Assembly (NCBI GenBank): GCA_001603115.1
Contig: LVBG01000036.1
Coordinates: 1-64,000 of the forward strand
Origin: Spirochaetales bacterium Spiro_05
GTDB taxonomy: Bacteria > Spirochaetota > Spirochaetia > Sphaerochaetales > Sphaerochaetaceae
DNA: 64,000 nucleotides
Direction of reading: 5' to 3'
The stretch's first letter is position 1. Each line of letters begins with the position of its first letter. The notes below the pieces were generated by a model that saw nothing but the letters and a program-made list of their open reading frames with translations, ran no database searches and was not told the origin of the DNA. A program made the translations under genes and the position numbers. Positions 1 through 64,000 of the stretch are shown here, piece after piece.

Positions 1-30
1 ATCAAGGTTTGCTACCTTCAGCAGGAGGCC

Positions 31-46
31 GGAGGCTTCGCCCTCC
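31..46 (-). terminator. Weak hairpin downstream of the hydroxyacid dehydrogenase
   Basis: Five-base arms GGAGG and CCTCC enclose CTTCGC just beyond the stop codon at 53. There is no T-run on the minus strand, so termination is doubtful. Bases 1-52 hold nothing else that I recognise. Confidence 0.25.
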
Positions 47-52
47 ACCTCA

Positions 53-1024
53 TCAGGGCATAGCGCGATTCACTCCATTTACACACAGATGGCCTTCCAG
101 GACCTCCACAAGGTTTTGGGAGGCCATCAAACTCATATTGCTCGATGCTTCGTAGGTTGCTGCTCCAGCATGCGGGGTGAGGATGCAGTTGGCCAGACTC
201 GCCAAAGGCCCTTGGTAGGGGGTTCCCATCAGTGTTACATCCAAGGCCGCCGCACCTATCTGTCCCTCTTGCAATGCTACGGCAAGGTCTTCCTCATTGA
301 TGATGCCTCCGCGAGCGGTATTGACAAGGACTGCACGTTTTTTCATCTTGGCAAACACTTCTGCATTAAATAGGTTGCTGGTCTCTTGTGTTAGCGGGGT
401 GTGGATGGAAATGAAATCACTGGACCGTACCAAGGTATCAAAATCCACGTATCGTACCCCATACCGCTCTTTCAACTCCTCATTCTCATACATGTCATGA
501 CAGAGCACATCCATCTCAAAGCCACGACACCGTTTGACCACCCCTGCCCCGATTCTCCCGGTTCCCAGAACTCCTAGGGTCTTGTGCCACATCTCCACCC
601 CAGTAGGGCGTTGCGACTCACCTTTCTGCATCTGCTGGTGCATATAGGGTACGTGCCGTGCGGCAGAAAGCATGAGAGCCACTGCAAGATCCGACACTGA
701 GTCTCCATTTGCCCCTGGAGTAATCGTTACCACGATATTTCGCTCTTGTGCATACGCGAGATCGATAGCATCATAGCCAACACCATACCGTGATATGACT
801 TTCAGCCTCTCAGCTTTGCTGAGCAACTGGCGATCATACATTTCCAAGCCTGCAATGATGCCATCAGCTACAGCAATGTGACGGTCCAATTGTGCTTCAA
901 GACTCTCCTGTTCCGTTGCTTTGAGATGTCGTACCTCACAACCATGGGCCGAAAGAAGCTCCCATGCTTTCTTGTCAGCATTTCCGAATGATCGGGCAGT
1001 AACCAGAACCAAAAATGATTGCAT
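53..1024 (-). CDS. D-isomer-specific 2-hydroxyacid dehydrogenase (SerA-like)
   Basis: A 323-residue NAD-dependent D-2-hydroxyacid dehydrogenase, probably cytoplasmic, reducing or oxidising a 2-hydroxy/2-keto acid. The Rossmann fingerprint GTGRIG is at residues 154-159, and the catalytic Arg (NTARGG, R238) and His (PHAGA, H285) are present. The Glu expected about 29 residues after the Arg is missing: the segment LDVTLMGTP replaces the usual LDVF..EP, and no Glu occurs between residues 253 and 292. The start is the ATG at 1024, which has AAGGGG upstream; a longer reading to 1108 would run into the kinase gene. It lies 22 bases downstream of the kinase and is probably cotranscribed with it. Substrate unknown. 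Confidence 0.85.
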   Translation of the reverse strand: MQSFLVLVTARSFGNADKKAWELLSAHGCEVRHLKATEQESLEAQLDRHIAVADGIIAGLEMYDRQLLSKAERLKVISRYGVGYDAIDLAYAQERNIVVTITPGANGDSVSDLAVALMLSAARHVPYMHQQMQKGESQRPTGVEMWHKTLGVLGTGRIGAGVVKRCRGFEMDVLCHDMYENEELKERYGVRYVDFDTLVRSSDFISIHTPLTQETSNLFNAEVFAKMKKRAVLVNTARGGIINEEDLAVALQEGQIGAAALDVTLMGTPYQGPLASLANCILTPHAGAATYEASSNMSLMASQNLVEVLEGHLCVNGVNRAMP

Positions 1025-1046
1025 ATACTTATTCCCCTTCTGCAAT

Positions 1047-2429
1047 TCAAGGTGCAGTTTTCTGGTACCAATGAAGGTACCGTTGATAGTGTGCTTGATA
1101 CTGCTCATGCAGTGCCGATGATGGTGTCAGCATTGATCGCTTTCTGTTCTGTTGTGCAAGGAGATCAATGCGTTGAGAACGGGCGGCCAGGACAAGTGCC
1201 CCAAAAAGGGAAGCATGCTGATGTGTATCCTCTTCCATGGGATGGCCGAAGTAATCGCAACACATCTGCTTCCAGAGTGCTGAATTCAACACTCCACCAG
1301 AGAGACGAATGCAAGAGATGGGAAGCTTTGATTCCCCCAGTTTCTCATAGCACTGGTAGAGGTTTGCCAGAACCCCTTGCAATACGGCAAGGTAGAGATC
1401 CTCTTTGGTAGTGGCAGACCCTACATCGTGAAAGCTCGCACGTCGGGTATCCTGCCAATTCGGACATCGCTCACCCACCAAAAAAGGAAGAAACATGGGT
1501 ACTTGCTTCTCTACCTTCAAATTACTCTCAATATGCTGATAGGATACACGGTTACCGAAGGCTTGCTCCTTGTACCAATCGAGACAGTTGGTGCAACCAC
1601 TAGTTGCCGCTCCAACCAAGTAAGCGGTGGGAGATCGGTAAAGCCAAGTGCTTCTTGAAGGAGAGAGCCACGGTGTGGGAGAAGCGAGACGGAGAGCACC
1701 ACTGGTACCCAACGAAAGTGTCAATACAGAACCGCTTTCGGCCTCCGATCCAATCTGGTTGAGAGCCCCATCCGGCTGGGCGGGAAGCACCGGAACACCC
1801 TCATTCAGTCCGAGCAAGGAGGCTCCTTGTGAAGACAGTTTACTTACCTCCTTCCAGCCAACCAACGGTGCAAACTGACAGGGTAAGGCCATCGCCATAG
1901 GATGCAACTGTTCCTTACTCACCGAACAGAGAGCCATACCGCTGAGCATGCAGGCTGTCTCTTTCCAAGATCCCGTAATCCGATAGTGCAGAAAAGAACC
2001 CAACGAGCAAGCACGATGAGTCTCATTCAACACTCCATCACGATGCAACCGCTGTAACTTGAAATAGGGATAGAGGGCATTCACCATAGCTCCGCTCGTT
2101 TGGTAAAAAGTCTCCACATAGGCATCATCAGAGCGCAACTCATCACAAAAGGCTTGGTCAGAAATATCCGTCCAGTCCATCAGGGGAAAGATTGGTTTCA
2201 TCGTGTTGTCACAAACAACCAAGCTGTGCCACGTACCGGCAATGGCAATCGTATCGACCGGGTGCTGGGCACATACCTGACTGCCCAATCGAAGGACCTG
2301 CTGACAAAGGTCCTCAATGGTCGCTCCTTTCTGGTGGCGTTCGGACAACACCAATCCAGCGCAATTGTCTGTATCCAGAAACTGTGCTTTGGATGAAGTG
2401 GTACTGATTTCAAGTGCCAAAAGCTTCAT
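1047..2429 (-). CDS. FGGY-family carbohydrate kinase, gluconokinase-like
   Basis: A 460-residue FGGY sugar kinase transferring the ATP gamma-phosphate to a sugar, polyol or aldonate. The presumed catalytic base is D220 (QPDGALNQIG). FLVGERCPNW (about residues 312-321) and LSGGVLNSALW resemble FGGY gluconokinases. The N-terminal phosphate loop is unusual: residues 5-12 read ALEISTTS where the family normally has (I/V)D(I/L)GTTS, so Asp is replaced by Glu and Gly by Ser. The ATG at 2429 is preceded by GGAG seven bases away; a TTG four codons upstream is less likely. It is divergent from the mutarotase gene and followed by the hydroxyacid dehydrogenase. Confidence 0.85.
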   Translation of the reverse strand: MKLLALEISTTSSKAQFLDTDNCAGLVLSERHQKGATIEDLCQQVLRLGSQVCAQHPVDTIAIAGTWHSLVVCDNTMKPIFPLMDWTDISDQAFCDELRSDDAYVETFYQTSGAMVNALYPYFKLQRLHRDGVLNETHRACSLGSFLHYRITGSWKETACMLSGMALCSVSKEQLHPMAMALPCQFAPLVGWKEVSKLSSQGASLLGLNEGVPVLPAQPDGALNQIGSEAESGSVLTLSLGTSGALRLASPTPWLSPSRSTWLYRSPTAYLVGAATSGCTNCLDWYKEQAFGNRVSYQHIESNLKVEKQVPMFLPFLVGERCPNWQDTRRASFHDVGSATTKEDLYLAVLQGVLANLYQCYEKLGESKLPISCIRLSGGVLNSALWKQMCCDYFGHPMEEDTHQHASLFGALVLAARSQRIDLLAQQNRKRSMLTPSSALHEQYQAHYQRYLHWYQKTAP

Positions 2430-2457
2430 ATCTTTCTCCAAACCCTACGAAAACCGG

Positions 2458-2473
2458 ACCGTAGAAATACGGT
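2458..2473. promoter_or_regulatory. Perfect inverted repeat in the kinase/mutarotase divergent region
   Basis: Arms ACCGTA and TACGGT flank GAAA. The repeat lies between the kinase ATG (2429) and a TATAAA-like element on the minus strand near 2483, so it sits where a repressor would block the kinase promoter. Read on the plus strand it is followed by TATTTTT and could also act as a small terminator against antisense transcription. The binding protein is unknown. Confidence 0.45.
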
Positions 2474-2495
2474 TATTTTTATATATAATAAAGAT

Positions 2496-2523
2496 TTGAC
2501 TTCTCTAACATTCGGTTTATACT
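2496..2523 (+). promoter_or_regulatory. Promoter of the FucU-like mutarotase
   Basis: A -35 TTGACT (2496-2501) and a -10 TATACT (2518-2523) are separated by 16 bases, about 60 bases before the mutarotase start. Confidence 0.6.
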
Positions 2524-2591
2524 ATATACAAATCTCTTCCTTTGAGGACGATCTCTAGCGTTCTTGAGAGGAAACCAAAAGGAGCATGCAT

Positions 2592-3023
2592 ATGCTGATA
2601 GGAATTTCCCCGTACATTGGGCCGGAGCTGCTGGAAGCTCTGGATCGCATGGGCCATGGTGATGAAATCGTCTTGGTAGACGCTTTCTACCCCGGCGACA
2701 CTCGTTCTTCCCGATGCATCAGAGCAGATGGCATCACAGTGGAAGATCTGCTGGATGGCATATTCCGGCTGATGAATCCCGATGACTATGTCAAAGATCC
2801 GGTGGTCATGATGCAGCCATCCGTTGGTGACAGCGCAGACCCGAATGTGGAACGCTCGTTCCAAGCAGTACTGGACAAGTACTGGCCTGAAACACCAAAA
2901 ATCCAAAAAATTGAACGTGACGCCTTCTATGACCGCGCAAAACGCGCATATGCAGTAGTGGTATCAGGTTCCATCGTCAAGTACGGTTGCATCATTATCC
3001 GCAAGGGCGTACTTCCTCATTAA
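2592..3023 (+). CDS. FucU/RbsD-family sugar mutarotase
   Basis: A 143-residue protein of the RbsD/FucU family, which interconverts anomers (alpha/beta, pyranose/furanose) of imported sugars. The N-terminus MLIGISPYIGPELLEAL, the HGDEIVLVDA segment with the conserved His, the ERDAFYDRAKRAY segment and the tyrosine-containing C-terminus are typical of FucU. The ATG at 2592 is chosen because AAAGGAG is eight bases upstream; the ATG at 2586 is too close to it. Transcribed alone and divergently from the FGGY kinase, it ends in a terminator shared with the convergent operon. It may serve the kinase next to it or the RbsBAC operon. Confidence 0.9.
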   Translation: MLIGISPYIGPELLEALDRMGHGDEIVLVDAFYPGDTRSSRCIRADGITVEDLLDGIFRLMNPDDYVKDPVVMMQPSVGDSADPNVERSFQAVLDKYWPETPKIQKIERDAFYDRAKRAYAVVVSGSIVKYGCIIIRKGVLPH

Positions 3024-3031
3024 GCGTGTGC

Positions 3032-3060
3032 ATCCAGACCGCTTTCCTGGCGGTCTGGAT
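3032..3060. terminator. Bidirectional terminator between convergent genes
   Basis: A perfect 11-bp stem, ATCCAGACCGC and GCGGTCTGGAT with loop TTTCCTG, sits between the convergent stops of the mutarotase gene (3023) and the zinc dehydrogenase (3067). Neither side has a strong T-run. Confidence 0.75.
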
Positions 3061-3066
3061 ATCCAT

Positions 3067-4101
3067 TCAATCCAACAAAACAACCGGTTTGATCACTTTC
3101 TCATGCTCATCGGCGAAAACCGAAAAAGCCTCATCAAGCTGGTGCAAGGAATATCGGTGGGTTAGCAACAATTTGGCAGGAATCTTCTCTTCCTTGAGGA
3201 GCATAAGGGCTTGGGGAAAACCCCAGTTGGGGATTGCATGCGATGCGATCAGGCGTTTCTTCGCAAAGTGAAAGGCATTTGCATGAAGGGTGACCTCGTC
3301 ATGCTTGAAATCGATGCCGTCATACACAATATAGGAGCAGAAGCCTGCCAATTCGATACCATCGGCGAGCGTCGAGGGTGGAGATGTCACGATGACACGC
3401 TGAAATCCGTCCGGAAACTGTGCCTTGAGTTCATCCTTCCATCCTGGCTTTGCACTATCACATACAAGATCCGCTCCCAAGGCATATGCAACCTCCTTTC
3501 GGTAGGAGCCTCGCACGGAGTCAAGATGATGACCAACCATCACCACCTTGTGTGCACCCCGCATGGTTGCCAACTTGATACAACTCAGCCCAATGATACC
3601 TGGTCCCATGATGAGCACATCATCCAATAGCTGGACTTGTGCCTCACGACTAAGATCCAAAGCAACGGTAATCGGCTCTGCCAAGGTAGCCTCGGGATAA
3701 TCCAGCCCATCGAAGGGAATGACCATGGATCTGGGGACTACCAGATACTCTGCTATTCCTGCCTTGTCATCCATATAGCTCTTGATATGCTCACACGCAT
3801 GAACCTTCTGGTTGAGGCATGCGTTGCAAATACCACATGCCACATTGTTCTGGACAACTACAGAGGTCCCGACAGCCAGATCATTGACAGCAGAACCCAC
3901 TTGGTGGATACACCCACTGACCTCATGGCCCAAGGGGGTAAGGGCACCCGTCGGGAGATCTTTCACAAAATGCATATCCGTCCCACAGATGCCGCAGGCT
4001 TTCACCCGTACCACTACCTCATTGGGCTTGGGTTCTTCCAATGGTTTTCGTATGAGTTGAATTTGCTCTTCCCGATCGACCCAAGCACTGAGAAATTCCA
4101 T
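3067..4101 (-). CDS. Zinc-dependent medium-chain dehydrogenase (sorbitol/threonine dehydrogenase type)
   Basis: A 344-residue MDR-family NAD(P)-dependent polyol or secondary-alcohol dehydrogenase. Catalytic zinc ligands are Cys39 (CGICGTD), His59 and Glu60 (GHE). A structural-zinc cysteine cluster (CGICNACLNQKVHAC) follows near residues 90-104, and the cofactor-binding GPGIIGL lies in the middle. The start has GAGGT upstream. It is the last gene of the RbsBAC operon, eight bases after the cupin gene, and probably oxidises the imported polyol or an intermediate before phosphorylation. Substrate not predictable. Confidence 0.85.
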   Translation of the reverse strand: MEFLSAWVDREEQIQLIRKPLEEPKPNEVVVRVKACGICGTDMHFVKDLPTGALTPLGHEVSGCIHQVGSAVNDLAVGTSVVVQNNVACGICNACLNQKVHACEHIKSYMDDKAGIAEYLVVPRSMVIPFDGLDYPEATLAEPITVALDLSREAQVQLLDDVLIMGPGIIGLSCIKLATMRGAHKVVMVGHHLDSVRGSYRKEVAYALGADLVCDSAKPGWKDELKAQFPDGFQRVIVTSPPSTLADGIELAGFCSYIVYDGIDFKHDEVTLHANAFHFAKKRLIASHAIPNWGFPQALMLLKEEKIPAKLLLTHRYSLHQLDEAFSVFADEHEKVIKPVVLLD

Positions 4102-4109
4102 ACCTTACC

Positions 4110-4460
4110 TCACTTCAGAAAATCTTCGCTTCCCGAAGGAATGACACAGAGGAAAACCAACTCTTCAGTCTTTGAATCGTTGATCCACTGGTGTTCCTCA
4201 CCACCCGGAACGAAGACGGCTTTATGGGGTATAAGCTGCTGTTCCCCATCATCTCCAACCACCCTGCCGATTCCCCCAAGGATGTACACTACATGCTCAT
4301 GAAGGTGACTTCCTTTGCTGCTTTTGCCTCCAGGGGGAAGGGCAATCTTGCGCATCTCGAAGTTGGACGATCCATCTTCATGACCTACCATCCATCGAAC
4401 CTTATTGCCCGAACCCGTAATGCTTAGTTTTGCCTGTTCTTCAGTTCGTACCAGGATCAT
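4110..4460 (-). CDS. Cupin-domain protein
   Basis: A 116-residue single-domain cupin. The metal-binding motif is visible as SHLHEH (His52, His54, His56 region) with a second His at residue 90 (PGGEEHQW), so it may be a metal-dependent sugar isomerase/epimerase-like enzyme or a small-molecule sensor. The ATG at 4460 overlaps the ribokinase-like stop codon as ATGA, indicating translational coupling; GGGAG lies eight bases upstream. Function within the sugar operon is unassigned. Confidence 0.75.
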   Translation of the reverse strand: MILVRTEEQAKLSITGSGNKVRWMVGHEDGSSNFEMRKIALPPGGKSSKGSHLHEHVVYILGGIGRVVGDDGEQQLIPHKAVFVPGGEEHQWINDSKTEELVFLCVIPSGSEDFLK

Positions 4461-5419
4461 CGTACGCTCTCCCAATATGCGGCACTGTCCAACTTCGCCA
4501 AAAACTGTGCCAATTCCTTTTCATTGGGCATTGCAGGGGCAGTACCTACCTTGGTCACTGAAAGCGATGCTACGGCAGTGGCAATATAGATTGCCTGCCT
4601 GAGGTCCTTACCTTGGCTGAGTGCGGTGGCAAGACCGCCATTGAAAGCATCCCCTGCCCCGGTGGTATCGACCACCTTCACATCCATGGTGGGAAACAAG
4701 AGGGCCTGTCCCCCAGAAGCCAGCAGGAAACACCCCATCTTCCCCAAGGTTATGATGACATCCTTCACTCCCTTCTTCTGAAGTACCTGTGCAGCTTTGT
4801 GTGCACTCTGTCGATCGACAACCTCGATACCTGTAAGGAAGCTTGCTTCAGTCTCATTGGGTGTCACCACATCAAACATACCAATAAAGGAGTCATCCAA
4901 TGGCTTCTGTGGAGCTGGTGCCGGGTTGAGGATGGCCATCCCACCGTGTTGGTGCACTCGCTCAACGGCCGGTTCGAGGATATCAAGATTGGTCTCGAGC
5001 TGGGAAACAAGGATTGCTGTCTCATCAAGAACTGGGAAAGCTCGTTGCATCTCTTCTTCCGTGATTGCACCACAGGCTCCAGGCACAACGGTAATGCTGT
5101 TCTGTGCGGTATGCTCATCGACCATGATGAGCGCGATTCCTGTGGACAAGGTCTCATCCTCAAAAACAAACTGGGTATCCATTCCTTCCCCATGGTAGAA
5201 ATCAAGGGCTACCTTGCCAAAAACATCCTTTCCCACCTTGGTGATCAAGGTGACGTTTCCCCCACACCTATGTGCTGCCACTGCTTGGTTCGAGCCCTTC
5301 CCCCCGGGACCCATCTTGAAGATGGATCCCTTCACGGTCTCTCCAGGTACCGGAATGTGGGGTGACCGGGCCATGAGATCCACTACAAAACTTCCTAGTA
5401 CGGTAACCTTTCCTTTCAT
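4457..5419 (-). CDS. PfkB-family sugar kinase, ribokinase-like
   Basis: A 320-residue PfkB kinase. The N-terminal signature contains the di-glycine switch (KMGPGGKGSNQAV, about residues 36-48), the C-terminal ATP/anion-hole motif DTTGAGDAFNGG places the catalytic base at D257, and NETE (188-191) is also present. These residues match ribokinases, which phosphorylate the 5-hydroxyl of ribose or related pentoses. The start has AAGGA upstream. It follows the aldo/keto reductase by four bases and overlaps the cupin gene. With two FGGY kinases in the same operon it is the third kinase of the cluster. Confidence 0.88.
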   Translation of the reverse strand: MKGKVTVLGSFVVDLMARSPHIPVPGETVKGSIFKMGPGGKGSNQAVAAHRCGGNVTLITKVGKDVFGKVALDFYHGEGMDTQFVFEDETLSTGIALIMVDEHTAQNSITVVPGACGAITEEEMQRAFPVLDETAILVSQLETNLDILEPAVERVHQHGGMAILNPAPAPQKPLDDSFIGMFDVVTPNETEASFLTGIEVVDRQSAHKAAQVLQKKGVKDVIITLGKMGCFLLASGGQALLFPTMDVKVVDTTGAGDAFNGGLATALSQGKDLRQAIYIATAVASLSVTKVGTAPAMPNEKELAQFLAKLDSAAYWESVR

Positions 5420-5423
5420 TGCA

Positions 5424-6422
5424 TCACTTCCTTGTATAGCGTTCTATGAAGCTGTACGGAGAAGGCAGGCCGATGTTGCTCACCTCATCCAGCCGACTCA
5501 TCTGTGTCTCATCCAACTCCCATGCAAGGGCTTCAAGATTCTCCTTGAGCTGGATTTGGGTACGGGCCCCAATGAGAGGGATGACTCCCTTGGACTTCTT
5601 CAGGATCCAATTGAGACTGACTTGGGATACCGATCGACCAACCTCAGACGCAATGGAATGCAACACCTCAATGATGTCGTAGGCTTGGTCATTTCCACGC
5701 TGCTCTGCACTGTCATCCCACCGATCTTTTCGGCCTGCACGGCTGTCGGAAGGAATATCATTTCCTTTGCGATATTTCCCACTCAGCCAGCCCCCGGCAA
5801 GAGGAGACCAGGCAAGCATGCCCAAACCCTCTTGTTGGCACAGAGGTATCAACTCCCACTCAGCACTTCGAACCAATAGACTGTATTCCAGTTGCAAGCA
5901 GGAAAATGTTTCCCAATGATGAAAGCGTGAGAGCATGATGGCCTTCATCAACTCGGAAGGAGTAAAATTCGAAGCTCCGATATACCGGACTTTTCCTGAT
6001 CGAACCAAGTCATCAAGCGTTCTGAGCGTCTCCTCAAGCGGAGTCCTACGGTCATAACAGTGAATCTGCAAAAGATCGATATAGTCAGTCTGCAGACGCC
6101 TAAGACTGGTGTCCACACTACTGAGGATGTGCTTTCTGCTGGCCCCCGTATCGTTGACATGCTCAGAAGTGGGGAAAAACACTTTTGTCCCGAGGATTTG
6201 CTTGTCTCGTTCACCCCTCTCATGCAACCAGGATCCAAGGATTCTTTCGGATTCTCCACCGTTATAGGAGTCTGCAGTGTCGAAATAGTTACCTCCAGCC
6301 TCAACATACTGATCCAGCAATGCTTTTGATTGCTGCTCATCAATATTCCAGCCGAAGGTTTGAGTCCCCAGGGCGAGCGCACTCATTCTGAGCCCGGTTC
6401 TTCCAAGGTATACGTAGTACAT
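5424..6422 (-). CDS. Aldo/keto reductase
   Basis: A 332-residue NADPH-dependent aldo/keto reductase of the YajO/Tas group. The catalytic tetrad can be placed at Asp48, Tyr53, Lys80 and His121 (FDTADSY, LGTK, LLQIH). RLGxSxV-like N-terminal and cofactor-binding segments (GVIPLIGARTQIQL) are present. GAGGAGG precedes the ATG. It lies two bases downstream of the unknown 129-residue gene in the RbsBAC operon and could interconvert an aldose and its alditol, or a keto-sugar and its alcohol, next to the kinases. Confidence 0.88.
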   Translation of the reverse strand: MYYVYLGRTGLRMSALALGTQTFGWNIDEQQSKALLDQYVEAGGNYFDTADSYNGGESERILGSWLHERGERDKQILGTKVFFPTSEHVNDTGASRKHILSSVDTSLRRLQTDYIDLLQIHCYDRRTPLEETLRTLDDLVRSGKVRYIGASNFTPSELMKAIMLSRFHHWETFSCLQLEYSLLVRSAEWELIPLCQQEGLGMLAWSPLAGGWLSGKYRKGNDIPSDSRAGRKDRWDDSAEQRGNDQAYDIIEVLHSIASEVGRSVSQVSLNWILKKSKGVIPLIGARTQIQLKENLEALAWELDETQMSRLDEVSNIGLPSPYSFIERYTRK

Positions 6423-6424
6423 CC

Positions 6425-6814
6425 CTACCTCCTCAAGAGCAACGAGCGCATATCAGGATCCTCGACCACATACCAGACCTTCCCGAAACTCTGGGGAGGA
6501 TGGATATCATCTGATGCGGGCGCTGTAAATACCTCATGATGCAGATAGGGTTTCCAAAGGGAAAGCAGATGATGATGCACCTCGCCTTGATACCTGTACC
6601 ACTCCTCCCAAAACAGATGATCCTGGTCATCTTCCTTGGGGATGGCATTCACCACCAAAAACCCGTGATTCTCCTTGACCAGCCATGTATGAAAGCGATA
6701 AGGATTCTCCACCAAGGTATCCAGACCAGGGAATATCGCATCTACGTCCAGTCCCAAGCGTTTGATCGTAACATCAACATCTTGTGCACGCAGTATCCTA
6801 GCCAACTCATGCAT
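6425..6814 (-). CDS. Conserved-looking protein of unknown function
   Basis: A 129-residue soluble acidic/aromatic protein that I do not recognise. It is rich in Trp, Tyr and His (FHTWLVKENHGF, FWEEWYRYQGEVHHH), has no signal peptide or membrane segment, and ends in an Arg pair. The ATG at 6814 has GGAGG six bases upstream; the first codons overlap the kinase stop by eight bases, and the aldo/keto reductase begins two bases after its stop, so it is translationally embedded in the operon. Its position between kinase and reductase suggests a small enzyme such as a mutarotase or isomerase, but no motif shows this. Confidence 0.7.
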   Translation of the reverse strand: MHELARILRAQDVDVTIKRLGLDVDAIFPGLDTLVENPYRFHTWLVKENHGFLVVNAIPKEDDQDHLFWEEWYRYQGEVHHHLLSLWKPYLHHEVFTAPASDDIHPPQSFGKVWYVVEDPDMRSLLLRR

Positions 6815-8354
6815 GTGCAACCTCCGAATAGTGTGTGAATTGTTCCAATTTCTGATAATGTTCTACCAAATCGTGATAGACGTCCTCGTAGAGAGGCAAC
6901 AAGCGGTTGTAGAACTCTACGTTCTCAGCCACCGGCTCAATGCAACGTTCAAAATGCAGCAGGGTTTTAACAACATGAGCATTCTCATACATTCCAATGC
7001 CCATACCCCCAATTATGGCTGCTCCAAAGTTCTTGCTGTCCTTCAGGTGGTTGTGTGACACTACGGGAATTCCAAAGGTATCTGCAATGATATGTTTGTT
7101 GATATCGCTGTTCGCCTGTCCCCCGATCACCACAAGCTGTTGAGCCTTGTTGATGGGCTTGAGAGCCTCCCATATGATCTTCAGATTCAAGGCAACGCCC
7201 TCATAACAGGCACGAAAGACATCCGCTCTACGGGAATTTTTCTTGAGCCCAAGCAACGCCCCTCTCGCTTGGGGATTCCAATACGGACTTCTTTCGCCCA
7301 TCAGATACGGAAGAAAAAGCAAGCCGTTGGCACCAGGAGGCGATTGCGAAACAAGCATCTCAATCAGATGCTGAGGGTTCGCCCGCTGGATCTCCGCTTG
7401 GTTGACCTCTTCCCTGGCAAGCTCATCCTTCAGCCAGTCCAACGAAGATCCGGCGGCTTGCATGGTTCCGCAAGGGGAAGCTTGGTCGGGCTGGATGAAT
7501 GCCCAGTTGAAAGTCCTCATCTGCGGCTCCCAGTACGGAGTCTTTTTGGTCATCCCTATCCATGCCGAGGAGCCGTAATACAGGTATGCATCCTCATCGG
7601 TGGTACATCCCCCTCCAATGGCAGCGCACACCCCATCCCCAGCACCGATTACAACGGGAGTGCCAGGAAGCAAACCAGTGGCAATGGAAGCTTCCAACGT
7701 CACATGGCCGGCAATTTCCGTAGAAGGGATGGCATCAGGCAATATCTTGGGGCTGATGCCGATGATGGAGGTCAACGTTCTCGACCACTCCCGCTTGGTA
7801 AGATTGAAAAGGTTTGTACCTGAAGCATCCGAATAGTCGGTTACAATCTCACCGGTAAGGCGATAGACGATATAGTCTTTTGCCTGAACGACCTTGGAAG
7901 TCTTGGCAAATTGTTCAGGTCTATGGTTCATGATCCAGAGCAGTTTGCTCAACGTATAGGAAGCACTCATCTTATGCCCGGTGATGTGAAAAAAGAGGTT
8001 CTCATCAATCTGGCTTGCCAACTGCTTCGACTCCTTATCGGAGCGCATATCAGCCCAAATGATTGCGTTCCCTATGGGATCCCCTGCCTTATCCAAACAG
8101 AGACACCCCATCATTTGCCCACTGAAGGTCACCACAGCAATAGACTTTTCGTTGATACCCCGCATCACTTTTCGGGTTGATTCACATACAGCTCTCCACC
8201 AATCGTTTGGATCTTGTTCTACCTCATTGCCTTCTTTGTAGATAACGCGGTACAAAGAAAGCCAAGAGCTGATGATGCGTCCTTTCTCATCGTACACTAC
8301 AGCCTTGTCTCCGGTTGTCCCTAGATTGTGCGATAAGATGAGTCTGTCATACAT
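6807..8354 (-). CDS. FGGY-family carbohydrate kinase with Asn in the phosphate loop
   Basis: A 515-residue FGGY kinase paralogous to its upstream neighbour (shared FSGQMMGCL, TGEI/TGEY with ASGTN, GAGDG and LPYLxGERSP segments). The presumed catalytic base is D240. The first phosphate loop reads SHNLGTTG, so the normally invariant Asp of the DxGT motif is Asn10. Either activity is altered or the partner supplies catalysis. The ATG at 8354 has AAGGAGAGGGG upstream and leaves a 25-base gap from the previous kinase. Substrate inferred to be the sugar or polyol brought in by the RbsBAC-type importer. Confidence 0.85.
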   Translation of the reverse strand: MYDRLILSHNLGTTGDKAVVYDEKGRIISSWLSLYRVIYKEGNEVEQDPNDWWRAVCESTRKVMRGINEKSIAVVTFSGQMMGCLCLDKAGDPIGNAIIWADMRSDKESKQLASQIDENLFFHITGHKMSASYTLSKLLWIMNHRPEQFAKTSKVVQAKDYIVYRLTGEIVTDYSDASGTNLFNLTKREWSRTLTSIIGISPKILPDAIPSTEIAGHVTLEASIATGLLPGTPVVIGAGDGVCAAIGGGCTTDEDAYLYYGSSAWIGMTKKTPYWEPQMRTFNWAFIQPDQASPCGTMQAAGSSLDWLKDELAREEVNQAEIQRANPQHLIEMLVSQSPPGANGLLFLPYLMGERSPYWNPQARGALLGLKKNSRRADVFRACYEGVALNLKIIWEALKPINKAQQLVVIGGQANSDINKHIIADTFGIPVVSHNHLKDSKNFGAAIIGGMGIGMYENAHVVKTLLHFERCIEPVAENVEFYNRLLPLYEDVYHDLVEHYQKLEQFTHYSEVAHA

Positions 8355-8379
8355 TGTGCGCCCCTCTCCTTGTAACACC

Positions 8380-9864
8380 CTACTGCCTGAACCAAGGTTC
8401 AAGACTGCGATACAACTGGGCGAACCGTTGGGTAAGTTCCTCGTAATACTGTACGTTCTCCCTATTGGGGGAGATAATCTGCTGGATGGGATTCATTGCT
8501 TCTATCAAAGAGAAATCTTCGTACAGGCCTGAGCCAACGCCTCCTAAAAGTGCTGCTCCCATGCTGGTGGCTTCCGTCAAGAATTTTGGGATTGCTATCT
8601 CACAGCCAAGAACATCAGCCATGATCTGACGCAGATATTGGTTGAGAGCCCCCCCTCCAATGAACATGACTTGCCGATCATCTGTCATGTTGAGCATCTC
8701 GGCGAAATTTAGCTTTTGGTTCATCGCAATGCCTTCCAATACCGCCCGACAATGGTCTGCAAACGTTGTATTGAGATCGAGCCCGACAAAAGCACCCTTT
8801 GCTTTTGTACTCCACCAGGGAGAACGCTCACCAAGCAGATATGGCAGGAAGAACAGTCCATGGGCACCACGCTCGGATGTTCGGGCCGTCTCGTTGACAT
8901 TATCCAATGTTTTTCCGTCACTCTTTCCCAGATAGGTCTGGGCAAACCACGAGAGCGAGCCCCCTGCTGTTTGCATCGTTGCACACGGCTGATACAAACC
9001 TGCCACCGGGTGAGCCCATGTAAAACCAATTTTTTCTGGCCCTGAGAGAGGCCTCTTGCTTGCAATGGAAACCCATGAGGAACTTCCCATGTACAAATAG
9101 GGCTTCCCGAAGGACACCGAACCAGCACCAAGCGAAGCACAACCACCATCACCAGCTCCGACAATAACCGGCGTACCTTCCGGAATACCTGTCTGCTCAC
9201 TTGCTTTGTGATGCACTTTCCCGATTATTGCCGAGGAAGGATAAGCTTGGGGAAAGAGACTCCGGGGAACCCCCATGGCGGTAAGAATCTCGTCTGACCA
9301 ATCAAGGGTGGAAAGATCGAAGGCATTGGTTCCTGATGCATCGTTATAATCGGTTGCATACTCGCCTGTCAGAAGAAAATTCATATAGTCCTTGGCTTGC
9401 AACACCTTGAACGTTTTCTCATAGACCTGTGGGCGATGCTTCTTGAGCCAGAGCAGCTTGGTCAGGGAGTAGGAAGAGCTTGGCCGATGACCGGTGATGG
9501 CGTAGATACGATCGAATCCCAAGGTATCAATGAATTGCCGCTCTTGCTCCGTACTCCGTTGATCACAATAGAGCAACGCATTGTGCAGCGGTTTCCCTTC
9601 CTTATCTATCGGAAGGCAGCCCATCATCTGGCCGCTGAATGCGACTGCAGTCACCTGCTTTGGGTCGATGGTAGCCAAAACCTCCCGTGAGGAGGAGCAA
9701 ACTGCTTCCCACCAGATCTTCGGATCTTGTTCTGCCCAATTAGTGTTGAACACATTCATCTGGTATGGAGTCACCCTACTGGTGACCAAGGCTCCCGTTT
9801 CATCAAACAATGTGGCCTTGTTTCCTGATGTTCCCAGGTCATGTGCCAATATGTACCGTTTCAT
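8380..9864 (-). CDS. FGGY-family carbohydrate kinase, xylulokinase-like
   Basis: A 494-residue FGGY kinase with a complete phosphate loop (AHDLGTSG, Asp9), catalytic base D239 (VGAGDGG) and FLPYLLGERSPWW substrate/ATP-domain signature. It belongs with xylulokinase-type proteins, but the true substrate cannot be read. It follows the permease gene by 20 bases and directly precedes its Asn-loop paralogue, so the two arose by tandem duplication or were recruited as a pair. Confidence 0.88.
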   Translation of the reverse strand: MKRYILAHDLGTSGNKATLFDETGALVTSRVTPYQMNVFNTNWAEQDPKIWWEAVCSSSREVLATIDPKQVTAVAFSGQMMGCLPIDKEGKPLHNALLYCDQRSTEQERQFIDTLGFDRIYAITGHRPSSSYSLTKLLWLKKHRPQVYEKTFKVLQAKDYMNFLLTGEYATDYNDASGTNAFDLSTLDWSDEILTAMGVPRSLFPQAYPSSAIIGKVHHKASEQTGIPEGTPVIVGAGDGGCASLGAGSVSFGKPYLYMGSSSWVSIASKRPLSGPEKIGFTWAHPVAGLYQPCATMQTAGGSLSWFAQTYLGKSDGKTLDNVNETARTSERGAHGLFFLPYLLGERSPWWSTKAKGAFVGLDLNTTFADHCRAVLEGIAMNQKLNFAEMLNMTDDRQVMFIGGGALNQYLRQIMADVLGCEIAIPKFLTEATSMGAALLGGVGSGLYEDFSLIEAMNPIQQIISPNRENVQYYEELTQRFAQLYRSLEPWFRQ

Positions 9865-9884
9865 TCCTTACCCCTTACTTGGTT

Positions 9885-10835
9885 TCAGCTCTTAACGTTC
9901 TTTCGTTTCTGGTCAATCCAAACTGAACCAACAATCAGGACACCCACGATGATTTGCAAAATGAATGCATTGATTCCAAGCAGGTTCCCTCCATTCTGGA
10001 TCAAGGAAATCAGGAGAGCCCCAAGAACCGTTCCCAAAATTGTTCCAGAACCGCCACTAAGGCTGGCACCGCCGACAACAGCAGAAGCAATTGCATCCAT
10101 CTCATAGCCTTGTCCTGCTGTGGGAATACCGTTTCCAAGTCTGCTGGTCATAAGAATGCCTGCAATACCACTGAGCAGGCCACTCATGGCATATACACTC
10201 AGAGTAACTTTAGCCGTATTGATACCCGACAACCGAGCAGCTTCGACGTTGCTGCCATAAGCGAAGATATTACGTCCGAATACTGTTTTCGTGGTCAGAA
10301 TAAAGGTTATCAGAATGACCACCAACCAAACAAAGAACAAGGAAGGAAACCCAATGATTACCTTCTGGGCAAAAGCGGTAAAGGATTTTGGCAAGCCTGC
10401 TATCATTCTTGCATTGGAAAGGAGCATCACAATACCACGGGCAGCTTGCATCATGCCCAAGGTGGCAATGAACGGTGGCACCTTTCCGTAGTGGATAATC
10501 CATCCATTAAGCAAGCCAAGGGTTGTACTCACCAACACAGCAATCAGCAGTGCAGGAAGGATTCCAACTCCACTGACGAGCAGTTTGGAGACAACAATGC
10601 TCGACACCCCGACCACTGAACCAACCGATAGGTCGATCCCGCCACTGATGATTACGAATGTCATACCAAGTGCGATGATCCCATTTACCGAAGTCTGCCG
10701 CACCAGATTCCTCATATTATTTGCAGTGAAGAAATTCTTCGTTGCAAATGAAAGAATGACCATCAGGACAACGACAATCACCAGGAGGTTCCCTTCCGCA
10801 ATTCTGAACCTATGTTTATTGGACAGCAATTTCAT
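9885..10835 (-). CDS. RbsC-type sugar ABC transporter permease
   Basis: A 316-residue inner-membrane permease of the branched-chain/ribose (CUT2) family with about eight to ten hydrophobic segments. GMTFVIISGGIDLSVGS near residues 57-73 is the family hallmark, and YGSNVEAARLSGIN is the cytoplasmic coupling loop. SD AAGGAG. It probably forms the membrane channel as a homodimer with the ATPase at 10860-12350 and the binding protein at 12435-13463. Confidence 0.92.
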   Translation of the reverse strand: MKLLSNKHRFRIAEGNLLVIVVVLMVILSFATKNFFTANNMRNLVRQTSVNGIIALGMTFVIISGGIDLSVGSVVGVSSIVVSKLLVSGVGILPALLIAVLVSTTLGLLNGWIIHYGKVPPFIATLGMMQAARGIVMLLSNARMIAGLPKSFTAFAQKVIIGFPSLFFVWLVVILITFILTTKTVFGRNIFAYGSNVEAARLSGINTAKVTLSVYAMSGLLSGIAGILMTSRLGNGIPTAGQGYEMDAIASAVVGGASLSGGSGTILGTVLGALLISLIQNGGNLLGINAFILQIIVGVLIVGSVWIDQKRKNVKS

Positions 10836-10859
10836 CTCTCTCTCCTTACCTGTTCGTAC

Positions 10860-12350
10860 TTATAAGCCGGAAGCGTATCGCAGAAGGGTCTCTTCCTTGA
10901 AATCTTCCCGATCCACAACATGGGCCATACTTCCCTCATGCAATACTCCGATCCTATCCGAGAGTCCCATGACCTCCGGCAGGTAGGACGATATCAAGAT
11001 GACTGCATGCCCTTCTCTTGTCAGTTCCTCAATCAACTTGTAAATCTCTTGTTTTGCCCCAACATCAATCCCAACCGTCGGTTCGTCAAAAATGAACAGG
11101 TTGCTCTCACAACACAGCCATTTTGCAATGATGACCTTCTGTTGGTTTCCTCCAGAGAGGTTCCGTACATATTGGTGGATGGAAGGCGTCTTGATTCGCA
11201 GACGTTTGACAGAGTCCTCGGATCTTGCCCGTTCTTTTTTGCCTTGCACGAAGGAGAACCGGGAAATAGCTTTATAGGAAGCCAGATTGATGTTGTGATT
11301 GATCGTCTGCGCCAGCGCAAGTCCCTGGTGTTTCCGATCTTCAGGGAGCAAGCCGATTCCAAGTGAAATCGCTTGGGAAGGATGCTTGATTTTTACAGGA
11401 TTACCTTTGAAGTACACTTGCCCCCCATCAATGGGGTCAGCCCCATAGATGGCGCGCACCACTTCTGTTCGCCCTGAACCGACCAAGCCAAACAGACCAA
11501 AAATCTCGCCTTGCTTTACTGAGAAGGAAATATCCTTAAGAACCTTGGTACGGCTAAGGTTCTCTACCTTCAGCAACTCCTCTCCCTTAGGGAAGTGATC
11601 GATATTGTACATGTCGGTAAGGTCACGACCCACCATCAACGAAATCAACTCGTCCTGATTCGTCTTGGATACAGGGAGTGTTTTGACATGCTTCCCGTCC
11701 TTGAGTACGGAGACATTGTCACAAACGGAAAATATCTCCTCAAGTCGGTGTGAAATATAAATGACGGATATGCCGCTTTCTTTCAGCTTTCTGATGATTT
11801 CGAAGAGTATTACCACCTCTTCATTGCTCAAGAGTGCCGTAGGCTCATCAAAAATGATAAGTTTTGCCTTCTTGTGCACAGTCTTTGCAATCGCAACCAT
11901 CTCCTGCATCGCAGGGGAAAGTTCGGTAATTTTCAACCTAGGATTGACATCAACGTTCAATGCCTTGAGGGTTTCCTCAGTTTTGGTGTAGACATAGTCC
12001 CAATCTATCAGTCCATTTTTCTTTCGAGGGAACTGCCCCATAAAGAAATTTTCCCCAATTGAAAGATGGTGAGCAAGGGTAAGATCCTGATAAACAGCAG
12101 CCAGACCCATTTTTCCCGCTTCTATGACATTGGGAATGTCAACCTCAGTTCCATCAAGGCTGATGCTGCCCTCATCCTTCTGATAGACACCCATGATAAT
12201 CTTGATGATGGTGGATTTCCCTGCGCCATTTTCTCCAACCAGTGCATGCACTTCACCAGGGTATACCGTCAGGTCAACCTTATCGAGCGCCTTTACCCCT
12301 GGGAACTGTTTGGAGATGCCCCGCATTTCCAAGAATGGTCTAGCTTCCAT
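10860..12350 (-). CDS. RbsA-type sugar ABC transporter ATPase (two nucleotide-binding domains)
   Basis: A 496-residue tandem ATPase of the CUT2 family. The first domain has Walker A GENGAGKS (residues 39-46), Walker B LIIFDEPTALL and a degenerate signature LSPAMQEM. The second domain has the degenerate Walker A GLVGSGRTE usual for the family, an intact LSGGNQQK signature and LFIFDEPTVGID. It energises import of a monosaccharide or polyol. SD AGGAGG; 84 bases after the binding-protein gene, the gap being filled by a hairpin. Confidence 0.93.
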   Translation of the reverse strand: MEARPFLEMRGISKQFPGVKALDKVDLTVYPGEVHALVGENGAGKSTIIKIIMGVYQKDEGSISLDGTEVDIPNVIEAGKMGLAAVYQDLTLAHHLSIGENFFMGQFPRKKNGLIDWDYVYTKTEETLKALNVDVNPRLKITELSPAMQEMVAIAKTVHKKAKLIIFDEPTALLSNEEVVILFEIIRKLKESGISVIYISHRLEEIFSVCDNVSVLKDGKHVKTLPVSKTNQDELISLMVGRDLTDMYNIDHFPKGEELLKVENLSRTKVLKDISFSVKQGEIFGLFGLVGSGRTEVVRAIYGADPIDGGQVYFKGNPVKIKHPSQAISLGIGLLPEDRKHQGLALAQTINHNINLASYKAISRFSFVQGKKERARSEDSVKRLRIKTPSIHQYVRNLSGGNQQKVIIAKWLCCESNLFIFDEPTVGIDVGAKQEIYKLIEELTREGHAVILISSYLPEVMGLSDRIGVLHEGSMAHVVDREDFKEETLLRYASGL

Positions 12351-12383
12351 CCCGGACCTCCTATCGTATATGACTGAAAACTG

Positions 12384-12413
12384 CCCTAGCTCCTCCTCGA
12401 GGAGAAGCCAGGG
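12384..12413 (-). terminator. Intercistronic hairpin after the RbsB-like gene
   Basis: On the plus strand CCCT-A-GCT-C-CTCC, loop TCGA, GGAG-A-AGC-C-AGGG: an 11-bp stem with two mismatches between the binding-protein stop (12435) and the ATPase start (12350). There is no T-run on the minus strand, so it more likely attenuates transcription or protects the upstream mRNA than terminates fully. Confidence 0.6.
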
Positions 12414-12434
12414 ACTTTTTGTAGGTGAGGATGA

Positions 12435-13463
12435 TCAATACTTCTTGAGTGTGAACGGATCCAGAATTCCCTGAGAAGCGGGATCATTGACATTGTGCTG
12501 CTCAACGATGACGACACCAGTGTCGACATATGCAGGAAGGGTTGCACCTTCGATTGCCTTGACAGCAGAATCAACGCCCTTGTAACCCATCCCATACGGA
12601 TCCTGGACCATGATGGCCTTGATGGCTCCGCTCTTGATGGCTGCGACTTCTTCGGGGTCGGAGTCATACGCAGTGACGATGATCCTGTTGTGAAGATTCT
12701 GTTCAGTTATCGCACGGGCTACGCCGTCTGCGGAGTGGTTGTTGTCAGCAAAGATACCAATCAGGTCTCTTCCGTAAGTGGTGATCAAGTCCTCAGTGGT
12801 GGAGAGTGCCTTGATGATGTCGTTGTCAACATATCTGGTAGGAATAATCTCGATACCGGGGATCAGCTGTTTGATGCGAGTAATGAAGCCATTGTCGCGA
12901 TCGGTCAGAACCTGGACACCAGCCATGGCGCTCACTACAGCAATCTTCTTGCCTGCGGTCGCGATGTTGTTCTTCTTCAGGTACTCAAACATTTTCTCTG
13001 CTGCAAGAGATCCACCATACGTGTTGTCAGTTGCGAGGAAAGAATGAACCTTCGGTGTATTAACCCTGTTGTCGACGGTGATGATCTTGATGCCCTTGTC
13101 ATACGCCATCTCGAGAGCCGGAACGGTCGCATCACTACTGGTTGAAGCAATGACGATACCATCGGGATTCGTGGAGATTACGTTCTCAAGGATGGAGACC
13201 TGCTGGTCGATGTCTGCTTCCGAAGGAGGTCCATAGGTGGTTACCTTGACCAGATCGGGGTGTTCAACCGCATAGTTGTTTGCACCAACAAGCAGATACT
13301 GCCAGAAATCGGAGTCCGTTGCCTTGATGATTACGGCAATGTTGTAGGGCTTTACACCCTTAGGACCAGTTTGAGCTTCCTTAGCTCCCTGTGCGAACAA
13401 ACCAGATACGACGATGGCAAGCAAAAGCAGCACTACCAACGCACTCTTTCCAAGTTTCTTCAT
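12435..13463 (-). CDS. RbsB-type sugar ABC transporter substrate-binding protein
   Basis: A 342-residue periplasmic binding protein (CUT2/LacI-like fold). Residues 1-25 form a signal peptide (KK, then a leucine/valine-rich core) ending FAQGAKEA; there is no lipobox Cys. The mature domain begins YNIAVIIKATDSDFWQYLL and contains the alternating Rossmann elements typical of ribose/galactose binders (GIVIASTSSDATVP, VVSAMAGVQVLTDR). SD AGGAGG. First gene of the ten-gene operon; ligand unknown, probably a pentose or polyol. Confidence 0.92.
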   Translation of the reverse strand: MKKLGKSALVVLLLLAIVVSGLFAQGAKEAQTGPKGVKPYNIAVIIKATDSDFWQYLLVGANNYAVEHPDLVKVTTYGPPSEADIDQQVSILENVISTNPDGIVIASTSSDATVPALEMAYDKGIKIITVDNRVNTPKVHSFLATDNTYGGSLAAEKMFEYLKKNNIATAGKKIAVVSAMAGVQVLTDRDNGFITRIKQLIPGIEIIPTRYVDNDIIKALSTTEDLITTYGRDLIGIFADNNHSADGVARAITEQNLHNRIIVTAYDSDPEEVAAIKSGAIKAIMVQDPYGMGYKGVDSAVKAIEGATLPAYVDTGVVIVEQHNVNDPASQGILDPFTLKKY

Positions 13464-13840
13464 AATTTCCTCCTAATTTTTTGAAAAAATGAACTTATGG
13501 AAGATATTGCAAATAGTGTGCCAAGAATCTCAATATTGTTTGTATATAACTAGTATCTCTATATAAAATTTAATGTTATAGATAATTGAAATAATTAAAG
13601 ACATTCTCTGGGTACAGCTCAAGTGTACTGCACCCATCCCAATAGTGTTCAATTATTGTACATGTCTCTACACATGTTGAACACAGAGAGTATTTTCAGG
13701 CTATGGTTCCATCTCGCAGACGACTTGAACCAAGAGCGATGATTTATGTAGCTGATGATTTGAACTTACGTTCATTTGTTTTATGCATGTACAATGCAAC
13801 ATGAACACAAGCTTGCCTGATTTGGTGAATGATACAAAAG
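13464..13840 (-). promoter_or_regulatory. Leader and control region of the RbsBAC operon
   Basis: Part of a 430-base gene-free stretch between the RbsB-like start (13463) and the glycohydrolase stop (13894). Bases 13500-13600 are very AT-rich, with TATATA repeats around 13542-13565, but I find no convincing -35/-10 pair. A nested dyad lies at 13645-13684 (arms GTGTTCAA and TTGAACAC, with two ACATGT copies inside) and is a candidate operator. No gene is seen. Confidence 0.4.
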
Positions 13841-13873
13841 CTGGAATCCATCCTTCAAGGGATATGATTCCAG
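13841..13873 (-). terminator. Rho-independent terminator of the AtuA/glycohydrolase operon
   Basis: Stem CTGGAATC/GATTCCAG with inner ATCC/GGAT, followed on the minus strand by CTTTTG. It lies 21 bases beyond the last stop codon of the operon (13894). Confidence 0.65.
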
Positions 13874-13893
13874 CCATATGCATGAACAGGAAG

Positions 13894-14880
13894 TTACTGA
13901 ACCAATTCCGCCAACTGCTCGCCCATTTCCACAATATCCAAGCCCTTGGTGAACTGCAGGCAAGTTCCTGAGGGACGACGCACCTTCTCCACCCAATGAT
14001 AGGGGATGGAAGAGAGGCCGTACTTGGCTCCCAAGATAGCGCCAGCTACTGCACCAATGGTATCGGCATCACGGGCAAAGTTCCCTGCCAGTACCAAAGA
14101 GGAACGGAAGTCACCGTTGCTGAGCCTGAGGCACGCAAATGCAGCAGGAATTGCCTCTGCAGTGGTCGCCCAGGTGCTCGCCTTGATCTCATCATGGAGT
14201 GCCATCCAACTGTCGATGACCTTGCCTTGAGCCTTGTCGACAATCTCGAAGGCACGCATCATGTTGTGATACAGCCAGCTGTCGGAGGGAATCGGCTTGA
14301 GGGCAGCAGCGAAGATCTCCTCCCAACTGCCATCCGCCATTGCCACGGCAACTGCAGCCGCTACTGCCTGTGCTCCCCACACCCCATCGGCATAGTGGCT
14401 GACCGAGGCATCGATGGCTGCCATCTCAATTGCACGGTCGGGCTCTGCTGCACAGATGATTCCCACCGGGGGAATGCGCATTGCCGTCCCGTCGCTCATA
14501 TGGAAGGTGTTGAACTTCCCGCTCTGCGGGGGACGAAGGCCTTTGCGCAGGTTGTTGGCAGCAGCAACCTCGCTTGCCCCACCCCGCTTGAACTCATCCT
14601 GCACCACCACATCCTCAAACCACGCTTCAACCACCGCCTCGCTGGTCAGCTTTCCCTTGTTTCTGATCAAGGTCTTCGCCGTAAGCAGGGCGAACTCGGT
14701 ATCATCGGTGCTCCAGGTGGCTCCGGCATTGAAGTCGGTGATGAACCCGTAGGTCTCCCGATTTGCCTGCATCCGGGCTGCATCCCCAAAACTGTCTCCT
14801 ACTGCGAGCCCAATCAGAGCCCCTACAGCCTTTTCCCGCACCAACGCCCGGTTGGCCACCAATGCTGAACGTGTAATCAT
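13894..14880 (-). CDS. ADP-ribosylglycohydrolase-family protein
   Basis: A 328-residue DraG/ARH-fold hydrolase. The two metal-binding motifs of the family are intact: STDDT at residues 57-61 and RDADTIGA with Asp271 and Asp273. These ligate two Mg ions in enzymes that cleave ADP-ribose-protein or O-acetyl-ADP-ribose N- or O-glycosidic bonds. It begins one base after the preceding family member and has SD AAAGGAG. As the last gene of a sugar-import operon it more probably hydrolyses an imported ribosyl or similar glycoside than reverses protein ADP-ribosylation; this is inference from context. Confidence 0.85.
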   Translation of the reverse strand: MITRSALVANRALVREKAVGALIGLAVGDSFGDAARMQANRETYGFITDFNAGATWSTDDTEFALLTAKTLIRNKGKLTSEAVVEAWFEDVVVQDEFKRGGASEVAAANNLRKGLRPPQSGKFNTFHMSDGTAMRIPPVGIICAAEPDRAIEMAAIDASVSHYADGVWGAQAVAAAVAVAMADGSWEEIFAAALKPIPSDSWLYHNMMRAFEIVDKAQGKVIDSWMALHDEIKASTWATTAEAIPAAFACLRLSNGDFRSSLVLAGNFARDADTIGAVAGAILGAKYGLSSIPYHWVEKVRRPSGTCLQFTKGLDIVEMGEQLAELVQ

Positions 14881-14881
14881 C

Positions 14882-16969
14882 CTAATTCTCCTTTATCTGC
14901 AGGTTGCCGAATCCGACTCGACCCCGCTCGTAGAGGGCAAAGCCCACCATCCCATAGGCAAGACTCTCATCGGCTGCATCCAGAGGGTCAAACCCTGACA
15001 CTTCAAGGTGCATGGTTGTACCGGTAACGCTGAATGCAATCTCGTATTCGGTTTCCAAGGTGGGAAGTTGCTCTACAGCAGCAAGGGCAATCATCTTGTC
15101 CCCTGTATGCTTGAAAATTCCCAGTTTCCCCTCATGAAAGCCACCATAATAGCCTCTCTGTGCTCCCTGAACCCTCAGACTGAGCAAAGCAGATCTTCCG
15201 CTGTGCACAACCAAAGTGGAGTGAAGAGAGACATCCTTGGCAAAGTAGTTGCCCGTCATCGCCTCAGCATGGTCAAGCGTCATTGCCTCCATCCACCGCT
15301 TGTCCACCAGCTCCCAGGAACCATGGTTGTGGCTGAAGGGGGTGATGGAAGCAAACTCCTTGGTTTGCTTGCCAACATCGATGAGGTAGTCGGCTTTTCC
15401 TGAAACCCGGAAATACTGGAGATGGAGAACTCCGAAATCACGATTCTTGGCCGGGGAGTTCGCCTCGAAATGCAAGCCAATCTCATCAATCATCGCCCCT
15501 TGGAGTTTGGGATGATGGGGGTCGATGACAAAGGAGAGCTCATGTACCTGTTCGTCGTACACCACCTCATTACTGAACAACACATGCTCACCCGTGGTGG
15601 TATTGCGTACATAGGCCGAGATCAAGACCGACTCGCCGCTGAACTTCTCCAACCGATACGCCAGGCTCACCGTCTGCCCAGGGTACACGGTGGGAGAGAA
15701 GACAGGCATATAGCGCTCATCATCGAAATCGCTTCTCCGATAGAATGGCTTGTAGAAGAGCTTGCACGACTGGGGACGAACCATCCTGTCATAGCGCATC
15801 TCAAGTCCTTCGCCCCTATTGGAGAGGGCGCAAGCATTGGGATTTGAAACCCGGAAACCATGGATGGAACCAGGAAGCGAGAAATCAAAATCAATCGTCC
15901 CTTCCTCCCTATCAAACCCTTCAGGAACAGCCAACCCACGGGTTCTCAGACTGAGCGCACAGAGCTGTCTGACATAGGTGGGAATATCCAGGATGTTGAG
16001 GTAGCCTGAGATGCCGGAGAGTACCAGCATATCGTTGAGGGGAGCGCGATAATGCTCTTCCACTGCCTCCAATGAACCGGCAACACCAAGGATTGATCCC
16101 ACATTTCCTGCATTGCAATCGGTATCCCACCCTGCCATGGTGGCAATCTCCACCCCACGGCTCAACTTCTTCCCATAGAGCAAAGCCATGACGCAAACCC
16201 CTGCATTGGGAATGATGTGGCAGATGCCCGGATACCGGTCATAGCCCCAGTTCTGCTGCAGATACGTGAGGCATAAACGCCAGTCCTTTGGGTTCATTGC
16301 ATGGAAGTCCCGTACTGCGTTGACCACAGCAGCATAGGTGGAAGTGGGAGAAATCTGGGCCAGGGCGGCATCGAGGATGGCATCGACATCCTCAGTCTCG
16401 AACGCCTTGGCTATGGCTGCTCCAATGAATGCAGCTCCCTCAAGCCCCTCCCCGTCGTGGGAAACAGAGGCAGCTATCCGTGCATAACGGGCTGCATTCT
16501 TGCAATCCTCGGGAAAGAGAAAGCCCCAGGTATCGATGAAAATCTGGCCTCCAATCTGTTCGGCCAGTGTCTTTCCGTTTATTTCTATTGATCCAGACTT
16601 AGGGGCCGGGATCCCTGCTTTCAGATTCAGATAGGCGGTGTGTTCGGTACTCACCCCGTAGCCACCCCACCAGAACATGCCCACCCCTTCCCGGCTGTAG
16701 TTCAGCCAAGCCTCGGCTACCGATGAGCAGTCAAGCTCTTCGGATTGTGGAGTATCGTTGAGGGCACGCAAGAAGAAGACCGGTCCATTGGCATCATCAT
16801 CAGCGGCGAAGTTCTTGAAGGACTTCACATACGATCTGATATCGCCATAGAAGCGCTCGATGCGTTCACTGGTCCATTGGCTCGGCTCCACCGGAGCTCC
16901 CAGCCTGATACCGATATTCATTCCCAGAAAACCTGCGTATACACGCTTCAGGTACTCTACAGTGGTCAT
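14882..16969 (-). CDS. ADP-ribosylglycohydrolase-family protein with C-terminal beta-sandwich-like region
   Basis: A 695-residue protein, twice the usual family length. Residues 1 to about 340 form the all-helical glycohydrolase domain, with variant metal motifs: ADDDAN (Asp57-Asp59) replaces (S/T)xDDT, and WDTDCNAGNVG (Asp282, Asp284) is the second site. Residues about 370-695 are rich in beta-type sequence and resemble concanavalin-like modules, ending in repeated short hydrophobic strands (MHLEVSGFD, YGMVGFALYERGRVGF). No signal peptide, so it is probably cytoplasmic. SD GAGGA. It follows the binding-protein gene after a hairpin. I infer hydrolysis of an imported glycoside, with the extra half binding sugar. 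Confidence 0.8.
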   Translation of the reverse strand: MTTVEYLKRVYAGFLGMNIGIRLGAPVEPSQWTSERIERFYGDIRSYVKSFKNFAADDDANGPVFFLRALNDTPQSEELDCSSVAEAWLNYSREGVGMFWWGGYGVSTEHTAYLNLKAGIPAPKSGSIEINGKTLAEQIGGQIFIDTWGFLFPEDCKNAARYARIAASVSHDGEGLEGAAFIGAAIAKAFETEDVDAILDAALAQISPTSTYAAVVNAVRDFHAMNPKDWRLCLTYLQQNWGYDRYPGICHIIPNAGVCVMALLYGKKLSRGVEIATMAGWDTDCNAGNVGSILGVAGSLEAVEEHYRAPLNDMLVLSGISGYLNILDIPTYVRQLCALSLRTRGLAVPEGFDREEGTIDFDFSLPGSIHGFRVSNPNACALSNRGEGLEMRYDRMVRPQSCKLFYKPFYRRSDFDDERYMPVFSPTVYPGQTVSLAYRLEKFSGESVLISAYVRNTTTGEHVLFSNEVVYDEQVHELSFVIDPHHPKLQGAMIDEIGLHFEANSPAKNRDFGVLHLQYFRVSGKADYLIDVGKQTKEFASITPFSHNHGSWELVDKRWMEAMTLDHAEAMTGNYFAKDVSLHSTLVVHSGRSALLSLRVQGAQRGYYGGFHEGKLGIFKHTGDKMIALAAVEQLPTLETEYEIAFSVTGTTMHLEVSGFDPLDAADESLAYGMVGFALYERGRVGFGNLQIKEN

Positions 16970-16985
16970 AGACTTTCCTCATTGG

Positions 16986-17016
16986 GTGAAGGCCGGGGCA
17001 ACGCCCCGACCTTCAC
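16986..17016 (-). terminator. Strong intercistronic hairpin after the CUT1 binding-protein gene
   Basis: Arms GTGAAGG-C-CGGGGC and GCCCCG-A-CCTTCAC around AAC, 13 paired bases with one mismatch. There is no T-run on the minus strand. It lies between the binding-protein stop (17024) and the glycohydrolase start (16969), so it probably stabilises the binding-protein mRNA or partly terminates. Confidence 0.65.
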
Positions 17017-17023
17017 AACACAC

Positions 17024-18490
17024 TTACTTCAATACGGTTGCCAGATAGTCGCTGATCTTCGTTCCGCCAGCGGCATTCCACTTGGTCACGAACTCATCAA
17101 AGTCGCTGATCGGCCTCACCCCACGGATGATGTCGGTGGAGTACTCACGATAGAGCTTGTCCATGGCATCCTTTGCCGGCAACAGGTCCTCAGGAAGCAG
17201 GACATTGGTGTCGGGAGCAAAGTATTTGGCTGCAGCATCCAGCGAATCGATGGCAGGCTTGGAGAGCACTTCCCCGACGACGGTGGAAGTATCCAGGCCA
17301 TTCATGGTCGGCCAGAACTTTGCCCACCAGGACGGGAACTGCTTGGTCAGCACATACTTGCCGCCTTCGACCGTATAGTGGATGCCTTCCAGGCCAAGCT
17401 TATCGAGCTTGCGTCCTTCAGGACCTGCCATGTACTCGAGCAGTGCCCACGCAGCATCTTTCACCTTCGAATCGGCATTGATGGCGAACCCACGGCTCTC
17501 CTTGGTGACATCGATGCTCTGATAAGCCTGGCTCACACCCTTGGCAGGAGGAAGCACGAAAAGATCGACACCCTGTGTCTCTTTCATCTTGTTGTTGTAG
17601 ACGTTCACCACATCACCGGCGGTACCGCTGACAAACGCTGCGCTGCCTTCGTAGAAGGACTGCTCCATCGTCTCCCAGGTCTTGGTGACATACTCGTTGT
17701 CCAAAAGTCCTTCCTTGTACAGCTTGGCATAGAAGGCAAGCTTATCGCGGGAAGCCTTGGTGGCATTGGAATAGACCCACTTGCCGTTCTCCTTGACAAT
17801 GGTGGCAGTAAGTCCGAAAGCATGGTTGAAGACTGAGTCGAGCTTGAGGATGCCACCATCGGTGGTGATGGCCCACCTGGCCATTCCGCTCTCCTTGATC
17901 TCCTTGAAGAAGGCGTAGTAGTTGTCTACCGTCGGGTTCTCAAGCAAGGCCTTGCCGGTCTTGAGCTTGGCGAACCAATCGCTTCTCATGACGGGAATCT
18001 GCACACGTGCAGGAGCCAGCCACATCAGGTAGGGATAGTTCTTCATCGCTGCCTTGGTATGGTCGCCCATGATCTTCTTCACATTGACCGACTTCTCCAC
18101 ATAGGGGGTCAGGTCTTCAAGCAAACCCTCCTGGGCCAACGGCTGGTCGTTGCCCTGGAAGTAGATCAGATCGGGGTTGATCTGGCCTGTCCTGTACGCA
18201 ATGGGCACCACCGTGGCATAGCTTCCGGTCGGGGCCGAAAGGATGACCAGATCGATATAGGTCCCCTGCTTTGCCATGCCCTCTTCAATCGCCTTCTCCA
18301 GAAGCCCGAGTTGCTGGGCATCGGTAATGGGGTCGACATCCTTGCACAGATAGGTCACCGTCACCGGCTTGCCCGGTTCTCCGATGCCCCCTGTCTTTGC
18401 AGCAGGTGCTGCTTCCTTGGATCCAGCGGCCATCAGCATGCCGCCCAGGACCAACAAAACTGCCAGTACCACAAATACTTTCTTGTTCAT
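17024..18490 (-). CDS. Extracellular solute-binding protein, family 1 (LplA-like)
   Basis: A 488-residue periplasmic binding protein for a CUT1 importer. The N-terminus MNKKVFVVLAVLLVLGGML is a signal peptide followed by MAAGSKEAAPA. The body shows family-1 features (PDLIYFQGNDQPLAQEGLLEDLTPYV, WALLEYMAGPEG). The ATG at 18490 is chosen because AAGGAGG lies seven bases before it. Long binding proteins paired with LplB/LplC-type permeases usually carry oligosaccharides. The gene order permease-permease-binding protein is the reverse of the other CUT1 operons here. Confidence 0.9.
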   Translation of the reverse strand: MNKKVFVVLAVLLVLGGMLMAAGSKEAAPAAKTGGIGEPGKPVTVTYLCKDVDPITDAQQLGLLEKAIEEGMAKQGTYIDLVILSAPTGSYATVVPIAYRTGQINPDLIYFQGNDQPLAQEGLLEDLTPYVEKSVNVKKIMGDHTKAAMKNYPYLMWLAPARVQIPVMRSDWFAKLKTGKALLENPTVDNYYAFFKEIKESGMARWAITTDGGILKLDSVFNHAFGLTATIVKENGKWVYSNATKASRDKLAFYAKLYKEGLLDNEYVTKTWETMEQSFYEGSAAFVSGTAGDVVNVYNNKMKETQGVDLFVLPPAKGVSQAYQSIDVTKESRGFAINADSKVKDAAWALLEYMAGPEGRKLDKLGLEGIHYTVEGGKYVLTKQFPSWWAKFWPTMNGLDTSTVVGEVLSKPAIDSLDAAAKYFAPDTNVLLPEDLLPAKDAMDKLYREYSTDIIRGVRPISDFDEFVTKWNAAGGTKISDYLATVLK

Positions 18491-18521
18491 CACAAACCTC
18501 CTTGGTTTTTGAAACACACAC

Positions 18522-19412
18522 TTATTCCTTGATCCCACCCGAAAGCACATCCTTGGCATAGAAGCGGAGGACAAACGGGTAGAGAATCAGAATCGGGATG
18601 ATTGCCACGATGATCGTGGCTCCCTTGAGGGCGCTGTAGTCGGCGCGGGCAAGGGCATTGTAGTCGAACACATTCTGCTGTCCCAGAATCGAGACCGTAT
18701 CACCAAGCACCACGAACTGGCGCAACACCACCTGAAGCACCGTATCGGTGGATTTGCGGGTAAGGTAGATGCCGGCACGGAAGTACTCGTTCCACCTGAC
18801 CACTGCATAGAACATCGTGATGGTGGCCACCCCTGCCTTGCTCAGTGGGTAGAAGATGTGACCCAGCATCTGCAGGTGGCTCGCCCCATCGATGGTGGCG
18901 GCTTCTACGATTGACTGCGGCACCTTCTCGAAGTAGCGCATCATGATGATCAGGTAGTAGACGTTCACCGCGGTGACCAGGATGACACTCCACTTGCTGC
19001 CCATCAGCCCCAACTTCTGTACCACCAGGTACTCGGGAACCAGACCTGGGTCAAAGAGCATCATGATGATCAGAAAGACCATGATCGGACGTTTCAAGGC
19101 CAGACGCGGCCTGGTCAGAGCGTAGGCTGCTGTGGTGGTGAGCACAATGTTCACCGCTGTCCCCACCAAGGTGATGATCAAGGAGTTGATCAAGGAGGGC
19201 ACCAGGATGGGATGGCTGAAGACTATCCGATAGTTGAGCAGATCCAGCTGCCGGGGCAGGATGGAAAGTCCACCCATAAGGACCGACTCGCTGGGAGTTG
19301 AGAGCGACTTGGCCAGGATATTGAGCAGGGGCACGAGCATGGTCAGGGTCACGAAGAACAGGAAGAGGACCAAGACCAGCTGGCTGACTGATACGCGTTT
19401 TCTGCTTCTCAT
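18522..19412 (-). CDS. CUT1 ABC transporter permease (LplC/MalG type)
   Basis: A 296-residue inner-membrane permease with six predicted transmembrane segments. The EAA coupling loop reads EAATIDGASHLQMLGHIF. The ATG at 19412 shares one base with the stop of the partner permease (TGATG), implying coupled translation; GTG codons at 19415 and 19418 are alternative starts. It pairs with the LplB-type permease. No ATPase gene is present in the operon, as is common for CUT1 systems that use a shared MsmX-like ATPase. Confidence 0.9.
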   Translation of the reverse strand: MRSRKRVSVSQLVLVLFLFFVTLTMLVPLLNILAKSLSTPSESVLMGGLSILPRQLDLLNYRIVFSHPILVPSLINSLIITLVGTAVNIVLTTTAAYALTRPRLALKRPIMVFLIIMMLFDPGLVPEYLVVQKLGLMGSKWSVILVTAVNVYYLIIMMRYFEKVPQSIVEAATIDGASHLQMLGHIFYPLSKAGVATITMFYAVVRWNEYFRAGIYLTRKSTDTVLQVVLRQFVVLGDTVSILGQQNVFDYNALARADYSALKGATIIVAIIPILILYPFVLRFYAKDVLSGGIKE

Positions 19413-20311
19413 CACCACACCCCCGATCCTGTCATCTTCTTGGAGAAGATGTGCGTCGTGTAGACCAGGACAACCCCGACCAAGCCCTTGATCAGGCTGA
19501 CTGCGGTAGCGAGTGAGTACTGCCCTCCCTCAATGCCGATGCGGTAGATGTAGGTATCGAGAATATCAATCGTGCTCTCCACCGCTTGGTTGGAGAAGTT
19601 GAACACCTGGTCGAACCCTGCGTTGAGGAAGAAGCCGAGATTGAGGATGAACATCGTGATCATCGGCGTTATCAATGCCGGCAAAATGATCGATTTGATG
19701 ATCTGCAGACGGCTTGCCCCATCAATCTGGGCCGCCTCATAGAGCGAAGGAGATATGGAAAGGATGGCCGTATAGAAGATGATGGAGTCCCAACCGAGGC
19801 TTCTCCACGCCTCACAGATCATCAGTATCCAGCGAATCTTGGTTCGGTCGGTCATAAAATCCACCGCATCCCCACCGAAGAATATCACGATCTGGTTGAC
19901 CGAGCCTGCCAAGGAGAGTGCGTTGATCCAGATGCCTGCGATGACGACCCAGGAGAGAAAGTGCGGGAGGTAGGAGACAACCTGCACGTATTTTCGGAAC
20001 CGGAAGGAACGGACCTCGTTGAGCATCAGGGCAAAGAGCACAAAGCCGGGGAAGAGCAGGACATACTTCATGAAACTGATGATCAGGGTGTTGGCCAGTA
20101 TCTGTGCAAACGCCGGGCTGGAGAAGATCATCTCAAAGTATTTGAGCCCGACAAACGGCCAGTTTCCCCGTGCCCGGAACTGGAAGAAAGCAAGGCGCAT
20201 GTTGATGATCGGCAGCACCCTGAACAGGATGAAATAGAGCAAGGTGGGGAGGAGCAGCAGGTAGAGCACCCTCTGCGCCTTTATCTCTTTCAGCAGTTTC
20301 TTGCCTTTCAT
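19412..20311 (-). CDS. CUT1 ABC transporter permease (LplB/MalF type)
   Basis: A 299-residue permease with six hydrophobic segments and the coupling loop EAAQIDGASRLQIIKSIILP. The N-terminal lysine-rich stretch (MKGKKLLKEIKAQR) is cytoplasmic. SD AGGAGGGAG. It follows the DUF4387 gene by 12 bases. Together with the next permease and the binding protein it forms an oligosaccharide importer of the Lpl group. Confidence 0.9.
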   Translation of the reverse strand: MKGKKLLKEIKAQRVLYLLLLPTLLYFILFRVLPIINMRLAFFQFRARGNWPFVGLKYFEMIFSSPAFAQILANTLIISFMKYVLLFPGFVLFALMLNEVRSFRFRKYVQVVSYLPHFLSWVVIAGIWINALSLAGSVNQIVIFFGGDAVDFMTDRTKIRWILMICEAWRSLGWDSIIFYTAILSISPSLYEAAQIDGASRLQIIKSIILPALITPMITMFILNLGFFLNAGFDQVFNFSNQAVESTIDILDTYIYRIGIEGGQYSLATAVSLIKGLVGVVLVYTTHIFSKKMTGSGVW

Positions 20312-20323
20312 ACGTTCTCCCTC

Positions 20324-20635
20324 CTAGGGAATCAGAAGATTCATCAGGGGTGCATGTTGCTGCGCCCCATACACATCCCTATCCCCACACGTGCCGGAAC
20401 TGACAGGACGGCGATACGTGATCTTGATGCCCAAGGCAGATTCAAAGAAGTAGATGCCCAGCAGTTGCCCCGCAGCAAGCTGATAGCAGGAGTTCAGGGT
20501 AGCCTCACACAGCACCCCGCTCTCAACGACCCTACGGTAGGTAGCAAGGTCATCGAAGAAGAGATCGAGGGTAATGAGAAACGGGCCGCTGTTCTTGCTG
20601 CGGAGCATCCGGGCCAATTCATACAGTCTTGTCAT
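20324..20635 (-). CDS. DUF4387-family protein
   Basis: A 103-residue protein matching the DUF4387 pattern: LYELARMLRSKNSGPFLITLDLFFDD at the N-terminus (positions 4 to about 29), then a Tyr/Arg-rich middle and a short C-terminus. DUF4387 proteins occur next to, or fused behind, AtuA-like (DUF1446) proteins, as here. The ATG at 20635 has GGGGAGG upstream and overlaps the AtuA-like gene by 17 bases; the longer upstream reading lacks an SD. Biochemical role unknown; probably a subunit of the AtuA-like enzyme. Confidence 0.8.
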   Translation of the reverse strand: MTRLYELARMLRSKNSGPFLITLDLFFDDLATYRRVVESGVLCEATLNSCYQLAAGQLLGIYFFESALGIKITYRRPVSSGTCGDRDVYGAQQHAPLMNLLIP

Positions 20636-22004
20636 TGGAGCCTCCCCGTTCCCACCACTGCCAAGGGAAGAGGGCGGTGGGTGAATCGACATCCATCAGA
20701 TGATAGACACTGAACGCATAGACAGCACCGAAGGGAATATCACTCGGAGCAAACGGGAAGGCCAGGTTTCCGGCCGTCGCTTTCCGCCCTTCGTAGCCGT
20801 AGTGCATGAAGGTGGAACGAACCGATGCACACAAGGCATTGGCCAGCTCCTGGGTTGGGGCAAGCACCTCAAAGACCACCCCAAGTTCATGACCGACGGA
20901 ATGTTCAGGCTCCAGTGAGCCCATCACTCCATCCTTACCGTAGTTGATGAAGTTGATCGAATAGGCATCCCTCTCAATCTCGGGGTACTGCTCCTGTACG
21001 CTCTCCCTCACCAAGACTTCGACTTCCTCAATCTGAGAGACCAAGAGAGGGTCACGCACACCGGCGACCACAAAGGTCCGATAGGCAACCTTGCGCGCAC
21101 CTTCCAACTTGATCTGATAGGGATCGGTAGCCGAAAGGCGGCTCCCCTTCACCCTCACCCTGTTGCGGCTCAATGCCTCAAAGGAGCAGAGGCTGAGATC
21201 CATGGCAATGCCCGGACCATGCAACAGGTAGGGATGATCTTTTTCATAAAAGGTATGGGCGGCCACACTGGTGGGGGTACAAAGTCGCTTCTCATCGCAG
21301 GGATAGACCTCAAAGCAGTCCTCGTAGAGCACACCCAGCATGCAGTCCTTGGTAGTCCCTGGATTGCAGCAGAGCGCGCCGCACTCCAGGACCTTTCCCA
21401 GGTGGTAACTCAAAGCAAGGTCAAACCCATGGAGCACACCAACTGCAGCAAAGGGAGCTGGGTCGTAGGCCCTGCCACAGACAATGAGATCCGCCCCAGC
21501 CTGAAGGACTTCCAAAATCGGCTCGATGCCCATCTGGGCCACCACCCCGGTAGTCTGGCCGAGAACCTGCTCGTCAAGAGGAAGCTCGAGCGCATCCAAA
21601 GGGACAACCTTGCCCTCGTCCAACTGCGCAAGGATGGCCTCATTGGGGATATCGGCCCAAATGACCGCGGTCTTGGGCTGCCAATCCGGATGCTCGGTCA
21701 GAATCTCCTCGATGATATCCATCGTCCAGCGAACATGGCTCTCCCCGCCGCTGCCGCCGGCCGAACCGATCAGGACAGGGATGCCCAGCTCACATCCACC
21801 TTTGATGATGCGCAGCAGGTCCTTCTTTGCAGCCCTCCGGCTGACGATGGCAGTACGTGCCCCAAGCTTGTGAGGCCCTGCATCGGTGGAGCCTGCGTCC
21901 ACGACTATCGCATCGGGTTTTTGCGAGAGTCCATAGGCAAAGGAGGCGTCAGGGAACCCATAACCAAGGATGCCGCAGGGGGAAAGGATGGTGAGCTTTT
22001 TCAC
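20619..22004 (-). CDS. AtuA-like (DUF1446) acyclic-terpene-utilisation-family protein
   Basis: A 461-residue cytoplasmic protein of the DUF1446/AtuA family. The opening LSPCGILGYGFPDASFAYGL (residues 5-24), VDAGSTDAGPHKLG and GSAGGSGGE are characteristic. AtuA was named from the citronellol/geraniol operon of Pseudomonas, but most homologues have no known reaction. Here it sits in a sugar-import operon with DUF4387 and two ADP-ribosylglycohydrolase-like enzymes, so a terpene role is unlikely. Its start overlaps the regulator stop as ATGA. Confidence 0.82.
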   Translation of the reverse strand: MKKLTILSPCGILGYGFPDASFAYGLSQKPDAIVVDAGSTDAGPHKLGARTAIVSRRAAKKDLLRIIKGGCELGIPVLIGSAGGSGGESHVRWTMDIIEEILTEHPDWQPKTAVIWADIPNEAILAQLDEGKVVPLDALELPLDEQVLGQTTGVVAQMGIEPILEVLQAGADLIVCGRAYDPAPFAAVGVLHGFDLALSYHLGKVLECGALCCNPGTTKDCMLGVLYEDCFEVYPCDEKRLCTPTSVAAHTFYEKDHPYLLHGPGIAMDLSLCSFEALSRNRVRVKGSRLSATDPYQIKLEGARKVAYRTFVVAGVRDPLLVSQIEEVEVLVRESVQEQYPEIERDAYSINFINYGKDGVMGSLEPEHSVGHELGVVFEVLAPTQELANALCASVRSTFMHYGYEGRKATAGNLAFPFAPSDIPFGAVYAFSVYHLMDVDSPTALFPWQWWERGGSNDKTV

Positions 22005-22693
22005 TGTACACTCCCCGCTTCCACCCGTTGTCGCCTCTGGCGAACATTGGTGATATGCTGTTCCATCGCCTTGTGGGCAGCGTTCTTGTCCCTCCGACCG
22101 ATGGCCTCAACAATTGCCTGGTGCTCCTGGGCAATGCTTTGCAATGTGCCTTCCTGCTTCTTGTTCGCCTGGGCCAGCTCCTCGATGAGGTCGTAGTAGG
22201 TGTCGATGAAGTTCATGTAAAAGATGTTCCGTGAAGCTTGGGCAAGCTTGTAGTGGAAGTAGTGGTCGAGGCTGAAGTGTCCGCTGAGCTTGAGTGCATC
22301 GGCATCCAGAGTCTGGCGAATCTCCTCGATCTCCTCGTCGGTACAGCGATCGATGACAATCTCCACCATCCTCGACTCCAATGAATCGCGGAAATCGAGA
22401 AGATCCTGGAAGGTCGCTTCCTTCAGGGCATCGGCGACCGGTCTGCTGAGACGATCGATGATGTCTTTCTCGATGAAGGTGCCGTTCTTTGTCTTGCGGC
22501 GGATATAGCCCAGCGCCTGCAACTGGATCATCGCCTCGCGAATCACTCCCCTACTTACGGCAAACTGCTCACAGAAGACCAGTTCACTGGGAAGTTTCTG
22601 TCCCGGTTTCAGGTCCCCACTGTGGATCATGCCCAGAATCTGGTTCACCACCTTGTCGGAGAGACGCTCATTGCGTACGGGTACAAAACTCAC
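22001..22693 (-). CDS. GntR-family regulator with FCD domain
   Basis: A 230-residue transcription factor. The N-terminal winged helix spans about residues 10-75 (LPSELVFCEQFAVSRGVIREAM recognition region), and the C-terminal FCD ligand domain has the usual metal-binding His/Asp positions (DHYFHYKL, EHQAIVEAI, MEQHI). A GTG at 22693 is the start because AAAGGAG lies six bases upstream; an ATG at 22738 would put the operator inside the gene. It is the first gene of the eight-gene operon and probably represses it through the palindrome at 22712-22726, released by the imported sugar or a derivative. Confidence 0.88.
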   Translation of the reverse strand: MSFVPVRNERLSDKVVNQILGMIHSGDLKPGQKLPSELVFCEQFAVSRGVIREAMIQLQALGYIRRKTKNGTFIEKDIIDRLSRPVADALKEATFQDLLDFRDSLESRMVEIVIDRCTDEEIEEIRQTLDADALKLSGHFSLDHYFHYKLAQASRNIFYMNFIDTYYDLIEELAQANKKQEGTLQSIAQEHQAIVEAIGRRDKNAAHKAMEQHITNVRQRRQRVEAGSVQ

Positions 22694-22711
22694 GGTAGGC
22701 TCCTTTTGTCC

Positions 22712-22726
22712 ATTTGTCGGACAAAT
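22712..22726. promoter_or_regulatory. Operator palindrome of the GntR/FCD regulator
   Basis: A perfect palindrome ATTTGTC-G-GACAAAT that fits the TTGTCnnACAA-like consensus of FadR-type GntR proteins. Relative to the minus-strand promoter at 22729-22757 it covers the predicted transcription start, so binding would block initiation. Confidence 0.7.
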
Positions 22727-22728
22727 AG

Positions 22729-22757
22729 AAGATACCATCGAATCTGCATTCTCACAA
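22729..22757 (-). promoter_or_regulatory. Promoter of the GntR-AtuA-CUT1-glycohydrolase operon
   Basis: -35 TTGTGA (22752-22757), 17-base spacer, -10 TATCTT (22729-22734) preceded by TGG as an extended -10. The predicted start is near 22722, about 30 bases before the GTG. Confidence 0.6.
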
Positions 22758-22838
22758 GAAAAAAAATGTAAGTACCTGCTCTTTTGGTGCCGATGGTACC
22801 CCTATCTTAACCTAAAGAGATACCATACAGAGAGAAAG

Positions 22839-22865
22839 CCCCCTCCTGTACAAGACAAGAGGGGG
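22839..22865 (-). terminator. Terminator of the arabinofuranosidase operon
   Basis: Perfect arms CCCCCTC and GAGGGGG separated by 13 bases, followed on the minus strand by CTTTCTCTC. It lies 21 bases after the GH51 stop codon (22887) and before the promoter of the next operon. Confidence 0.65.
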
Positions 22866-22886
22866 AAGAAAAACCATGAAAACCGC

Positions 22887-25236
<2,350 letters not shown>

Positions 25237-25239
25237 CGC

Positions 25240-26142
25240 TTACCTCCCTTCCTTATTGGCGAAGAGCTTGCGCTGCAAGAGCGAGAAGCCCAGAACGACG
25301 AGGAAGAAGGCGATTGACATGGTGGATGCATACCCCAGCCTTCTGTTGGTGAAGCCTGACTCATAGATGTAATGCACGATGGTGCGGGTATGGGTACCCG
25401 GTCCGCCGCCTGCCATCAGGTAGGTCTGTCCGAAAAGCTTGAAAGAGGCGATCATCTGCAGCATCACCACCAGAACCGTACTCTCACGGAGCATCGGGAT
25501 GGTAATCTTGAAAAGCACCTGCGCCTTGGAAGCCCCATCAATTTCCGCTGCCTCATACATCTCGGTTGGGATGTTCTGCAAAGCGGCAAGGAAAAGCACC
25601 ATGTCAAACCCTACCGTCCACCAGACGGTGGTCATGAGGATTGCCAGCCAGACGATTCCTCGGGTACTGAGCCAGAAAATCTCCTGCCCACCGAATTTGG
25701 TTATGATCGTGTTGATCAGGCCGGTATAGGGCTGGAAGATGAAAATCCACAAGCCGGTGACGACCGACATGGAGAGCACATATGAAGAGAAATAGGCAGT
25801 TCTCAGGAACACAGTGCCTTTGAGTTTCGCGTTGATGAGCATGGCAAGAACAAATCCTACCACGACGATGGTCGGGGTGCTGATGAGAACAAAGTAGAGG
25901 GTGTTCCCCATGGAACCCCAAAAATCCTTGTCAGCGAGCATCTCGGCATAGTTTTCCAGTCCGATGATGCGTACGGTTCCTACCAAGCGGGCATTTGTGA
26001 AGCTCGTATAGAGGCCGCGGAAGATGGGAAACAGGAGAAACGCTGCATATAAAGCGAGAAAGGGAAGCATGAACAGCCAAGCTGCTAATGACTCTTTTCG
26101 CTGTGCTGCATGCAAATCGTGTTGTTTGTTGAGAGAACCCAT
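25240..26142 (-). CDS. CUT1 ABC transporter permease (MalF type)
   Basis: A 300-residue permease with six transmembrane stretches; the EAA loop is EAAEIDGASKAQVLFKITIP. The cytoplasmic N-terminus is polar (LNKQHDLHAAQRKE). SD AAGGAGG seven bases before the ATG. It is preceded by a 124-base gap holding two hairpins after the binding-protein gene. Confidence 0.92.
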   Translation of the reverse strand: MGSLNKQHDLHAAQRKESLAAWLFMLPFLALYAAFLLFPIFRGLYTSFTNARLVGTVRIIGLENYAEMLADKDFWGSMGNTLYFVLISTPTIVVVGFVLAMLINAKLKGTVFLRTAYFSSYVLSMSVVTGLWIFIFQPYTGLINTIITKFGGQEIFWLSTRGIVWLAILMTTVWWTVGFDMVLFLAALQNIPTEMYEAAEIDGASKAQVLFKITIPMLRESTVLVVMLQMIASFKLFGQTYLMAGGGPGTHTRTIVHYIYESGFTNRRLGYASTMSIAFFLVVLGFSLLQRKLFANKEGR

Positions 26143-26184
26143 GCATGAGCCTCCTTATCAGTTGATTGGTCAAGAGGAACAACA

Positions 26185-26250
26185 GGACAGCACTCCATAC
26201 TGGGGGCTGTCCCGTCATTATCGTAAGGATCGGATGCACCCGAGGGTGCA
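26185..26250 (-). terminator. Two intercistronic hairpins after the arabino-oligosaccharide binding-protein gene
   Basis: Hairpin one has arms GGACAGC (26185-26191) and GCTGTCC (26206-26212). Hairpin two is TGCACC-CGAG-GGTGCA within 26235-26250. Both lie between the binding-protein stop (26267) and the permease start (26142). Neither has a T-run, so differential mRNA stability or partial termination is likely. Confidence 0.6.
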
Positions 26251-26266
26251 CCTGATTACACTAGAC

Positions 26267-27541
26267 TCAGCGCTTCTGGTCCAGAAGTCTCTGGTATCCA
26301 GCCTGCATGTTGGCAGCGGTGGTGTTGACATCCTGATCGCCAGCGATCATGGTTGCCAGCTCTCTCTGCACTACTTCGATCATACCGGTGAGAGAAAGGG
26401 ACCTCGGATAGAAGTGGGCATACTCTGCACTCTTGGCATACTCGGAGCGGTAGGGAAGAGCCTTAAACTCAGCACTATCAACAATCTTGGTCTTGCTGGG
26501 GATATGACCGGCCTGTGCCCAATCAAGGGTGTTGTCAGCCATCCAAGCCATGAACTCCATCGCAGCCTGCTTCTTCGCATCACTCTGGCGGCTGGTGGGC
26601 ATTACCATGGTGTGGGAGTCAGCATAGACCGAATTCACATTGGTGAACTGCGGGAAGGGCATGGAGATGAATTCAAGTCCATTGACCTTCTCGAAGATGG
26701 GGATACCCCAGTTGCCGTTGATGGTGGCGGTTGCGCGGAAACCCGTGAAGATCTCAGCACCATTCTTCTGACCCTTCGGCCAGATGCCACTGTCAACCAT
26801 CTGCTTCATGACGCTCAGTGCCTTCTTGTTCTCAGCAGTGTCCAGGGTTGCCTTGGTGCCATCTGCGTTCTGGATCTCTCCACCGTACTGGGTCAACAGG
26901 GTGTACCACACATACTGGGGAAGACCGAACTGAGAGGTACCGGAAAGAGGCATCTGGTTATCACCAAGCTTGCCCTTGACTGCGTTGAAGTAGTCAAAGA
27001 ACGCCTTCTCACCGCGAGCCATTGCAGGCTTGCCATTTGCATCGAGCATTCCCAATTCACCAAGCCACTTGGTGTTGAAATGCATCAACAGAAGGTGGGT
27101 GTCAAGCGGAACTGCATAGTAATTGCCATCAATCTGGGCAGCCTTCTGCAAGACGCCACTGAAGTCACCCCAGTTCATGCCAACAGCCGAAGCATACTTG
27201 TTCAAAGGTTCAAGCAAGTTGTCAGAGGTGAACTCAAGCAACCTGGACAGGTGCAGGATAGCCACATCGGGAGCGGAGTTTGAAGAGACGGAAACCATAA
27301 GTTTGGTATAGTACTCTTCAGACTTGAAGATCAGGAACTCAACTTCACTGGTTTTGCTCTGGGCGTTGAAGTCAGCAACAATGCTCTTCATGATGTCTCC
27401 ATCACCGCCGCTGAACGGAGACCAGAAAGTGATCTTGGTCTTCTCACCGGGTTTTGCACTCTCTTGTGTGCCGGCTGCAAATACTGTGGCCGAAACGACC
27501 AACATGAGCGCCAATGCCAATACAAGCACTCTCTTTGTCAT
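26267..27541 (-). CDS. Extracellular solute-binding protein, family 1
   Basis: A 424-residue periplasmic sugar-binding protein of the MalE/UgpB group. Signal peptide about residues 1-22 (MTKRVLVLALALMLVVSATV), then FAAGTQESAKPG without a lipobox Cys. The mature start TKITFWSPFSGGDGDIMKSI and APDVAILHLSRL are typical. SD AGGAGG. It leads the operon with two permeases and the GH51 arabinofuranosidase, so arabinose-containing oligosaccharides are the probable ligand. Confidence 0.93.
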   Translation of the reverse strand: MTKRVLVLALALMLVVSATVFAAGTQESAKPGEKTKITFWSPFSGGDGDIMKSIVADFNAQSKTSEVEFLIFKSEEYYTKLMVSVSSNSAPDVAILHLSRLLEFTSDNLLEPLNKYASAVGMNWGDFSGVLQKAAQIDGNYYAVPLDTHLLLMHFNTKWLGELGMLDANGKPAMARGEKAFFDYFNAVKGKLGDNQMPLSGTSQFGLPQYVWYTLLTQYGGEIQNADGTKATLDTAENKKALSVMKQMVDSGIWPKGQKNGAEIFTGFRATATINGNWGIPIFEKVNGLEFISMPFPQFTNVNSVYADSHTMVMPTSRQSDAKKQAAMEFMAWMADNTLDWAQAGHIPSKTKIVDSAEFKALPYRSEYAKSAEYAHFYPRSLSLTGMIEVVQRELATMIAGDQDVNTTAANMQAGYQRLLDQKR

Positions 27542-27621
27542 ACTAGGACCTCCTTGTCACCAATGGTTTGATTTTGAAAAAAATATTCACGCTTTATCCG
27601 TCCATTGGAAACTATATTCAT

Positions 27622-27655
27622 AGTATCAACTATAATCAAATATTTGTCAAACAAA
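27622..27655 (-). promoter_or_regulatory. Promoter and overlapping palindrome of the arabinofuranosidase operon
   Basis: -35 TTGACA (27645-27650), 17-base spacer, -10 GATACT (27622-27627), giving a leader of about 74 bases. The -35 is embedded in a palindrome TTTGT-CAA-ACAAA (27643-27655), a plausible repressor site. The region 27656-27735 is AT-rich, and an AT-only hairpin near 27724-27737 (AACAA/TTGTT) may end the GH2 transcript. Confidence 0.65.
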
Positions 27656-27735
27656 ACTTGTCACATTCGGCAATGTGCTCAAAAACTGAATACATATGCT
27701 ATAAATATAACAAATTAGTTAAAACAACTTTTTTG

Positions 27736-29592
27736 TTATAATACAAGATTCGGCTTGATATCCTGGGCCTTACCTCCCCGAATGATGGCGGCAATCTGCT
27801 CTGGAGCCACTTTTGGAACCCGTTTCATGTCAAGCAAGCCATTCTTTTCCTGGAATACATCGGTAAGCTGGGTGTAACAGATACCGCGCACATAGCCCAA
27901 ACCAAGAAAGGCTTGGGTGATATCCTTGAATCGGGCGAGGAAGGCCTCCTCATCCCCTACCTTCCCGAAATATCCCCAGCTGGAAGAGGATCCGTCATCG
28001 AAGGCGATCCCCCCGTACTCGGTAACAAGCAACGGCTTGTCCTGCGGCTTGAGATGGTCGATCATACAGCGCTTTTTCTGTGCTGAGGTGCCCAAGATTG
28101 CCTCTTGGGAGACAAAGTAGGCAGGATTGAGCATCGCCTGTACCGGGGTGTAGTCGTGAATGCCATAGAAGTCGGTCTCGTTGACCTGTTCCCAGCCGTC
28201 ATTGGTGACGACCAAGCGGGTGCTGTCCATGCTGCGAACAAGGAAGTAGAGGGTTCGGGCAAAGTGCTGCTGAGCTGCAGAACTGACAATATCCCGAACA
28301 CCCCAGGACTCATTGAGCGGCACCCAGGTGATGATGCAGGGGTGGTTGTAGTCGCGCAGGATGAACTGGCGCAAGTCACGCAGCATCGCTTCCTGACTCC
28401 GTTCGCTGAACTGGTAGGTGGAGGGCAACTCCCCCCATACCAAGAAGCCCAGCACATCGGCCCAGTAGTAGAAGTGCGGGTCCTCGATCTTCTGATGCTT
28501 GCGCGCTCCGTTGAAGCCGAAACGTTTGGCCAGCTCGATATCTCGCTTCAATGCCTCGCTTGAAGGAGGGGTGAGATAGCTCTCTTCCCAATAGCCTTGG
28601 TCGAGCACCAGGATCTGGCGCAGGTTCTGGTGGTTGAGCAGGATTTCATTGCCTTGGATTTCAATCTTGCGCATGCCAAAGTAGGTGTCCACGGCATCCA
28701 ACAAGACTTCTGCTGAACTGAGAATGGCATGTACCCCGATGAGGTTGGGAGTCTCAGCTGTCCAGAAGTGGGTGTTCTTGATGTTGTCGATCGGAGGAAC
28801 AGGGACAGTCACACTCCCCTCATTTCCAAGAACGGCAACAGTGACCTCGCTGGCGACCCGAGGAGCCGCAGACGGCTTGTAGGAGGGATCCATGGAGTAG
28901 CTGGAAGGATCGCGTGCAAGATTCTCATAGCTGAGGACAAGCTTCAGCTTGTAGGGTTGGTCTGATCTCCCCTCAATCTGATAAGCGATCGCGGCCGTAT
29001 GCGTGTCGATGTCCGGTGTACAACGAAGGGCTTTGATCCAGCTCTCTCCCACTTTCTCCAGCCAGACCGACTGCCAGATACCAGTACTCGCCTGGTACCA
29101 GCACATCTCATTGTAGGTCTTCCAGTACTGCTTGCCCCGCACCTGTGCCGGGTCGAAACGGTCTTCCACCCGAACGGTGAGGTCTTGTTCCTTCCCACTG
29201 ACAAGATATGCCGAGATCTCGAAACTGAAGGGGGTATAGCCTCCGGTGTGCGTTCCCGCCAACTTGCCGTTCACCCAGACCGTTGCCTGATAATCCACGG
29301 CACCGAAGTGCAGCAGAAGCTTTCCTCCCCGAAGAGCAGCATCGACCGTGAACAGGCGCTTGTACCAGACGACAGGATGATAGGAAGTGTCTCCGACGGT
29401 GCTCGCCGGGCTCTGGTAACAGTAAGGAACCTGGATGCTTTGCTCAAGCTGCTTATTCCCATACCAAGCTTCCGAGAGGCCTACCTCATCATCATCAAAA
29501 GCAAACTGATAGGTCCCGTTGAGCAGTTGAAAGGGTGAGCGTCGAAAATCGGGACGAGGGTACTCATGAGGCAATAGCGTTTCCATACACAT
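27736..29592 (-). CDS. Glycoside hydrolase family 2 (beta-galactosidase/mannosidase-like)
   Basis: A 618-residue GH2 enzyme: N-terminal sugar-binding jelly roll (about 1-190), immunoglobulin-like domain (about 190-315) and TIM barrel. Acid/base Glu428 (WVPLNESWGV) and nucleophile Glu525 (LLVTEYGGIAF) are intact. It lacks the NxK signature of beta-glucuronidases, so beta-galactosidase, beta-mannosidase or arabinopyranosidase-like activity is possible. No signal peptide, hence cytoplasmic. The ATG at 29592 is four bases from AAGGAG and another at 29586 is ten bases from it; the true start is uncertain by two codons. It has its own promoter. Confidence 0.88.
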   Translation of the reverse strand: MCMETLLPHEYPRPDFRRSPFQLLNGTYQFAFDDDEVGLSEAWYGNKQLEQSIQVPYCYQSPASTVGDTSYHPVVWYKRLFTVDAALRGGKLLLHFGAVDYQATVWVNGKLAGTHTGGYTPFSFEISAYLVSGKEQDLTVRVEDRFDPAQVRGKQYWKTYNEMCWYQASTGIWQSVWLEKVGESWIKALRCTPDIDTHTAAIAYQIEGRSDQPYKLKLVLSYENLARDPSSYSMDPSYKPSAAPRVASEVTVAVLGNEGSVTVPVPPIDNIKNTHFWTAETPNLIGVHAILSSAEVLLDAVDTYFGMRKIEIQGNEILLNHQNLRQILVLDQGYWEESYLTPPSSEALKRDIELAKRFGFNGARKHQKIEDPHFYYWADVLGFLVWGELPSTYQFSERSQEAMLRDLRQFILRDYNHPCIITWVPLNESWGVRDIVSSAAQQHFARTLYFLVRSMDSTRLVVTNDGWEQVNETDFYGIHDYTPVQAMLNPAYFVSQEAILGTSAQKKRCMIDHLKPQDKPLLVTEYGGIAFDDGSSSSWGYFGKVGDEEAFLARFKDITQAFLGLGYVRGICYTQLTDVFQEKNGLLDMKRVPKVAPEQIAAIIRGGKAQDIKPNLVL

Positions 29593-29613
29593 CCATCTCC
29601 TTGTCTACCTTGG

Positions 29614-29641
29614 AGTATAGCACAGCTTTGTAAGAAGACAA
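29614..29641 (-). promoter_or_regulatory. Promoter of the GH2 gene
   Basis: -35 TTGTCT (29636-29641), 16-base spacer, -10 TATACT (29614-29619) with TGC directly upstream as an extended -10. The predicted start is about 15 bases before the ATG. Confidence 0.65.
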
Positions 29642-29695
29642 TTTTGCTAGGCATTTAGGTAGTGGCTGTCATGGAACCAGAAAAACACAGGAGCT

Positions 29696-30775
29696 TCAAG
29701 AGCCTTGGGCTTCCCGTTCCTCTTTCAGGAGGTGATAGACGGTTGCTGCAAGGGGGACGCCGAAGAGCACCCCGGGAATGCCGAAGAGCCCTGCACCCAC
29801 CATCACGGAGGCGAACACCCAGACTCCGGGAAGCCCGACTGAAGTACCCACCACCCGAGGATAGATGAGGTTTCCCTCAAGCTGCTGGAGGATGACCAGA
29901 AAGAGCAGGAAAAGCAGGGCCAGCCGCAATCCCTGGCTGAAAAGGAGCACAAATCCAACCGCTCCACCAAGATAAGCCCCCACCAGGGGAATCAAGGCTG
30001 TCATGCCGACCACCGATCCGATGGTCAGTGCATAAGGAAAACGGAATATCATCAGGCCCAGGGTACAGAGCACCCCCAGGATGATCGCTTCCAGAAACTG
30101 GCCGGCAAAAAACTTGCCGAAGGTAGTGTTTGCCACCTTCAATACAGCGTGAATACGCAATCGCCGGTTCGTAGGAAGGAATCGAACGAAAAGATAGGAG
30201 ACTTGCCCAACCAGCCGCTTCTTGCCGAAGAGCAGGTAGAGACTGAAAATGAAGGCAATGAGGGCTGTTGCTATCCCGCTGACTGCTCCTCCCAACAGGG
30301 AGAGCAGGTAGTCGGCAATTTTGGGTGATGAGTCCTTTACTTGCGCAACCACTTGGTTGAAGTACTGTTCCACCACCAAAAACCCCTGGGAAAGCTCCTC
30401 TCTTCCCTGCATGAAATCCTCTACTGCATCCACGCTCTGCTGATAGAGCACCGGAAGATTGATGCTGAACTGCCTCAGAGCCAAACCAAGCTGGGGAATG
30501 AGCAGAACCAGCACCAAGGTGATGATTAAAAGAAAGAAGACCAGACTCAGGAGGACGGCAAGCGGCCTGGCATGACGAAAGCGGAACTTCCGTTCCATCC
30601 GCTTGGCGGGCAGATCGACAAGATACGCAATGACAAACCCAAGCAGAAGGGGCCTAAAGAGAATCCACAGCTTCGAAAAGAGTGAAACAAAAAGCGAGAA
30701 TCGCACCACCACCAAAGCCAAGAACGCTGCGAGCACCAACAATTGAACACTGTTGTGATAGGACTTACGATCCAT
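29696..30775 (-). CDS. AI-2E family transporter
   Basis: A 359-residue inner-membrane protein with seven or eight hydrophobic segments, including the doublet near residues 15-50, a soluble middle loop (about 130-190) and PLVGAYLGGAVGFVL and GIPGVLFGVPLAATVYHLL toward the C-terminus. The family includes AI-2 exporters (TqsA/YdiK) and Na+/H+ antiporters, so the transported species is not certain. SD GGAGG four bases before the ATG. A single gene. Confidence 0.88.
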   Translation of the reverse strand: MDRKSYHNSVQLLVLAAFLALVVVRFSLFVSLFSKLWILFRPLLLGFVIAYLVDLPAKRMERKFRFRHARPLAVLLSLVFFLLIITLVLVLLIPQLGLALRQFSINLPVLYQQSVDAVEDFMQGREELSQGFLVVEQYFNQVVAQVKDSSPKIADYLLSLLGGAVSGIATALIAFIFSLYLLFGKKRLVGQVSYLFVRFLPTNRRLRIHAVLKVANTTFGKFFAGQFLEAIILGVLCTLGLMIFRFPYALTIGSVVGMTALIPLVGAYLGGAVGFVLLFSQGLRLALLFLLFLVILQQLEGNLIYPRVVGTSVGLPGVWVFASVMVGAGLFGIPGVLFGVPLAATVYHLLKEEREAQGS

Positions 30776-31097
30776 ACATCCTCCAAGATCTGCAATGAGT
30801 GTACGTCCAAGAGCAACAAGAACGCAACAGAAAGAAGAAGATGCCTAGCAAGTCCACACACCAGATCGGGAAAAGCAATACGATACGATGTACATGAACC
30901 CTGGCAAAAACTCTCACAAAAAGCTTCCTCACATACGCCTCTGCTTCTGACAAGTAGTTGGGGTGTCATTTATCCCTTTCTTGAAGATCTGACTTTCCTG
31001 CTTGATCCAATATGCATTATCCCAAGCACCATAAAAATGTTGCTTCAACCAACCTTTCGGTTCTCCCCAATTCTTTCACATATTTCTGCACATCCTT
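30776..31097. promoter_or_regulatory. Intergenic region between the AI-2E gene and the iron-type ABC operon
   Basis: Part of a 399-base gap. A possible AI-2E promoter on the minus strand is -35 TTGCGT (30822-30827), 18-base spacer and -10 TACACT (30798-30803). I see no gene or further structure between 30830 and 31097. Confidence 0.4.
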
Positions 31098-31119
31098 GAG
31101 AAATTGCAGACAATTTCTC
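31098..31119. promoter_or_regulatory. Perfect 9-bp inverted repeat upstream of the iron-type ABC operon
   Basis: Arms GAGAAATTG and CAATTTCTC around CAGA. The right arm ends 23 bases before the -10 element of the operon, so the dyad covers the region just upstream of the -35 position. It does not resemble a Fur box. It may be an activator or repressor site for an unknown regulator. Confidence 0.55.
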
Positions 31120-31142
31120 CCGCAACTCCCAAAAAGTGGTGG

Positions 31143-31148
31143 TATACT
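31143..31148 (+). promoter_or_regulatory. Extended -10 promoter of the iron-type ABC operon
   Basis: TGG-TATACT, an extended -10, about 26 bases before the ATG. The -35 position (CCGCAA) is poor, consistent with activator dependence through the upstream dyad. Confidence 0.5.
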
Positions 31149-31174
31149 GGAGCAAACAAAAGGAGATTGTTGCT

Positions 31175-32215
31175 ATGAAAAAACTGTTCATGGTTCTCTG
31201 TGTCCTTGTGATCGCTTCCACCCTCGTGTTTGCAGCCGGTTCGGCTGAAAAACCCAAGGCTGCGGATGGGGGCCTTTCAGGGAAATTGGTGATCTACACC
31301 TCGATGTACGATGACGTCATCGAAGCCATCGATGAGACGCTCGAGAAAGTATTCCCGACCATCGACATCGAGTTCTTCTATGGTGGAACCGGTACACTCC
31401 AGGCCAAGATCGCCGCTGAGGTTGCAGCAGGAAAGCTTGGATGTGACATGCTCATGGTTGCCGACCCCTCCTACGCCTTGGAACTCAAGGCAATGGGAGT
31501 CCTCCAACCGATCATGATCAACAACGCCGCAGACCTTGCTTTCGATTATGACAAGGAAGGGTATTGGTATCCAGTACGCATCAGCAACATGGTGCTTGCT
31601 TACAATCCTGGCAAGTTCAGCAAGGCTGACATCCCCAACTCGTTCTATGATTTTGCCTATGACAAGCGCGTAGAAGGCATGATCTCCATGTCCAACCCGC
31701 TTACCAGCGGTACCGCCCTGGACACCATCAGTGCCCTGAAGGACAAATATGGCTACGAGTACTTCACCGCCCTTGGCCAGCAGAAAGTAAAGATTGAGAG
31801 CGGTTCTGTTGCCCTGACCAAGCTGGAAACCGGTGAGTGCAAGGTCATCATGATCCTCGAGGAATCCGTATTGCAGAAGCGCGAAATGGATCGATCCAAG
31901 ATCGAAGTCATCTACCCCACCGACGGAACCATTGTTGTTCCCTCTCCGATCATGTCGATCAACGACCAGTGGAGCCCGAACAAGAACAGTGCAGCTGCAA
32001 AGGCAGTCACCGAATGGTTCATGTCGGAAGAAGGACAGAAGAACATCGTCAAGGCTTGGATGCACTCTGTTTCCTCCAAGTACCCCACTCCTCCTTATGA
32101 CGCCATCCCGACCAAGGAAATCCTGAAGAACACCATTCCCGTCGACTGGCAGGCAACCGTTACGCTGCGCGAGGAACTGAGAACCAAATTCCAGGAAGCT
32201 GTAGCCAAGAAATAA
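31175..32215 (+). CDS. ABC transporter substrate-binding protein, ferric-iron/FbpA type
   Basis: A 346-residue periplasmic binding protein (type II, iron/polyamine/phosphonate cluster). The signal peptide MKKLFMVLCVLVIASTLVFA is followed by AGSAEKPKA. The mature protein opens KLVIYTSMYDDVIEAI and contains FFYGGTGTLQAKI, both typical of FbpA/AfuA relatives. Some family members bind Fe3+, others phosphonates, thiamine or sugar phosphates, so the ligand is open. ATG at 31175 with AAAAGGAG upstream; the longer reading to 31136 has no SD. Confidence 0.88.
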   Translation: MKKLFMVLCVLVIASTLVFAAGSAEKPKAADGGLSGKLVIYTSMYDDVIEAIDETLEKVFPTIDIEFFYGGTGTLQAKIAAEVAAGKLGCDMLMVADPSYALELKAMGVLQPIMINNAADLAFDYDKEGYWYPVRISNMVLAYNPGKFSKADIPNSFYDFAYDKRVEGMISMSNPLTSGTALDTISALKDKYGYEYFTALGQQKVKIESGSVALTKLETGECKVIMILEESVLQKREMDRSKIEVIYPTDGTIVVPSPIMSINDQWSPNKNSAAAKAVTEWFMSEEGQKNIVKAWMHSVSSKYPTPPYDAIPTKEILKNTIPVDWQATVTLREELRTKFQEAVAKK

Positions 32216-32234
32216 TGCCACCCTTCTCTTATTA

Positions 32235-32268
32235 GATACGGGGGCCCTTCGCTGAAGGCTCCCGTATC
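32235..32268 (+). terminator. Intercistronic hairpin after the iron-type binding-protein gene
   Basis: Arms GATACGGG and CCCGTATC with an inner CCTTC-GCT-GAAGG stem. It lies between the binding-protein stop (32215) and the permease start (32292) and has no T-run, suggesting mRNA protection or attenuation rather than full termination. Confidence 0.65.
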
Positions 32269-32291
32269 ATAATCCAAAGGAGTCCCTTGCA

Positions 32292-34007
32292 ATGCGAGTT
32301 CTCAATCAACAAGCACCCCTGAAGCAGGAGAAGCACCGCTGGTTTTTGGACCCAAAGTGGCTGATTATCATCGCCATCGTCGGGTTTCTTCTTGTGTTTC
32401 AGGTCTTCCCTCTCGTGTATCTGGTTTTCCGTGCCTTCTTCTCAACCGGCACCTTCAGCCTTGAAGCCTTCAAACGTGTCTATACGTACCCCCTCAACTG
32501 GTCGGCCCTGACGAATACCGTCGTCGCTGCGACCTTCTCCATGATTTTCGGCGTACTTATCGCCTTCCCCTTGGCCTGGCTGGTAGGACGGACGAACCTC
32601 TATGGAAAGAAGTTCTTCCGCACCCTCTTTGTCGCCACCTACATGGTTCCTCCCTATGTCGGGGCAATGGCGTGGATGCGCCTGCTCAATCCGACCGTAG
32701 GATCGATGAACATGTTCTTGCAGAAAATCTTCAACCTTGGGTCAGCCCCCTTTGACATCTATACGATGGGTGGCCTGATCTGGGTGCTTACCGGGTTCTA
32801 CTACCCCTATGCTTTCATCACCATCAGTCGCGCCATGGAGAAGATGGACCCCTCATTGGAAGAGGCTTCCCGCATCTCTGGGGCAAGTCCACTGACAACA
32901 CTGAGGACCATCACCCTGCCGATGATGCTTCCCTCCATCGTGGCTGCTGCACTGTTGGTCTTTGTAGCTGCCGGTTCCTGCTACGGAATCCCCTCGATCA
33001 TCGGGGTACCCGGGCAGATACACACCGTAACCACTCGCATCATTGACTTCGTCTATATCGGAAGCCAGGAAGGCTTGACCGATGCTACCACCCTGGCAGT
33101 CTTTCTCATGCTCATCGCCAATGTGGTGCTCTACCTCTCCACCTTCTCCATCGGAAAGAAGCAGTACATCACCGTCAGTGGAAAATCCACCCGCCCCAAC
33201 ATCGTTGATCTGGGCAGGTGGAGGATTCCCATCACTGCCTTGGTAATCATTTTTGCTCTGGTGGTTGTCATCATTCCTTTCGTAACAGTCGCGCTCTCCA
33301 GCATCACGGTGAACTTAGGTGAATCAGTCTTTGCAGAAGGCAACATCACCTGGCGGTATTGGGAGCGAATCTTCACCAGAAAGTCCATCATCAACTCGGC
33401 AAGAAACAGCTTGGTAAGTGCCGTCATGGCAGCCACGTTCGGCCTCTTGGTTTCCTGCATGATGGCCTACCTGCTGGTCCGGACCAACATCAAGGGAAAG
33501 AAGATACCCGACTTCATGATTACGGTGGGAAGCGGGACTCCTAGCGTTGTCATCGCCCTCTCCTTGATCATGTCGATGTCCGGAAAGTTTGGGATCAACA
33601 TCTACAACACCCTGACCATCATGGTCATCGCCTACATGATCAAGTACATGATGATGGGTATGCGTACGGTCGTCAGTGCGCTGACCCAGATAAGCCCATC
33701 ACTGGAGGAAGCCTCCCAGATATCGGGAGCCTCTTGGCTCAGGAGTATGAAGAATGTCACCCTGCCCCTCATCGCCCCCGCTCTGGTGGCCGGCTGGTTC
33801 CTCATCTTCATGCCCTGTTTCTACGAACTGACCATGTCTACCCTGCTCTACTCCACCAACACCAAGACGCTGGGGTATGAGCTGTATACGTATCAGACCT
33901 ATCACAATCAGCAGACTGCATCTGCATTGGCAACGGCCATCCTGTTCACCGTCTTCGGGATCAACTGGTTGTTGAATAAGCTGACCGACGGTGAATTTTC
34001 CATTTAG
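32292..34007 (+). CDS. ABC transporter permease with two fused membrane domains (FbpB/SfuB type)
   Basis: A 571-residue inner-membrane permease with about twelve transmembrane segments. It contains two coupling loops, EASRISGASPLTTLRTITLP in the first half and EASQISGASWLRSMKNVTLP in the second, so one polypeptide provides both permease halves, as in ferric-iron importers. SD AAAGGAG nine bases before the ATG. It is 76 bases after the binding-protein gene and 11 before the ATPase gene. Confidence 0.93.
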   Translation: MRVLNQQAPLKQEKHRWFLDPKWLIIIAIVGFLLVFQVFPLVYLVFRAFFSTGTFSLEAFKRVYTYPLNWSALTNTVVAATFSMIFGVLIAFPLAWLVGRTNLYGKKFFRTLFVATYMVPPYVGAMAWMRLLNPTVGSMNMFLQKIFNLGSAPFDIYTMGGLIWVLTGFYYPYAFITISRAMEKMDPSLEEASRISGASPLTTLRTITLPMMLPSIVAAALLVFVAAGSCYGIPSIIGVPGQIHTVTTRIIDFVYIGSQEGLTDATTLAVFLMLIANVVLYLSTFSIGKKQYITVSGKSTRPNIVDLGRWRIPITALVIIFALVVVIIPFVTVALSSITVNLGESVFAEGNITWRYWERIFTRKSIINSARNSLVSAVMAATFGLLVSCMMAYLLVRTNIKGKKIPDFMITVGSGTPSVVIALSLIMSMSGKFGINIYNTLTIMVIAYMIKYMMMGMRTVVSALTQISPSLEEASQISGASWLRSMKNVTLPLIAPALVAGWFLIFMPCFYELTMSTLLYSTNTKTLGYELYTYQTYHNQQTASALATAILFTVFGINWLLNKLTDGEFSI

Positions 34008-34018
34008 CGAGGTACACG

Positions 34019-35089
34019 ATGTCCAATATTATCATCAAGGATGTAAAGAAAGCCTTTGGGGAAGTGGTGGTGCTCTCCCAGTTCAACGCAGAGTTCGCTG
34101 ATGGGGAGTTCATCACCCTGCTCGGTCCTTCTGGCTGCGGAAAGACCACGATGCTTCGAATGCTCGCGGGCTTTGAGAAGCCCACCGAAGGAGAGATCTA
34201 CATCGGAGACCAGGACGTGAGTTCTCCGAAGAACTTCGTACCCCCCGAACGACGCGATATCGGGATGGTCTTCCAGTCCTATGCCGTCTGGCCCCATATG
34301 ACGGTCTACGAAAATGTTGCCTACCCGCTCAAAATGAAGAAGATGGGCAAGCAGGAGATCAAAAAGCATGTGGAGGAAGTACTCGAGACAGTGCATCTTT
34401 CCCAGTATGCCCAGCGCATTCCCAGCCAGCTCAGCGGAGGCCAGCAGCAACGGGTGGCACTCGCCCGTGCCCTGGTTGCCAAACCACGGCTCCTGTTGCT
34501 GGACGAGCCGCTCTCCAACCTCGATGCAAAACTGCGTGACTCCATGCGCTTCGAGATCAAGGAGATCCAGAAACAGCTGGGCATCACCGTGGTGTATGTA
34601 ACCCACGACCAGATGGAAGCCATGACCATGAGTGATAGGGTCATCGTCATCAACAAGGGGGTCATCCAACAGGTGGGAGCCCCTACCGAAATCTATCGCC
34701 ACCCAGCCAACCAGTTTGTCGCTGACTTCGTTGGAAAGATCAACTTCCTGAAGGCAACAAGCAAGGACAAGGTGCTTACCCTTGCCCAGTCCGGGCAGAC
34801 ACTGCCCTACGAAGGACCGCTCAAAGGCGATGTGGTCATCGGCATCAGGCCGGAAAATATCCGTCTGGTAAGCATCAAGGGCGATTTCGAGGGTACCTTG
34901 GTCAGCAAGTTCTACCTTGGCGATGTCAACGATTGCCGCATCGATTTGGGCGGTGAGCTGATCCGTGTCATTGCTGAGCCCACTACCTTTGATGTCTGTG
35001 AAGTGGGACAGTCATTCAACCTGAGAATTGATGAGTTCACCGTTTTTGAAGATACCGGAGAAGACGAACACACCAAAATCCTGACATAA
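34019..35089 (+). CDS. ABC transporter ATPase (FbpC/PotA type)
   Basis: A 356-residue ATPase with Walker A GPSGCGKT (36-43), signature LSGGQQQRVALARAL, Walker B LLLLDEPLSNLD and the switch His in VTHDQMEA. Residues about 240-356 form the TOBE-type regulatory domain. It should energise the fused permease encoded immediately upstream. SD GAGG. CUT1-type sugar importers also use ATPases of this general build, but the local operon shows its partner. Confidence 0.93.
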   Translation: MSNIIIKDVKKAFGEVVVLSQFNAEFADGEFITLLGPSGCGKTTMLRMLAGFEKPTEGEIYIGDQDVSSPKNFVPPERRDIGMVFQSYAVWPHMTVYENVAYPLKMKKMGKQEIKKHVEEVLETVHLSQYAQRIPSQLSGGQQQRVALARALVAKPRLLLLDEPLSNLDAKLRDSMRFEIKEIQKQLGITVVYVTHDQMEAMTMSDRVIVINKGVIQQVGAPTEIYRHPANQFVADFVGKINFLKATSKDKVLTLAQSGQTLPYEGPLKGDVVIGIRPENIRLVSIKGDFEGTLVSKFYLGDVNDCRIDLGGELIRVIAEPTTFDVCEVGQSFNLRIDEFTVFEDTGEDEHTKILT

Positions 35090-35099
35090 GGAGAGGGCC

Positions 35100-35603
35100 A
35101 TGGCACAAGAGCTGAGAATCATCACCACCGGGGGAACGTTCGACAAGCAATATGATGCGATTAGCGGAGAGCTCACCTTCCGTGAGTCCCAGCTGCCACG
35201 CATTTTAGGCCAATCCCGCTGCACCTTGACGGTACATCTGGAAGGACCCTTGGCGGTAGACAGCCTCTATATGACCGAAGAGCAACGGGGAGAGGTGGCA
35301 CGCACCTGCTTTCACAGTGCCGAAGACAGAATCATCGTTGTTCATGGAACCGACACCATGTGCAATACGGCCAAGGTCATAGCCCAGACCCTTGGGGAGG
35401 AGAACACCAAGACGGTGGTACTCACCGGGGCGATGATCCCCTACTCCCTGGAAGGGTCTGATGCCATCTTCAACCTTGGTTGTGCAATCTCAGCCGTCCA
35501 GCTGCTTCCACCCGGGGTCTATCTGACTATGAGTGGAAGGATTTTCAGCTGGGACAACTGTCGCAAGAACAAGGAAAAGGGAATCTTCGAAACGCTTACC
35601 TAG
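35100..35603 (+). CDS. Single-domain asparaginase-family protein
   Basis: A 167-residue protein equal to only the N-terminal domain of L-asparaginases (normally about 330 residues). The nucleophile-bearing motif TTGGTFD (residues 9-15), the second threonine motif VHGTDTM (about 80-86) and VLTGAM are present, so the catalytic residues are complete. The C-terminal domain that usually closes the neighbouring active site is absent; short stand-alone members of the family are known. SD AAGGAGAGG, 10 bases after the ATPase gene, so it is the fourth gene of the importer operon. An amide or lactam-like ligand for the importer is a possibility. Confidence 0.8.
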   Translation: MAQELRIITTGGTFDKQYDAISGELTFRESQLPRILGQSRCTLTVHLEGPLAVDSLYMTEEQRGEVARTCFHSAEDRIIVVHGTDTMCNTAKVIAQTLGEENTKTVVLTGAMIPYSLEGSDAIFNLGCAISAVQLLPPGVYLTMSGRIFSWDNCRKNKEKGIFETLT

Positions 35604-36672
35604 CCTCGGGTCGGCTGCAGGAGTGCTCAATAGCTACCTGCCGCTTCTCTTGTGCTGCGGTAAGCAGACCGCTCATGACTGCAACCACATGCCGGGTAAG
35701 CTCTCCGCTTGCCCGGTTTTTCTTCTTGTCGGCAAGCGCGCAGGCGATATCAGCAACGCCGAAACCCCGTGAGTTCTCCGCATAGCCGTAGAGCAGGGGA
35801 ATTTCCTTCCACTCCTTCGTACCCTTGCGGCAGAAAAGCACCGGTCCACCGAACGTATTGGGATCGGGAACCCTGAGCGAGCCCTCGGTTCCATAGATTT
35901 CCATATTCGGCATGCTGTGATACCAGACATCGAAGCTGGTCACCAAGGTGGCTACAGCCCCGCTTTCGAAGTGCAGATTGCCGGTGATGTGGGTTGCTAC
36001 CTCTACATCAATAACCTGACCTTTCTTCGGTTCACTGGTGATGGTCCGTGTCTCAAAGCTCTTCTGGGCATACCCCGAAACCGAGTCCACAGGACCAAGC
36101 AGATTCACCAAAGCAGTGATGTAGTAGGGACCCATGTCAAACAGCGGGCCACCACCGTTCTTGTAGTAGAACTCCGGATCTGGATGCCAGCTCTCATGGC
36201 CGTGGTTCATCATGAAGGCGGAAGCTCCGATGGGCTTTCCGATCCAGCCATCATCGATGAGCTTGCGGCAGGTCTGGATGCCCGCACCAAGGAAGGTGTC
36301 GGGAGCGCCGCCGAGCATCAGGTTCTTCTTTGCAGCCAAGTCCACCAATTCGGAAGCCTGTGCAACGGTAAGGGAGAGCGGCTTCTCAACATAGACGTGC
36401 TTGCCACTCTCAAGAACCTGCTTGCACAAAGCATAGTGGCTCTGGGGAGTGGTCAGATTGAGCACCAGGTCGATGCTCTTGTCTGCAAGCAGAGCCTCTA
36501 CATCGGCATACGGCTGTACATGGTAGGTCTCGCAGACCTCTTTCACTCTCGCCTCGATCAGGTCAACCACGCCTACGAGCTCGACCACATCATTGAAAAC
36601 CTTGGTCAGGTTGTCCAGATAGATCCCGCTGATCTTCCCCAACCCAACAATACCTACTCTGAGTTTTTTCAT
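35596..36672 (-). CDS. Gfo/Idh/MocA-family oxidoreductase
   Basis: A 358-residue NAD(P)-dependent sugar oxidoreductase. The N-terminal Rossmann fingerprint VGIVGLGKIS starts at residue 6, the conserved Lys is in EKPLSLT (about residues 101-107), and the C-terminal alpha/beta domain has GPYYITALVNLLG. Such enzymes act on inositols, glucose, xylose or their derivatives. The ATG at 36672 is one base after the ThuA stop. It is the last gene of the GH43 operon; its 3' end overlaps the convergent asparaginase gene by eight bases. Confidence 0.88.
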   Translation of the reverse strand: MKKLRVGIVGLGKISGIYLDNLTKVFNDVVELVGVVDLIEARVKEVCETYHVQPYADVEALLADKSIDLVLNLTTPQSHYALCKQVLESGKHVYVEKPLSLTVAQASELVDLAAKKNLMLGGAPDTFLGAGIQTCRKLIDDGWIGKPIGASAFMMNHGHESWHPDPEFYYKNGGGPLFDMGPYYITALVNLLGPVDSVSGYAQKSFETRTITSEPKKGQVIDVEVATHITGNLHFESGAVATLVTSFDVWYHSMPNMEIYGTEGSLRVPDPNTFGGPVLFCRKGTKEWKEIPLLYGYAENSRGFGVADIACALADKKKNRASGELTRHVVAVMSGLLTAAQEKRQVAIEHSCSRPEAR

Positions 36673-36673
36673 A

Positions 36674-37402
36674 TCAGAACATCTTCCTATCACTGGCGAA
36701 CCGATCGATGGACAGGCCTTGCTCCTGGGCAATCCTCTTCCCCTCTGCAGCCCACAAGAGGCCGCGCTTCATCATCTCCCACGCCTCGGGGATGTCAAAG
36801 ACATCGTTGTGGTGGCCAAGCGAGTTGTAGAACACCCGTCCATACCCCCACTTCTTCGTCCAGACCACAGGCATCTGCACCACACCGTTGGTGGAGTGAT
36901 ACCAGTCAACGGTAGGGAAAGCGGTGGTGGCAAGCACTTCCACTGCCGGATCGACATGGAGGTAGTACTGCTCACTGGAAACCGAGAAGTCCTTGATATC
37001 CTTGGTCAGCTCACTGGAGCTGTGGCGGATGTTCACCGTATAAGGCACCCCGTCAGAGCCTGGATGTGCAACCCAGTTGCCGCCCATGATGAACTGCCAG
37101 AGCACGTTGGTGCGGAATGCATCGCACATGCCTCCGTGACAGCCAGCAACCCCAACCCCACTGCCAATGGCATCAGCGAGGTGGTTGGTCAGCTTGGAGT
37201 GCAGCTCTCCCATCGTCCAGATGGGAACGAAGAGATCGAGGCTGAAGAGGTACTCACGGTCCTGGAGAACTTCCAGATCGCGCTCAATCCTGACAGTGAA
37301 CCCCTGCTCTTCGAGGAAGGTGGAAAAACGCTTGGCAACAAGCTCCGGTTCATGGCCTTCCCAACCACCGACCAACAAGAGTGCTTTCTTTTCTGTAGAC
37401 AT
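36674..37402 (-). CDS. ThuA-domain protein
   Basis: A 242-residue ThuA-like protein with a class-I-glutamine-amidotransferase-like fold. LLVGGWEGHEPELVAKRF (residues 9-26), GVAGCHGGMCDAFR and a C-terminal RVFYNSLGHHND are characteristic. ThuA was found in trehalose/maltitol utilisation of Sinorhizobium, but its reaction is unclear; it commonly sits beside Gfo/Idh/MocA oxidoreductases, as here. SD AAGGAG. Confidence 0.88.
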   Translation of the reverse strand: MSTEKKALLLVGGWEGHEPELVAKRFSTFLEEQGFTVRIERDLEVLQDREYLFSLDLFVPIWTMGELHSKLTNHLADAIGSGVGVAGCHGGMCDAFRTNVLWQFIMGGNWVAHPGSDGVPYTVNIRHSSSELTKDIKDFSVSSEQYYLHVDPAVEVLATTAFPTVDWYHSTNGVVQMPVVWTKKWGYGRVFYNSLGHHNDVFDIPEAWEMMKRGLLWAAEGKRIAQEQGLSIDRFASDRKMF

Positions 37403-37411
37403 GGTTACTCC

Positions 37412-38977
37412 TTATTCCTTTTCGGTATAGTGCAAGAATGCAAAATCTGCATGCTTGCCAAACCCTGACATATCCTGACACGAGAGGGTGAAGAACGCGC
37501 CGGTGAAGGCCGAATTATCCAGATGGTCATCACTGATGCGCAGAGCTGAGCAATCTTCTCCGTACTGGATGAAATGCTCCCCATCAGTTGAGTAGAAGAA
37601 CTTCACCACCGCATGATCGGTCTCAACCCTGAGCCACACGGATGTCGTATCACCCACTGCAACCGGATCGAAGAGTTCTTCATGCTTGCCGTTGTCACAG
37701 CTCATGATGCACACCACCTTGCCCAAGCTCTCATCGTGGCTGAAACGCAGGTAGTAGTACTGGCGGGTGCCGTAATAGTAGGAGAGTCCCGCCATATGCT
37801 TGTACCAAGTGGGATCGAACTCCACCTTGGTGGTGACCGTACATACGAAGGATTGCTGGCGTCGCCCGACCAGAGCCTGGGTAAAGGTAGAGCTCAAGCT
37901 TTCCCTGCCGTAGAGTCGGAGATAGCCCTTGCGGTCCTTCAATGAGAGAATATCCTCACCAAGGGGAATGCGCAGGGTCTGGAAGTCGATAGGAAGCGTT
38001 TCCCCTTCGAAGGTATAGTGAATGTCAGCCGGTCCTGCAGGCACTGCATCGAACGGGGATTCGAAGAAATCACGAGGGGAATTGCCGCCGCCCTTGATCC
38101 TCGGCCAGCCATCCTTGTCGAACTCAATGTTCTGCATGGAGGTTTCCCGCCCAAGCATGCAATGCCTCTCGATCGGTCGGCCGCAGAGATGAACAAAAGC
38201 CCACTGTCCGTTCTGCATCTGTACCAAGGCCCCATGTCCAGCCTTCTGGATGGGAAGCTCGTCCCTGCCCTTGCTGGTTACCAAGGGATTGCCGGGCATC
38301 TGCTCATAGGGCCCTTCGATCGTCTTGGCGCGGGCAACCGACTCTGCATGATTGTAGAACGTGCCACCCTCGGCAACAAAGAGATAGTAGTAAGATCCAA
38401 TCCGGTAGAGATGGGGACCTTCGGTCATCCCAATTTCGGTACCGGTGAAAATCAGGCGGGGATTACCCAGACACTTGCCTGCCTTCTCATCGAACTCCTC
38501 AAGCAGGATGCCTGCAAAGCGGCTCTTGCCCTTGCGGAAGTCGGTGGTCATGGTAACCACATACTTGCGCCCATCATCATCGTGGAAGAGCGAAGGGTCG
38601 AAACCATAGCTGTTCAGGTATACTGGCTCACTCCAGGGGCCCATGATGGAAGGAGCGGTCACCACATAGTTGTGGGTATCCTTGAAGTGCTCCTTGGTGT
38701 GGACAACCGTATAGACCAAGTAGAAGGTACCCTTGTCGTAGGTCAGACACGGCGCCCATACACCGGTGGAGTCGAGGCAACCTCGCATATCGAGCTGGCT
38801 GACCCTGTCCAAGGGGCGGGTCAACAATTTCCAGTTGACCAGGTCCTTGCTGTGGTGAATCTGCACACCGGGAAACCACTCGAACGTGGAGGTGGCGATA
38901 TAGTAATCATCCCCTACCCTGAGGAAGGAAGGATCGGGGTTGAACCCCTTGAGAATCGGATTTGCAACGCGTGTCAT
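37412..38977 (-). CDS. Glycoside hydrolase family 43 (beta-xylosidase/arabinofuranosidase type)
   Basis: A 521-residue inverting hydrolase: a five-bladed propeller (about 1-315) plus a C-terminal beta sandwich. The catalytic base Asp15 (FNPDPS), pKa modulator Asp127 (YGFDPSLF) and acid Glu186 (MTEGPHLYR) are all present. Length and two-domain layout resemble XynB-type beta-xylosidases acting on xylo-oligosaccharides. No signal peptide, so cytoplasmic. SD AGGAG. It follows the permeases of a CUT1 importer whose ligand is therefore probably a xylo- or arabinoxylo-oligosaccharide. Confidence 0.93.
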   Translation of the reverse strand: MTRVANPILKGFNPDPSFLRVGDDYYIATSTFEWFPGVQIHHSKDLVNWKLLTRPLDRVSQLDMRGCLDSTGVWAPCLTYDKGTFYLVYTVVHTKEHFKDTHNYVVTAPSIMGPWSEPVYLNSYGFDPSLFHDDDGRKYVVTMTTDFRKGKSRFAGILLEEFDEKAGKCLGNPRLIFTGTEIGMTEGPHLYRIGSYYYLFVAEGGTFYNHAESVARAKTIEGPYEQMPGNPLVTSKGRDELPIQKAGHGALVQMQNGQWAFVHLCGRPIERHCMLGRETSMQNIEFDKDGWPRIKGGGNSPRDFFESPFDAVPAGPADIHYTFEGETLPIDFQTLRIPLGEDILSLKDRKGYLRLYGRESLSSTFTQALVGRRQQSFVCTVTTKVEFDPTWYKHMAGLSYYYGTRQYYYLRFSHDESLGKVVCIMSCDNGKHEELFDPVAVGDTTSVWLRVETDHAVVKFFYSTDGEHFIQYGEDCSALRISDDHLDNSAFTGAFFTLSCQDMSGFGKHADFAFLHYTEKE

Positions 38978-38988
38978 GGAATCTCCTC

Positions 38989-39825
38989 TTAGCCTTTCAA
39001 GGCACCTTGGGTAAGGCCGTTGATAACCTTGTCCTGTGCCAGGAAGTAGAATGTGAGTACCGGCAGCGATCCTACCAAGATGGCGGTGAGTACTGCGGGG
39101 ATGTTGATCGTCTGAAAGCCGTAGAAGTCTCGGATACCAAGCGATAGCGTCTTCTTGGAGCGGGTATCGATCATGACCAGTGCATAGACGAACTCATTCC
39201 ACATGGTCAGGAAGGTGTAGACACCTACCGTCGAGACAGCGGGACCGGAGAGCGGCATCACAATCTTGCGGTAGATCAAAAAGAGGGAACCACCATCGAT
39301 CATCGCTGCCTCATCCAGCTCCTTGGGCATCTCCTTGAAGAACTGGGTCATGATGAAGACCGAAACCGGGATATTGAACGAGACGTACGGCCCTATAAGG
39401 GAGAACAGTGTGTCATACACCCCAAGCTTGATGCTCAGCGAGTAGATGGGAATCAAGGTGGTGTGAATCGGGATCATCATGCCGGCGATGACAAGGAAAA
39501 AGATTCCCTTGGTCACGCGGAAGTTGAACTTCGCAAAGACGAAAGCCATCAGGGAGGAGACCAGAATCACCAAGCTCACGCCACTGACACTGACGATGAG
39601 GCTGTTGATGAAGTACCTCAGGAAGGTCGGGGCGAACACCAGCTTATAGTTGCCAAAGAAGATTTTCTTCGGAGGTTGCCAGATGTTCATCATGTACTCA
39701 GGCAGGCCCTTGAAGCTGTTGAAGATCAAGAAGAGCAAGGGAAAGCCGGTGAGTATCAAAACTACGATGCAGAAGGCATAAATCAATGCCTTGAACAGCT
39801 TATCGGATACAGGTTCTTTTTTCAT
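38989..39825 (-). CDS. CUT1 ABC transporter permease (MalG type)
   Basis: A 278-residue inner-membrane permease with six hydrophobic segments and the coupling loop DEAAMIDGGSLFLIYRKIVMP. SD GGGAGG nine bases before the ATG; one base separates it from the MalF-type gene. Part of the GH43-associated importer. Confidence 0.92.
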   Translation of the reverse strand: MKKEPVSDKLFKALIYAFCIVVLILTGFPLLFLIFNSFKGLPEYMMNIWQPPKKIFFGNYKLVFAPTFLRYFINSLIVSVSGVSLVILVSSLMAFVFAKFNFRVTKGIFFLVIAGMMIPIHTTLIPIYSLSIKLGVYDTLFSLIGPYVSFNIPVSVFIMTQFFKEMPKELDEAAMIDGGSLFLIYRKIVMPLSGPAVSTVGVYTFLTMWNEFVYALVMIDTRSKKTLSLGIRDFYGFQTINIPAVLTAILVGSLPVLTFYFLAQDKVINGLTQGALKG

Positions 39826-39826
39826 A

Positions 39827-40726
39827 TCAATGAGCCTCCCTCACCCTGGTGACATAGAGGAAGACACAGGCAAAGACGAAACAGATGATGAACATCAAGC
39901 CTGCGATGGCTGAGGCATAGCCCATACCAAATTCCACGAATCCTTTCTTGTACATGTACGTTGCCATAAGCTCGGTGGCACCACTGGGACCGCCTCCTGT
40001 CATGATATAGACCAGATCGAAGTACTTCAGTGAGCCTACCATCGACATGACCGCACTGGTGCGCAGTGTAGGGGCCATCAACGGCAAGGTGATTTTCCAG
40101 AAAGCCTGCCAGCGGTTTGCACCGTCGATGGTGGCAGCCTCATAGAGCTCGACGGAGATGTTTGTCAGACCAGCCTTGAGGATGATCATATAGAAAGGGA
40201 TGAACTGCCAGCAGATGACAAACAGCACTGCAGGCATTGCCGTACGCACATCGGCAAGGAAGCCGATGATGTAAGCACCCAGTCCGACTTGCTGCATGAC
40301 ATAGGCAAGGATTCCGAACATCGGATCGAAGAAAAGCTGCCACATGATACCGGTTGCAACGGTGGAAAAGAGCATGGGCAGGAAGAAGATGGTGCGGAAG
40401 AACCGCGTTCCCTTGATGGCACTGTTCAAGGCAAGTGCAAGCAACAGGGCAAAGGGAAGCTGGATGACGATCGAGGTGATCATCAGAATCAGATTGTTCT
40501 TGACCGCGACTCCCATCATGGGATCTTTGAAAAGCTTGAGATAGTTGGCCAATCCGACAAAGCCCGTGTTCTGACTGATACCAGTCCAGTCCAAGGTGGA
40601 GTACTGGAAGGTCATGAAAATTCCGTAGAGATTGTACACACCATAAAACAGAAGACCGGGCACCAGGGCTGCCACAACAAAGAGAATCTCCTTATGGTTT
40701 ATCGCTCGACGTTTCGTTGGAACCAT
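39827..40726 (-). CDS. CUT1 ABC transporter permease (MalF type)
   Basis: A 299-residue permease with six transmembrane stretches and coupling loop EAATIDGANRWQAFWKITLP. The arginine-containing N-terminus (VPTKRRAINHKE) is cytoplasmic. SD AAGGA. The gap from the binding-protein gene is filled by a 10-bp perfect hairpin. Confidence 0.92.
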   Translation of the reverse strand: MVPTKRRAINHKEILFVVAALVPGLLFYGVYNLYGIFMTFQYSTLDWTGISQNTGFVGLANYLKLFKDPMMGVAVKNNLILMITSIVIQLPFALLLALALNSAIKGTRFFRTIFFLPMLFSTVATGIMWQLFFDPMFGILAYVMQQVGLGAYIIGFLADVRTAMPAVLFVICWQFIPFYMIILKAGLTNISVELYEAATIDGANRWQAFWKITLPLMAPTLRTSAVMSMVGSLKYFDLVYIMTGGGPSGATELMATYMYKKGFVEFGMGYASAIAGLMFIICFVFACVFLYVTRVREAH

Positions 40727-40751
40727 GAATACATTCCTTATGATGAAGAGT

Positions 40752-40775
40752 GGGAGGCTGCAGGAGCAGCCTCCC
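40752..40775 (-). terminator. Intercistronic hairpin after the GH43-operon binding-protein gene
   Basis: Perfect 10-bp arms GGGAGGCTGC and GCAGCCTCCC around AGGA, between the binding-protein stop (40802) and the permease start (40726). There is no following T-run on the minus strand. Confidence 0.7.
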
Positions 40776-40801
40776 GTGGGATGGCTTCAACGCCACACTC
40801 C

Positions 40802-42094
40802 TTATTTTGCGGGACCCAAGACCTCAACAGCCTTTGCTTCCACCAGCTTTGCAGCCTGTGCGGGAGTCATGGTCAAACCAAACAAGGCCTGAGTGGTATC
40901 CTTATGCACTTCTGCGAGGGCAGGAGGCATATACTGGTCGTAGAAGTTCTGCATGACCTTTGCACCCATGAGCACATCGTATTGCTGCTTGATGAGCGTG
41001 TCCTGGATCTGGATGCCCTTGACACCGGTGATCATGGAAGAGCCATTGATCATATCCTGACCATACTCAAGGTCTGAAAGGACTACGAGCAGATCAAAAG
41101 CTTCCTTCGGGTACTTGGTGCCACCATAGACGTGGATGACGTTTCCGCCACCGACGATCTCGTCAGCAGAACCCTTTGCACCTTCAATGACTGGGAACTT
41201 GAACAAGCCAAGATTGTTCTTGAAGAAGTCAGGAGCCTCATTGCGGGTGTTTCCGAGCAAACCGTTGGTCTGGATGATGTGTGCAGCTCTGCCGCTGTAG
41301 AACAACATTCTGGACCCGCCGGTATCGTAGTTGATGCCGTTCATGCCTTCAGGATAATAACCCTTTCTGACCCATTCCTGAATCTTGGCACCAGCTTTGA
41401 CGAAGCTCTCGTCTTCGAAGGTCTTTCCATTTTCCCTGTTGAAGGCATCGATGAAGACCTGTGCTCCACCATAGCGCATCGAAAGGTAGATGAACGTGAT
41501 GGCGCCGGGCCACTTGCTGGCGTTACCCAAAGCGATGGGGATGATCCCATTGGCCTTGAGGACGTCACAGTTGTGCTCAAACTCGGCGAGGGTTGTGGGA
41601 ACCTTCAGACCGTACTTATCGTACAGCTGGCGGTTGTAATAGACAGAGGAGGGACCCAAGGTAATCGGGAGGCCATACACCTTGTCTCCGAGCTTACTGA
41701 TGGAGAGACCGGGATCAAGATAGTTTGCGGCAACAGCCTTCACCGGCTCAGAGATATCGAGTACCTTACCGGCCTTGATGAACTCTTCCATCCAGCCACC
41801 ACCCCAGGTGATGAACAGGTCGGGAGGATTTCCACCGCCCATTGCGGTCTTCAGCTTGGTTTTGTAGGGATCGTTCTCGATCGCCTGCTCAACAACCTTT
41901 ACGTTCGGATTGGCTGCCTGATACCGGGCAATAGCCTTTTCCATGGTCGCACGGCGAGATACATCAACACCGATGTGCCAAACGTTCAGGGTAATCTGCT
42001 CACCCTTCGCTGCGGTTGCTTCGGGAGCACCAGCTGCGCTGAGCATGGAGATTGCCACTACCATGACAATAGCCAAGGTAATCAATCTTTTCAT
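40802..42094 (-). CDS. Extracellular solute-binding protein, family 1
   Basis: A 430-residue periplasmic sugar-binding protein. The signal peptide (MKRLITLAIVMVVAISML) is followed by SAAGAPEATAAKG, without lipobox Cys. ITLNVWHIGVDVSRRATMEKA, NPPDLFITWGGGW and LPITLGPSSVYYNRQLYDKYG are typical of family 1. SD AAAGGAGG. It leads the operon permease-permease-GH43-ThuA-Gfo/Idh, so a xylose-containing oligosaccharide is the probable ligand. Confidence 0.93.
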   Translation of the reverse strand: MKRLITLAIVMVVAISMLSAAGAPEATAAKGEQITLNVWHIGVDVSRRATMEKAIARYQAANPNVKVVEQAIENDPYKTKLKTAMGGGNPPDLFITWGGGWMEEFIKAGKVLDISEPVKAVAANYLDPGLSISKLGDKVYGLPITLGPSSVYYNRQLYDKYGLKVPTTLAEFEHNCDVLKANGIIPIALGNASKWPGAITFIYLSMRYGGAQVFIDAFNRENGKTFEDESFVKAGAKIQEWVRKGYYPEGMNGINYDTGGSRMLFYSGRAAHIIQTNGLLGNTRNEAPDFFKNNLGLFKFPVIEGAKGSADEIVGGGNVIHVYGGTKYPKEAFDLLVVLSDLEYGQDMINGSSMITGVKGIQIQDTLIKQQYDVLMGAKVMQNFYDQYMPPALAEVHKDTTQALFGLTMTPAQAAKLVEAKAVEVLGPAK

Positions 42095-42126
42095 TCGTAA
42101 CCTCCTTTAGGTAACGTCAAATCGTC

Positions 42127-42152
42127 GTGTGCGGGCACGTTCACCTGCACAC
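42127..42152. promoter_or_regulatory. Hairpin in the leader of the GH43-operon binding-protein gene
   Basis: Arms GTGTGC and GCACAC with inner GG/CC. On the plus strand it is followed by CTTTTTTC and so looks like a terminator pointing away from the gene; on the minus strand it lies about 35 bases before the ATG, inside the probable leader. A near-perfect dyad ACTGATATACCAGT at 42238-42251 is a possible operator. The rest of 42153-42300 is AT-rich without a gene; a weak minus-strand promoter (TTGAAA, 17 bases, TAAAAC) may lie there. Confidence 0.45.
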
Positions 42153-42292
42153 CTTTTTTCTGCTTTCAATTCTGCGCCCAGTTATGACAACCTTGAATGC
42201 GTATAATTGGTTTTACATATGTTTTTTTGATATTTCAACTGATATACCAGTGAGACCAACAGCAAAAACGTTTAATACTATATCCTTACATA

Positions 42293-42351
42293 ATAAAAAA
42301 ATACAATATAATAGCAAAAATGTAGCAATACGCTATTTTGCCATATATTGT
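42293..42351 (-). terminator. Rho-independent terminator of the ten-gene TRAP operon
   Basis: Outer arms ACAATATA and TATATTGT (42303-42351), then GCAAAA/TTTTGC, then an inner TAGC-AATAC-GCTA stem, followed on the minus strand by ATTTTTTTATT. It lies 36 bases beyond the last stop codon (42387). Confidence 0.8.
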
Positions 42352-42386
42352 ACAGACAAGAGGAATTGACTGGAAAAACCCCATTT

Positions 42387-43151
42387 CTAGCGCCCCAGAT
42401 ACCCTCCATCGACAGGAAGCATGATGCCGCACACATACGCAGAAGCATCACTAGCAAGGTAGACCGCGGCTCCTGCCATATCCTCTGGTTGTCCCCAACG
42501 CTTGGCAGGAATGCGTTGGCTCAGTTCAGCAAAGCGTTTCTCATCTTCCACCAAAGCCGTGTTGATTGCGGTTGCCATGTACCCGGGGGCAATACAGTTG
42601 ACATTGATGCCTTGGCTGGAAAGCTCGTTGGCCATGACCTTGGTCATCTGCATGATGCCGCCCTTGGCTGCACAGTAGGCAACCGTATTCACCCCTGCAG
42701 CCAGTGAGTTGACCGAAGCGGTGTTGATGATCTTGCCCTTACCCTGCTTGGCCATCATGTTTGCCGCCCATTGGGCGAGATCGAACGCAGCGGTGAGGTT
42801 CAGTTCGATGACCGTATCCCAATCCTCGATGGGAAACTCCAGTACAGGATGGCGGATCTGGATCCCTGCATTGTTCACCAGGATATCCAGCATTCCCCCA
42901 AGATCTGAAAAAAGCGTTGCTTTCAGCTTGGCACGTTCATCCCGATCCAGCAGATTGGCAGCATAGCCCGCAACCGACAAGCCTTCTGAGCCCAGCTGCT
43001 CGGCCCGTTCTTTCACCAAGGGATTCACATCCACCAGCATCACAGAGGCCCCTGCCTCGGCCAGGCCTCTGGCCATGCCCAGGCCCAAGCCCTGATAAGC
43101 TCCGGTAACCACCGCACTCTTTCCGCTCAAGTCAAACAGGTTGCGCTTCAT
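42387..43151 (-). CDS. Short-chain dehydrogenase/reductase
   Basis: A 254-residue classical SDR. The cofactor motif TGAYQGLGLG is at residues 16-25, NNAG at 93-96, catalytic Ser near residue 146, Tyr159 and Lys163 (YCAAK). Asp41 at the end of the second strand favours NAD(H). It resembles gluconate 5-dehydrogenase and 2-deoxy-gluconate dehydrogenase-type SDRs. The ATG at 43151 overlaps the transaldolase stop as ATGA. Last gene of the TRAP operon. Confidence 0.88.
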   Translation of the reverse strand: MKRNLFDLSGKSAVVTGAYQGLGLGMARGLAEAGASVMLVDVNPLVKERAEQLGSEGLSVAGYAANLLDRDERAKLKATLFSDLGGMLDILVNNAGIQIRHPVLEFPIEDWDTVIELNLTAAFDLAQWAANMMAKQGKGKIINTASVNSLAAGVNTVAYCAAKGGIMQMTKVMANELSSQGINVNCIAPGYMATAINTALVEDEKRFAELSQRIPAKRWGQPEDMAGAAVYLASDASAYVCGIMLPVDGGYLGR

Positions 43152-44191
43152 CCCCTCTCCTTGCCAAGCGGGTATCCAAGCAAAGGATTCCACCCATCAT
43201 TGATGAATTGGTCGATGGTTCGGTTGGTGCTTCCAAAGGTGATGAACTCTTCTTCGGCCATTCCCTCGACTTCATATGCTTTGCGAAACTCAGCTAAGGT
43301 GGAAAGCCGTTCGATAACCTCCTGATCCACACGCTCTTCGATCTGCTCAGAGAAGGGGCCTTCCAGACTTACCAACTCCTCTTGGATCTTCGGCGAGATG
43401 GAACAGATCATCCTTGCCCCAGCCAAAGCAGCAATGTGATACCCTCCACGACAGCCGGCGGGCATGAGAAACGTATCATAGTTCCGTTCAGTGAACAGCC
43501 TGTATGCTTTCTTGATGCAGGCAGTGCCTGCTTGGCGGATATCGGACTCGGTTGCCACCGACTCCTGGTCCTGGGCAACATCGCGCAGGTAATCATCCAA
43601 ACGACCCACCATGAGGACTGCGATGCTCAAACCTGGCTTGATGCCAAGGTCCAATGCCCGCTGTTTTCCTCGTTTTGCCGCCTCTGCTACCGCCAGTACC
43701 TGCGGTACCGTAAAGCTGAGTGTTGCTGCCACCGAGTAGCCACGAGCCACACACTCCTCGTACACTACAAGCCCTGCTTTGGTCGCAGGCAACTTGATAA
43801 CCAAATTGGGATACCAAGAAGCATACCGCTCAGCCAAAGCAAGCATCGAAGCAGCATGTCCACAGCGGTTGGGATCTGTCTGGGCGCATACATACCCCTT
43901 ACCTACTCCCCCTTTCTGATACAGAGGAAGAAAAGAAGTGGCATAGTGGCCGGTTACAGCCTTGACCAAGGAAAGCACCTTCTCCTCTCCCGACAAAGAG
44001 GTGTCCAATGAGGCCAGCTGGGTTTGCCAATCCTCAGGATGAGAAGCAAGGGTCTGGTTCACCAGGAAGGGGTTGGTGGTCATACCCACCGCACCCCAAT
44101 CAAAAGCCCTCACCTGTTCCTTCTGATTGGCAGAATCATGCCACCAGATAGTCTGTGTCTCGGATGCCAACCACTGTAGGTAGTTTTTCAC
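43148..44191 (-). CDS. Transaldolase-family protein
   Basis: A 347-residue class I aldolase-type protein. VGMTTNPFLVNQ (residues 35-46) and the Schiff-base lysine in VIKLPATKAG (Lys133) match transaldolases, so it should be catalytically competent, unlike the small paralogue at 54913-55590. Length exceeds TalC (about 220) and is nearer TalB (about 317), with extra segments. It starts with GTG at 44191, after AGGAG five bases upstream. In an operon with a split transketolase it probably transfers dihydroxyacetone units in a pentose-like interconversion. Confidence 0.82.
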   Translation of the reverse strand: MKNYLQWLASETQTIWWHDSANQKEQVRAFDWGAVGMTTNPFLVNQTLASHPEDWQTQLASLDTSLSGEEKVLSLVKAVTGHYATSFLPLYQKGGVGKGYVCAQTDPNRCGHAASMLALAERYASWYPNLVIKLPATKAGLVVYEECVARGYSVAATLSFTVPQVLAVAEAAKRGKQRALDLGIKPGLSIAVLMVGRLDDYLRDVAQDQESVATESDIRQAGTACIKKAYRLFTERNYDTFLMPAGCRGGYHIAALAGARMICSISPKIQEELVSLEGPFSEQIEERVDQEVIERLSTLAEFRKAYEVEGMAEEEFITFGSTNRTIDQFINDGWNPLLGYPLGKERG

Positions 44192-44199
44192 GTCTGCTC

Positions 44200-45084
44200 C
44201 TACTCGCCGATCGTCGTGCCGCTGACCTTCGCATAGAAGCGGGCCAGGGCGCTGTGGTCGTCGCCGCCGAAACCGTCGGCATGCAGCGTCTCCATCATCT
44301 CGCGCACGCTTGCCGTCAGCGGCAGGGGGCTTCCCACGCTGTGGGCCGTGTCCATCGCGTTGGCAAGGTCCTTGATGTGCAGGTCGATCTTGAAGCCCGG
44401 CTTGAAGTTGCCGTCCATCATCATCGGCGCCTTCGCGTTCATCACCGTGCTCCCGGCAAGCCCGCCCTTGATGGCATCGAACACCAGGTGCGGGTCCACC
44501 CCCGCCTTCCTCACCAGCGTGAACGCCTCGGCCACAGCGGCGATGTTCAGCGCCACGATCACCTGGTTGGCCAGCTTGGTCGTGTTGCCCGCCCCGATGG
44601 GTCCGCAGTGCACCGCACTCGCTCCCATCACCAGCAGGATGTCCTTCATCTCCTCAAAGAGGGCCTTCTCCCCGCCCACCATGATGGCAAGGCTGCCGTC
44701 GATGGCCTTCGGCTCGCCGCCCGAGACAGGAGCGTCAAGCATCCTCACGCCCTTCTCGGAGCAGGCCTTCTCAACCTCCTGGCTCGCAAGAGGCGCGATC
44801 GAGCTCATGTCGATCAGGATGAGCCCCTCGCTCGCTCCCTCGAGCACCCCGTCCTTGCCCAGCACCACGCTCTTCACGTGCGGGCTGTTGGGCAGCATCG
44901 TGATCACCACCGGCACCTGGGAAGCAACGTCGGCCGAGCTCTTCGCAGCCACAGCGCCAGAGGCAACCACGTCGGCCACGTTCGCAGCCACCACGTCGAA
45001 GCACACCACCTCATGACCCGCCTTCAGCAGGTTCTTGGCCATGGGCTTGCCCATGATCCCCAATCCTATGAATCCGATCTTCAT
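44200..45084 (-). CDS. Beta-hydroxyacid dehydrogenase (tartronate semialdehyde reductase/GarR type)
   Basis: A 294-residue NAD(P)-dependent dehydrogenase of the 3-hydroxyisobutyrate family. GFIGLGIMGKPMAKNL opens the protein, DAPVSGGEPKA is at residues 117-127, and the catalytic Lys is K170 (GAGNTTKLANQ). The family includes GarR, GlxR and the sulfolactaldehyde reductase YihU, so the substrate is a short semialdehyde. SD AAAGGAG. The gene has markedly higher GC than its downstream neighbour and lies in a GC-rich block of the operon. Confidence 0.88.
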   Translation of the reverse strand: MKIGFIGLGIMGKPMAKNLLKAGHEVVCFDVVAANVADVVASGAVAAKSSADVASQVPVVITMLPNSPHVKSVVLGKDGVLEGASEGLILIDMSSIAPLASQEVEKACSEKGVRMLDAPVSGGEPKAIDGSLAIMVGGEKALFEEMKDILLVMGASAVHCGPIGAGNTTKLANQVIVALNIAAVAEAFTLVRKAGVDPHLVFDAIKGGLAGSTVMNAKAPMMMDGNFKPGFKIDLHIKDLANAMDTAHSVGSPLPLTASVREMMETLHADGFGGDDHSALARFYAKVSGTTIGE

Positions 45085-45098
45085 CGTCGTTTTCTCCT

Positions 45099-46037
45099 TT
45101 ACTTGCTGGACAGTACGTCGCGAACCTTCTGCGCCACATCCTTGGGCTCAAGGCCGTAGTGCCTGAGCAGGATGTCGTAGTTCTCCGCACTGGTTCCGTA
45201 GCGGTCGTCCACGCCCAGCATCTCCACCGGAAGCTTGCTCTTGGAAAGCGCCTGGCACACCACGCTGCCGAGGCCCCCGATCGTGCTGTGCTCCTCGGCG
45301 GTCACCACGCCCCTCACGCCCTCGCAGTAGCCGAGCAGCGCATCCTTGTCCAGCGGCTTGATCGTGCTCACGTTCACCACGCGCACGCTCACACCCTCGG
45401 CCTTCAGGAGCTCGGCGGCAGCCATCGACTGCTGCACCATCACACCCGTGGCGAAGATCACCGCGTCGGTCCCCCCAACCACCTCCGTCATCTTGCCGAT
45501 GTGGTACTCGGCAGCCGGGTCGCTCACCACAGGCAGGTCGTTGCGGTTGATGCGGATGTACACCGGACCCTTGTGCTCGACCATCGCCTTCACCATCTGC
45601 TCCGTCTCCACCGCGTCGCACGGGGACAGCACCGTCATGTGCGGCAGCACCTGCATCAGGGCGATGTCGTCGATGCTCTGGTGCGTCTTGCCGTCGCCGT
45701 AGTCAGAAAGGCCCGCGCTCGAGCCGCAGATCTTCACGTTCAAGTCAGCGATCGTGATCGACGAGCGGATCTGGTCGTACGCGCGACCCGATGCGAACAC
45801 CGCGAACGAGTTGATGAACGGGATCTTGCCCGTCAGCGAGAGGCCGGCGGCCGTGCTGGCCATGTTCTGCTCCGCGATCCCCATCTGGAAGTACCGCTCG
45901 GGGTACGCCGCGGCGAACAGGCTGCTCATCGTCGAGTTGCCCAGGTCCGCCTCCATCAGCACGATGGCCTTGTTGTCCTTTCCCAGCTCGACCAGCGTCT
46001 CGCCGTATGTCTTGCGCAAACTGTCGCTCGTTCTCAT
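45099..46037 (-). CDS. Transketolase, C-terminal subunit (split enzyme)
   Basis: A 312-residue protein equal to the pyrimidine-binding and C-terminal domains of transketolase. The cofactor-activating Glu lies in MGIAEQNM (about residues 58-65); MEADLGNSTM and SDYGDGKTHQSIDDI are typical. With the N-terminal subunit it forms a thiamine-diphosphate enzyme transferring a glycolaldehyde unit. Its ATG at 46037 overlaps the partner stop as ATGA, so the two subunits are made in equal amounts. GC-rich. Confidence 0.93.
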   Translation of the reverse strand: MRTSDSLRKTYGETLVELGKDNKAIVLMEADLGNSTMSSLFAAAYPERYFQMGIAEQNMASTAAGLSLTGKIPFINSFAVFASGRAYDQIRSSITIADLNVKICGSSAGLSDYGDGKTHQSIDDIALMQVLPHMTVLSPCDAVETEQMVKAMVEHKGPVYIRINRNDLPVVSDPAAEYHIGKMTEVVGGTDAVIFATGVMVQQSMAAAELLKAEGVSVRVVNVSTIKPLDKDALLGYCEGVRGVVTAEEHSTIGGLGSVVCQALSKSKLPVEMLGVDDRYGTSAENYDILLRHYGLEPKDVAQKVRDVLSSK

Positions 46038-46882
46038 GCTTCCACCTCTCTTCTCATCTCCGCGATGCACTCCCAGGCCACCTTGTACTCATCCTCGGTC
46101 ATCGAGGCGTTGTGGTACTTCGCCTTGCCCTCCGCAAACGGGAAGCACTTGCCCTTCACCGTGTGCGCCAGTATCGCCGTCGGGCCCTCGGTGTACGCCT
46201 TCGCCGCATCAAGGGCCTCAAGCACCTGCACCATGTCGTGCCCGTCTATCTCGATCACGTTCCAGCCGAACGCCTTCCACTTCTCCACCAGGTTCTCGAT
46301 CGGGAAGATCTCCGCCGTCGTGCTGGTAGCCTGCACACCGTTCCAGTCCACGATCGCCGTCAGGTTGCTCGCGCGGAACACCCGCGCGGCCATCACGGCC
46401 TCCCAGATCTGCCCCTCGGCAAGCTCACCGTCGCCCAGGATCGCGTACACACGGCTCGCGCTCTTGTCCAGCCTCAGCCCCAAAGCCATGCCCAGCGATA
46501 CCGAGAGCCCCTGGCCCAAGGATCCGGTCACCGCCTCGATGCCCGGCGTCCTGTCCATGTCCGGGTGACCCTGCAGCATGCCGTTGAAGGTCTTCACCTT
46601 CCCCAGCTCGCCCCTGTCGAAGTAGCCCAGCTCGGCGAGGCAGGCGTACTGCACCAGCACCGCGTGGCCCTTGCTCATGATGAGCCGGTCGCGGGTGGGG
46701 TCCTTCGGATCGGTCTTGCTGACCTTCATCGTGTGGAAGTACAGCGCCGCCATCACATCCGCTATCGAGCTGCTGCCGCCGAGGTGCCCCACCTTTCCGG
46801 GGGGAATCATCTCCAGGATGTTTGCACGAACCTGGATAGCCTTCAGCTGCAGTTCCTTAATGAGTTCTTGAGAATACTTCAT
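46034..46882 (-). CDS. Transketolase, N-terminal subunit (split enzyme)
   Basis: A 282-residue protein equal to the diphosphate-binding domain. HLGGSSSIADVM, SKGHAVLVQYACLAELG and the Mg/diphosphate motif GDGELAEGQIWEA are visible. The ATG at 46882 has AGGAGAGAG upstream; the longer reading to 47035 overlaps the SDR gene and lacks family similarity. Split transketolases occur in many bacteria and in dedicated sugar pathways (for example apiose and sulfoquinovose routes), so it need not be the housekeeping enzyme. Confidence 0.92.
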   Translation of the reverse strand: MKYSQELIKELQLKAIQVRANILEMIPPGKVGHLGGSSSIADVMAALYFHTMKVSKTDPKDPTRDRLIMSKGHAVLVQYACLAELGYFDRGELGKVKTFNGMLQGHPDMDRTPGIEAVTGSLGQGLSVSLGMALGLRLDKSASRVYAILGDGELAEGQIWEAVMAARVFRASNLTAIVDWNGVQATSTTAEIFPIENLVEKWKAFGWNVIEIDGHDMVQVLEALDAAKAYTEGPTAILAHTVKGKCFPFAEGKAKYHNASMTEDEYKVAWECIAEMRREVEA

Positions 46883-46916
46883 CGTCTCTCTCCTATGCAT
46901 AACGTTAAATACTACC

Positions 46917-47669
46917 TCAGCAGCAGGTGACCCCGCCGTCCACCGGCAGGGCGATCCCGTTGATGAAGGAGGCCTCGTCACTGGCGAGGTACAATACCGA
47001 ATTTGCGACATCGCGCGCCGTGGCAAGGCGCCCAAGCGGCACCTCGTCCAGACGCTGCTGCTTCTTCACCGGGTCCTTGAACATCTCCTGCACCAACGGC
47101 GTGTCCACCGTGCTCGGGTGGATCGAGTTGCAACGGATGTTCTCGCTGCCGTACCGGCTCGCGATCGCCTTGGTCAGCAGCGTAACCGCTCCCTTGGTCG
47201 TCGTGTACGCCTCCGGCGTGTAGCGGTGCCCGATCAGCCCGCACACGCTGCTGGTGTTGATGATCGAGCCGCCGCCCTGGCTGCGCATCACAGCGAGCAC
47301 GCTCTTGGTGCCCAAAAATACGCTGCCCACGTTCACGCTCATCATCGTGCTGAACTCACCCATGCTCATCTCTTCGATGGGTTTTCGGATGTTGATCCCC
47401 GCGTTGTTCACCAGTACGTCGATGCGGCTTTGCTCTGCAACAACCGTAGCAACAACCTGTTTCCAGGCCTCTTCATTGGTGATGTCCATCTGCAGGAACT
47501 TCACCGTTCCCGAAAGATTGGCCAGCTGGGCTTCAGCACGCTTGCCGCTTTCCTCATTGAGGTCGAGCAAGTACACCTTGGCACCGCCCTCGGCAAGCAC
47601 TTGAGCCATTTCAAGACCCAGGCCACCGGCACCGCCGGTGATCAGGATCACTTTATCACGTACATGCAT
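46917..47669 (-). CDS. Short-chain dehydrogenase/reductase
   Basis: A 250-residue SDR with cofactor motif TGGAGGLGLE (residues 11-20), NNAG at 88-91, catalytic Tyr155 and Lys159 (YTTTK) and a C-terminal FINGIALPVDGG. Asp36 suggests NAD(H). Its first third (47400-47669) has the base composition of the flanking native genes, while the rest is GC-rich, so it may be a recombinant gene. SD GGAG. It follows the zinc dehydrogenase by one base. Confidence 0.88.
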   Translation of the reverse strand: MHVRDKVILITGGAGGLGLEMAQVLAEGGAKVYLLDLNEESGKRAEAQLANLSGTVKFLQMDITNEEAWKQVVATVVAEQSRIDVLVNNAGINIRKPIEEMSMGEFSTMMSVNVGSVFLGTKSVLAVMRSQGGGSIINTSSVCGLIGHRYTPEAYTTTKGAVTLLTKAIASRYGSENIRCNSIHPSTVDTPLVQEMFKDPVKKQQRLDEVPLGRLATARDVANSVLYLASDEASFINGIALPVDGGVTCC

Positions 47670-47670
47670 C

Positions 47671-48699
47671 CTAGCTCTCCAGGATGACTTTCAGCATCTT
47701 GCCCTCGCGGTTGTTCTCCAGGTCCTTGAAGGCCTGGACTCCATCCTCGAGCTTGTAGATGTTGGTCATCAGCGGCTTGGTGTCGATCTTGCCTTCCGAA
47801 AGGAGGCGAAGACTATCGGCAAAGCCGTCCAGATCGTAGACATAGTTGCCCTTGATCTTCAGTTCCATGGTAACGATCTTCTGCATCGGGACCTCGACCA
47901 CCTTGGCGGCATTGCCGATCCAGATGGCGGTTCCCCCGATCTTCAGGCATTCCAGGGAGTTCTGCGCAGTCGGGGCAATACCCACTGCCTCGATGGAGAT
48001 ATCACAGCCCTTGCCGCCGGTGAGGCGCTTGATGCCGTCCATGAAAACCTCAGTTCTGGGGTTCAGGACGTCATCGGCTCCCATCTGCTTGGCAATATCG
48101 AGGCGGAAGTCGGTGGCATCACTGATGATGACATGCTTCGCTCCACGGTACTTGAGCAAGGCGAGGACAAGCAAGCCGATGGTACCGGCACCAATGACGA
48201 TGATATGCTCTGCTTCCTTCAGTTCCTCATCGCTGATCTTGAAGACCGAACGGTAGGCTACAGCCAAGGGCTCGGTGAAGGCAGCTTCGTTGAAGGAGAT
48301 GCCGTCGAACGGAAGCAGATACTTCTCGTCGATGGCCACATACTCGCACATCGAGCCATTGGCATCGAGCACACCCATGCAGATACCTTCAGGACAGAGG
48401 TTGACCATACCCTTCTTGCAAAGGTCACAGACCCCGCAGTAAGGCTTGGGGAACACCACGACCTTCTCTCCGACTGCATAGCGACCGCCTTTTGGAGCTT
48501 CGGCAATGATGCCGGAGAACTCGTGGCCCATGATCATGGGGGCAGTCCTGCGGCCGGTCTTTCCCATATAGCCCTCGAAGTCCGAGCCGCAGATACCATT
48601 CGATTTGACCTGGATGAGGTACTGCCCAGCCTTGAGTTCCGGCTTGGGGATGTCCCTCAGTTCCATTACCTTGTCAGCAACATAGAACAATGCTTTCAT
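47671..48699 (-). CDS. Zinc-dependent medium-chain dehydrogenase
   Basis: A 342-residue MDR-family polyol or hydroxyacid dehydrogenase. GICGSD supplies the catalytic-zinc Cys, GHEFSG the His/Glu, and YCGVCDLCKKGMVNLC the four-Cys structural zinc site. The cofactor loop is VIGAGTIGLL. It resembles sorbitol, L-threonine and L-idonate 5-dehydrogenases. It is the first enzyme gene after the TRAP transporter and so is a candidate for the first oxidation of the imported compound. SD AAGGAT. Confidence 0.88.
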   Translation of the reverse strand: MKALFYVADKVMELRDIPKPELKAGQYLIQVKSNGICGSDFEGYMGKTGRRTAPMIMGHEFSGIIAEAPKGGRYAVGEKVVVFPKPYCGVCDLCKKGMVNLCPEGICMGVLDANGSMCEYVAIDEKYLLPFDGISFNEAAFTEPLAVAYRSVFKISDEELKEAEHIIVIGAGTIGLLVLALLKYRGAKHVIISDATDFRLDIAKQMGADDVLNPRTEVFMDGIKRLTGGKGCDISIEAVGIAPTAQNSLECLKIGGTAIWIGNAAKVVEVPMQKIVTMELKIKGNYVYDLDGFADSLRLLSEGKIDTKPLMTNIYKLEDGVQAFKDLENNREGKMLKVILES

Positions 48700-48724
48700 T
48701 TCACTATCCTTCTTTCAAACAAAC

Positions 48725-50008
48725 CTAATAAATATAGCCAAGCAAGCGAGGCAGGAAGAGGATCACTTCAGGCACAAAGGTCATGATCATCAATGCCACT
48801 ATTTCTATGAACACGAACGGCAAAACCGCCTTGGACAAACGTTCGATGCTGATTTTCGCAATCGGGGCTGCCACATAGAGACAGGTTCCTACCGGTGGGG
48901 TGATCAGACCAAGGTTGAGGTTGACCAACATGACGATTGCAAAGTGCAGTGGCTGGATTCCCAAAGCAAGTGCGATCGGCAGGAAGATCGGAGCAAGAAT
49001 CAGAACGCTGGCACCCGGATCCATGATCATACCCATGAAGAGCAGGAAGACGTTGAGCAGCAGGAGGAATACATACTTGTTGCTGGTCAGACTCAGCATG
49101 AAGTTTGCAATCAGGGAGGGAATGCGCTCGATGGCCAAGACCTGGCCAAACAGGTTTGCCATAGCGATGACCAACAAGGTTACCGATGAGGCTACCGCTG
49201 CACCAACAAAACTATCAAAGACATCCTTCAATCTCATGGTCTTGAGTAGGAAGAGACCGGCAATAATTGCGTAGATACAGGCGATGACAGCTGCTTCGGT
49301 CGGAGTGAACATGCCGCTGAAGATACCAACTACCAGGACGACCGGACACATCATGCCGATGAGAGATTCCTTGAGGGTGTACAACACTTCCTTCATAGGA
49401 AGCTTGAGCGCTCTCCTGGGATGGTTGTACTTCTTTGCATACACATAGGAGAGTATCATCAAGACCAATGCCACCAACAGACCGGGCACATAGCCGGCTG
49501 CAAAGAGTGCACCAACCGACTCACCGGTAGCCATGGAATAGATGACCATGACAACACTGGGAGGGATGATGGGGCCGATGACCGAGGAAGCAACAGTAAC
49601 TGCTGCTGCGTACTCAGGGGTGTACCCTTCCTTCTCCATGGCAGGAATCAGGATCGAACCCAGGGCTGCAGTGTCAGCGACACCACTTCCGGTGATACCT
49701 GCAAAGAAGACACTTGCCACGATGTTGATCTGTGCCAAGGCTCCGGGAATCCTGCCGACCAGCATATTGGAGAAGCTGATCAAGGCATCGGTGATCTTGG
49801 AACGGTTCATCAACTCGCCGGCGAGGATGAAGAACGGGATTGCCAGCAAGATGTAGTTGTCGATACCGCTGTACATCTTCTGACCGATCATACTCAGGGG
49901 GATGTTACCCAAGAACAGGAAATAGTAGAGGGAGGAGGCTCCCAGAACAAACGCAATGGGAATACCAATCACCATGGCGCCAATAAATACCACAAAAAGA
50001 ATACCCAT
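48725..50008 (-). CDS. TRAP transporter large permease, DctM type
   Basis: A 427-residue inner-membrane protein with about eleven or twelve hydrophobic segments. GITGSGVADTAALGSILIPAM and VGPIIPPSVVMV-like segments (here IGPIIPPSVVMVIYS) are DctM hallmarks. It forms the sodium-coupled channel with the DctQ-type subunit encoded upstream. Confidence 0.94.
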   Translation of the reverse strand: MGILFVVFIGAMVIGIPIAFVLGASSLYYFLFLGNIPLSMIGQKMYSGIDNYILLAIPFFILAGELMNRSKITDALISFSNMLVGRIPGALAQINIVASVFFAGITGSGVADTAALGSILIPAMEKEGYTPEYAAAVTVASSVIGPIIPPSVVMVIYSMATGESVGALFAAGYVPGLLVALVLMILSYVYAKKYNHPRRALKLPMKEVLYTLKESLIGMMCPVVLVVGIFSGMFTPTEAAVIACIYAIIAGLFLLKTMRLKDVFDSFVGAAVASSVTLLVIAMANLFGQVLAIERIPSLIANFMLSLTSNKYVFLLLLNVFLLFMGMIMDPGASVLILAPIFLPIALALGIQPLHFAIVMLVNLNLGLITPPVGTCLYVAAPIAKISIERLSKAVLPFVFIEIVALMIMTFVPEVILFLPRLLGYIY

Positions 50009-50019
50009 GGTTTACTCCC

Positions 50020-50532
50020 TTATACGCTGACAGTCTTGCCGGCTATTTCTTTGCTGACAAGCAGATCTCCAAGCCCCCAAGCAAGATGAAAGAACATCAT
50101 GAAAAAGCTTGCAGGGATGAAAAGTTTCACATATTTCATCGAAAGTGCAATGATATCACCACGAATACGGGTTGCCTTGATGGCAGCCTCATAGCTGTTG
50201 AAGAAGAAATATACAACAGAGAACATCAGCACAAGGTAGGCAATTACCCCAACAACCTTGCCAATTTTGGCAGGGAGGCTGTTGACGACAAGGTTGACTC
50301 CTGCGTGTTGTTTGTTGCGTAGTGCTGCGCTCGCACCGACATACGTGAGGCTTACCAAGCCCCAGCGGGCGAATTCCTCAGTCCAGGAGAAACGCAGGCT
50401 GGTGAATCGGGCAACCACCCCAAGGGTGATGACCAGAAACACGCTGATAAGAATGATAGTTGCCATATAGGTGGCAATCTTACCGAGGACCCAACTGATC
50501 CTATCCAATACCTTAACCACAGTGTACCTCAT
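50020..50532 (-). CDS. TRAP transporter small permease, DctQ type
   Basis: A 170-residue membrane protein with four hydrophobic segments and the conserved FSWTEEFARWGLVSLTYVGA region, as in DctQ. The ATG at 50532 has no Shine-Dalgarno; a GTG at 50520 has GAGG six bases upstream (the GAGG overlaps the ATG), so the real protein may be four residues shorter. It lies 11 bases before the DctM-type gene. Confidence 0.9.
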   Translation of the reverse strand: MRYTVVKVLDRISWVLGKIATYMATIILISVFLVITLGVVARFTSLRFSWTEEFARWGLVSLTYVGASAALRNKQHAGVNLVVNSLPAKIGKVVGVIAYLVLMFSVVYFFFNSYEAAIKATRIRGDIIALSMKYVKLFIPASFFMMFFHLAWGLGDLLVSKEIAGKTVSV

Positions 50533-50540
50533 TATAGGAA

Positions 50541-50569
50541 GACGACCGCCAATGAGCTTGGCGGCCGTC
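50541..50569 (-). terminator. Intercistronic hairpin after the TRAP binding-protein gene
   Basis: Arms GACG-A-CCGCCAA and TTGGCGG-C-CGTC around TGAGC, 11 paired bases with one mismatch, between the DctP-type stop (50584) and the DctQ-type start. There is no T-run on the minus strand. Confidence 0.65.
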
Positions 50570-50583
50570 CAGTCTCAAAGTGC

Positions 50584-51732
50584 TTACCAGCCGAACTTGG
50601 CTTCAGACTTCTTCACTTCTGCAAGGAACTTGTCAACGATCTCATTGCCAACCTCACCACGGAGCCAGTCATAGGTGGGTGCGGCGGCCTGCTTGAAGAG
50701 CTCGAGCTCCTCAGCATTCGGAACGTAGATTTCCATCGACTTTTTGATGGACTCGAAGTCCAGAACGCGGGAAGCGAGTCCCTCTGCAGCGCGGTCAGCG
50801 GTCTGTGCATGGTATGCTGCAACCGTGATGATGTGCTGGTAGTTCTCAGGCAGCTTGTTCCAGAAATCGCTGTTGATCAACACGAAGTTCTCACTCCAGG
50901 TGTGTCCATCAAGGGTGATGTACTTCTGTACTTCGTTCCACTTGTTGGCAGCAATGTTCCAAATCGGGTTCTCCTGTCCGTCAACAACACCGGTCTGTGC
51001 AGCGGTGTAGATCTCACCGGAAGCGAGCGGGGTTGCGCTTGCGCCCATGGCTTCAACCATCTTGACGTAGATCGGGCTCTGCATAACGCGGAACTTGAGT
51101 CCCTTCATGTCTGCAGGAGTGCGGATCGGGCGTACGTTGTTGGTGAAGTGACGGGTTCCGTTCTGACCAACGGAGAGCATCTTCAGGCCGCTGATCTCTT
51201 CGAGCTCAGCAGTCATTTCCTTCCAAAGGTCGCTGGTGTCAAAGAAGTCCCATGCGATCTCGTCACTCTTGAAGACGTAGGGGAGGAAGATGACCTGGGT
51301 CTCAGGCATCAGGGAGGAGATGGTTCCGGTGGTGGTGACCATCTCGATACCACCGCTCATTGCCATTTCCATGGTTGCCTTGGTGTCACCGAGGGCATTG
51401 CCAGGATAGAGCTCAACAGCAATCTTTCCGTTGGAGCTTGCTTCGACCATGCTCTTGAAAACAAGTGCATAGGCATGCTCAGGAAGGGGAAGCTTGGAGA
51501 TATCGGGCCAGGTGGCGGCATCATAGTAAGCGAAGCGAATGGTGTAGTCGGGCTTCACCGTGCGGACTTCCTGTCTCACAGAAACGGCTGTGCTCGGTGC
51601 AGCGGCAGCAGCAGCAGTAGCAGCAGGCAGGGTGCCAGCGGTGCTTGCAGCAGCGGTTGCCTTCTTCTCACAACCAAAGAACAGGAACGAGGCAGCAGCG
51701 ACAAGCGCTAGAACGGCCAATGTTTTTTTCAT
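50584..51732 (-). CDS. TRAP transporter substrate-binding protein, DctP type
   Basis: A 382-residue periplasmic binding protein. MKKTLAVLALVAAASFLFFGC is a lipoprotein signal with the lipobox Cys at residue 21, unlike the other five binding proteins of the window, which have no Cys. An Ala-rich linker follows. The mature part has LKFRVMQSPIYVKMVEAMGA, with the ligand-binding Arg of the family, and ENFVLINSDFWNKLPE. The ligand is probably an organic or sugar acid. The ATG at 51732 is 12 bases from AAGGAG, longer than usual. Confidence 0.92.
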   Translation of the reverse strand: MKKTLAVLALVAAASFLFFGCEKKATAAASTAGTLPAATAAAAAAPSTAVSVRQEVRTVKPDYTIRFAYYDAATWPDISKLPLPEHAYALVFKSMVEASSNGKIAVELYPGNALGDTKATMEMAMSGGIEMVTTTGTISSLMPETQVIFLPYVFKSDEIAWDFFDTSDLWKEMTAELEEISGLKMLSVGQNGTRHFTNNVRPIRTPADMKGLKFRVMQSPIYVKMVEAMGASATPLASGEIYTAAQTGVVDGQENPIWNIAANKWNEVQKYITLDGHTWSENFVLINSDFWNKLPENYQHIITVAAYHAQTADRAAEGLASRVLDFESIKKSMEIYVPNAEELELFKQAAAPTYDWLRGEVGNEIVDKFLAEVKKSEAKFGW

Positions 51733-51772
51733 AGCAGTACAATTCTCCTTTATGGATTCTAACAATAAACTC

Positions 51773-51801
51773 ATCATACAAGTGAAAAATCAATCTGTAA
51801 A
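51773..51801 (-). promoter_or_regulatory. Promoter of the TRAP operon
   Basis: -35 TTTACA (51796-51801), 17-base spacer, -10 TATGAT (51773-51778). A half-site TTGTAT, matching the palindrome in front of the regulator gene, overlaps the -10. Confidence 0.7.
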
Positions 51802-51854
51802 GAAAAATTTTCATAATTTTAGTATAAAGTAGCTATTTCTTTATAAATTATTGG

Positions 51855-51881
51855 TTTGTACATATCCTAGCAAAATACAAA
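51855..51881. promoter_or_regulatory. Spaced inverted repeat between the TRAP operon and its regulator
   Basis: Arms TTTGTA (51855-51860) and TACAAA (51876-51881) lie 15 bases apart in the middle of the divergent region. The half-sites are related to those of the palindrome at 51926-51944, so it may be an auxiliary operator. Confidence 0.4.
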
Positions 51882-51905
51882 TATTTATTTATCGATAGAT
51901 AAAGC

Positions 51906-51944
51906 TTGCATTGGAGAGAAACTACTTGTATTATAAGTATACAA
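51906..51944 (+). promoter_or_regulatory. Promoter and overlapping operator of the GntR/FCD regulator
   Basis: -35 TTGCAT (51906-51911), 17-base spacer, -10 TATTAT (51929-51934). A palindrome TTGTAT-N7-ATACAA (51926-51944) covers the -10 exactly, so a bound regulator would occlude RNA polymerase. This fits autoregulation. Confidence 0.65.
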
Positions 51945-51959
51945 AAGGAGAAAATCATC

Positions 51960-52676
51960 ATGGAGAATATGGACGGAAAACCCCAGGCTTTGAGGACCCA
52001 AATCTTTCAGAAGCTGAAAAATAGGATCGAGGCCGGAACTTGGGATATTGGGGATAAATTCCCTTCAGAGAACCAGCTGTGCCAAGAGTATGGTGTCAGC
52101 AGGGTCACCGTCCGTTCGGCCATCCAGCAGCTTGAGGCAGTGGGTCTCATCAAGACTCACCAGGGAGGACGCACCCAAGTGGTCCGTCACCGGGTCAAGG
52201 GATCGGTCGCCTCGCTCAATCCCCTGGCAGGGATTAACCTGCAGACAGACATCATCAAGGTGCTCGAGTATCGCTTGGTCGTAGAGAAAGGCACCATCGG
52301 ACTGGCAGTACAGCATATCACTGACGACGATCTGGCAGACCTGGAAGAGATCTTCAACATGATGCTCATCCATCACGATGATGTGAAGAAGTTCAGCCAA
52401 GCAGACTATCTCTTCCACCGCAAGATTGCAGAGTCATCGAAGAACCCCATCCTCATCCAGGCAAACCAGAGCATCGAGGAAGTGCTTGCAAACACGATGG
52501 ACAACATCGTCACCCTCCTCGGTTGCGCCATCGGCATCCGGTATCACCGCCTGCTCCTCTCTTCCTTGAGGATGCGCGATAAAAATGCCTGCGAGCAACT
52601 CATGGAAGAGCACCTGCAGGCAACAATTGATGGAATCAGGAATTTCCTGGTGGTAAGTCAGGTATCCTTGGCTTAG
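51960..52676 (+). CDS. GntR-family regulator with FCD domain
   Basis: A 238-residue regulator: winged helix (about 10-75, with FPSENQLCQEYGVSRVTVRS) and a C-terminal FCD domain with likely metal/ligand residues in YLFHRKIAESS, IRYHRLLLSS and LMEEHLQA. It is divergent from the ten-gene TRAP operon and probably controls it in response to the imported acid or an intermediate. ATG at 51960, nine bases after AAAAGGAG. The 3' end overlaps the small gamma-like gene on the other strand by four bases. Confidence 0.9.
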   Translation: MENMDGKPQALRTQIFQKLKNRIEAGTWDIGDKFPSENQLCQEYGVSRVTVRSAIQQLEAVGLIKTHQGGRTQVVRHRVKGSVASLNPLAGINLQTDIIKVLEYRLVVEKGTIGLAVQHITDDDLADLEEIFNMMLIHHDDVKKFSQADYLFHRKIAESSKNPILIQANQSIEEVLANTMDNIVTLLGCAIGIRYHRLLLSSLRMRDKNACEQLMEEHLQATIDGIRNFLVVSQVSLA

Positions 52677-52798
52677 GAGGGTTTATCCTTCTTCCTCCCC
52701 AAGACCAGGAGGAGGAGGAAGATGACCAGGATGACGGTAAAGATACCCGCCATCCCCTGTCCCATCAGCGTCAAGGATTTCAGAAATGTCGTGTGCAT
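52673..52798 (-). CDS. 41-residue OadG-like single-span membrane protein
   Basis: A very small gene with AGGAGG five bases before the ATG, ten bases after the OadB-like gene. The protein starts MHTTFLKSLTLMGQGMAGIF, has one hydrophobic helix (about residues 17-34, ILVIFLLLLVLG) and ends in a basic/polar tail RKKDKPS. The GQGMAGIF segment before the helix resembles the start of sodium-pump decarboxylase gamma subunits (OadG), which are about 80 residues; here the C-terminal zinc-binding tail is absent. Assignment rests on the motif and on position next to OadB. Confidence 0.65.
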   Translation of the reverse strand: MHTTFLKSLTLMGQGMAGIFTVILVIFLLLLVLGRKKDKPS

Positions 52799-52807
52799 GA
52801 TCGCCTC

Positions 52808-53944
52808 CTACAACAAGCCTGGGACAAGCCCCAGGATGACGCCGCCTGCGATGACCGAGGCGATTTGTCCGGCAACGTTTGCCCCGACTGCATGCATCAA
52901 GAGGTGATTCTGCGGATCGGCCTGCTGGCCCATCCGTTGAATGACCCTCGCCGACATCGGAAAGGCCGATATTCCTGCCGCCCCTACCATCGGATTGACC
53001 TTCTGCTTCACAAAGAGGTTGAGAATCTTGGCAAACACTACTCCTGCTATCGTATCAAAGACAAACGCTGCAAGGCCGAGAGCCATGATCATGAGGGTTT
53101 GGATTGTCACAAACGAGTCAGCCTTCATCGTGGAGGCGATGGTGATACCCAACAACAGGGTGATGAGGTTCACCAACACCGTCTGAGCCGCAGTGGAAAG
53201 GGTGTCGAGCACCGTGCACTCACGGATCAGGTTGCCGAACATCAGCATCCCTACCAAGGAGACCGATGCAGGGGCAATATAGCCTGCCACCACCGTGACG
53301 ATGATCGGAAAGAGAATCTTGGAGCGCTTGGAGACCGAACGAGGATTGTACGGCATGCGGATCATCCGCTCTTTCTTGGTCGTCACCAGCTTGATGGCAA
53401 AGGGCTGGATGATCGGGACCAAGGCCATATACGAGTAGGCGGCAATGGCAATCGGCCCGATGTAGGTGCTGCCCAGCACTTGGCTTACCAGAATCGAAGT
53501 GGGTCCATCTGCAGCTCCTATGATGCCGATGGAAGCGGCATCGACCAGGCTGAAGCCCATGAGCGTTGCCAAGGAGATGGTGGCAAAGATGCCCCACTGC
53601 GCTGCAGCACCGAAGAGGATGAGCTTGGGATTCGCCAAAAGCGGCCCGAAATCGATCATTGCCCCAATACCGATGAAGAGCAGCAGCGGCATCGCCTCTG
53701 CAGCCTCGATGCCAAGGTGGAACAGCCAATCAAGGATACCTGGCACCTCTCCGATGCCGACCATCATCTGGTTGACGGCTCCCGAGAAGGGAAGATTGAC
53801 CAAAATGGCCCCGAAGCCCATGGGAAGCAACAGAGAAGGCTCCAATTTCTTGGCAATCGCCAGATAGATGAGAAGACCCCCCACACCAAACATAACCAAT
53901 TGCTTCCACGTGGTGTTGAGCAGCCCGTCCAACAAGAAGTCCAT
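52808..53944 (-). CDS. Sodium-ion-translocating decarboxylase beta subunit (OadB/GcdB/MmdB family)
   Basis: A 378-residue inner-membrane protein with about nine to eleven hydrophobic segments. GIGAMIDFGPLLANPK (residues 92-107) and GIIGAADGPTSI with Asp146 are family hallmarks for sodium translocation and carboxybiotin decarboxylation; the C-terminal VGAAGISAFPMSARV and MHAVGANVAGQ are also conserved. No alpha (carboxyltransferase) or biotin-carrier gene is in the window, so partners must be encoded elsewhere. The SD is GGGGG, six bases before the ATG, in a leader with alternative pairing. Confidence 0.92.
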   Translation of the reverse strand: MDFLLDGLLNTTWKQLVMFGVGGLLIYLAIAKKLEPSLLLPMGFGAILVNLPFSGAVNQMMVGIGEVPGILDWLFHLGIEAAEAMPLLLFIGIGAMIDFGPLLANPKLILFGAAAQWGIFATISLATLMGFSLVDAASIGIIGAADGPTSILVSQVLGSTYIGPIAIAAYSYMALVPIIQPFAIKLVTTKKERMIRMPYNPRSVSKRSKILFPIIVTVVAGYIAPASVSLVGMLMFGNLIRECTVLDTLSTAAQTVLVNLITLLLGITIASTMKADSFVTIQTLMIMALGLAAFVFDTIAGVVFAKILNLFVKQKVNPMVGAAGISAFPMSARVIQRMGQQADPQNHLLMHAVGANVAGQIASVIAGGVILGLVPGLL

Positions 53945-53950
53945 AGAGAA

Positions 53951-54010
53951 CCCCCAGGGAGAAGAATGGGGGGAGAAGTTGACTTCGCACGATGGCTATG
54001 AAGCTCCCCC
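53951..54010 (-). promoter_or_regulatory. Structured leader of the OadB-like gene with alternative pairings
   Basis: On the transcript a 5' GGGGGAG (54004-54010) can pair with CUCCCCC (53969-53975), enclosing a smaller GAAG/CUUC stem. The same C-run can instead pair with the Shine-Dalgarno GGGGG at 53951-53955. The two pairings exclude each other, so the leader could switch the ribosome site between open and closed. No known riboswitch class was recognised. Confidence 0.4.
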
Positions 54011-54020
54011 AACGTCACTC

Positions 54021-54049
54021 ATGATAGAGGGTGGAAATGGTTTGGTCAA
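54021..54049 (-). promoter_or_regulatory. Promoter of the OadB-like gene
   Basis: -35 TTGACC (54044-54049), 17-base spacer, -10 TATCAT (54021-54026). The predicted start is at about 54014, giving a leader of about 70 bases. Confidence 0.65.
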
Positions 54050-54073
54050 ATACATATCACAAAGAACAAACAA

Positions 54074-54102
54074 TTGAACGCGACTGTTGCTTGCCGTATA
54101 GT
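54074..54102 (+). promoter_or_regulatory. Promoter placing the transcript start on the GNAT gene ATG
   Basis: -35 TTGAAC (54074-54079), 17-base spacer, -10 TATAGT (54097-54102), then GTCTGC and the ATG at 54109. Six bases between the -10 and the ATG would put +1 on the A of the start codon. No Shine-Dalgarno is present. Confidence 0.65.
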
Positions 54103-54108
54103 GTCTGC

Positions 54109-54906
54109 ATGGCTATTCCACGCAAACTTTCCAACAAAGACATCAACTCGGTTCTCGCCTATATCGCCGCCGAAAAAGAGGTCAACCTGTTCATCGAAGG
54201 CGACATCGAACTGTACGGCCTGGAACGTGAAGTGGTGGAGCTGTTCGCCTTTGGCGATGACTGGGACAGCTTGCTGCTGCGCTACTACGAGAACTTCATG
54301 CTTACCAGCATCAAGAAAGAACCAGAATTGGAGCGTGTTGCTGCCTTCCTGAAAACGCAGAAGGTGCTCTGCCTCAGCGCAAAAGAGGAGTACTTGCTCC
54401 AGATCAGCCGGTATTTCCCACAGGTCAAAGTACAGGGGACCTACCTGTGCAGGCTCAACAAGGATTCATTCAATCCAAAGCCCTCCGGCGGGCAGGCACT
54501 GCTCAGATTGGGGCCACAGCATGCCAGTGCCATCGTGGAACTCTACAAGCAGATAGAGGAGTTTGCCCGGCCCTACCTCGAACATGAACAGGAGAAAACC
54601 GAACAAACCCGGGACAACTACGAGAAAGGCTGTATAGGGTACGGCATCTTTGAGGGAGGCAAGCTCGTCTGCACCGCCAACATCACCGCACGGACAAAGA
54701 GCGGAGCCATGATCATCGGGGTAGCCACCCTCCCAGAATACCGCAAGCGTGGGTACGCCTCCCACGTAATGAGCGAGCTGTGCAGGCAGTGCTTTGCCGA
54801 TGGATTGAGCTTTCTCTGCCTCTTCTATGACAATCCTCTGGCAGGGGCGATGTACCATAGCATGGGGTTTGAGACAATCGGACGCTGGGCCATGATGAGG
54901 TTCTGA
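54109..54906 (+). CDS. GNAT-family acetyltransferase
   Basis: A 265-residue protein with an N-terminal domain of unknown type (about 1-125) and a C-terminal GNAT fold. The acetyl-CoA motif is RKRGYASHVMSELC (about residues 209-222), followed by the CLFYDNPLAGAMYHSMGF strand-loop-helix that ends most GNAT domains. Substrate unknown. The ATG at 54109 is chosen because the protein-like sequence begins there; there is no SD and the promoter lies immediately upstream, suggesting a leaderless mRNA. Confidence 0.85.
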   Translation: MAIPRKLSNKDINSVLAYIAAEKEVNLFIEGDIELYGLEREVVELFAFGDDWDSLLLRYYENFMLTSIKKEPELERVAAFLKTQKVLCLSAKEEYLLQISRYFPQVKVQGTYLCRLNKDSFNPKPSGGQALLRLGPQHASAIVELYKQIEEFARPYLEHEQEKTEQTRDNYEKGCIGYGIFEGGKLVCTANITARTKSGAMIIGVATLPEYRKRGYASHVMSELCRQCFADGLSFLCLFYDNPLAGAMYHSMGFETIGRWAMMRF

Positions 54907-54912
54907 GCCCCG

Positions 54913-55590
54913 CTACAGATCCAGCAGCCCCTTCTCCCCGTACACCTTCTGCCAATCATCGGAGAAGTCCTGCACCGCCTTTCTGATCGAAGGCATGGCA
55001 AGACCGGTGGAGAGCAGCTCAGGCTTTACCGTGCAGCACCCCGCCCCGCTGGCATAGGCGGTGGTAACCTCTGCAACGTTGCGAAAACTCGCCGCCAACA
55101 CCTGGGTTGAGCTGGTATTGGTCCACAAAAGGCTTGCAAGCTCTCTGATGACACGACTCGCATCGATATCCAAATTGAGCATCCGATCATAGAAAACTGC
55201 AATATAGCGTGCTCCGGAAAGCATCGCAAGGATACCTTGGATGGTTGAGAAAACGGTGGAAGCGGTAACGTGCAACCCCTCTGAAGCCAAAATCTTGATC
55301 ACCTTCAGCCCTTCTTCGGTCACCGGAACGGCAATGAACGTCTGCTCTCCCAGCTTTGTGCAGAGATGGTGGGCTTCCTTCACCATGGTTGCAGCATCAC
55401 GGGCAGTAAGCTGCACATGCAGATCGCGCTTCTCCCCGATCAAGGCCCTGATGGCACACAGGTGGCTCACCACCTCCGGTTGCCGCAAGGAGGCAAGCAT
55501 CGAGGGGTTGGTGGTAACCCCTTTGATCGGATAGTACTCCAAGGCATGACCGATCGCAGTGAGGTCCGCACTGTCAAGCAATATGTCCAT
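54913..55590 (-). CDS. Small transaldolase/fructose-6-phosphate aldolase-like protein without the Schiff-base lysine
   Basis: A 225-residue TalC/FSA-size protein. The N-terminus (LLDSADLTAI, GVTTNPSML at residues 24-32) and the segment PVTEEGLKVIKIL are clearly of this family. Where FSA has V-V-K-I-P-V-T with the Schiff-base lysine, this protein has F-I-A-V-P-V-T, so residue 87 is Ala. Classical transaldol chemistry should therefore not occur unless another lysine (for example Lys96 or Lys99) takes over. SD GAGG. Single gene, divergent from an AraC regulator. Confidence 0.85.
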   Translation of the reverse strand: MDILLDSADLTAIGHALEYYPIKGVTTNPSMLASLRQPEVVSHLCAIRALIGEKRDLHVQLTARDAATMVKEAHHLCTKLGEQTFIAVPVTEEGLKVIKILASEGLHVTASTVFSTIQGILAMLSGARYIAVFYDRMLNLDIDASRVIRELASLLWTNTSSTQVLAASFRNVAEVTTAYASGAGCCTVKPELLSTGLAMPSIRKAVQDFSDDWQKVYGEKGLLDL

Positions 55591-55634
55591 GGTCGTTCCT
55601 CTCTTTCTCTCCTAGCAGTGTGCCATACAACCAG

Positions 55635-55659
55635 CAGGGGGGCAATCATCACCCCCCTG
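55635..55659. promoter_or_regulatory. Perfect inverted repeat between the small transaldolase and AraC genes
   Basis: Arms CAGGGGGG and CCCCCCTG around CAATCATCA. It ends four bases before the -35 of the AraC gene and lies 45 bases upstream of the transaldolase-like ATG. It is a candidate operator of the AraC regulator or a leader hairpin of the transaldolase-like gene. Confidence 0.5.
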
Positions 55660-55662
55660 TCC

Positions 55663-55691
55663 TTGACAAACACTTTTTGATATACAACCAT
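55663..55691 (+). promoter_or_regulatory. Possible leaderless promoter of the AraC gene
   Basis: -35 TTGACA (55663-55668), 17-base spacer, -10 position AACCAT (55686-55691, a weak match), then GTCGGC and the ATG at 55698. The geometry equals that of the GNAT and SGNH genes. No Shine-Dalgarno precedes the ATG. A better -10, TATACA, lies too close to the -35. Confidence 0.45.
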
Positions 55692-55697
55692 GTCGGC

Positions 55698-56561
55698 ATG
55701 AGTGAAACCATTCTTGACGAAAGTTCCTTCTTCTATGAACCTGCTATGCAACTGAAAGTCATCAAACGGGACCCTGAGCTCCCGTACCGGCTCCACAGCC
55801 ATGAGTTTCACGAGCTGGTCTTCGTCGTCAGTGGACGAGGCATCAACTTTACCAAGGACGAGGAGCTGATGCTTCGCGAGGGCTCGGTTTTCTTTGTGCC
55901 CCCCGGCTTCGAGCACGGCTACAAGCAAGTGGATAATCTGGTGCTCTACAACATCATCTATGGACGCAACCTTGTAAGCCCACATGCCCTTGACCTTACC
56001 GAGCTTCCCGGTTACTGCTCCATCTTTTTGCAAACCGACTGCATCCCCAACCTCTCACTCACCCCAAGCCAGATCGCAGAGCTGCTTCCCCTCATCCAGC
56101 TGATGGAGAAGGAAGCTGACGACCAGAGCTATGGGTCGGGATCACGTACCCTCGCCTACGCGTATCTGGTTGAACTGTTGGTCGCGCTCTCGCGCATCTA
56201 CGACCAGACACCCAATGAAGCAAACCAAACCGCACGCAGACTGTGGGAGGTGATTTCCTACATGGACAGTCATCTTGACCAGGCGCTCTCCACCGAGCAG
56301 TTGAGAGAAGTGGCCAATATGAGTACCAGCACCCTCAACCGCTGCTTCAAGCAGTGTACCGGCCTCTCCCCCATCGAGTTTCACATCCACAAGCGCATCG
56401 CTTACGCCTGCTCGCTCATCCAGAGGCGGGGCCTCTCGATGGCACAGGTCAGTGAAGCCAGCGGCTTCAACGACCCAAACTACTTCTCGAGGCAGTTCCG
56501 CAAGGTGATGGGGATGAGCCCCAAGCAGTACCAGAGAATCTTTACCAGCCGGTTTACCTAA
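55698..56561 (+). CDS. AraC-family transcriptional regulator
   Basis: A 287-residue regulator with an N-terminal cupin sensor (LPYRLHSHEFHELVFVVSGRG near residues 21-41, PPGFEHGY) and a C-terminal double helix-turn-helix (about 190-285: LREVANMSTSTLNRCFKQCTG and VSEASGFNDPNYFSRQF). It resembles RhaS/MelR-type sugar regulators. Start at 55698, without SD. It is divergent from the small transaldolase-like gene, its most likely target, and its end overlaps the convergent SulP gene by eight bases. Confidence 0.9.
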   Translation: MSETILDESSFFYEPAMQLKVIKRDPELPYRLHSHEFHELVFVVSGRGINFTKDEELMLREGSVFFVPPGFEHGYKQVDNLVLYNIIYGRNLVSPHALDLTELPGYCSIFLQTDCIPNLSLTPSQIAELLPLIQLMEKEADDQSYGSGSRTLAYAYLVELLVALSRIYDQTPNEANQTARRLWEVISYMDSHLDQALSTEQLREVANMSTSTLNRCFKQCTGLSPIEFHIHKRIAYACSLIQRRGLSMAQVSEASGFNDPNYFSRQFRKVMGMSPKQYQRIFTSRFT

Positions 56562-58164
56562 GCGCCTCGAGGGCGGTGACCGCACTGCTGTAGAACTTCT
56601 CCTCTCCTGCAAGAGCGACAAAATCGAGTCGTCTCATCAGGGTGAGAACTGGAGATTGCACCCCGCAAAACAGCACATCCACCCCACGCTTTCGGCACAG
56701 CAGCACGATTTCGGTGAACTCATTGATCGAGCTGTGGTCAATTGTCGGCACACCACGGAGGCTGAATATGATGCGCTCCACACCTTCGGAGAGCAGTTGC
56801 TCCACGACCTTGCTGAGCTGATCCTGGCTGCCGAAGAAGAGCGAGCCGTCGACATACACGACCTTGGTGCGCTTGTCGTACTCGCCCAGATGCTTGGTTA
56901 CCGGATCGATCTCGATGGAGATGCGATGACTGCGGACAATGAACATGATCATGGAGAAGATGATGCCGATGAGAATGGCAATGGTGAGATCGAACACCAC
57001 CGTTGCAACCATGGTGATCAGATACTGGCTCATCGAGGTCTTGATGCGCTTGCTGAAAATCTGACGGATCGAGTGCCACTCGTTCATTCTCCAGGAGGTA
57101 ACTAAAAGTACCCCTGCCAGCGAAGCGAGGGGGATCCGGCTCATGAAGGGAGAGAGCAGGAACATGGAGGCAAGCAAGCCGAAAGCGTGGATGATACCGG
57201 TAAGTCGGGTCTGCTGGCCGCTCTTGATCGCAACCGAGGTACGGGCAATGGCCGCAGTGGCAGGAATTCCCCCAAAGAAGGGAATGATGACATTGCCGAT
57301 GCCCTGGGCGAAGAGTTCCTGGGTTGCATTGAGTTTTTCTCCTTTCATCTTCCCACCCGAAGAGCCGCAAAGCAGGCTTTCAACCATTCCCAAGGCAGCG
57401 ATGGAAATCGCCGGGGAGAGGTAGGAAAGCAGAGTGGGGAGGGAGAGAGAGCCGAAGTGCAGTCGATTTTCGCCCAAGAGAGAGCGGGGAATGGCTCCCA
57501 CCTCAGCCACCGGCAGGTTGAGAATCATCTGCACAACCAGGGTGATGATGATGCCCAAAAGACTTGCCGGGAAGCGTGCATTCCACTTCTTCGGCCAGAG
57601 TACCATCAACAGGATGACCAAGAGTCCATAGAAAAGGGTGGGCAATTGTACGGAAAAGCCCAACTCGGAGTAGGAGAAGAGCTTCTGGATGGCACTCTCT
57701 CCGCTGCTGGTGGTGCCAAAGAAGTTATCAATCTGTCCAAGAGCGATGATGACGGCGATGCCGCTGGTAAAGCCGGTGACCACCGGACTGGGGATGTAGC
57801 TGACCAGAGCCCCCACCTTCAAGGCAGCGGCAACAATGAGGATGAGGCCGCTGAGGAAGCCCGCGATGAAGACCCCTTCCACCCCGTGGCGCACCGACAG
57901 TGAGATGAGAATTGCCGCCATTGCACCGGTAGGACCGGAAATCTGAAAGGAGGCACCACCCAAGGCACCGATGATCAGGCCTGCCAAGATGGCCGTAATC
58001 AGGCCGCTGGCGGCATCAAGGCCCGAGCTCACCCCAAAGGCCAGGGCAAGCGGAAGGGCCACTGCCGTGACGGTCAGACCTGCGAGCAGGTCCTTCGAAA
58101 AAGCATTGGCGTTATAGCCGAAAAATTCACGTTTGATACTCCCAAGAAACCGAAGCTGTCCCAT
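56554..58164 (-). CDS. SulP-family anion transporter with STAS domain
   Basis: A 536-residue inner-membrane protein. The N-terminal half has about ten to twelve hydrophobic segments, including ALPLALAFGVSSGLDAASGL and GGASFQISGPTGAMA, the SulP signatures. Residues about 425-536 form a cytoplasmic STAS domain (VVYVDGSLFFGSQDQL, LRGVPTIDHSSINEF with the conserved Ser). SulP proteins carry sulfate, bicarbonate or dicarboxylates, so the ion is not decided. GAGGAG is 12 bases before the ATG. It has its own promoter. Confidence 0.92.
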   Translation of the reverse strand: MGQLRFLGSIKREFFGYNANAFSKDLLAGLTVTAVALPLALAFGVSSGLDAASGLITAILAGLIIGALGGASFQISGPTGAMAAILISLSVRHGVEGVFIAGFLSGLILIVAAALKVGALVSYIPSPVVTGFTSGIAVIIALGQIDNFFGTTSSGESAIQKLFSYSELGFSVQLPTLFYGLLVILLMVLWPKKWNARFPASLLGIIITLVVQMILNLPVAEVGAIPRSLLGENRLHFGSLSLPTLLSYLSPAISIAALGMVESLLCGSSGGKMKGEKLNATQELFAQGIGNVIIPFFGGIPATAAIARTSVAIKSGQQTRLTGIIHAFGLLASMFLLSPFMSRIPLASLAGVLLVTSWRMNEWHSIRQIFSKRIKTSMSQYLITMVATVVFDLTIAILIGIIFSMIMFIVRSHRISIEIDPVTKHLGEYDKRTKVVYVDGSLFFGSQDQLSKVVEQLLSEGVERIIFSLRGVPTIDHSSINEFTEIVLLCRKRGVDVLFCGVQSPVLTLMRRLDFVALAGEEKFYSSAVTALEALR

Positions 58165-58195
58165 AACCGTTCACCACTCCTCTCAAATCGAGCGA

Positions 58196-58224
58196 AGCAT
58201 AGTCCTTTCACACAGGAAGCTCAA
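58196..58224 (-). promoter_or_regulatory. Promoter of the SulP gene
   Basis: -35 TTGAGC (58219-58224), 17-base spacer, -10 TATGCT (58196-58201). The predicted start is about 25 bases before the ATG. Confidence 0.6.
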
Positions 58225-58246
58225 GACAAGGAGCGTACCCAAGCCT

Positions 58247-58621
58247 CTATTTTCTGATCGGGACAATCTCCAACCAGTAGCCATCGGGATCGGAGATGAA
58301 GTAGATGCCCATCTGCTTGTTCTCATAGCAGATGCAACCCATCTCCCGGTGCTTCTCCCGAGCTGCTTCCAGGTCGTCTGTCTGGAAGGCCAGGTGGAAC
58401 TCGTTGTCGCCCAGGTTGTAGGTGCCTTTCTCCCAGTTGCGCAGCCAGGTAAGCTCGAGCTGGTGTTTCGACTCCCCGTCTCCAAGGAACACCAGGATGA
58501 AGGAACCATCAGCTGCTTCCTTGCGCTTCACTTCCACCAAGCCGAGGGCTTCTTTGTAGAAAGCGAGGGACTTCTCAAGGTCGGTGACATTGAAATTGTT
58601 ATGGACAAACCGAAAATTCAT
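58247..58621 (-). CDS. VOC-family protein, glyoxalase I-like
   Basis: A 124-residue vicinal-oxygen-chelate protein. Four metal ligands of glyoxalase I can be placed at His7, Glu56, His76 and Glu118 (FVHNNF, HQLELTW, EFHLAF, WLEIVPI), so it may isomerise the hemithioacetal of methylglyoxal. The ATG at 58621 has GGAGG five bases upstream and overlaps the upstream stop as ATGA, so it is cotranslated with the metallo-beta-lactamase-fold gene. The pairing suggests reactive-carbonyl detoxification, though the thiol cofactor is unknown. Confidence 0.85.
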   Translation of the reverse strand: MNFRFVHNNFNVTDLEKSLAFYKEALGLVEVKRKEAADGSFILVFLGDGESKHQLELTWLRNWEKGTYNLGDNEFHLAFQTDDLEAAREKHREMGCICYENKQMGIYFISDPDGYWLEIVPIRK

Positions 58622-59307
58622 ACTATCCTCCAAGTCTGCGGCTCAGCATGCAAGATTGCGACCGCAGTAGTCAGGTTTTGTTCTTGTAGCTCTTGTGCAA
58701 GACGAGAGCAGAGCTCATACGCTCCCCAGAGGTGCATCGGTACCAGGTATTTTACCGATATCTGTTCCAAAAGGTCCTTTGCCCCCAGGCTATACGCATC
58801 CTCAAGACGGGGGTCGACGGGAACGAAGGCCACATCAAGGGCGCGGGGAAGCAAGCGCAGCTCCTGGTGGTAGTCCTCCTCCATCTGACGGTTGTACTCT
58901 TCGCTCTCCCCGTTCCAGTGCCAGTGGTTCAGGTCCCCCGCAAAGTAGAGGGTCTTGCCCTCCATCTCCAGGATGAAGGCAACACCCTCATCGGTGGACT
59001 TGAGGGTCCTGATGGCTATGCCTTCAACCGCTGCCTCCTCATAGGGACCGAGCCACACCACAGACTCCACCCCGCCTGCATGGTGGGTGGCGATATCGGA
59101 GGAGAGGACGAAGGTCGTCCTACCCTCCCGCTTTGCAAGACCAAAGATCTCGGGACTGAAGTGGTCGCCATGACGATGGCTTGCAAACACCACCAGAGGC
59201 TTGTCCAATGCAGGAAGCGTTAAAGATCCCTTGGTGTAGTCGAAGAGGAGATAGACGTTCTCTGTTTCCAACAAAAAGGCACTATGGCCCAGATAGGTAC
59301 AATCCAT
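58618..59307 (-). CDS. Metallo-beta-lactamase-fold hydrolase
   Basis: A 229-residue UlaG/RNase Z-type metallo-hydrolase. The metal motif SHRHGDH gives His44, His46, Asp48 and His49; FAGDLNHWHW supplies the bridging Asp and PMHLWG a late His. The start MDCTYLGHSAFLLE matches where family members begin and lies exactly six bases after a -10-like hexamer; an in-frame ATG at 59337 overlaps the -35. Cotranscribed with the VOC gene. Substrate unknown. Confidence 0.82.
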   Translation of the reverse strand: MDCTYLGHSAFLLETENVYLLFDYTKGSLTLPALDKPLVVFASHRHGDHFSPEIFGLAKREGRTTFVLSSDIATHHAGGVESVVWLGPYEEAAVEGIAIRTLKSTDEGVAFILEMEGKTLYFAGDLNHWHWNGESEEYNRQMEEDYHQELRLLPRALDVAFVPVDPRLEDAYSLGAKDLLEQISVKYLVPMHLWGAYELCSRLAQELQEQNLTTAVAILHAEPQTWRIV

Positions 59308-59313
59308 ACCATA

Positions 59314-59342
59314 ACCATGGACGAACAAACCCAACATGTCAA
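59314..59342 (-). promoter_or_regulatory. Possible leaderless promoter of the metallo-beta-lactamase-fold gene
   Basis: -35 TTGACA (59337-59342), 17-base spacer, -10 position CATGGT (59314-59319, weak), then TATGGT and the ATG at 59307. No Shine-Dalgarno is present. Confidence 0.45.
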
Positions 59343-59356
59343 GCTCACCAAAGCTG

Positions 59357-59365
59357 TGCTATAGT
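59357..59365 (+). promoter_or_regulatory. Extended -10 promoter of the discoidin-like gene
   Basis: TGC-TATAGT (59357-59365). The preceding 15-mer CAAAGCTGTGCTATA is identical to that of the GH2 promoter at 29616-29630. The predicted start is about 14 bases before the ATG, leaving room for the SD. Confidence 0.55.
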
Positions 59366-59385
59366 GAACCCAGAGGAGGAAACGG

Positions 59386-60159
59386 ATGCAAATCAGTGTG
59401 GTGAACCAAGAGAATCAGGTGGTGGCGACCAGCCGTCCCTGTGGGTATGGGGTTGCGTTGGAGTATACACAAGCCTACCAGGCTGGCGATGCGGTGGTAC
59501 TTTCAGTCGAACAGGCTGGACTGTTTGAGCTGCAAATCGACGAATGCCTGGGAAAGAGTGTTGTCTACCTTGAAGAGGAGGCCCGTTTCCAGATACCTAC
59601 CGAAGCGAGCAAGAGAACCTGTTACCCCAAGCTTGCATTCGCCGGTGATTGCCATCTGATGACCCTCACTCCCTTCAGCCCAGAGATGCGCAGAAACCTT
59701 GCACTCAATGCCTACGACCATCACCACACCAAGGGCATCCATCCCCATGCCAGTGCCAATGTGGAAACCCGCGGAGAGATGGTCTTTGCCGCACGCAATG
59801 CCATCGATGGGGTGTTCGCCAACCACAGCCATGGAGACTACCCCTATGCAAGCTGGGGCATCAACCGCGACCCCAAGGCTGAAATGTCTCTTGATTTCGG
59901 CCGCAGCGTCATCGTCGACGAAATCCGCCTCACCCTCCGTGCCGACTGGCCGCATGACAGCTGGTGGACCGAGGCGGTGGTGACTGACAGCAACCAAACC
60001 CGGTATGTCCTTCCGTTGACCAAGAGCCCGCTTCCCCAGATCTTTCCGATCAAGCCGACAACGATTACATCAATCACCCTGGGTGAGCTGAAAAAGGCTG
60101 ATGACCCATCACCCTTTCCAGCCCTCACCCAGATCGAAGTCTGGGGAACCGAAGCATAG
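59386..60159 (+). CDS. Protein with C-terminal discoidin/F5-8C-like domain, function unknown
   Basis: A 257-residue protein without signal peptide or membrane segment. The N-terminal part (about 1-95) is beta-rich and unrecognised. Residues about 100-255 resemble a discoidin-type carbohydrate-binding module: NLALNAYD at the start, AARNAIDGVFANHSHG, the WGINRDPKAEMSLDFGR strand and a Trp-rich DSWWTEAVV near the end. It may bind sugar inside the cell. SD GAGGAGG. It abuts the beta-glucuronidase gene on the opposite strand (three-base gap between stops). Confidence 0.7.
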   Translation: MQISVVNQENQVVATSRPCGYGVALEYTQAYQAGDAVVLSVEQAGLFELQIDECLGKSVVYLEEEARFQIPTEASKRTCYPKLAFAGDCHLMTLTPFSPEMRRNLALNAYDHHHTKGIHPHASANVETRGEMVFAARNAIDGVFANHSHGDYPYASWGINRDPKAEMSLDFGRSVIVDEIRLTLRADWPHDSWWTEAVVTDSNQTRYVLPLTKSPLPQIFPIKPTTITSITLGELKKADDPSPFPALTQIEVWGTEA

Positions 60160-60162
60160 AGG

Positions 60163-61911
60163 TCATCTGCCCAAATCCTTTAGGTTCTCATACTGCTGCT
60201 GGACCACCTGGTAGGCGAGTTTGCGATGCCGCCTCCGCTCATCCAGCAAGCCTTTGCGGTTGTATCCCATCTGATAGCGGTTCATCCGCCGGGGCGAGCG
60301 GAAGTCGTAGAGAATCCAGGCAAAGGTGCCTTGGATATATCCAGTCCTGAGGATGCGTGCAAACTGGCGTTGGTAGACTGAGGCTTGCTTCTCCTCCGAG
60401 AAGAGGGCCTCTTTTGCATCATGGAAGCCCGACTTCGCCCCGGCCCCGAACTCGGTCACCAGTACCGGCTTCTCTTTTGCCGAGTTGGCGAGCAGGGTTT
60501 CCAATTTGGCCCAGTCCCCATCGTACCAGCCGTAGTACTCATTGAGCCCGATGACGTCCAGCTTTGCTTCCAGCCTATCCTCGATGCAGAGCTTCGCCTC
60601 GTTTACCAGACAGGCAGCTCCCACCAGGCGGGAGGAATCGAGGGTGCGGGCGTGATCGGCCAATGAGGACATGAAGGCAAGCCTTTCATCCGTATCAGGG
60701 TTCTCGTTGCCCACCGACCAGATGATGACACTGCCCCGGTTGCGGTCACGGACGATCAACTCAGAGAGCTGGTTTCGGGCACTCTCCAAGGCCGCGGGAT
60801 CGGCAAAGGCAAGAGCCCAGTAGACAGCAATTTCTTCCCACAGCAACAACCCCAGCTCATCGGCCAGCTTGGCCATCAGGCGGTGGTGGGGATAGTGTGA
60901 GAGCCGGATGCAGTTGCACCCCAGGCTCTTCGCCTCCTCCAAGCTTCTGCGAAGCAAGTTCTCATTGACGAAGCGGCCGAAATCGGGATGGTCCTCATGC
61001 AGGCATACTCCCCGCAAGAACACCTCTTTCCCATTGAGCAGAATTGCTGTCTTCTCGGTCGTGATCAGTCGCAGTCCGATCAGGTCTTCCACCCGATCCT
61101 CTCCTGAGGTGAAGACAAACCGATACCGAACAGGATCCTCCAGACTCCATGCCGTCCCATTGAAGGGAACCTGATGGGTAGCTTTCCCCTCCTCACAGCT
61201 CAGGGTCTCCTCGAGGCCCAATTCGGGACAGCTTACCAGCACGGAAACAGAAGAAGAGCACTCCACCTCGATACAGAGAGAGTTTTCATCAACAAGATGG
61301 ACAAACCATCGCTTGATGTACACTGCCGGCAGGGCAACGAGGGAGACCTCGCGATAGATGCCCCCATAGTTGAACCAATCGGTATTCTCCGAGGGTACTG
61401 CACTGGCAAGCCGCGAGTTGTTCACCGACAGCAGCAGATGATTGGCAGGCTCAAGAAATTCGGTCACCTCAACACAGAAGGGAGTGGATGATCCCTCATG
61501 GAAGCCAAGGTAGTGGCCATTGAGAAAGAGATAGACGCGGTTGGCGACCCCTTCGAAGCAGAGCCAATACCGCTTTTGATCTTCTTTGGTACAGGCAAAC
61601 CTGCGCTGGTAGAGCATCGAGCCCTCATAAAACTCCCACTTGGGGGTGAGGGTGTTCCAGCAGGAGGGGACGGTGGTCTCCTGCCACCCTTCGAAATCAC
61701 AATCCTGTGGGGAAGTAAAGGGAGGCTTGTAGGCAAACCATCGTGCCCGAAGGCAGGTATCATACTGATCTGGGCAGAGTTGCCACGTGCCATCGAGGCT
61801 GAGTGCCTCACGATTGCCGAGATCGATCAAGGTCTCGCTGGTGATGCGCTTCTGCTGATAGGGCTTGAGATACGCTTGGTTGTGCAAATGGTCGAGGTAG
61901 ATGGTTTCCAT
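60163..61911 (-). CDS. Beta-glucuronidase, glycoside hydrolase family 2
   Basis: A 582-residue GH2 enzyme that should release glucuronate from beta-glucuronides. Jelly roll (about 1-195), Ig-like domain (about 195-285) and TIM barrel are in the usual order. Acid/base is Glu403 (VGNENP), nucleophile Glu487 (LVTEFGA). LNEYYGWY (457-464) and the glucuronate-recognition NxK triad (Asn551, Lys553 in GYNRKG) mark true beta-glucuronidases. No signal peptide, hence cytoplasmic. There is no SD; a promoter-like pair sits six bases before the ATG, so the mRNA may be leaderless. Confidence 0.93.
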   Translation of the reverse strand: METIYLDHLHNQAYLKPYQQKRITSETLIDLGNREALSLDGTWQLCPDQYDTCLRARWFAYKPPFTSPQDCDFEGWQETTVPSCWNTLTPKWEFYEGSMLYQRRFACTKEDQKRYWLCFEGVANRVYLFLNGHYLGFHEGSSTPFCVEVTEFLEPANHLLLSVNNSRLASAVPSENTDWFNYGGIYREVSLVALPAVYIKRWFVHLVDENSLCIEVECSSSVSVLVSCPELGLEETLSCEEGKATHQVPFNGTAWSLEDPVRYRFVFTSGEDRVEDLIGLRLITTEKTAILLNGKEVFLRGVCLHEDHPDFGRFVNENLLRRSLEEAKSLGCNCIRLSHYPHHRLMAKLADELGLLLWEEIAVYWALAFADPAALESARNQLSELIVRDRNRGSVIIWSVGNENPDTDERLAFMSSLADHARTLDSSRLVGAACLVNEAKLCIEDRLEAKLDVIGLNEYYGWYDGDWAKLETLLANSAKEKPVLVTEFGAGAKSGFHDAKEALFSEEKQASVYQRQFARILRTGYIQGTFAWILYDFRSPRRMNRYQMGYNRKGLLDERRRHRKLAYQVVQQQYENLKDLGR

Positions 61912-61917
61912 ACCAAA

Positions 61918-61947
61918 AGGATACCATCACCTCTGGCGGTTTGCCAT
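61918..61947 (-). promoter_or_regulatory. Possible leaderless promoter of the beta-glucuronidase gene
   Basis: -35 ATGGCA (61942-61947), 18-base spacer, -10 TATCCT (61918-61923), then TTTGGT and the ATG at 61911. It lies in the 46-base gap after the dehydrogenase gene. Confidence 0.5.
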
Positions 61948-61957
61948 CCCAAGCCGT

Positions 61958-63229
61958 CTACATTCCCTCAATACAAAGCAGGGCTTGGTCAAAGAGCCCC
62001 AGCTCATAGTAGAGATCGAGGATGGTATAGCGGTTGCGGATCATCTGCGCCCCAATCATGGCGCGCTTCAGATCATCAAGGCTTGCATTGATCTCTCTGG
62101 GATGAACTGGGCAGCCGACCAACTGCATTGCATGCTTCAGTTCCTGGTAAGGGGGAAGCTGGGTGGTGATCCGTTCCTTGAGTGTGGGGAGGGTGGCACT
62201 GATCGCCTTCCTCCTCTGCAGCAACGCATCCTGCTCCAAGAACTTGCTCTTGGCTATGGAGAGCGTCTGGTTGGCTACCTTCTCATCGGTGAAGAACGCC
62301 TTCAGGGAACCTTCTCGCTCTTCCCAGCTTTCGATGGGGTTTCCGTAGCAGTCGCAGGCATCCAGATTGAGCAAATTCTCATAGAGGAAAACAGACGCCA
62401 ACGTCCCAACGGCCACCTTGAAGCCGTGGCTGACCGGCTGCCCATCCTTGCTTAGGTGTTCCATCTCCCAGATGTGGCTGATCAGATGCTCAGCACCACT
62501 GGCAGGACGGCTGTCGTGCATGATCTGCATCGCAAATCCACTCGCAGACAGGGCATCGAAGAGCTGTCCGATGGCACGAGTCTCCCGCTTTGCAATACCC
62601 TGATGCTGCTGGTATACCTGCCTCAGCGGTTTCTGGACCATCGTCCAGACATCGTCTCGGATGGCTTGCAAACCCAAGAGATCTGCGAGAATCCAGTCCA
62701 TACCTGCGGCGAATTTGGCCATACAATCCCCGAAGCCGCTTGCGATCATCGGGGAAGGCGATTCGCAGAGAATCTGGGTATCGGCAAGGACGACGGTGGG
62801 TGCTGCACAGGGAAGGGTCTGCTTGAAACCCCCGATAGAAACGGCAGCCCCGTAAGAGGTATAGCCGTCAACACTCGGGGCGGTGGCGACCACCATGTAG
62901 GGACGATCGAGCTCAGAGGATGCTCGCTTGGTGATGTCATTGAGGGTGCCCGAGCCAAGTACAACGGCAATACTGGTATCCATTTGGAGGCTCAACCGCA
63001 CTTGGGCGATGGAGTGTTCATCCGCATAGGGCTGAGGATTGGCGGGGAAGATGAACTGCCGCACTTCAATGCCCGATTGCTCAAGGCTTCTGGCAACGGC
63101 AAACCCCGCCACCCGTTGGGTGTTTCCGTCTGCAATCAGGAGAGCGGGAGAGCGACCGAACGCCTCGACAAAGACCGAGCCGACTTTCTGCAGGGCCCCA
63201 TTCTGTACCAGTGAGATCTTCGTATCCAT
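61958..63229 (-). CDS. sn-Glycerol-1-phosphate dehydrogenase-like protein (AraM/EgsA group)
   Basis: A 423-residue iron-alcohol-dehydrogenase-fold enzyme. VVLGSGTLNDITKRAS (about residues 88-103), PSVDGYTSYGAAVSI (about 117-131) and SGFGDCMAKFAAGMDW match the AraM/EgsA family, with the metal-binding Asp and His (SGAEHLISHIWEMEH, GQPVSHGFKV) present. Relatives reduce dihydroxyacetone phosphate to glycerol-1-phosphate. Bacterial AraM proteins are often found in arabinose operons. SD GGAGG. Extended -10 TGG-TATGCT at 63246-63254 on the minus strand. Confidence 0.88.
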   Translation of the reverse strand: MDTKISLVQNGALQKVGSVFVEAFGRSPALLIADGNTQRVAGFAVARSLEQSGIEVRQFIFPANPQPYADEHSIAQVRLSLQMDTSIAVVLGSGTLNDITKRASSELDRPYMVVATAPSVDGYTSYGAAVSIGGFKQTLPCAAPTVVLADTQILCESPSPMIASGFGDCMAKFAAGMDWILADLLGLQAIRDDVWTMVQKPLRQVYQQHQGIAKRETRAIGQLFDALSASGFAMQIMHDSRPASGAEHLISHIWEMEHLSKDGQPVSHGFKVAVGTLASVFLYENLLNLDACDCYGNPIESWEEREGSLKAFFTDEKVANQTLSIAKSKFLEQDALLQRRKAISATLPTLKERITTQLPPYQELKHAMQLVGCPVHPREINASLDDLKRAMIGAQMIRNRYTILDLYYELGLFDQALLCIEGM

Positions 63230-63245
63230 CAGAACCTCCGATCCG

Positions 63246-63254
63246 AGCATACCA
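63246..63254 (-). promoter_or_regulatory. Extended -10 promoter of the AraM/EgsA-like gene
   Basis: TGG-TATGCT on the minus strand, seven bases before a start near 63239, leaving a leader of about ten bases that holds only the SD. It is interleaved with the divergent SGNH promoter. Confidence 0.5.
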
Positions 63255-63261
63255 CGGACTC

Positions 63262-63290
63262 TTGAGCGAGGAAAAGCACTGCGCTACACT
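63262..63290 (+). promoter_or_regulatory. Promoter placing the transcript start on the SGNH gene ATG
   Basis: -35 TTGAGC (63262-63267), 17-base spacer, -10 TACACT (63285-63290), then GCCTGC and the ATG at 63297. Same spacing as for the GNAT gene; no Shine-Dalgarno. Confidence 0.6.
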
Positions 63291-63296
63291 GCCTGC

Positions 63297-63938
63297 ATGA
63301 CAGCACCAACCTTTTCCATCCTTGCCGATTCCATCTCCACCTTTGCAGGCTTTGTTCCCGAGGAGAACGAGCTCTTCTATCCCCGTGAAGGGGTCGATGT
63401 CACCCGCAAGGAACATACCTGGTGGCACCTCTTGATCCAGAGAACCGGCCTCAGGCTCCTGACCAACGAGTCCTACTCGGGCAGCAGGATCAGCTATACC
63501 GGCGTCCGTCCGCTCACCTCCTGCTTCCAGGATGAGAAGCGACAGAGCCGGCTGGGCGGGGATCTGATCATCATCTTCGGCGGCACCAATGACTGGGGAC
63601 AGGCCGACCAGCCGACCACAAAAGAAGTCTTCGCCGAGGCTTATGAAAGCCTGGTGAAGCAGATGCTCAAGCGCCACAGCACAAGCGAGCTCTATTTCTG
63701 CACCCCGTTGCAGCGGACCGACCGCTCACTGGATGAGCCGAACATCCACGGGTGGACCCAGCTCGAGCTTGCCCAGATCATTCGCGATACGGTGAAGGCA
63801 AGCCCAAACGCCCACTTGATCGACCTTGCCCAAAATCCCATCACCCTGGGAGACGGCTTGCTCGCAGACAACCTTCACCCTACCAGGAAAGGGATGGAAG
63901 CGCTCAGTTACTGGATGCAGGAAGGCCTAGGAGTGTAG
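63297..63938 (+). CDS. SGNH/GDSL-family hydrolase
   Basis: A 213-residue esterase/acetylhydrolase-type protein. ILADSIST (residues 7-14) holds the nucleophile Ser as in GDSL block I, the oxyanion Gly/Asn lie in IIFGGTNDWG (about 93-102), and the Asp-His pair is in LADNLHPTRKG near the C-terminus. No signal peptide; it probably removes acyl groups from imported sugars. The start at 63297 gives block I close to the N-terminus as usual; upstream in-frame sequence overlaps the divergent gene. Possibly leaderless. Confidence 0.85.
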   Translation: MTAPTFSILADSISTFAGFVPEENELFYPREGVDVTRKEHTWWHLLIQRTGLRLLTNESYSGSRISYTGVRPLTSCFQDEKRQSRLGGDLIIIFGGTNDWGQADQPTTKEVFAEAYESLVKQMLKRHSTSELYFCTPLQRTDRSLDEPNIHGWTQLELAQIIRDTVKASPNAHLIDLAQNPITLGDGLLADNLHPTRKGMEALSYWMQEGLGV

Positions 63939-63960
63939 CAGCACAGCTTCGCTCTGCTGC
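63938..63960 (+). terminator. Hairpin after the SGNH gene
   Basis: Arms GCAGCA and TGCTGC with an inner AGC-TTC-GCT stem, directly after the stop codon. There is no clear T-run. The remaining bases to 64000 show no gene start that I can support. Confidence 0.4.
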
Positions 63961-64000
63961 CTTCGATGCCAACTCTGGAGGACGTTCTCACATCTCATGT

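What the first reader, a model, noticed from the sequence alone, without database searches (positions are those of the whole stretch)
13894..22693. Eight-gene operon joining AtuA-like and DUF4387 proteins, a CUT1 importer and two ADP-ribosylglycohydrolase-like enzymes
Seen: GntR/FCD regulator, AtuA-like, DUF4387, LplB- and LplC-type permeases, binding protein and two glycohydrolase-family genes follow one another with overlaps or short gaps, one promoter with an operator at the front and a terminator at the end. Known: DUF1446/AtuA and DUF4387 have no settled reaction; ADP-ribosylglycohydrolase-fold enzymes cleave ribosyl bonds. Inference: an importer-linked pathway for an unusual glycoside, perhaps a ribosyl or nucleotide-sugar-like compound, in which AtuA/DUF4387 process the released acid or aglycone.
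Basis: partly seen in the sequence, partly recalled or inferred. Interest (0 to 1): 0.72.

Follow-up and report, generated by a model that had tools for sequence, protein, structure and literature searches.

The report
Predicted operon for eating ribosyl-citrate
A conserved bacterial gene set appears to import a small molecule made of ribose joined to a citrate-like acid, split it, and feed both halves into metabolism; it would explain two protein families whose roles in such operons were unknown, but no experiment has yet tested it.

Summary
In detail: eight packed minus-strand genes at 13894-22693, a perfect operator palindrome in front, a strong terminator just behind; no promoter was confirmed. 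The set recurs in Spirochaetota and Bacillota, often with a ribokinase. (1) AtuA and DUF4387 match the two subunits of a solved citramalate lyase (PDB 9erq/9evf) but form a sister clade with extra basic residues. (2) In relatives found with the 695-aa PF03747 protein, importer and PF03747 enzymes mostly stay while AtuA/DUF4387 is replaced by other citrate-cleaving systems: CitDEF citrate lyase, two kinds of acyl-CoA ligase plus citryl-CoA lyase, or ligase plus CitE-like lyase. Of 46 such loci, 39 carry exactly one module and none carries two; one Clostridia locus has all six citrate-lyase components above curated cut-offs. Best explanation: import of a riboside of citrate or a close relative, hydrolysis to ribose and acid, then ribokinase and acid lyase. 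Ribocitrin, a Streptomyces ribosyl-citrate (structure recalled), is the candidate. Against it: only 3 of 21 replaced-module loci show an intact ribokinase nearby, and nothing was assayed.

The parts
13840..13874 (-). Rho-independent terminator at the end of the operon
   Evidence: region 13825-13885 folds at -24.9 kcal/mol, z -4.54; stem followed by TTTTGT
13894..14880 (-). ARH2: PF03747 protein, 328 aa, predicted ribosyl hydrolase
   Evidence: Pfam E 3.3e-53; TDDT and DADT invariant in the 23 rows aligned, while the position of a Glu in 6dre is an invariant Arg36
14882..16969 (-). ARH1: PF03747 domain plus two beta-sandwich domains, 695 aa, predicted ribosyl hydrolase
17024..18490 (-). SBP: CUT1 solute-binding protein
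   Evidence: PF01547 E 2.8e-19; nearest solved relatives AlgQ1/AlgQ2, E 9e-10 at best
18522..19418 (-). LplC-type CUT1 permease
   Evidence: PF00528 above cut-off, 27.8 against 26.4 bits
19412..20311 (-). LplB-type CUT1 permease
   Evidence: PF00528 E 4e-13
20324..20635 (-). DUF4387 protein, CmlB-like small subunit of the acid lyase
   Evidence: PF14330 E 4.8e-33; PDB 9erq_B E 3e-18
20619..22004 (-). AtuA protein, CmlA-like large subunit of the acid lyase
   Evidence: PDB 9erq_A E 6e-129, 209 of 429 identical; model to 9evf_A TM 0.93
22001..22693 (-). GntR/FCD regulator (GTG start preferred)
   Evidence: PF00392 and PF07729; start judged
22712..22726 (.). Operator palindrome ATTTGTCSGACAAAT
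   Evidence: perfect 15-bp palindrome; palindromes of like layout near the regulator start in 19 of 31 relatives with a GntR gene
4457..5419 (-). Ribokinase in the neighbouring ribose-type importer operon; could serve this operon, which lacks its own
   Evidence: TIGR02152 323.1 bits, cut-off 299.65; gene context by eye

Best explanation
The operon takes up and breaks down a riboside of citrate, or of a close relative such as citramalate. The LplB/LplC/SBP importer brings in the intact acidic glycoside (inferred). The two PF03747 enzymes, which by eye carry no signal peptide, hydrolyse the ribosyl bond inside the cell, probably the alpha anomer as in known ARH/DraG enzymes (inferred from fold and motifs). 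D-ribose goes to ribose 5-phosphate by ribokinase, encoded beside the operon in many relatives and, here, in the adjacent operon (inferred). The AtuA-DUF4387 pair cleaves the free acid into acetate plus a 2-oxoacid, oxaloacetate if the acid is citrate (inferred from the citramalate lyase homologue and from the replacement pattern). GntR/FCD binds the palindrome in front and senses the substrate or a product (inferred). Ribocitrin, a Streptomyces dextransucrase inhibitor that I recall to be an alpha-D-ribofuranosyl citrate, is the natural substrate I would test first.
For: Conserved gene set across Spirochaetota and Bacillota. Ribokinase match in 52 of 80 AtuA-seeded loci; 3 of 6 tested pass the ribokinase equivalog cut-off and all 6 have ribokinase as best family; L029 has an RbsR-like LacI fused to a ribokinase domain above cut-off. 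AtuA/DUF4387 match citramalate lyase subunits; a member of the sister clade, L107, sits beside GlmS, GlmL, GlmE and Mal (tree). In 46 ARH1-seeded loci, 39 hold exactly one acid-cleaving module: AtuA/DUF4387 18, CitDEF 12, acyl-CoA ligase + citryl-CoA lyase 4, SucCD-like + citryl-CoA lyase 3, ligase + CitE-like 2; none holds two; 0 of 7 distant-paralogue control loci hold any. L200 passes curated cut-offs for CitC, CitD, CitE, CitF, CitG and CitX. The starred branches of the ARH1 tree force at least 3 changes of the AtuA label. H45, K46, K219 and K408 in 84 of 84 AtuAs of the operon clade, mostly Y, Y, S, I in 12 of the citramalate clade, fit a third carboxylate.
Against: No activity was measured, and no ARH enzyme is shown here to act on a simple riboside. 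The operon itself has no ribokinase; 18 of 62 well-flanked AtuA-seeded relatives show none nearby; and of the 21 loci with a replaced module only L200, L205 and L209 show one, L158 a fragment, the other 17 none. Why two PF03747 enzymes are kept is unexplained, and ARH2 has an Arg where 6dre has Glu. CitDEF-type enzymes include putative citramalate lyases (PMC4682846 passages), so the replacement does not by itself separate citrate from citramalate. Of the 12 citramalate-clade sequences one has H45 and two K408. The nearest solved SBPs bind uronate oligosaccharides, at weak E-values (ligands recalled). The ligases, the CitE-like protein of L205, CitF in L185 and L192 and the citryl-CoA lyase of L156 fall below curated cut-offs. 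The structure of ribocitrin is recalled, not read.
Confidence: 0.58

Rival explanations
1. Same pathway, but the acid is citramalate (or another 2-hydroxy-2-alkyl succinate), so that AtuA/DUF4387 is an ordinary citramalate lyase releasing pyruvate and acetate.
For: 48.7% identity to CmlA and the same fold; the citramalate lyase of Clostridia is thought to be a CitDEF homologue (PMC4682846 passages).
Against: Sister clade, not the clade of the solved enzyme, with four extra basic residues; replacements include citryl-CoA lyase above a subfamily cut-off in L158 and L189 and a full citrate lyase set in L200.
Confidence: 0.15
2. The sugar is another furanose (apiose, arabinofuranose, fructofuranose), with the ribokinase-like enzyme, where present, acting on it.
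For: C-terminal domain of ARH1 resembles CBM66 of Bacillus subtilis (fructan binding recalled); an arabinofuranosidase operon lies next door; 3 of 6 kinases tested fall below the ribokinase cut-off; 17 of 21 replaced-module loci show no ribokinase match and one a fragment.
Against: All six kinases tested have ribokinase as best family; the fused regulator of L029 is RbsR-like; ARH-fold enzymes bind ADP-ribose (structures listed).
Confidence: 0.14
3. The PF03747 enzymes act on the ribosyl prosthetic group of citrate lyase, or de-ADP-ribosylate the lyase, and are not catabolic.
For: PF03747 enzymes are known for ADP-ribose bonds; CitD carries a phosphoribosyl-dephospho-CoA group (established knowledge).
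Against: The same PF03747 genes occur with AtuA/DUF4387 and with ligase/citryl-CoA lyase systems, which are not known to need such a group, and nearly always beside a sugar importer.
Confidence: 0.06

Closest known systems
CmlA/CmlB citramalate lyase (PDB 9erq, 9evf), methylaspartate pathway clusters
   Same: Same two families side by side; AtuA 209 of 429 residues identical to 9erq_A, fold TM 0.93.
   Different: Window pair is in a sister clade, in an importer/PF03747 operon instead of GlmS/L/E-Mal (checked by profile in L107), with 14 clade-specific residue switches.
ADP-ribosylglycohydrolases (DraG, ARH1/3)
   Same: PF03747 profile; ARH fold for ARH1; acidic motifs kept.
   Different: Below the curated cut-offs of the DraG and Tri1 equivalogs; sits in a catabolic-type operon; ARH1 carries two extra beta-sandwich domains.
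Citrate lyase CitDEF (+CitC, G, X) and citryl-CoA ligase/lyase systems
   Same: Occupy the place of AtuA/DUF4387 in related operons.
   Different: Other Pfam families than AtuA/DUF4387; no match in the window.
Ribocitrin (Streptomyces dextransucrase inhibitor)
   Same: Recalled as ribose joined to citrate, which is what the operon's enzymes would release.
   Different: Only its name, activity and a citation of its 1982 structure paper were seen (PMC13136089 passages); the searches made found no catabolism of it.

Membership tests
CmlAB citramalate lyase | AtuA and DUF4387 encoded together, AtuA with the fold of the solved subunit | tested here: met
   DUF4387 in 79 of 80 AtuA loci, (L072 ends just after AtuA)
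CmlAB citramalate lyase | Falls in the clade of the solved enzyme | tested here: not met
   quick tree, midpoint root: sister clades, SH-aLRT 94 for the one with 9erq and 99 for the operon clade without L080
CmlAB citramalate lyase | Cleaves citramalate to pyruvate and acetate | not testable with these tools
   needs an assay
ADP-ribosylglycohydrolase (PF03747) | Profile match (both), ARH fold (ARH1) | tested here: met
   ARH2 was not folded
ADP-ribosylglycohydrolase (PF03747) | Metal-site aspartates | tested here: met
   ARH1 D57, D58, D282, D284 in 42 of 42 rows; ARH2 D59, D60, D271, D273 in 23 of 23; that these are metal sites is recalled from DraG/ARH3
DraG / Tri1 equivalogs | Curated NCBIfam cut-off | tested here: not met
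   ARH2 62.3 and 69 bits against 337.05 and 490; ARH1 no match at E <= 0.001
CUT1 (LplABC-type) importer | Two BPD_transp_1 permeases plus SBP_bac_1 protein | tested here: met
   no ATPase among the eight genes
Citrate lyase system (in relative L200, not in the window) | CitC, D, E, F, G, X above curated cut-offs | tested here: met
   bits against cut-off: 347.3/262.1, 116.4/63.5, 445.1/443.4, 759.1/501.45, 276.3/272.3, 169.9/105.25; G and X on one open frame
Ribosyl-citrate catabolic operon (proposed) | Releases ribose and citrate from the glycoside | not testable with these tools
   needs an assay

The most novel reading that the evidence does not exclude
This is the first catabolic pathway for citrate ribosides (ribocitrin type): PF03747 enzymes act as alpha-ribosidases on a small natural product, and this AtuA-DUF4387 clade is a further, unrelated kind of citrate lyase that needs neither an acyl carrier protein nor a CoA thioester, interchangeable with at least three other citrate-cleaving systems.
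Probability: 0.43. Interest if true: 0.86.

Novelty: new variant of a known kind. Interest (0 to 1): 0.75.

Why it matters
It would give PF03747 enzymes found in sugar operons a substrate, give the AtuA/DUF4387 pair a second role (citrate lyase), and imply that a ribosyl-citrate is common enough for distantly related bacteria to keep a dedicated operon for it. The repeated swapping of unrelated acid lyases inside one operon is a natural experiment that narrows the chemistry of an unknown substrate from sequence alone, and it can be tested with a few purified proteins.

Tried and rejected
Consensus promoter scan in front of the operon: nothing found. A second operator-like site at 27642-27656, before the arabinofuranosidase operon: rejected as evidence of co-regulation, because at one mismatch the pattern read backwards is commoner genome-wide (6 against 2 per strand). 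Literature: DUF4387 0 papers; DUF1446 7, one opened in passages; citramalate lyase since 2015 8, listing otherwise; ADP-ribosylglycohydrolase with ABC transporter, glycoside hydrolase and operon 1, listing; AtuA with citramalate 0; ADP-ribosylglycohydrolase with ribokinase 4, listing, none evidently about such an operon; ribocitrin 1, passages; ribosyl with citrate lyase 347, 15 listed; at least two of citrate, ribofuranosyl and dextransucrase inhibitor 176, 10 listed; ADP-ribosylglycohydrolase with citrate lyase 4, listing, none evidently about such an operon. 'Not found in print' means these searches of an open-access library. Greedy gene calling on GC-rich loci lost real genes and was replaced by six-frame family mapping. 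The middle beta-sandwich of ARH1 (about 355-525) was barely covered by the fold matches and was not folded alone. Considered and rejected: processing of the citrate-lyase prosthetic group; de-ADP-ribosylation of the lyase; nucleotide-sugar use; methanopterin-type or other alpha-ribosides (no acid lyase needed).
Full report
What is there. The window lies in a 2.3-Mb, 69-contig assembly that is 68.57% complete; the nearest AtuA relatives are from Spirochaetia, among them Sphaerochaeta. In front of the regulator is a perfect 15-bp palindrome (22712-22726). Of 31 relatives with a GntR gene before AtuA, 19 have a palindrome of like layout near the regulator's start: ATTTGTCNGACAAAT in L006 and L007; AATTGTTNAACAATT or its core in nine (L009, L011, L015, L017, L021, L033, L038, L054, L057); AATTGG...CCAATT types in eight (L020, L030, L034, L042, L043, L047, L049, L063); 12 have none of these. 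No chance level was computed for these palindromes. The terminator at 13840-13874 is strong. The promoter claim was not confirmed.

AtuA and DUF4387. At E <= 1 the only PDB sequence match to each is the citramalate lyase 9erq/9evf: chain A 'cmlA' E 6e-129, chain B 'cmlB' E 3e-18. The window AtuA is identical to the printed part of 9erq_A at 209 of 429 aligned positions, and its model (pLDDT 89.4) matches 9evf_A, 'Citramalate lyase - ADP - pyruvate complex', released 2025-10-08, at TM 0.93. So the statement that these families have no settled reaction is out of date for the sister enzyme. I did not find its paper; a 2015 paper (PMC4682846, passages only) had noted a DUF1446 gene of unknown function downstream of mal.

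Two clades. DUF4387 occurs in 19 of 392 Spirochaetota genomes. Of the 18 neighbourhoods fetched beside the window, 4 (L115, L118, L119, L120) carry the importer/PF03747 operon; 12 (L105-L114, L116, L117) have lower-scoring AtuAs, and the one cluster checked by profile, L107, is GlmS-GlmL-GlmE-Mal-AtuA-DUF4387, the first four above curated cut-offs; the others were judged by gene sizes, by eye or not at all; 2 (L121, L122) are more distant. In the AtuA tree (quick method, midpoint root) the AtuAs of the operon form one clade (SH-aLRT 99, without L080) and 9erq groups with the other set (94). L080 is sister to the operon clade (90) and sits beside a TRAP transporter with no PF03747 match nearby, which suggests that the pair can act on a free organic acid. 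Fourteen positions switch between the clades. Among them H45, K46, K219 and K408 are the same in 84 of 84 sequences of the operon clade, while the 12 of the other clade have Y (11) or H (1); Y (12); S (10) or A (2); I (10) or K (2). They flank motifs shared by both clades. I read this as room for an extra carboxylate, as in citrate; it is an inference from sequence, not from a pocket.

The gene set. Among 80 AtuA-seeded loci (the best 80 of 115 confirmed), DUF4387 is present in 79, ARH1 in 74, LplB, LplC, SBP and ARH2-type in 73 each, ribokinase in 52; 57 have AtuA, DUF4387, LplB, LplC and SBP in that order on one strand, other genes sometimes lying between. The counts include short contigs and near-duplicate Paenibacillus species. 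In Paenibacillus and some others the second PF03747 gene is a different subfamily (22-29% identity). Ribokinase: of six tested, L020, L075 and L053 pass TIGR02152 and L008, L009 and L013 do not, though ribokinase is the best family for all six. In L029 a ribokinase domain above cut-off is fused to an RbsR-like LacI regulator. The window's own ribokinase lies at 4457-5419 in the neighbouring operon. Less regular extras: a HAD-type phosphatase family in 9 loci and esterase-like genes in L023, L033, L061 and L079.

The decisive comparison. Searching with ARH1 instead of AtuA gave operons without AtuA/DUF4387. Sources: Spirochaetota, 25 of 392 genomes at E <= 1e-20, of which 11 at <= 1e-150 including the window; its class, 31 of 394; the class of L033's genome (a Clostridium), 3 of 391; the family of L020's genome (a Paenibacillus), 25 of 104; the family of L069's genome, 2 of 200. 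I took 46 neighbourhoods outside the window at E <= 1e-150 (11 of the 25; several are the same genomes or near-copies of AtuA-seeded loci). They hold: AtuA/DUF4387 18; CitDEF 12; ADP-forming acyl-CoA ligase plus citryl-CoA lyase 4; SucCD-like ligase plus citryl-CoA lyase 3; ligase plus CitE-like protein 2; none 7. Of the seven, L179, L183, L193, L197 and L199 are contigs under 8 kb (L199 has a CitDE match of 126 bits), L201 is cut inside ARH1, and L184 shows no importer match. No locus has two modules within the stretch held, nor has any of the 80 AtuA-seeded loci. Seven loci of more distant ARH1 paralogues, taken as controls, have none. In 20 of the 21 replaced-module loci at least one importer gene of the same kind is matched; L187 has only distant permease matches. 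Ribokinase is matched in 3 of the 21 (L200, L205, L209), as a fragment in L158, and not in the other 17: this is the main result against the ribose half of the reading in those Spirochaetia.

Profile checks of the replacements cover only part: CitF in 5 of 12, above the equivalog cut-off in L153, L154 and L200, just below in L185 and L192; citryl-CoA lyase above a subfamily cut-off in L158 and L189, below in L156; the ligases tested below cut-off; the CitE-like protein of L205 below cut-off. L200 has CitC, CitD, CitE, CitF, CitG and CitX all above cut-off (G and X on one frame), beside ARH1, two further PF03747 genes, a ribokinase match, LacI and the importer. In the ARH1 tree the labels, outgroup included, need 7 changes (least possible 5, shuffled mean 23.2); CitDEF in L200 and ligase/CitE in L205 and L209 are nested among AtuA-bearing operons. 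Enzymes of different families that share the reaction 'citrate-type acid to acetate or acetyl-CoA plus oxoacid' (established knowledge) thus occupy one slot. This is the main ground for naming the acid.

Substrate. A riboside of citrate is predicted. Ribocitrin is the one natural product of this kind that I recall; the library gave a single paper, read in passages only (PMC13136089), which calls it a dextransucrase inhibitor, identifies it tentatively by LC-MS in Streptomyces, and cites its 1982 structure paper. The structure itself is recalled, not read. I put citrate ahead of citramalate because of the basic residues, the citryl-CoA lyases and L200, but this is not settled.

Verdict. Observation confirmed; interpretation supported and narrowed. 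The parts are of known kinds; the pathway and the interchangeable lyase slot were not found described in the searches made.

Noticed in passing
L029:8018-9973: LacI-type regulator (RbsR-like) fused to a ribokinase domain above the ribokinase cut-off; weaker ribokinase matches lie upstream of AtuA in several other loci.
   Followed up: partly
L080:26-11692: AtuA/DUF4387 pair of the sister branch beside a TRAP-type transporter, a molybdenum hydroxylase and an FMN oxidoreductase, with no PF03747 match.
   Followed up: partly
window 1047-13463: Next operon: ribose-type ABC importer, two FGGY-like kinases and an aldo/keto reductase-like gene (by eye), and a ribokinase above cut-off.
   Followed up: partly
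window 22887-27541: Upstream operon with arabinofuranosidase ArfA (NF051901, 759 bits over cut-off 625) and, by eye, its own CUT1 importer.
   Followed up: no
window 27642-27656: Weaker copy of the operator before that operon; not above the genome-wide control.
   Followed up: partly
G000:C57:49112-50144 (L003, L004): Another PF03747 gene in the same genome that matches in two pieces, one with an in-frame TGA.
   Followed up: no
PDB 9evf: The title gives ADP and pyruvate bound to citramalate lyase, which hints that a nucleotide takes part in the AtuA/DUF4387 reaction.
   Followed up: no
L041:4727-5629: Metallo-beta-lactamase-fold protein (PF12706) between PF03747 genes in a variant with two ARH1 copies.
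   Followed up: no
L159, L160: ARH1 paralogues (38-40% identity) beside distant CUT1-type permease matches and without any citrate-cleaving module, so ARH1-like enzymes probably serve further glycosides.
   Followed up: partly
L153:9740-11248: A further PF03747-type protein (matches the DraG model below cut-off) downstream of CitF.
   Followed up: no
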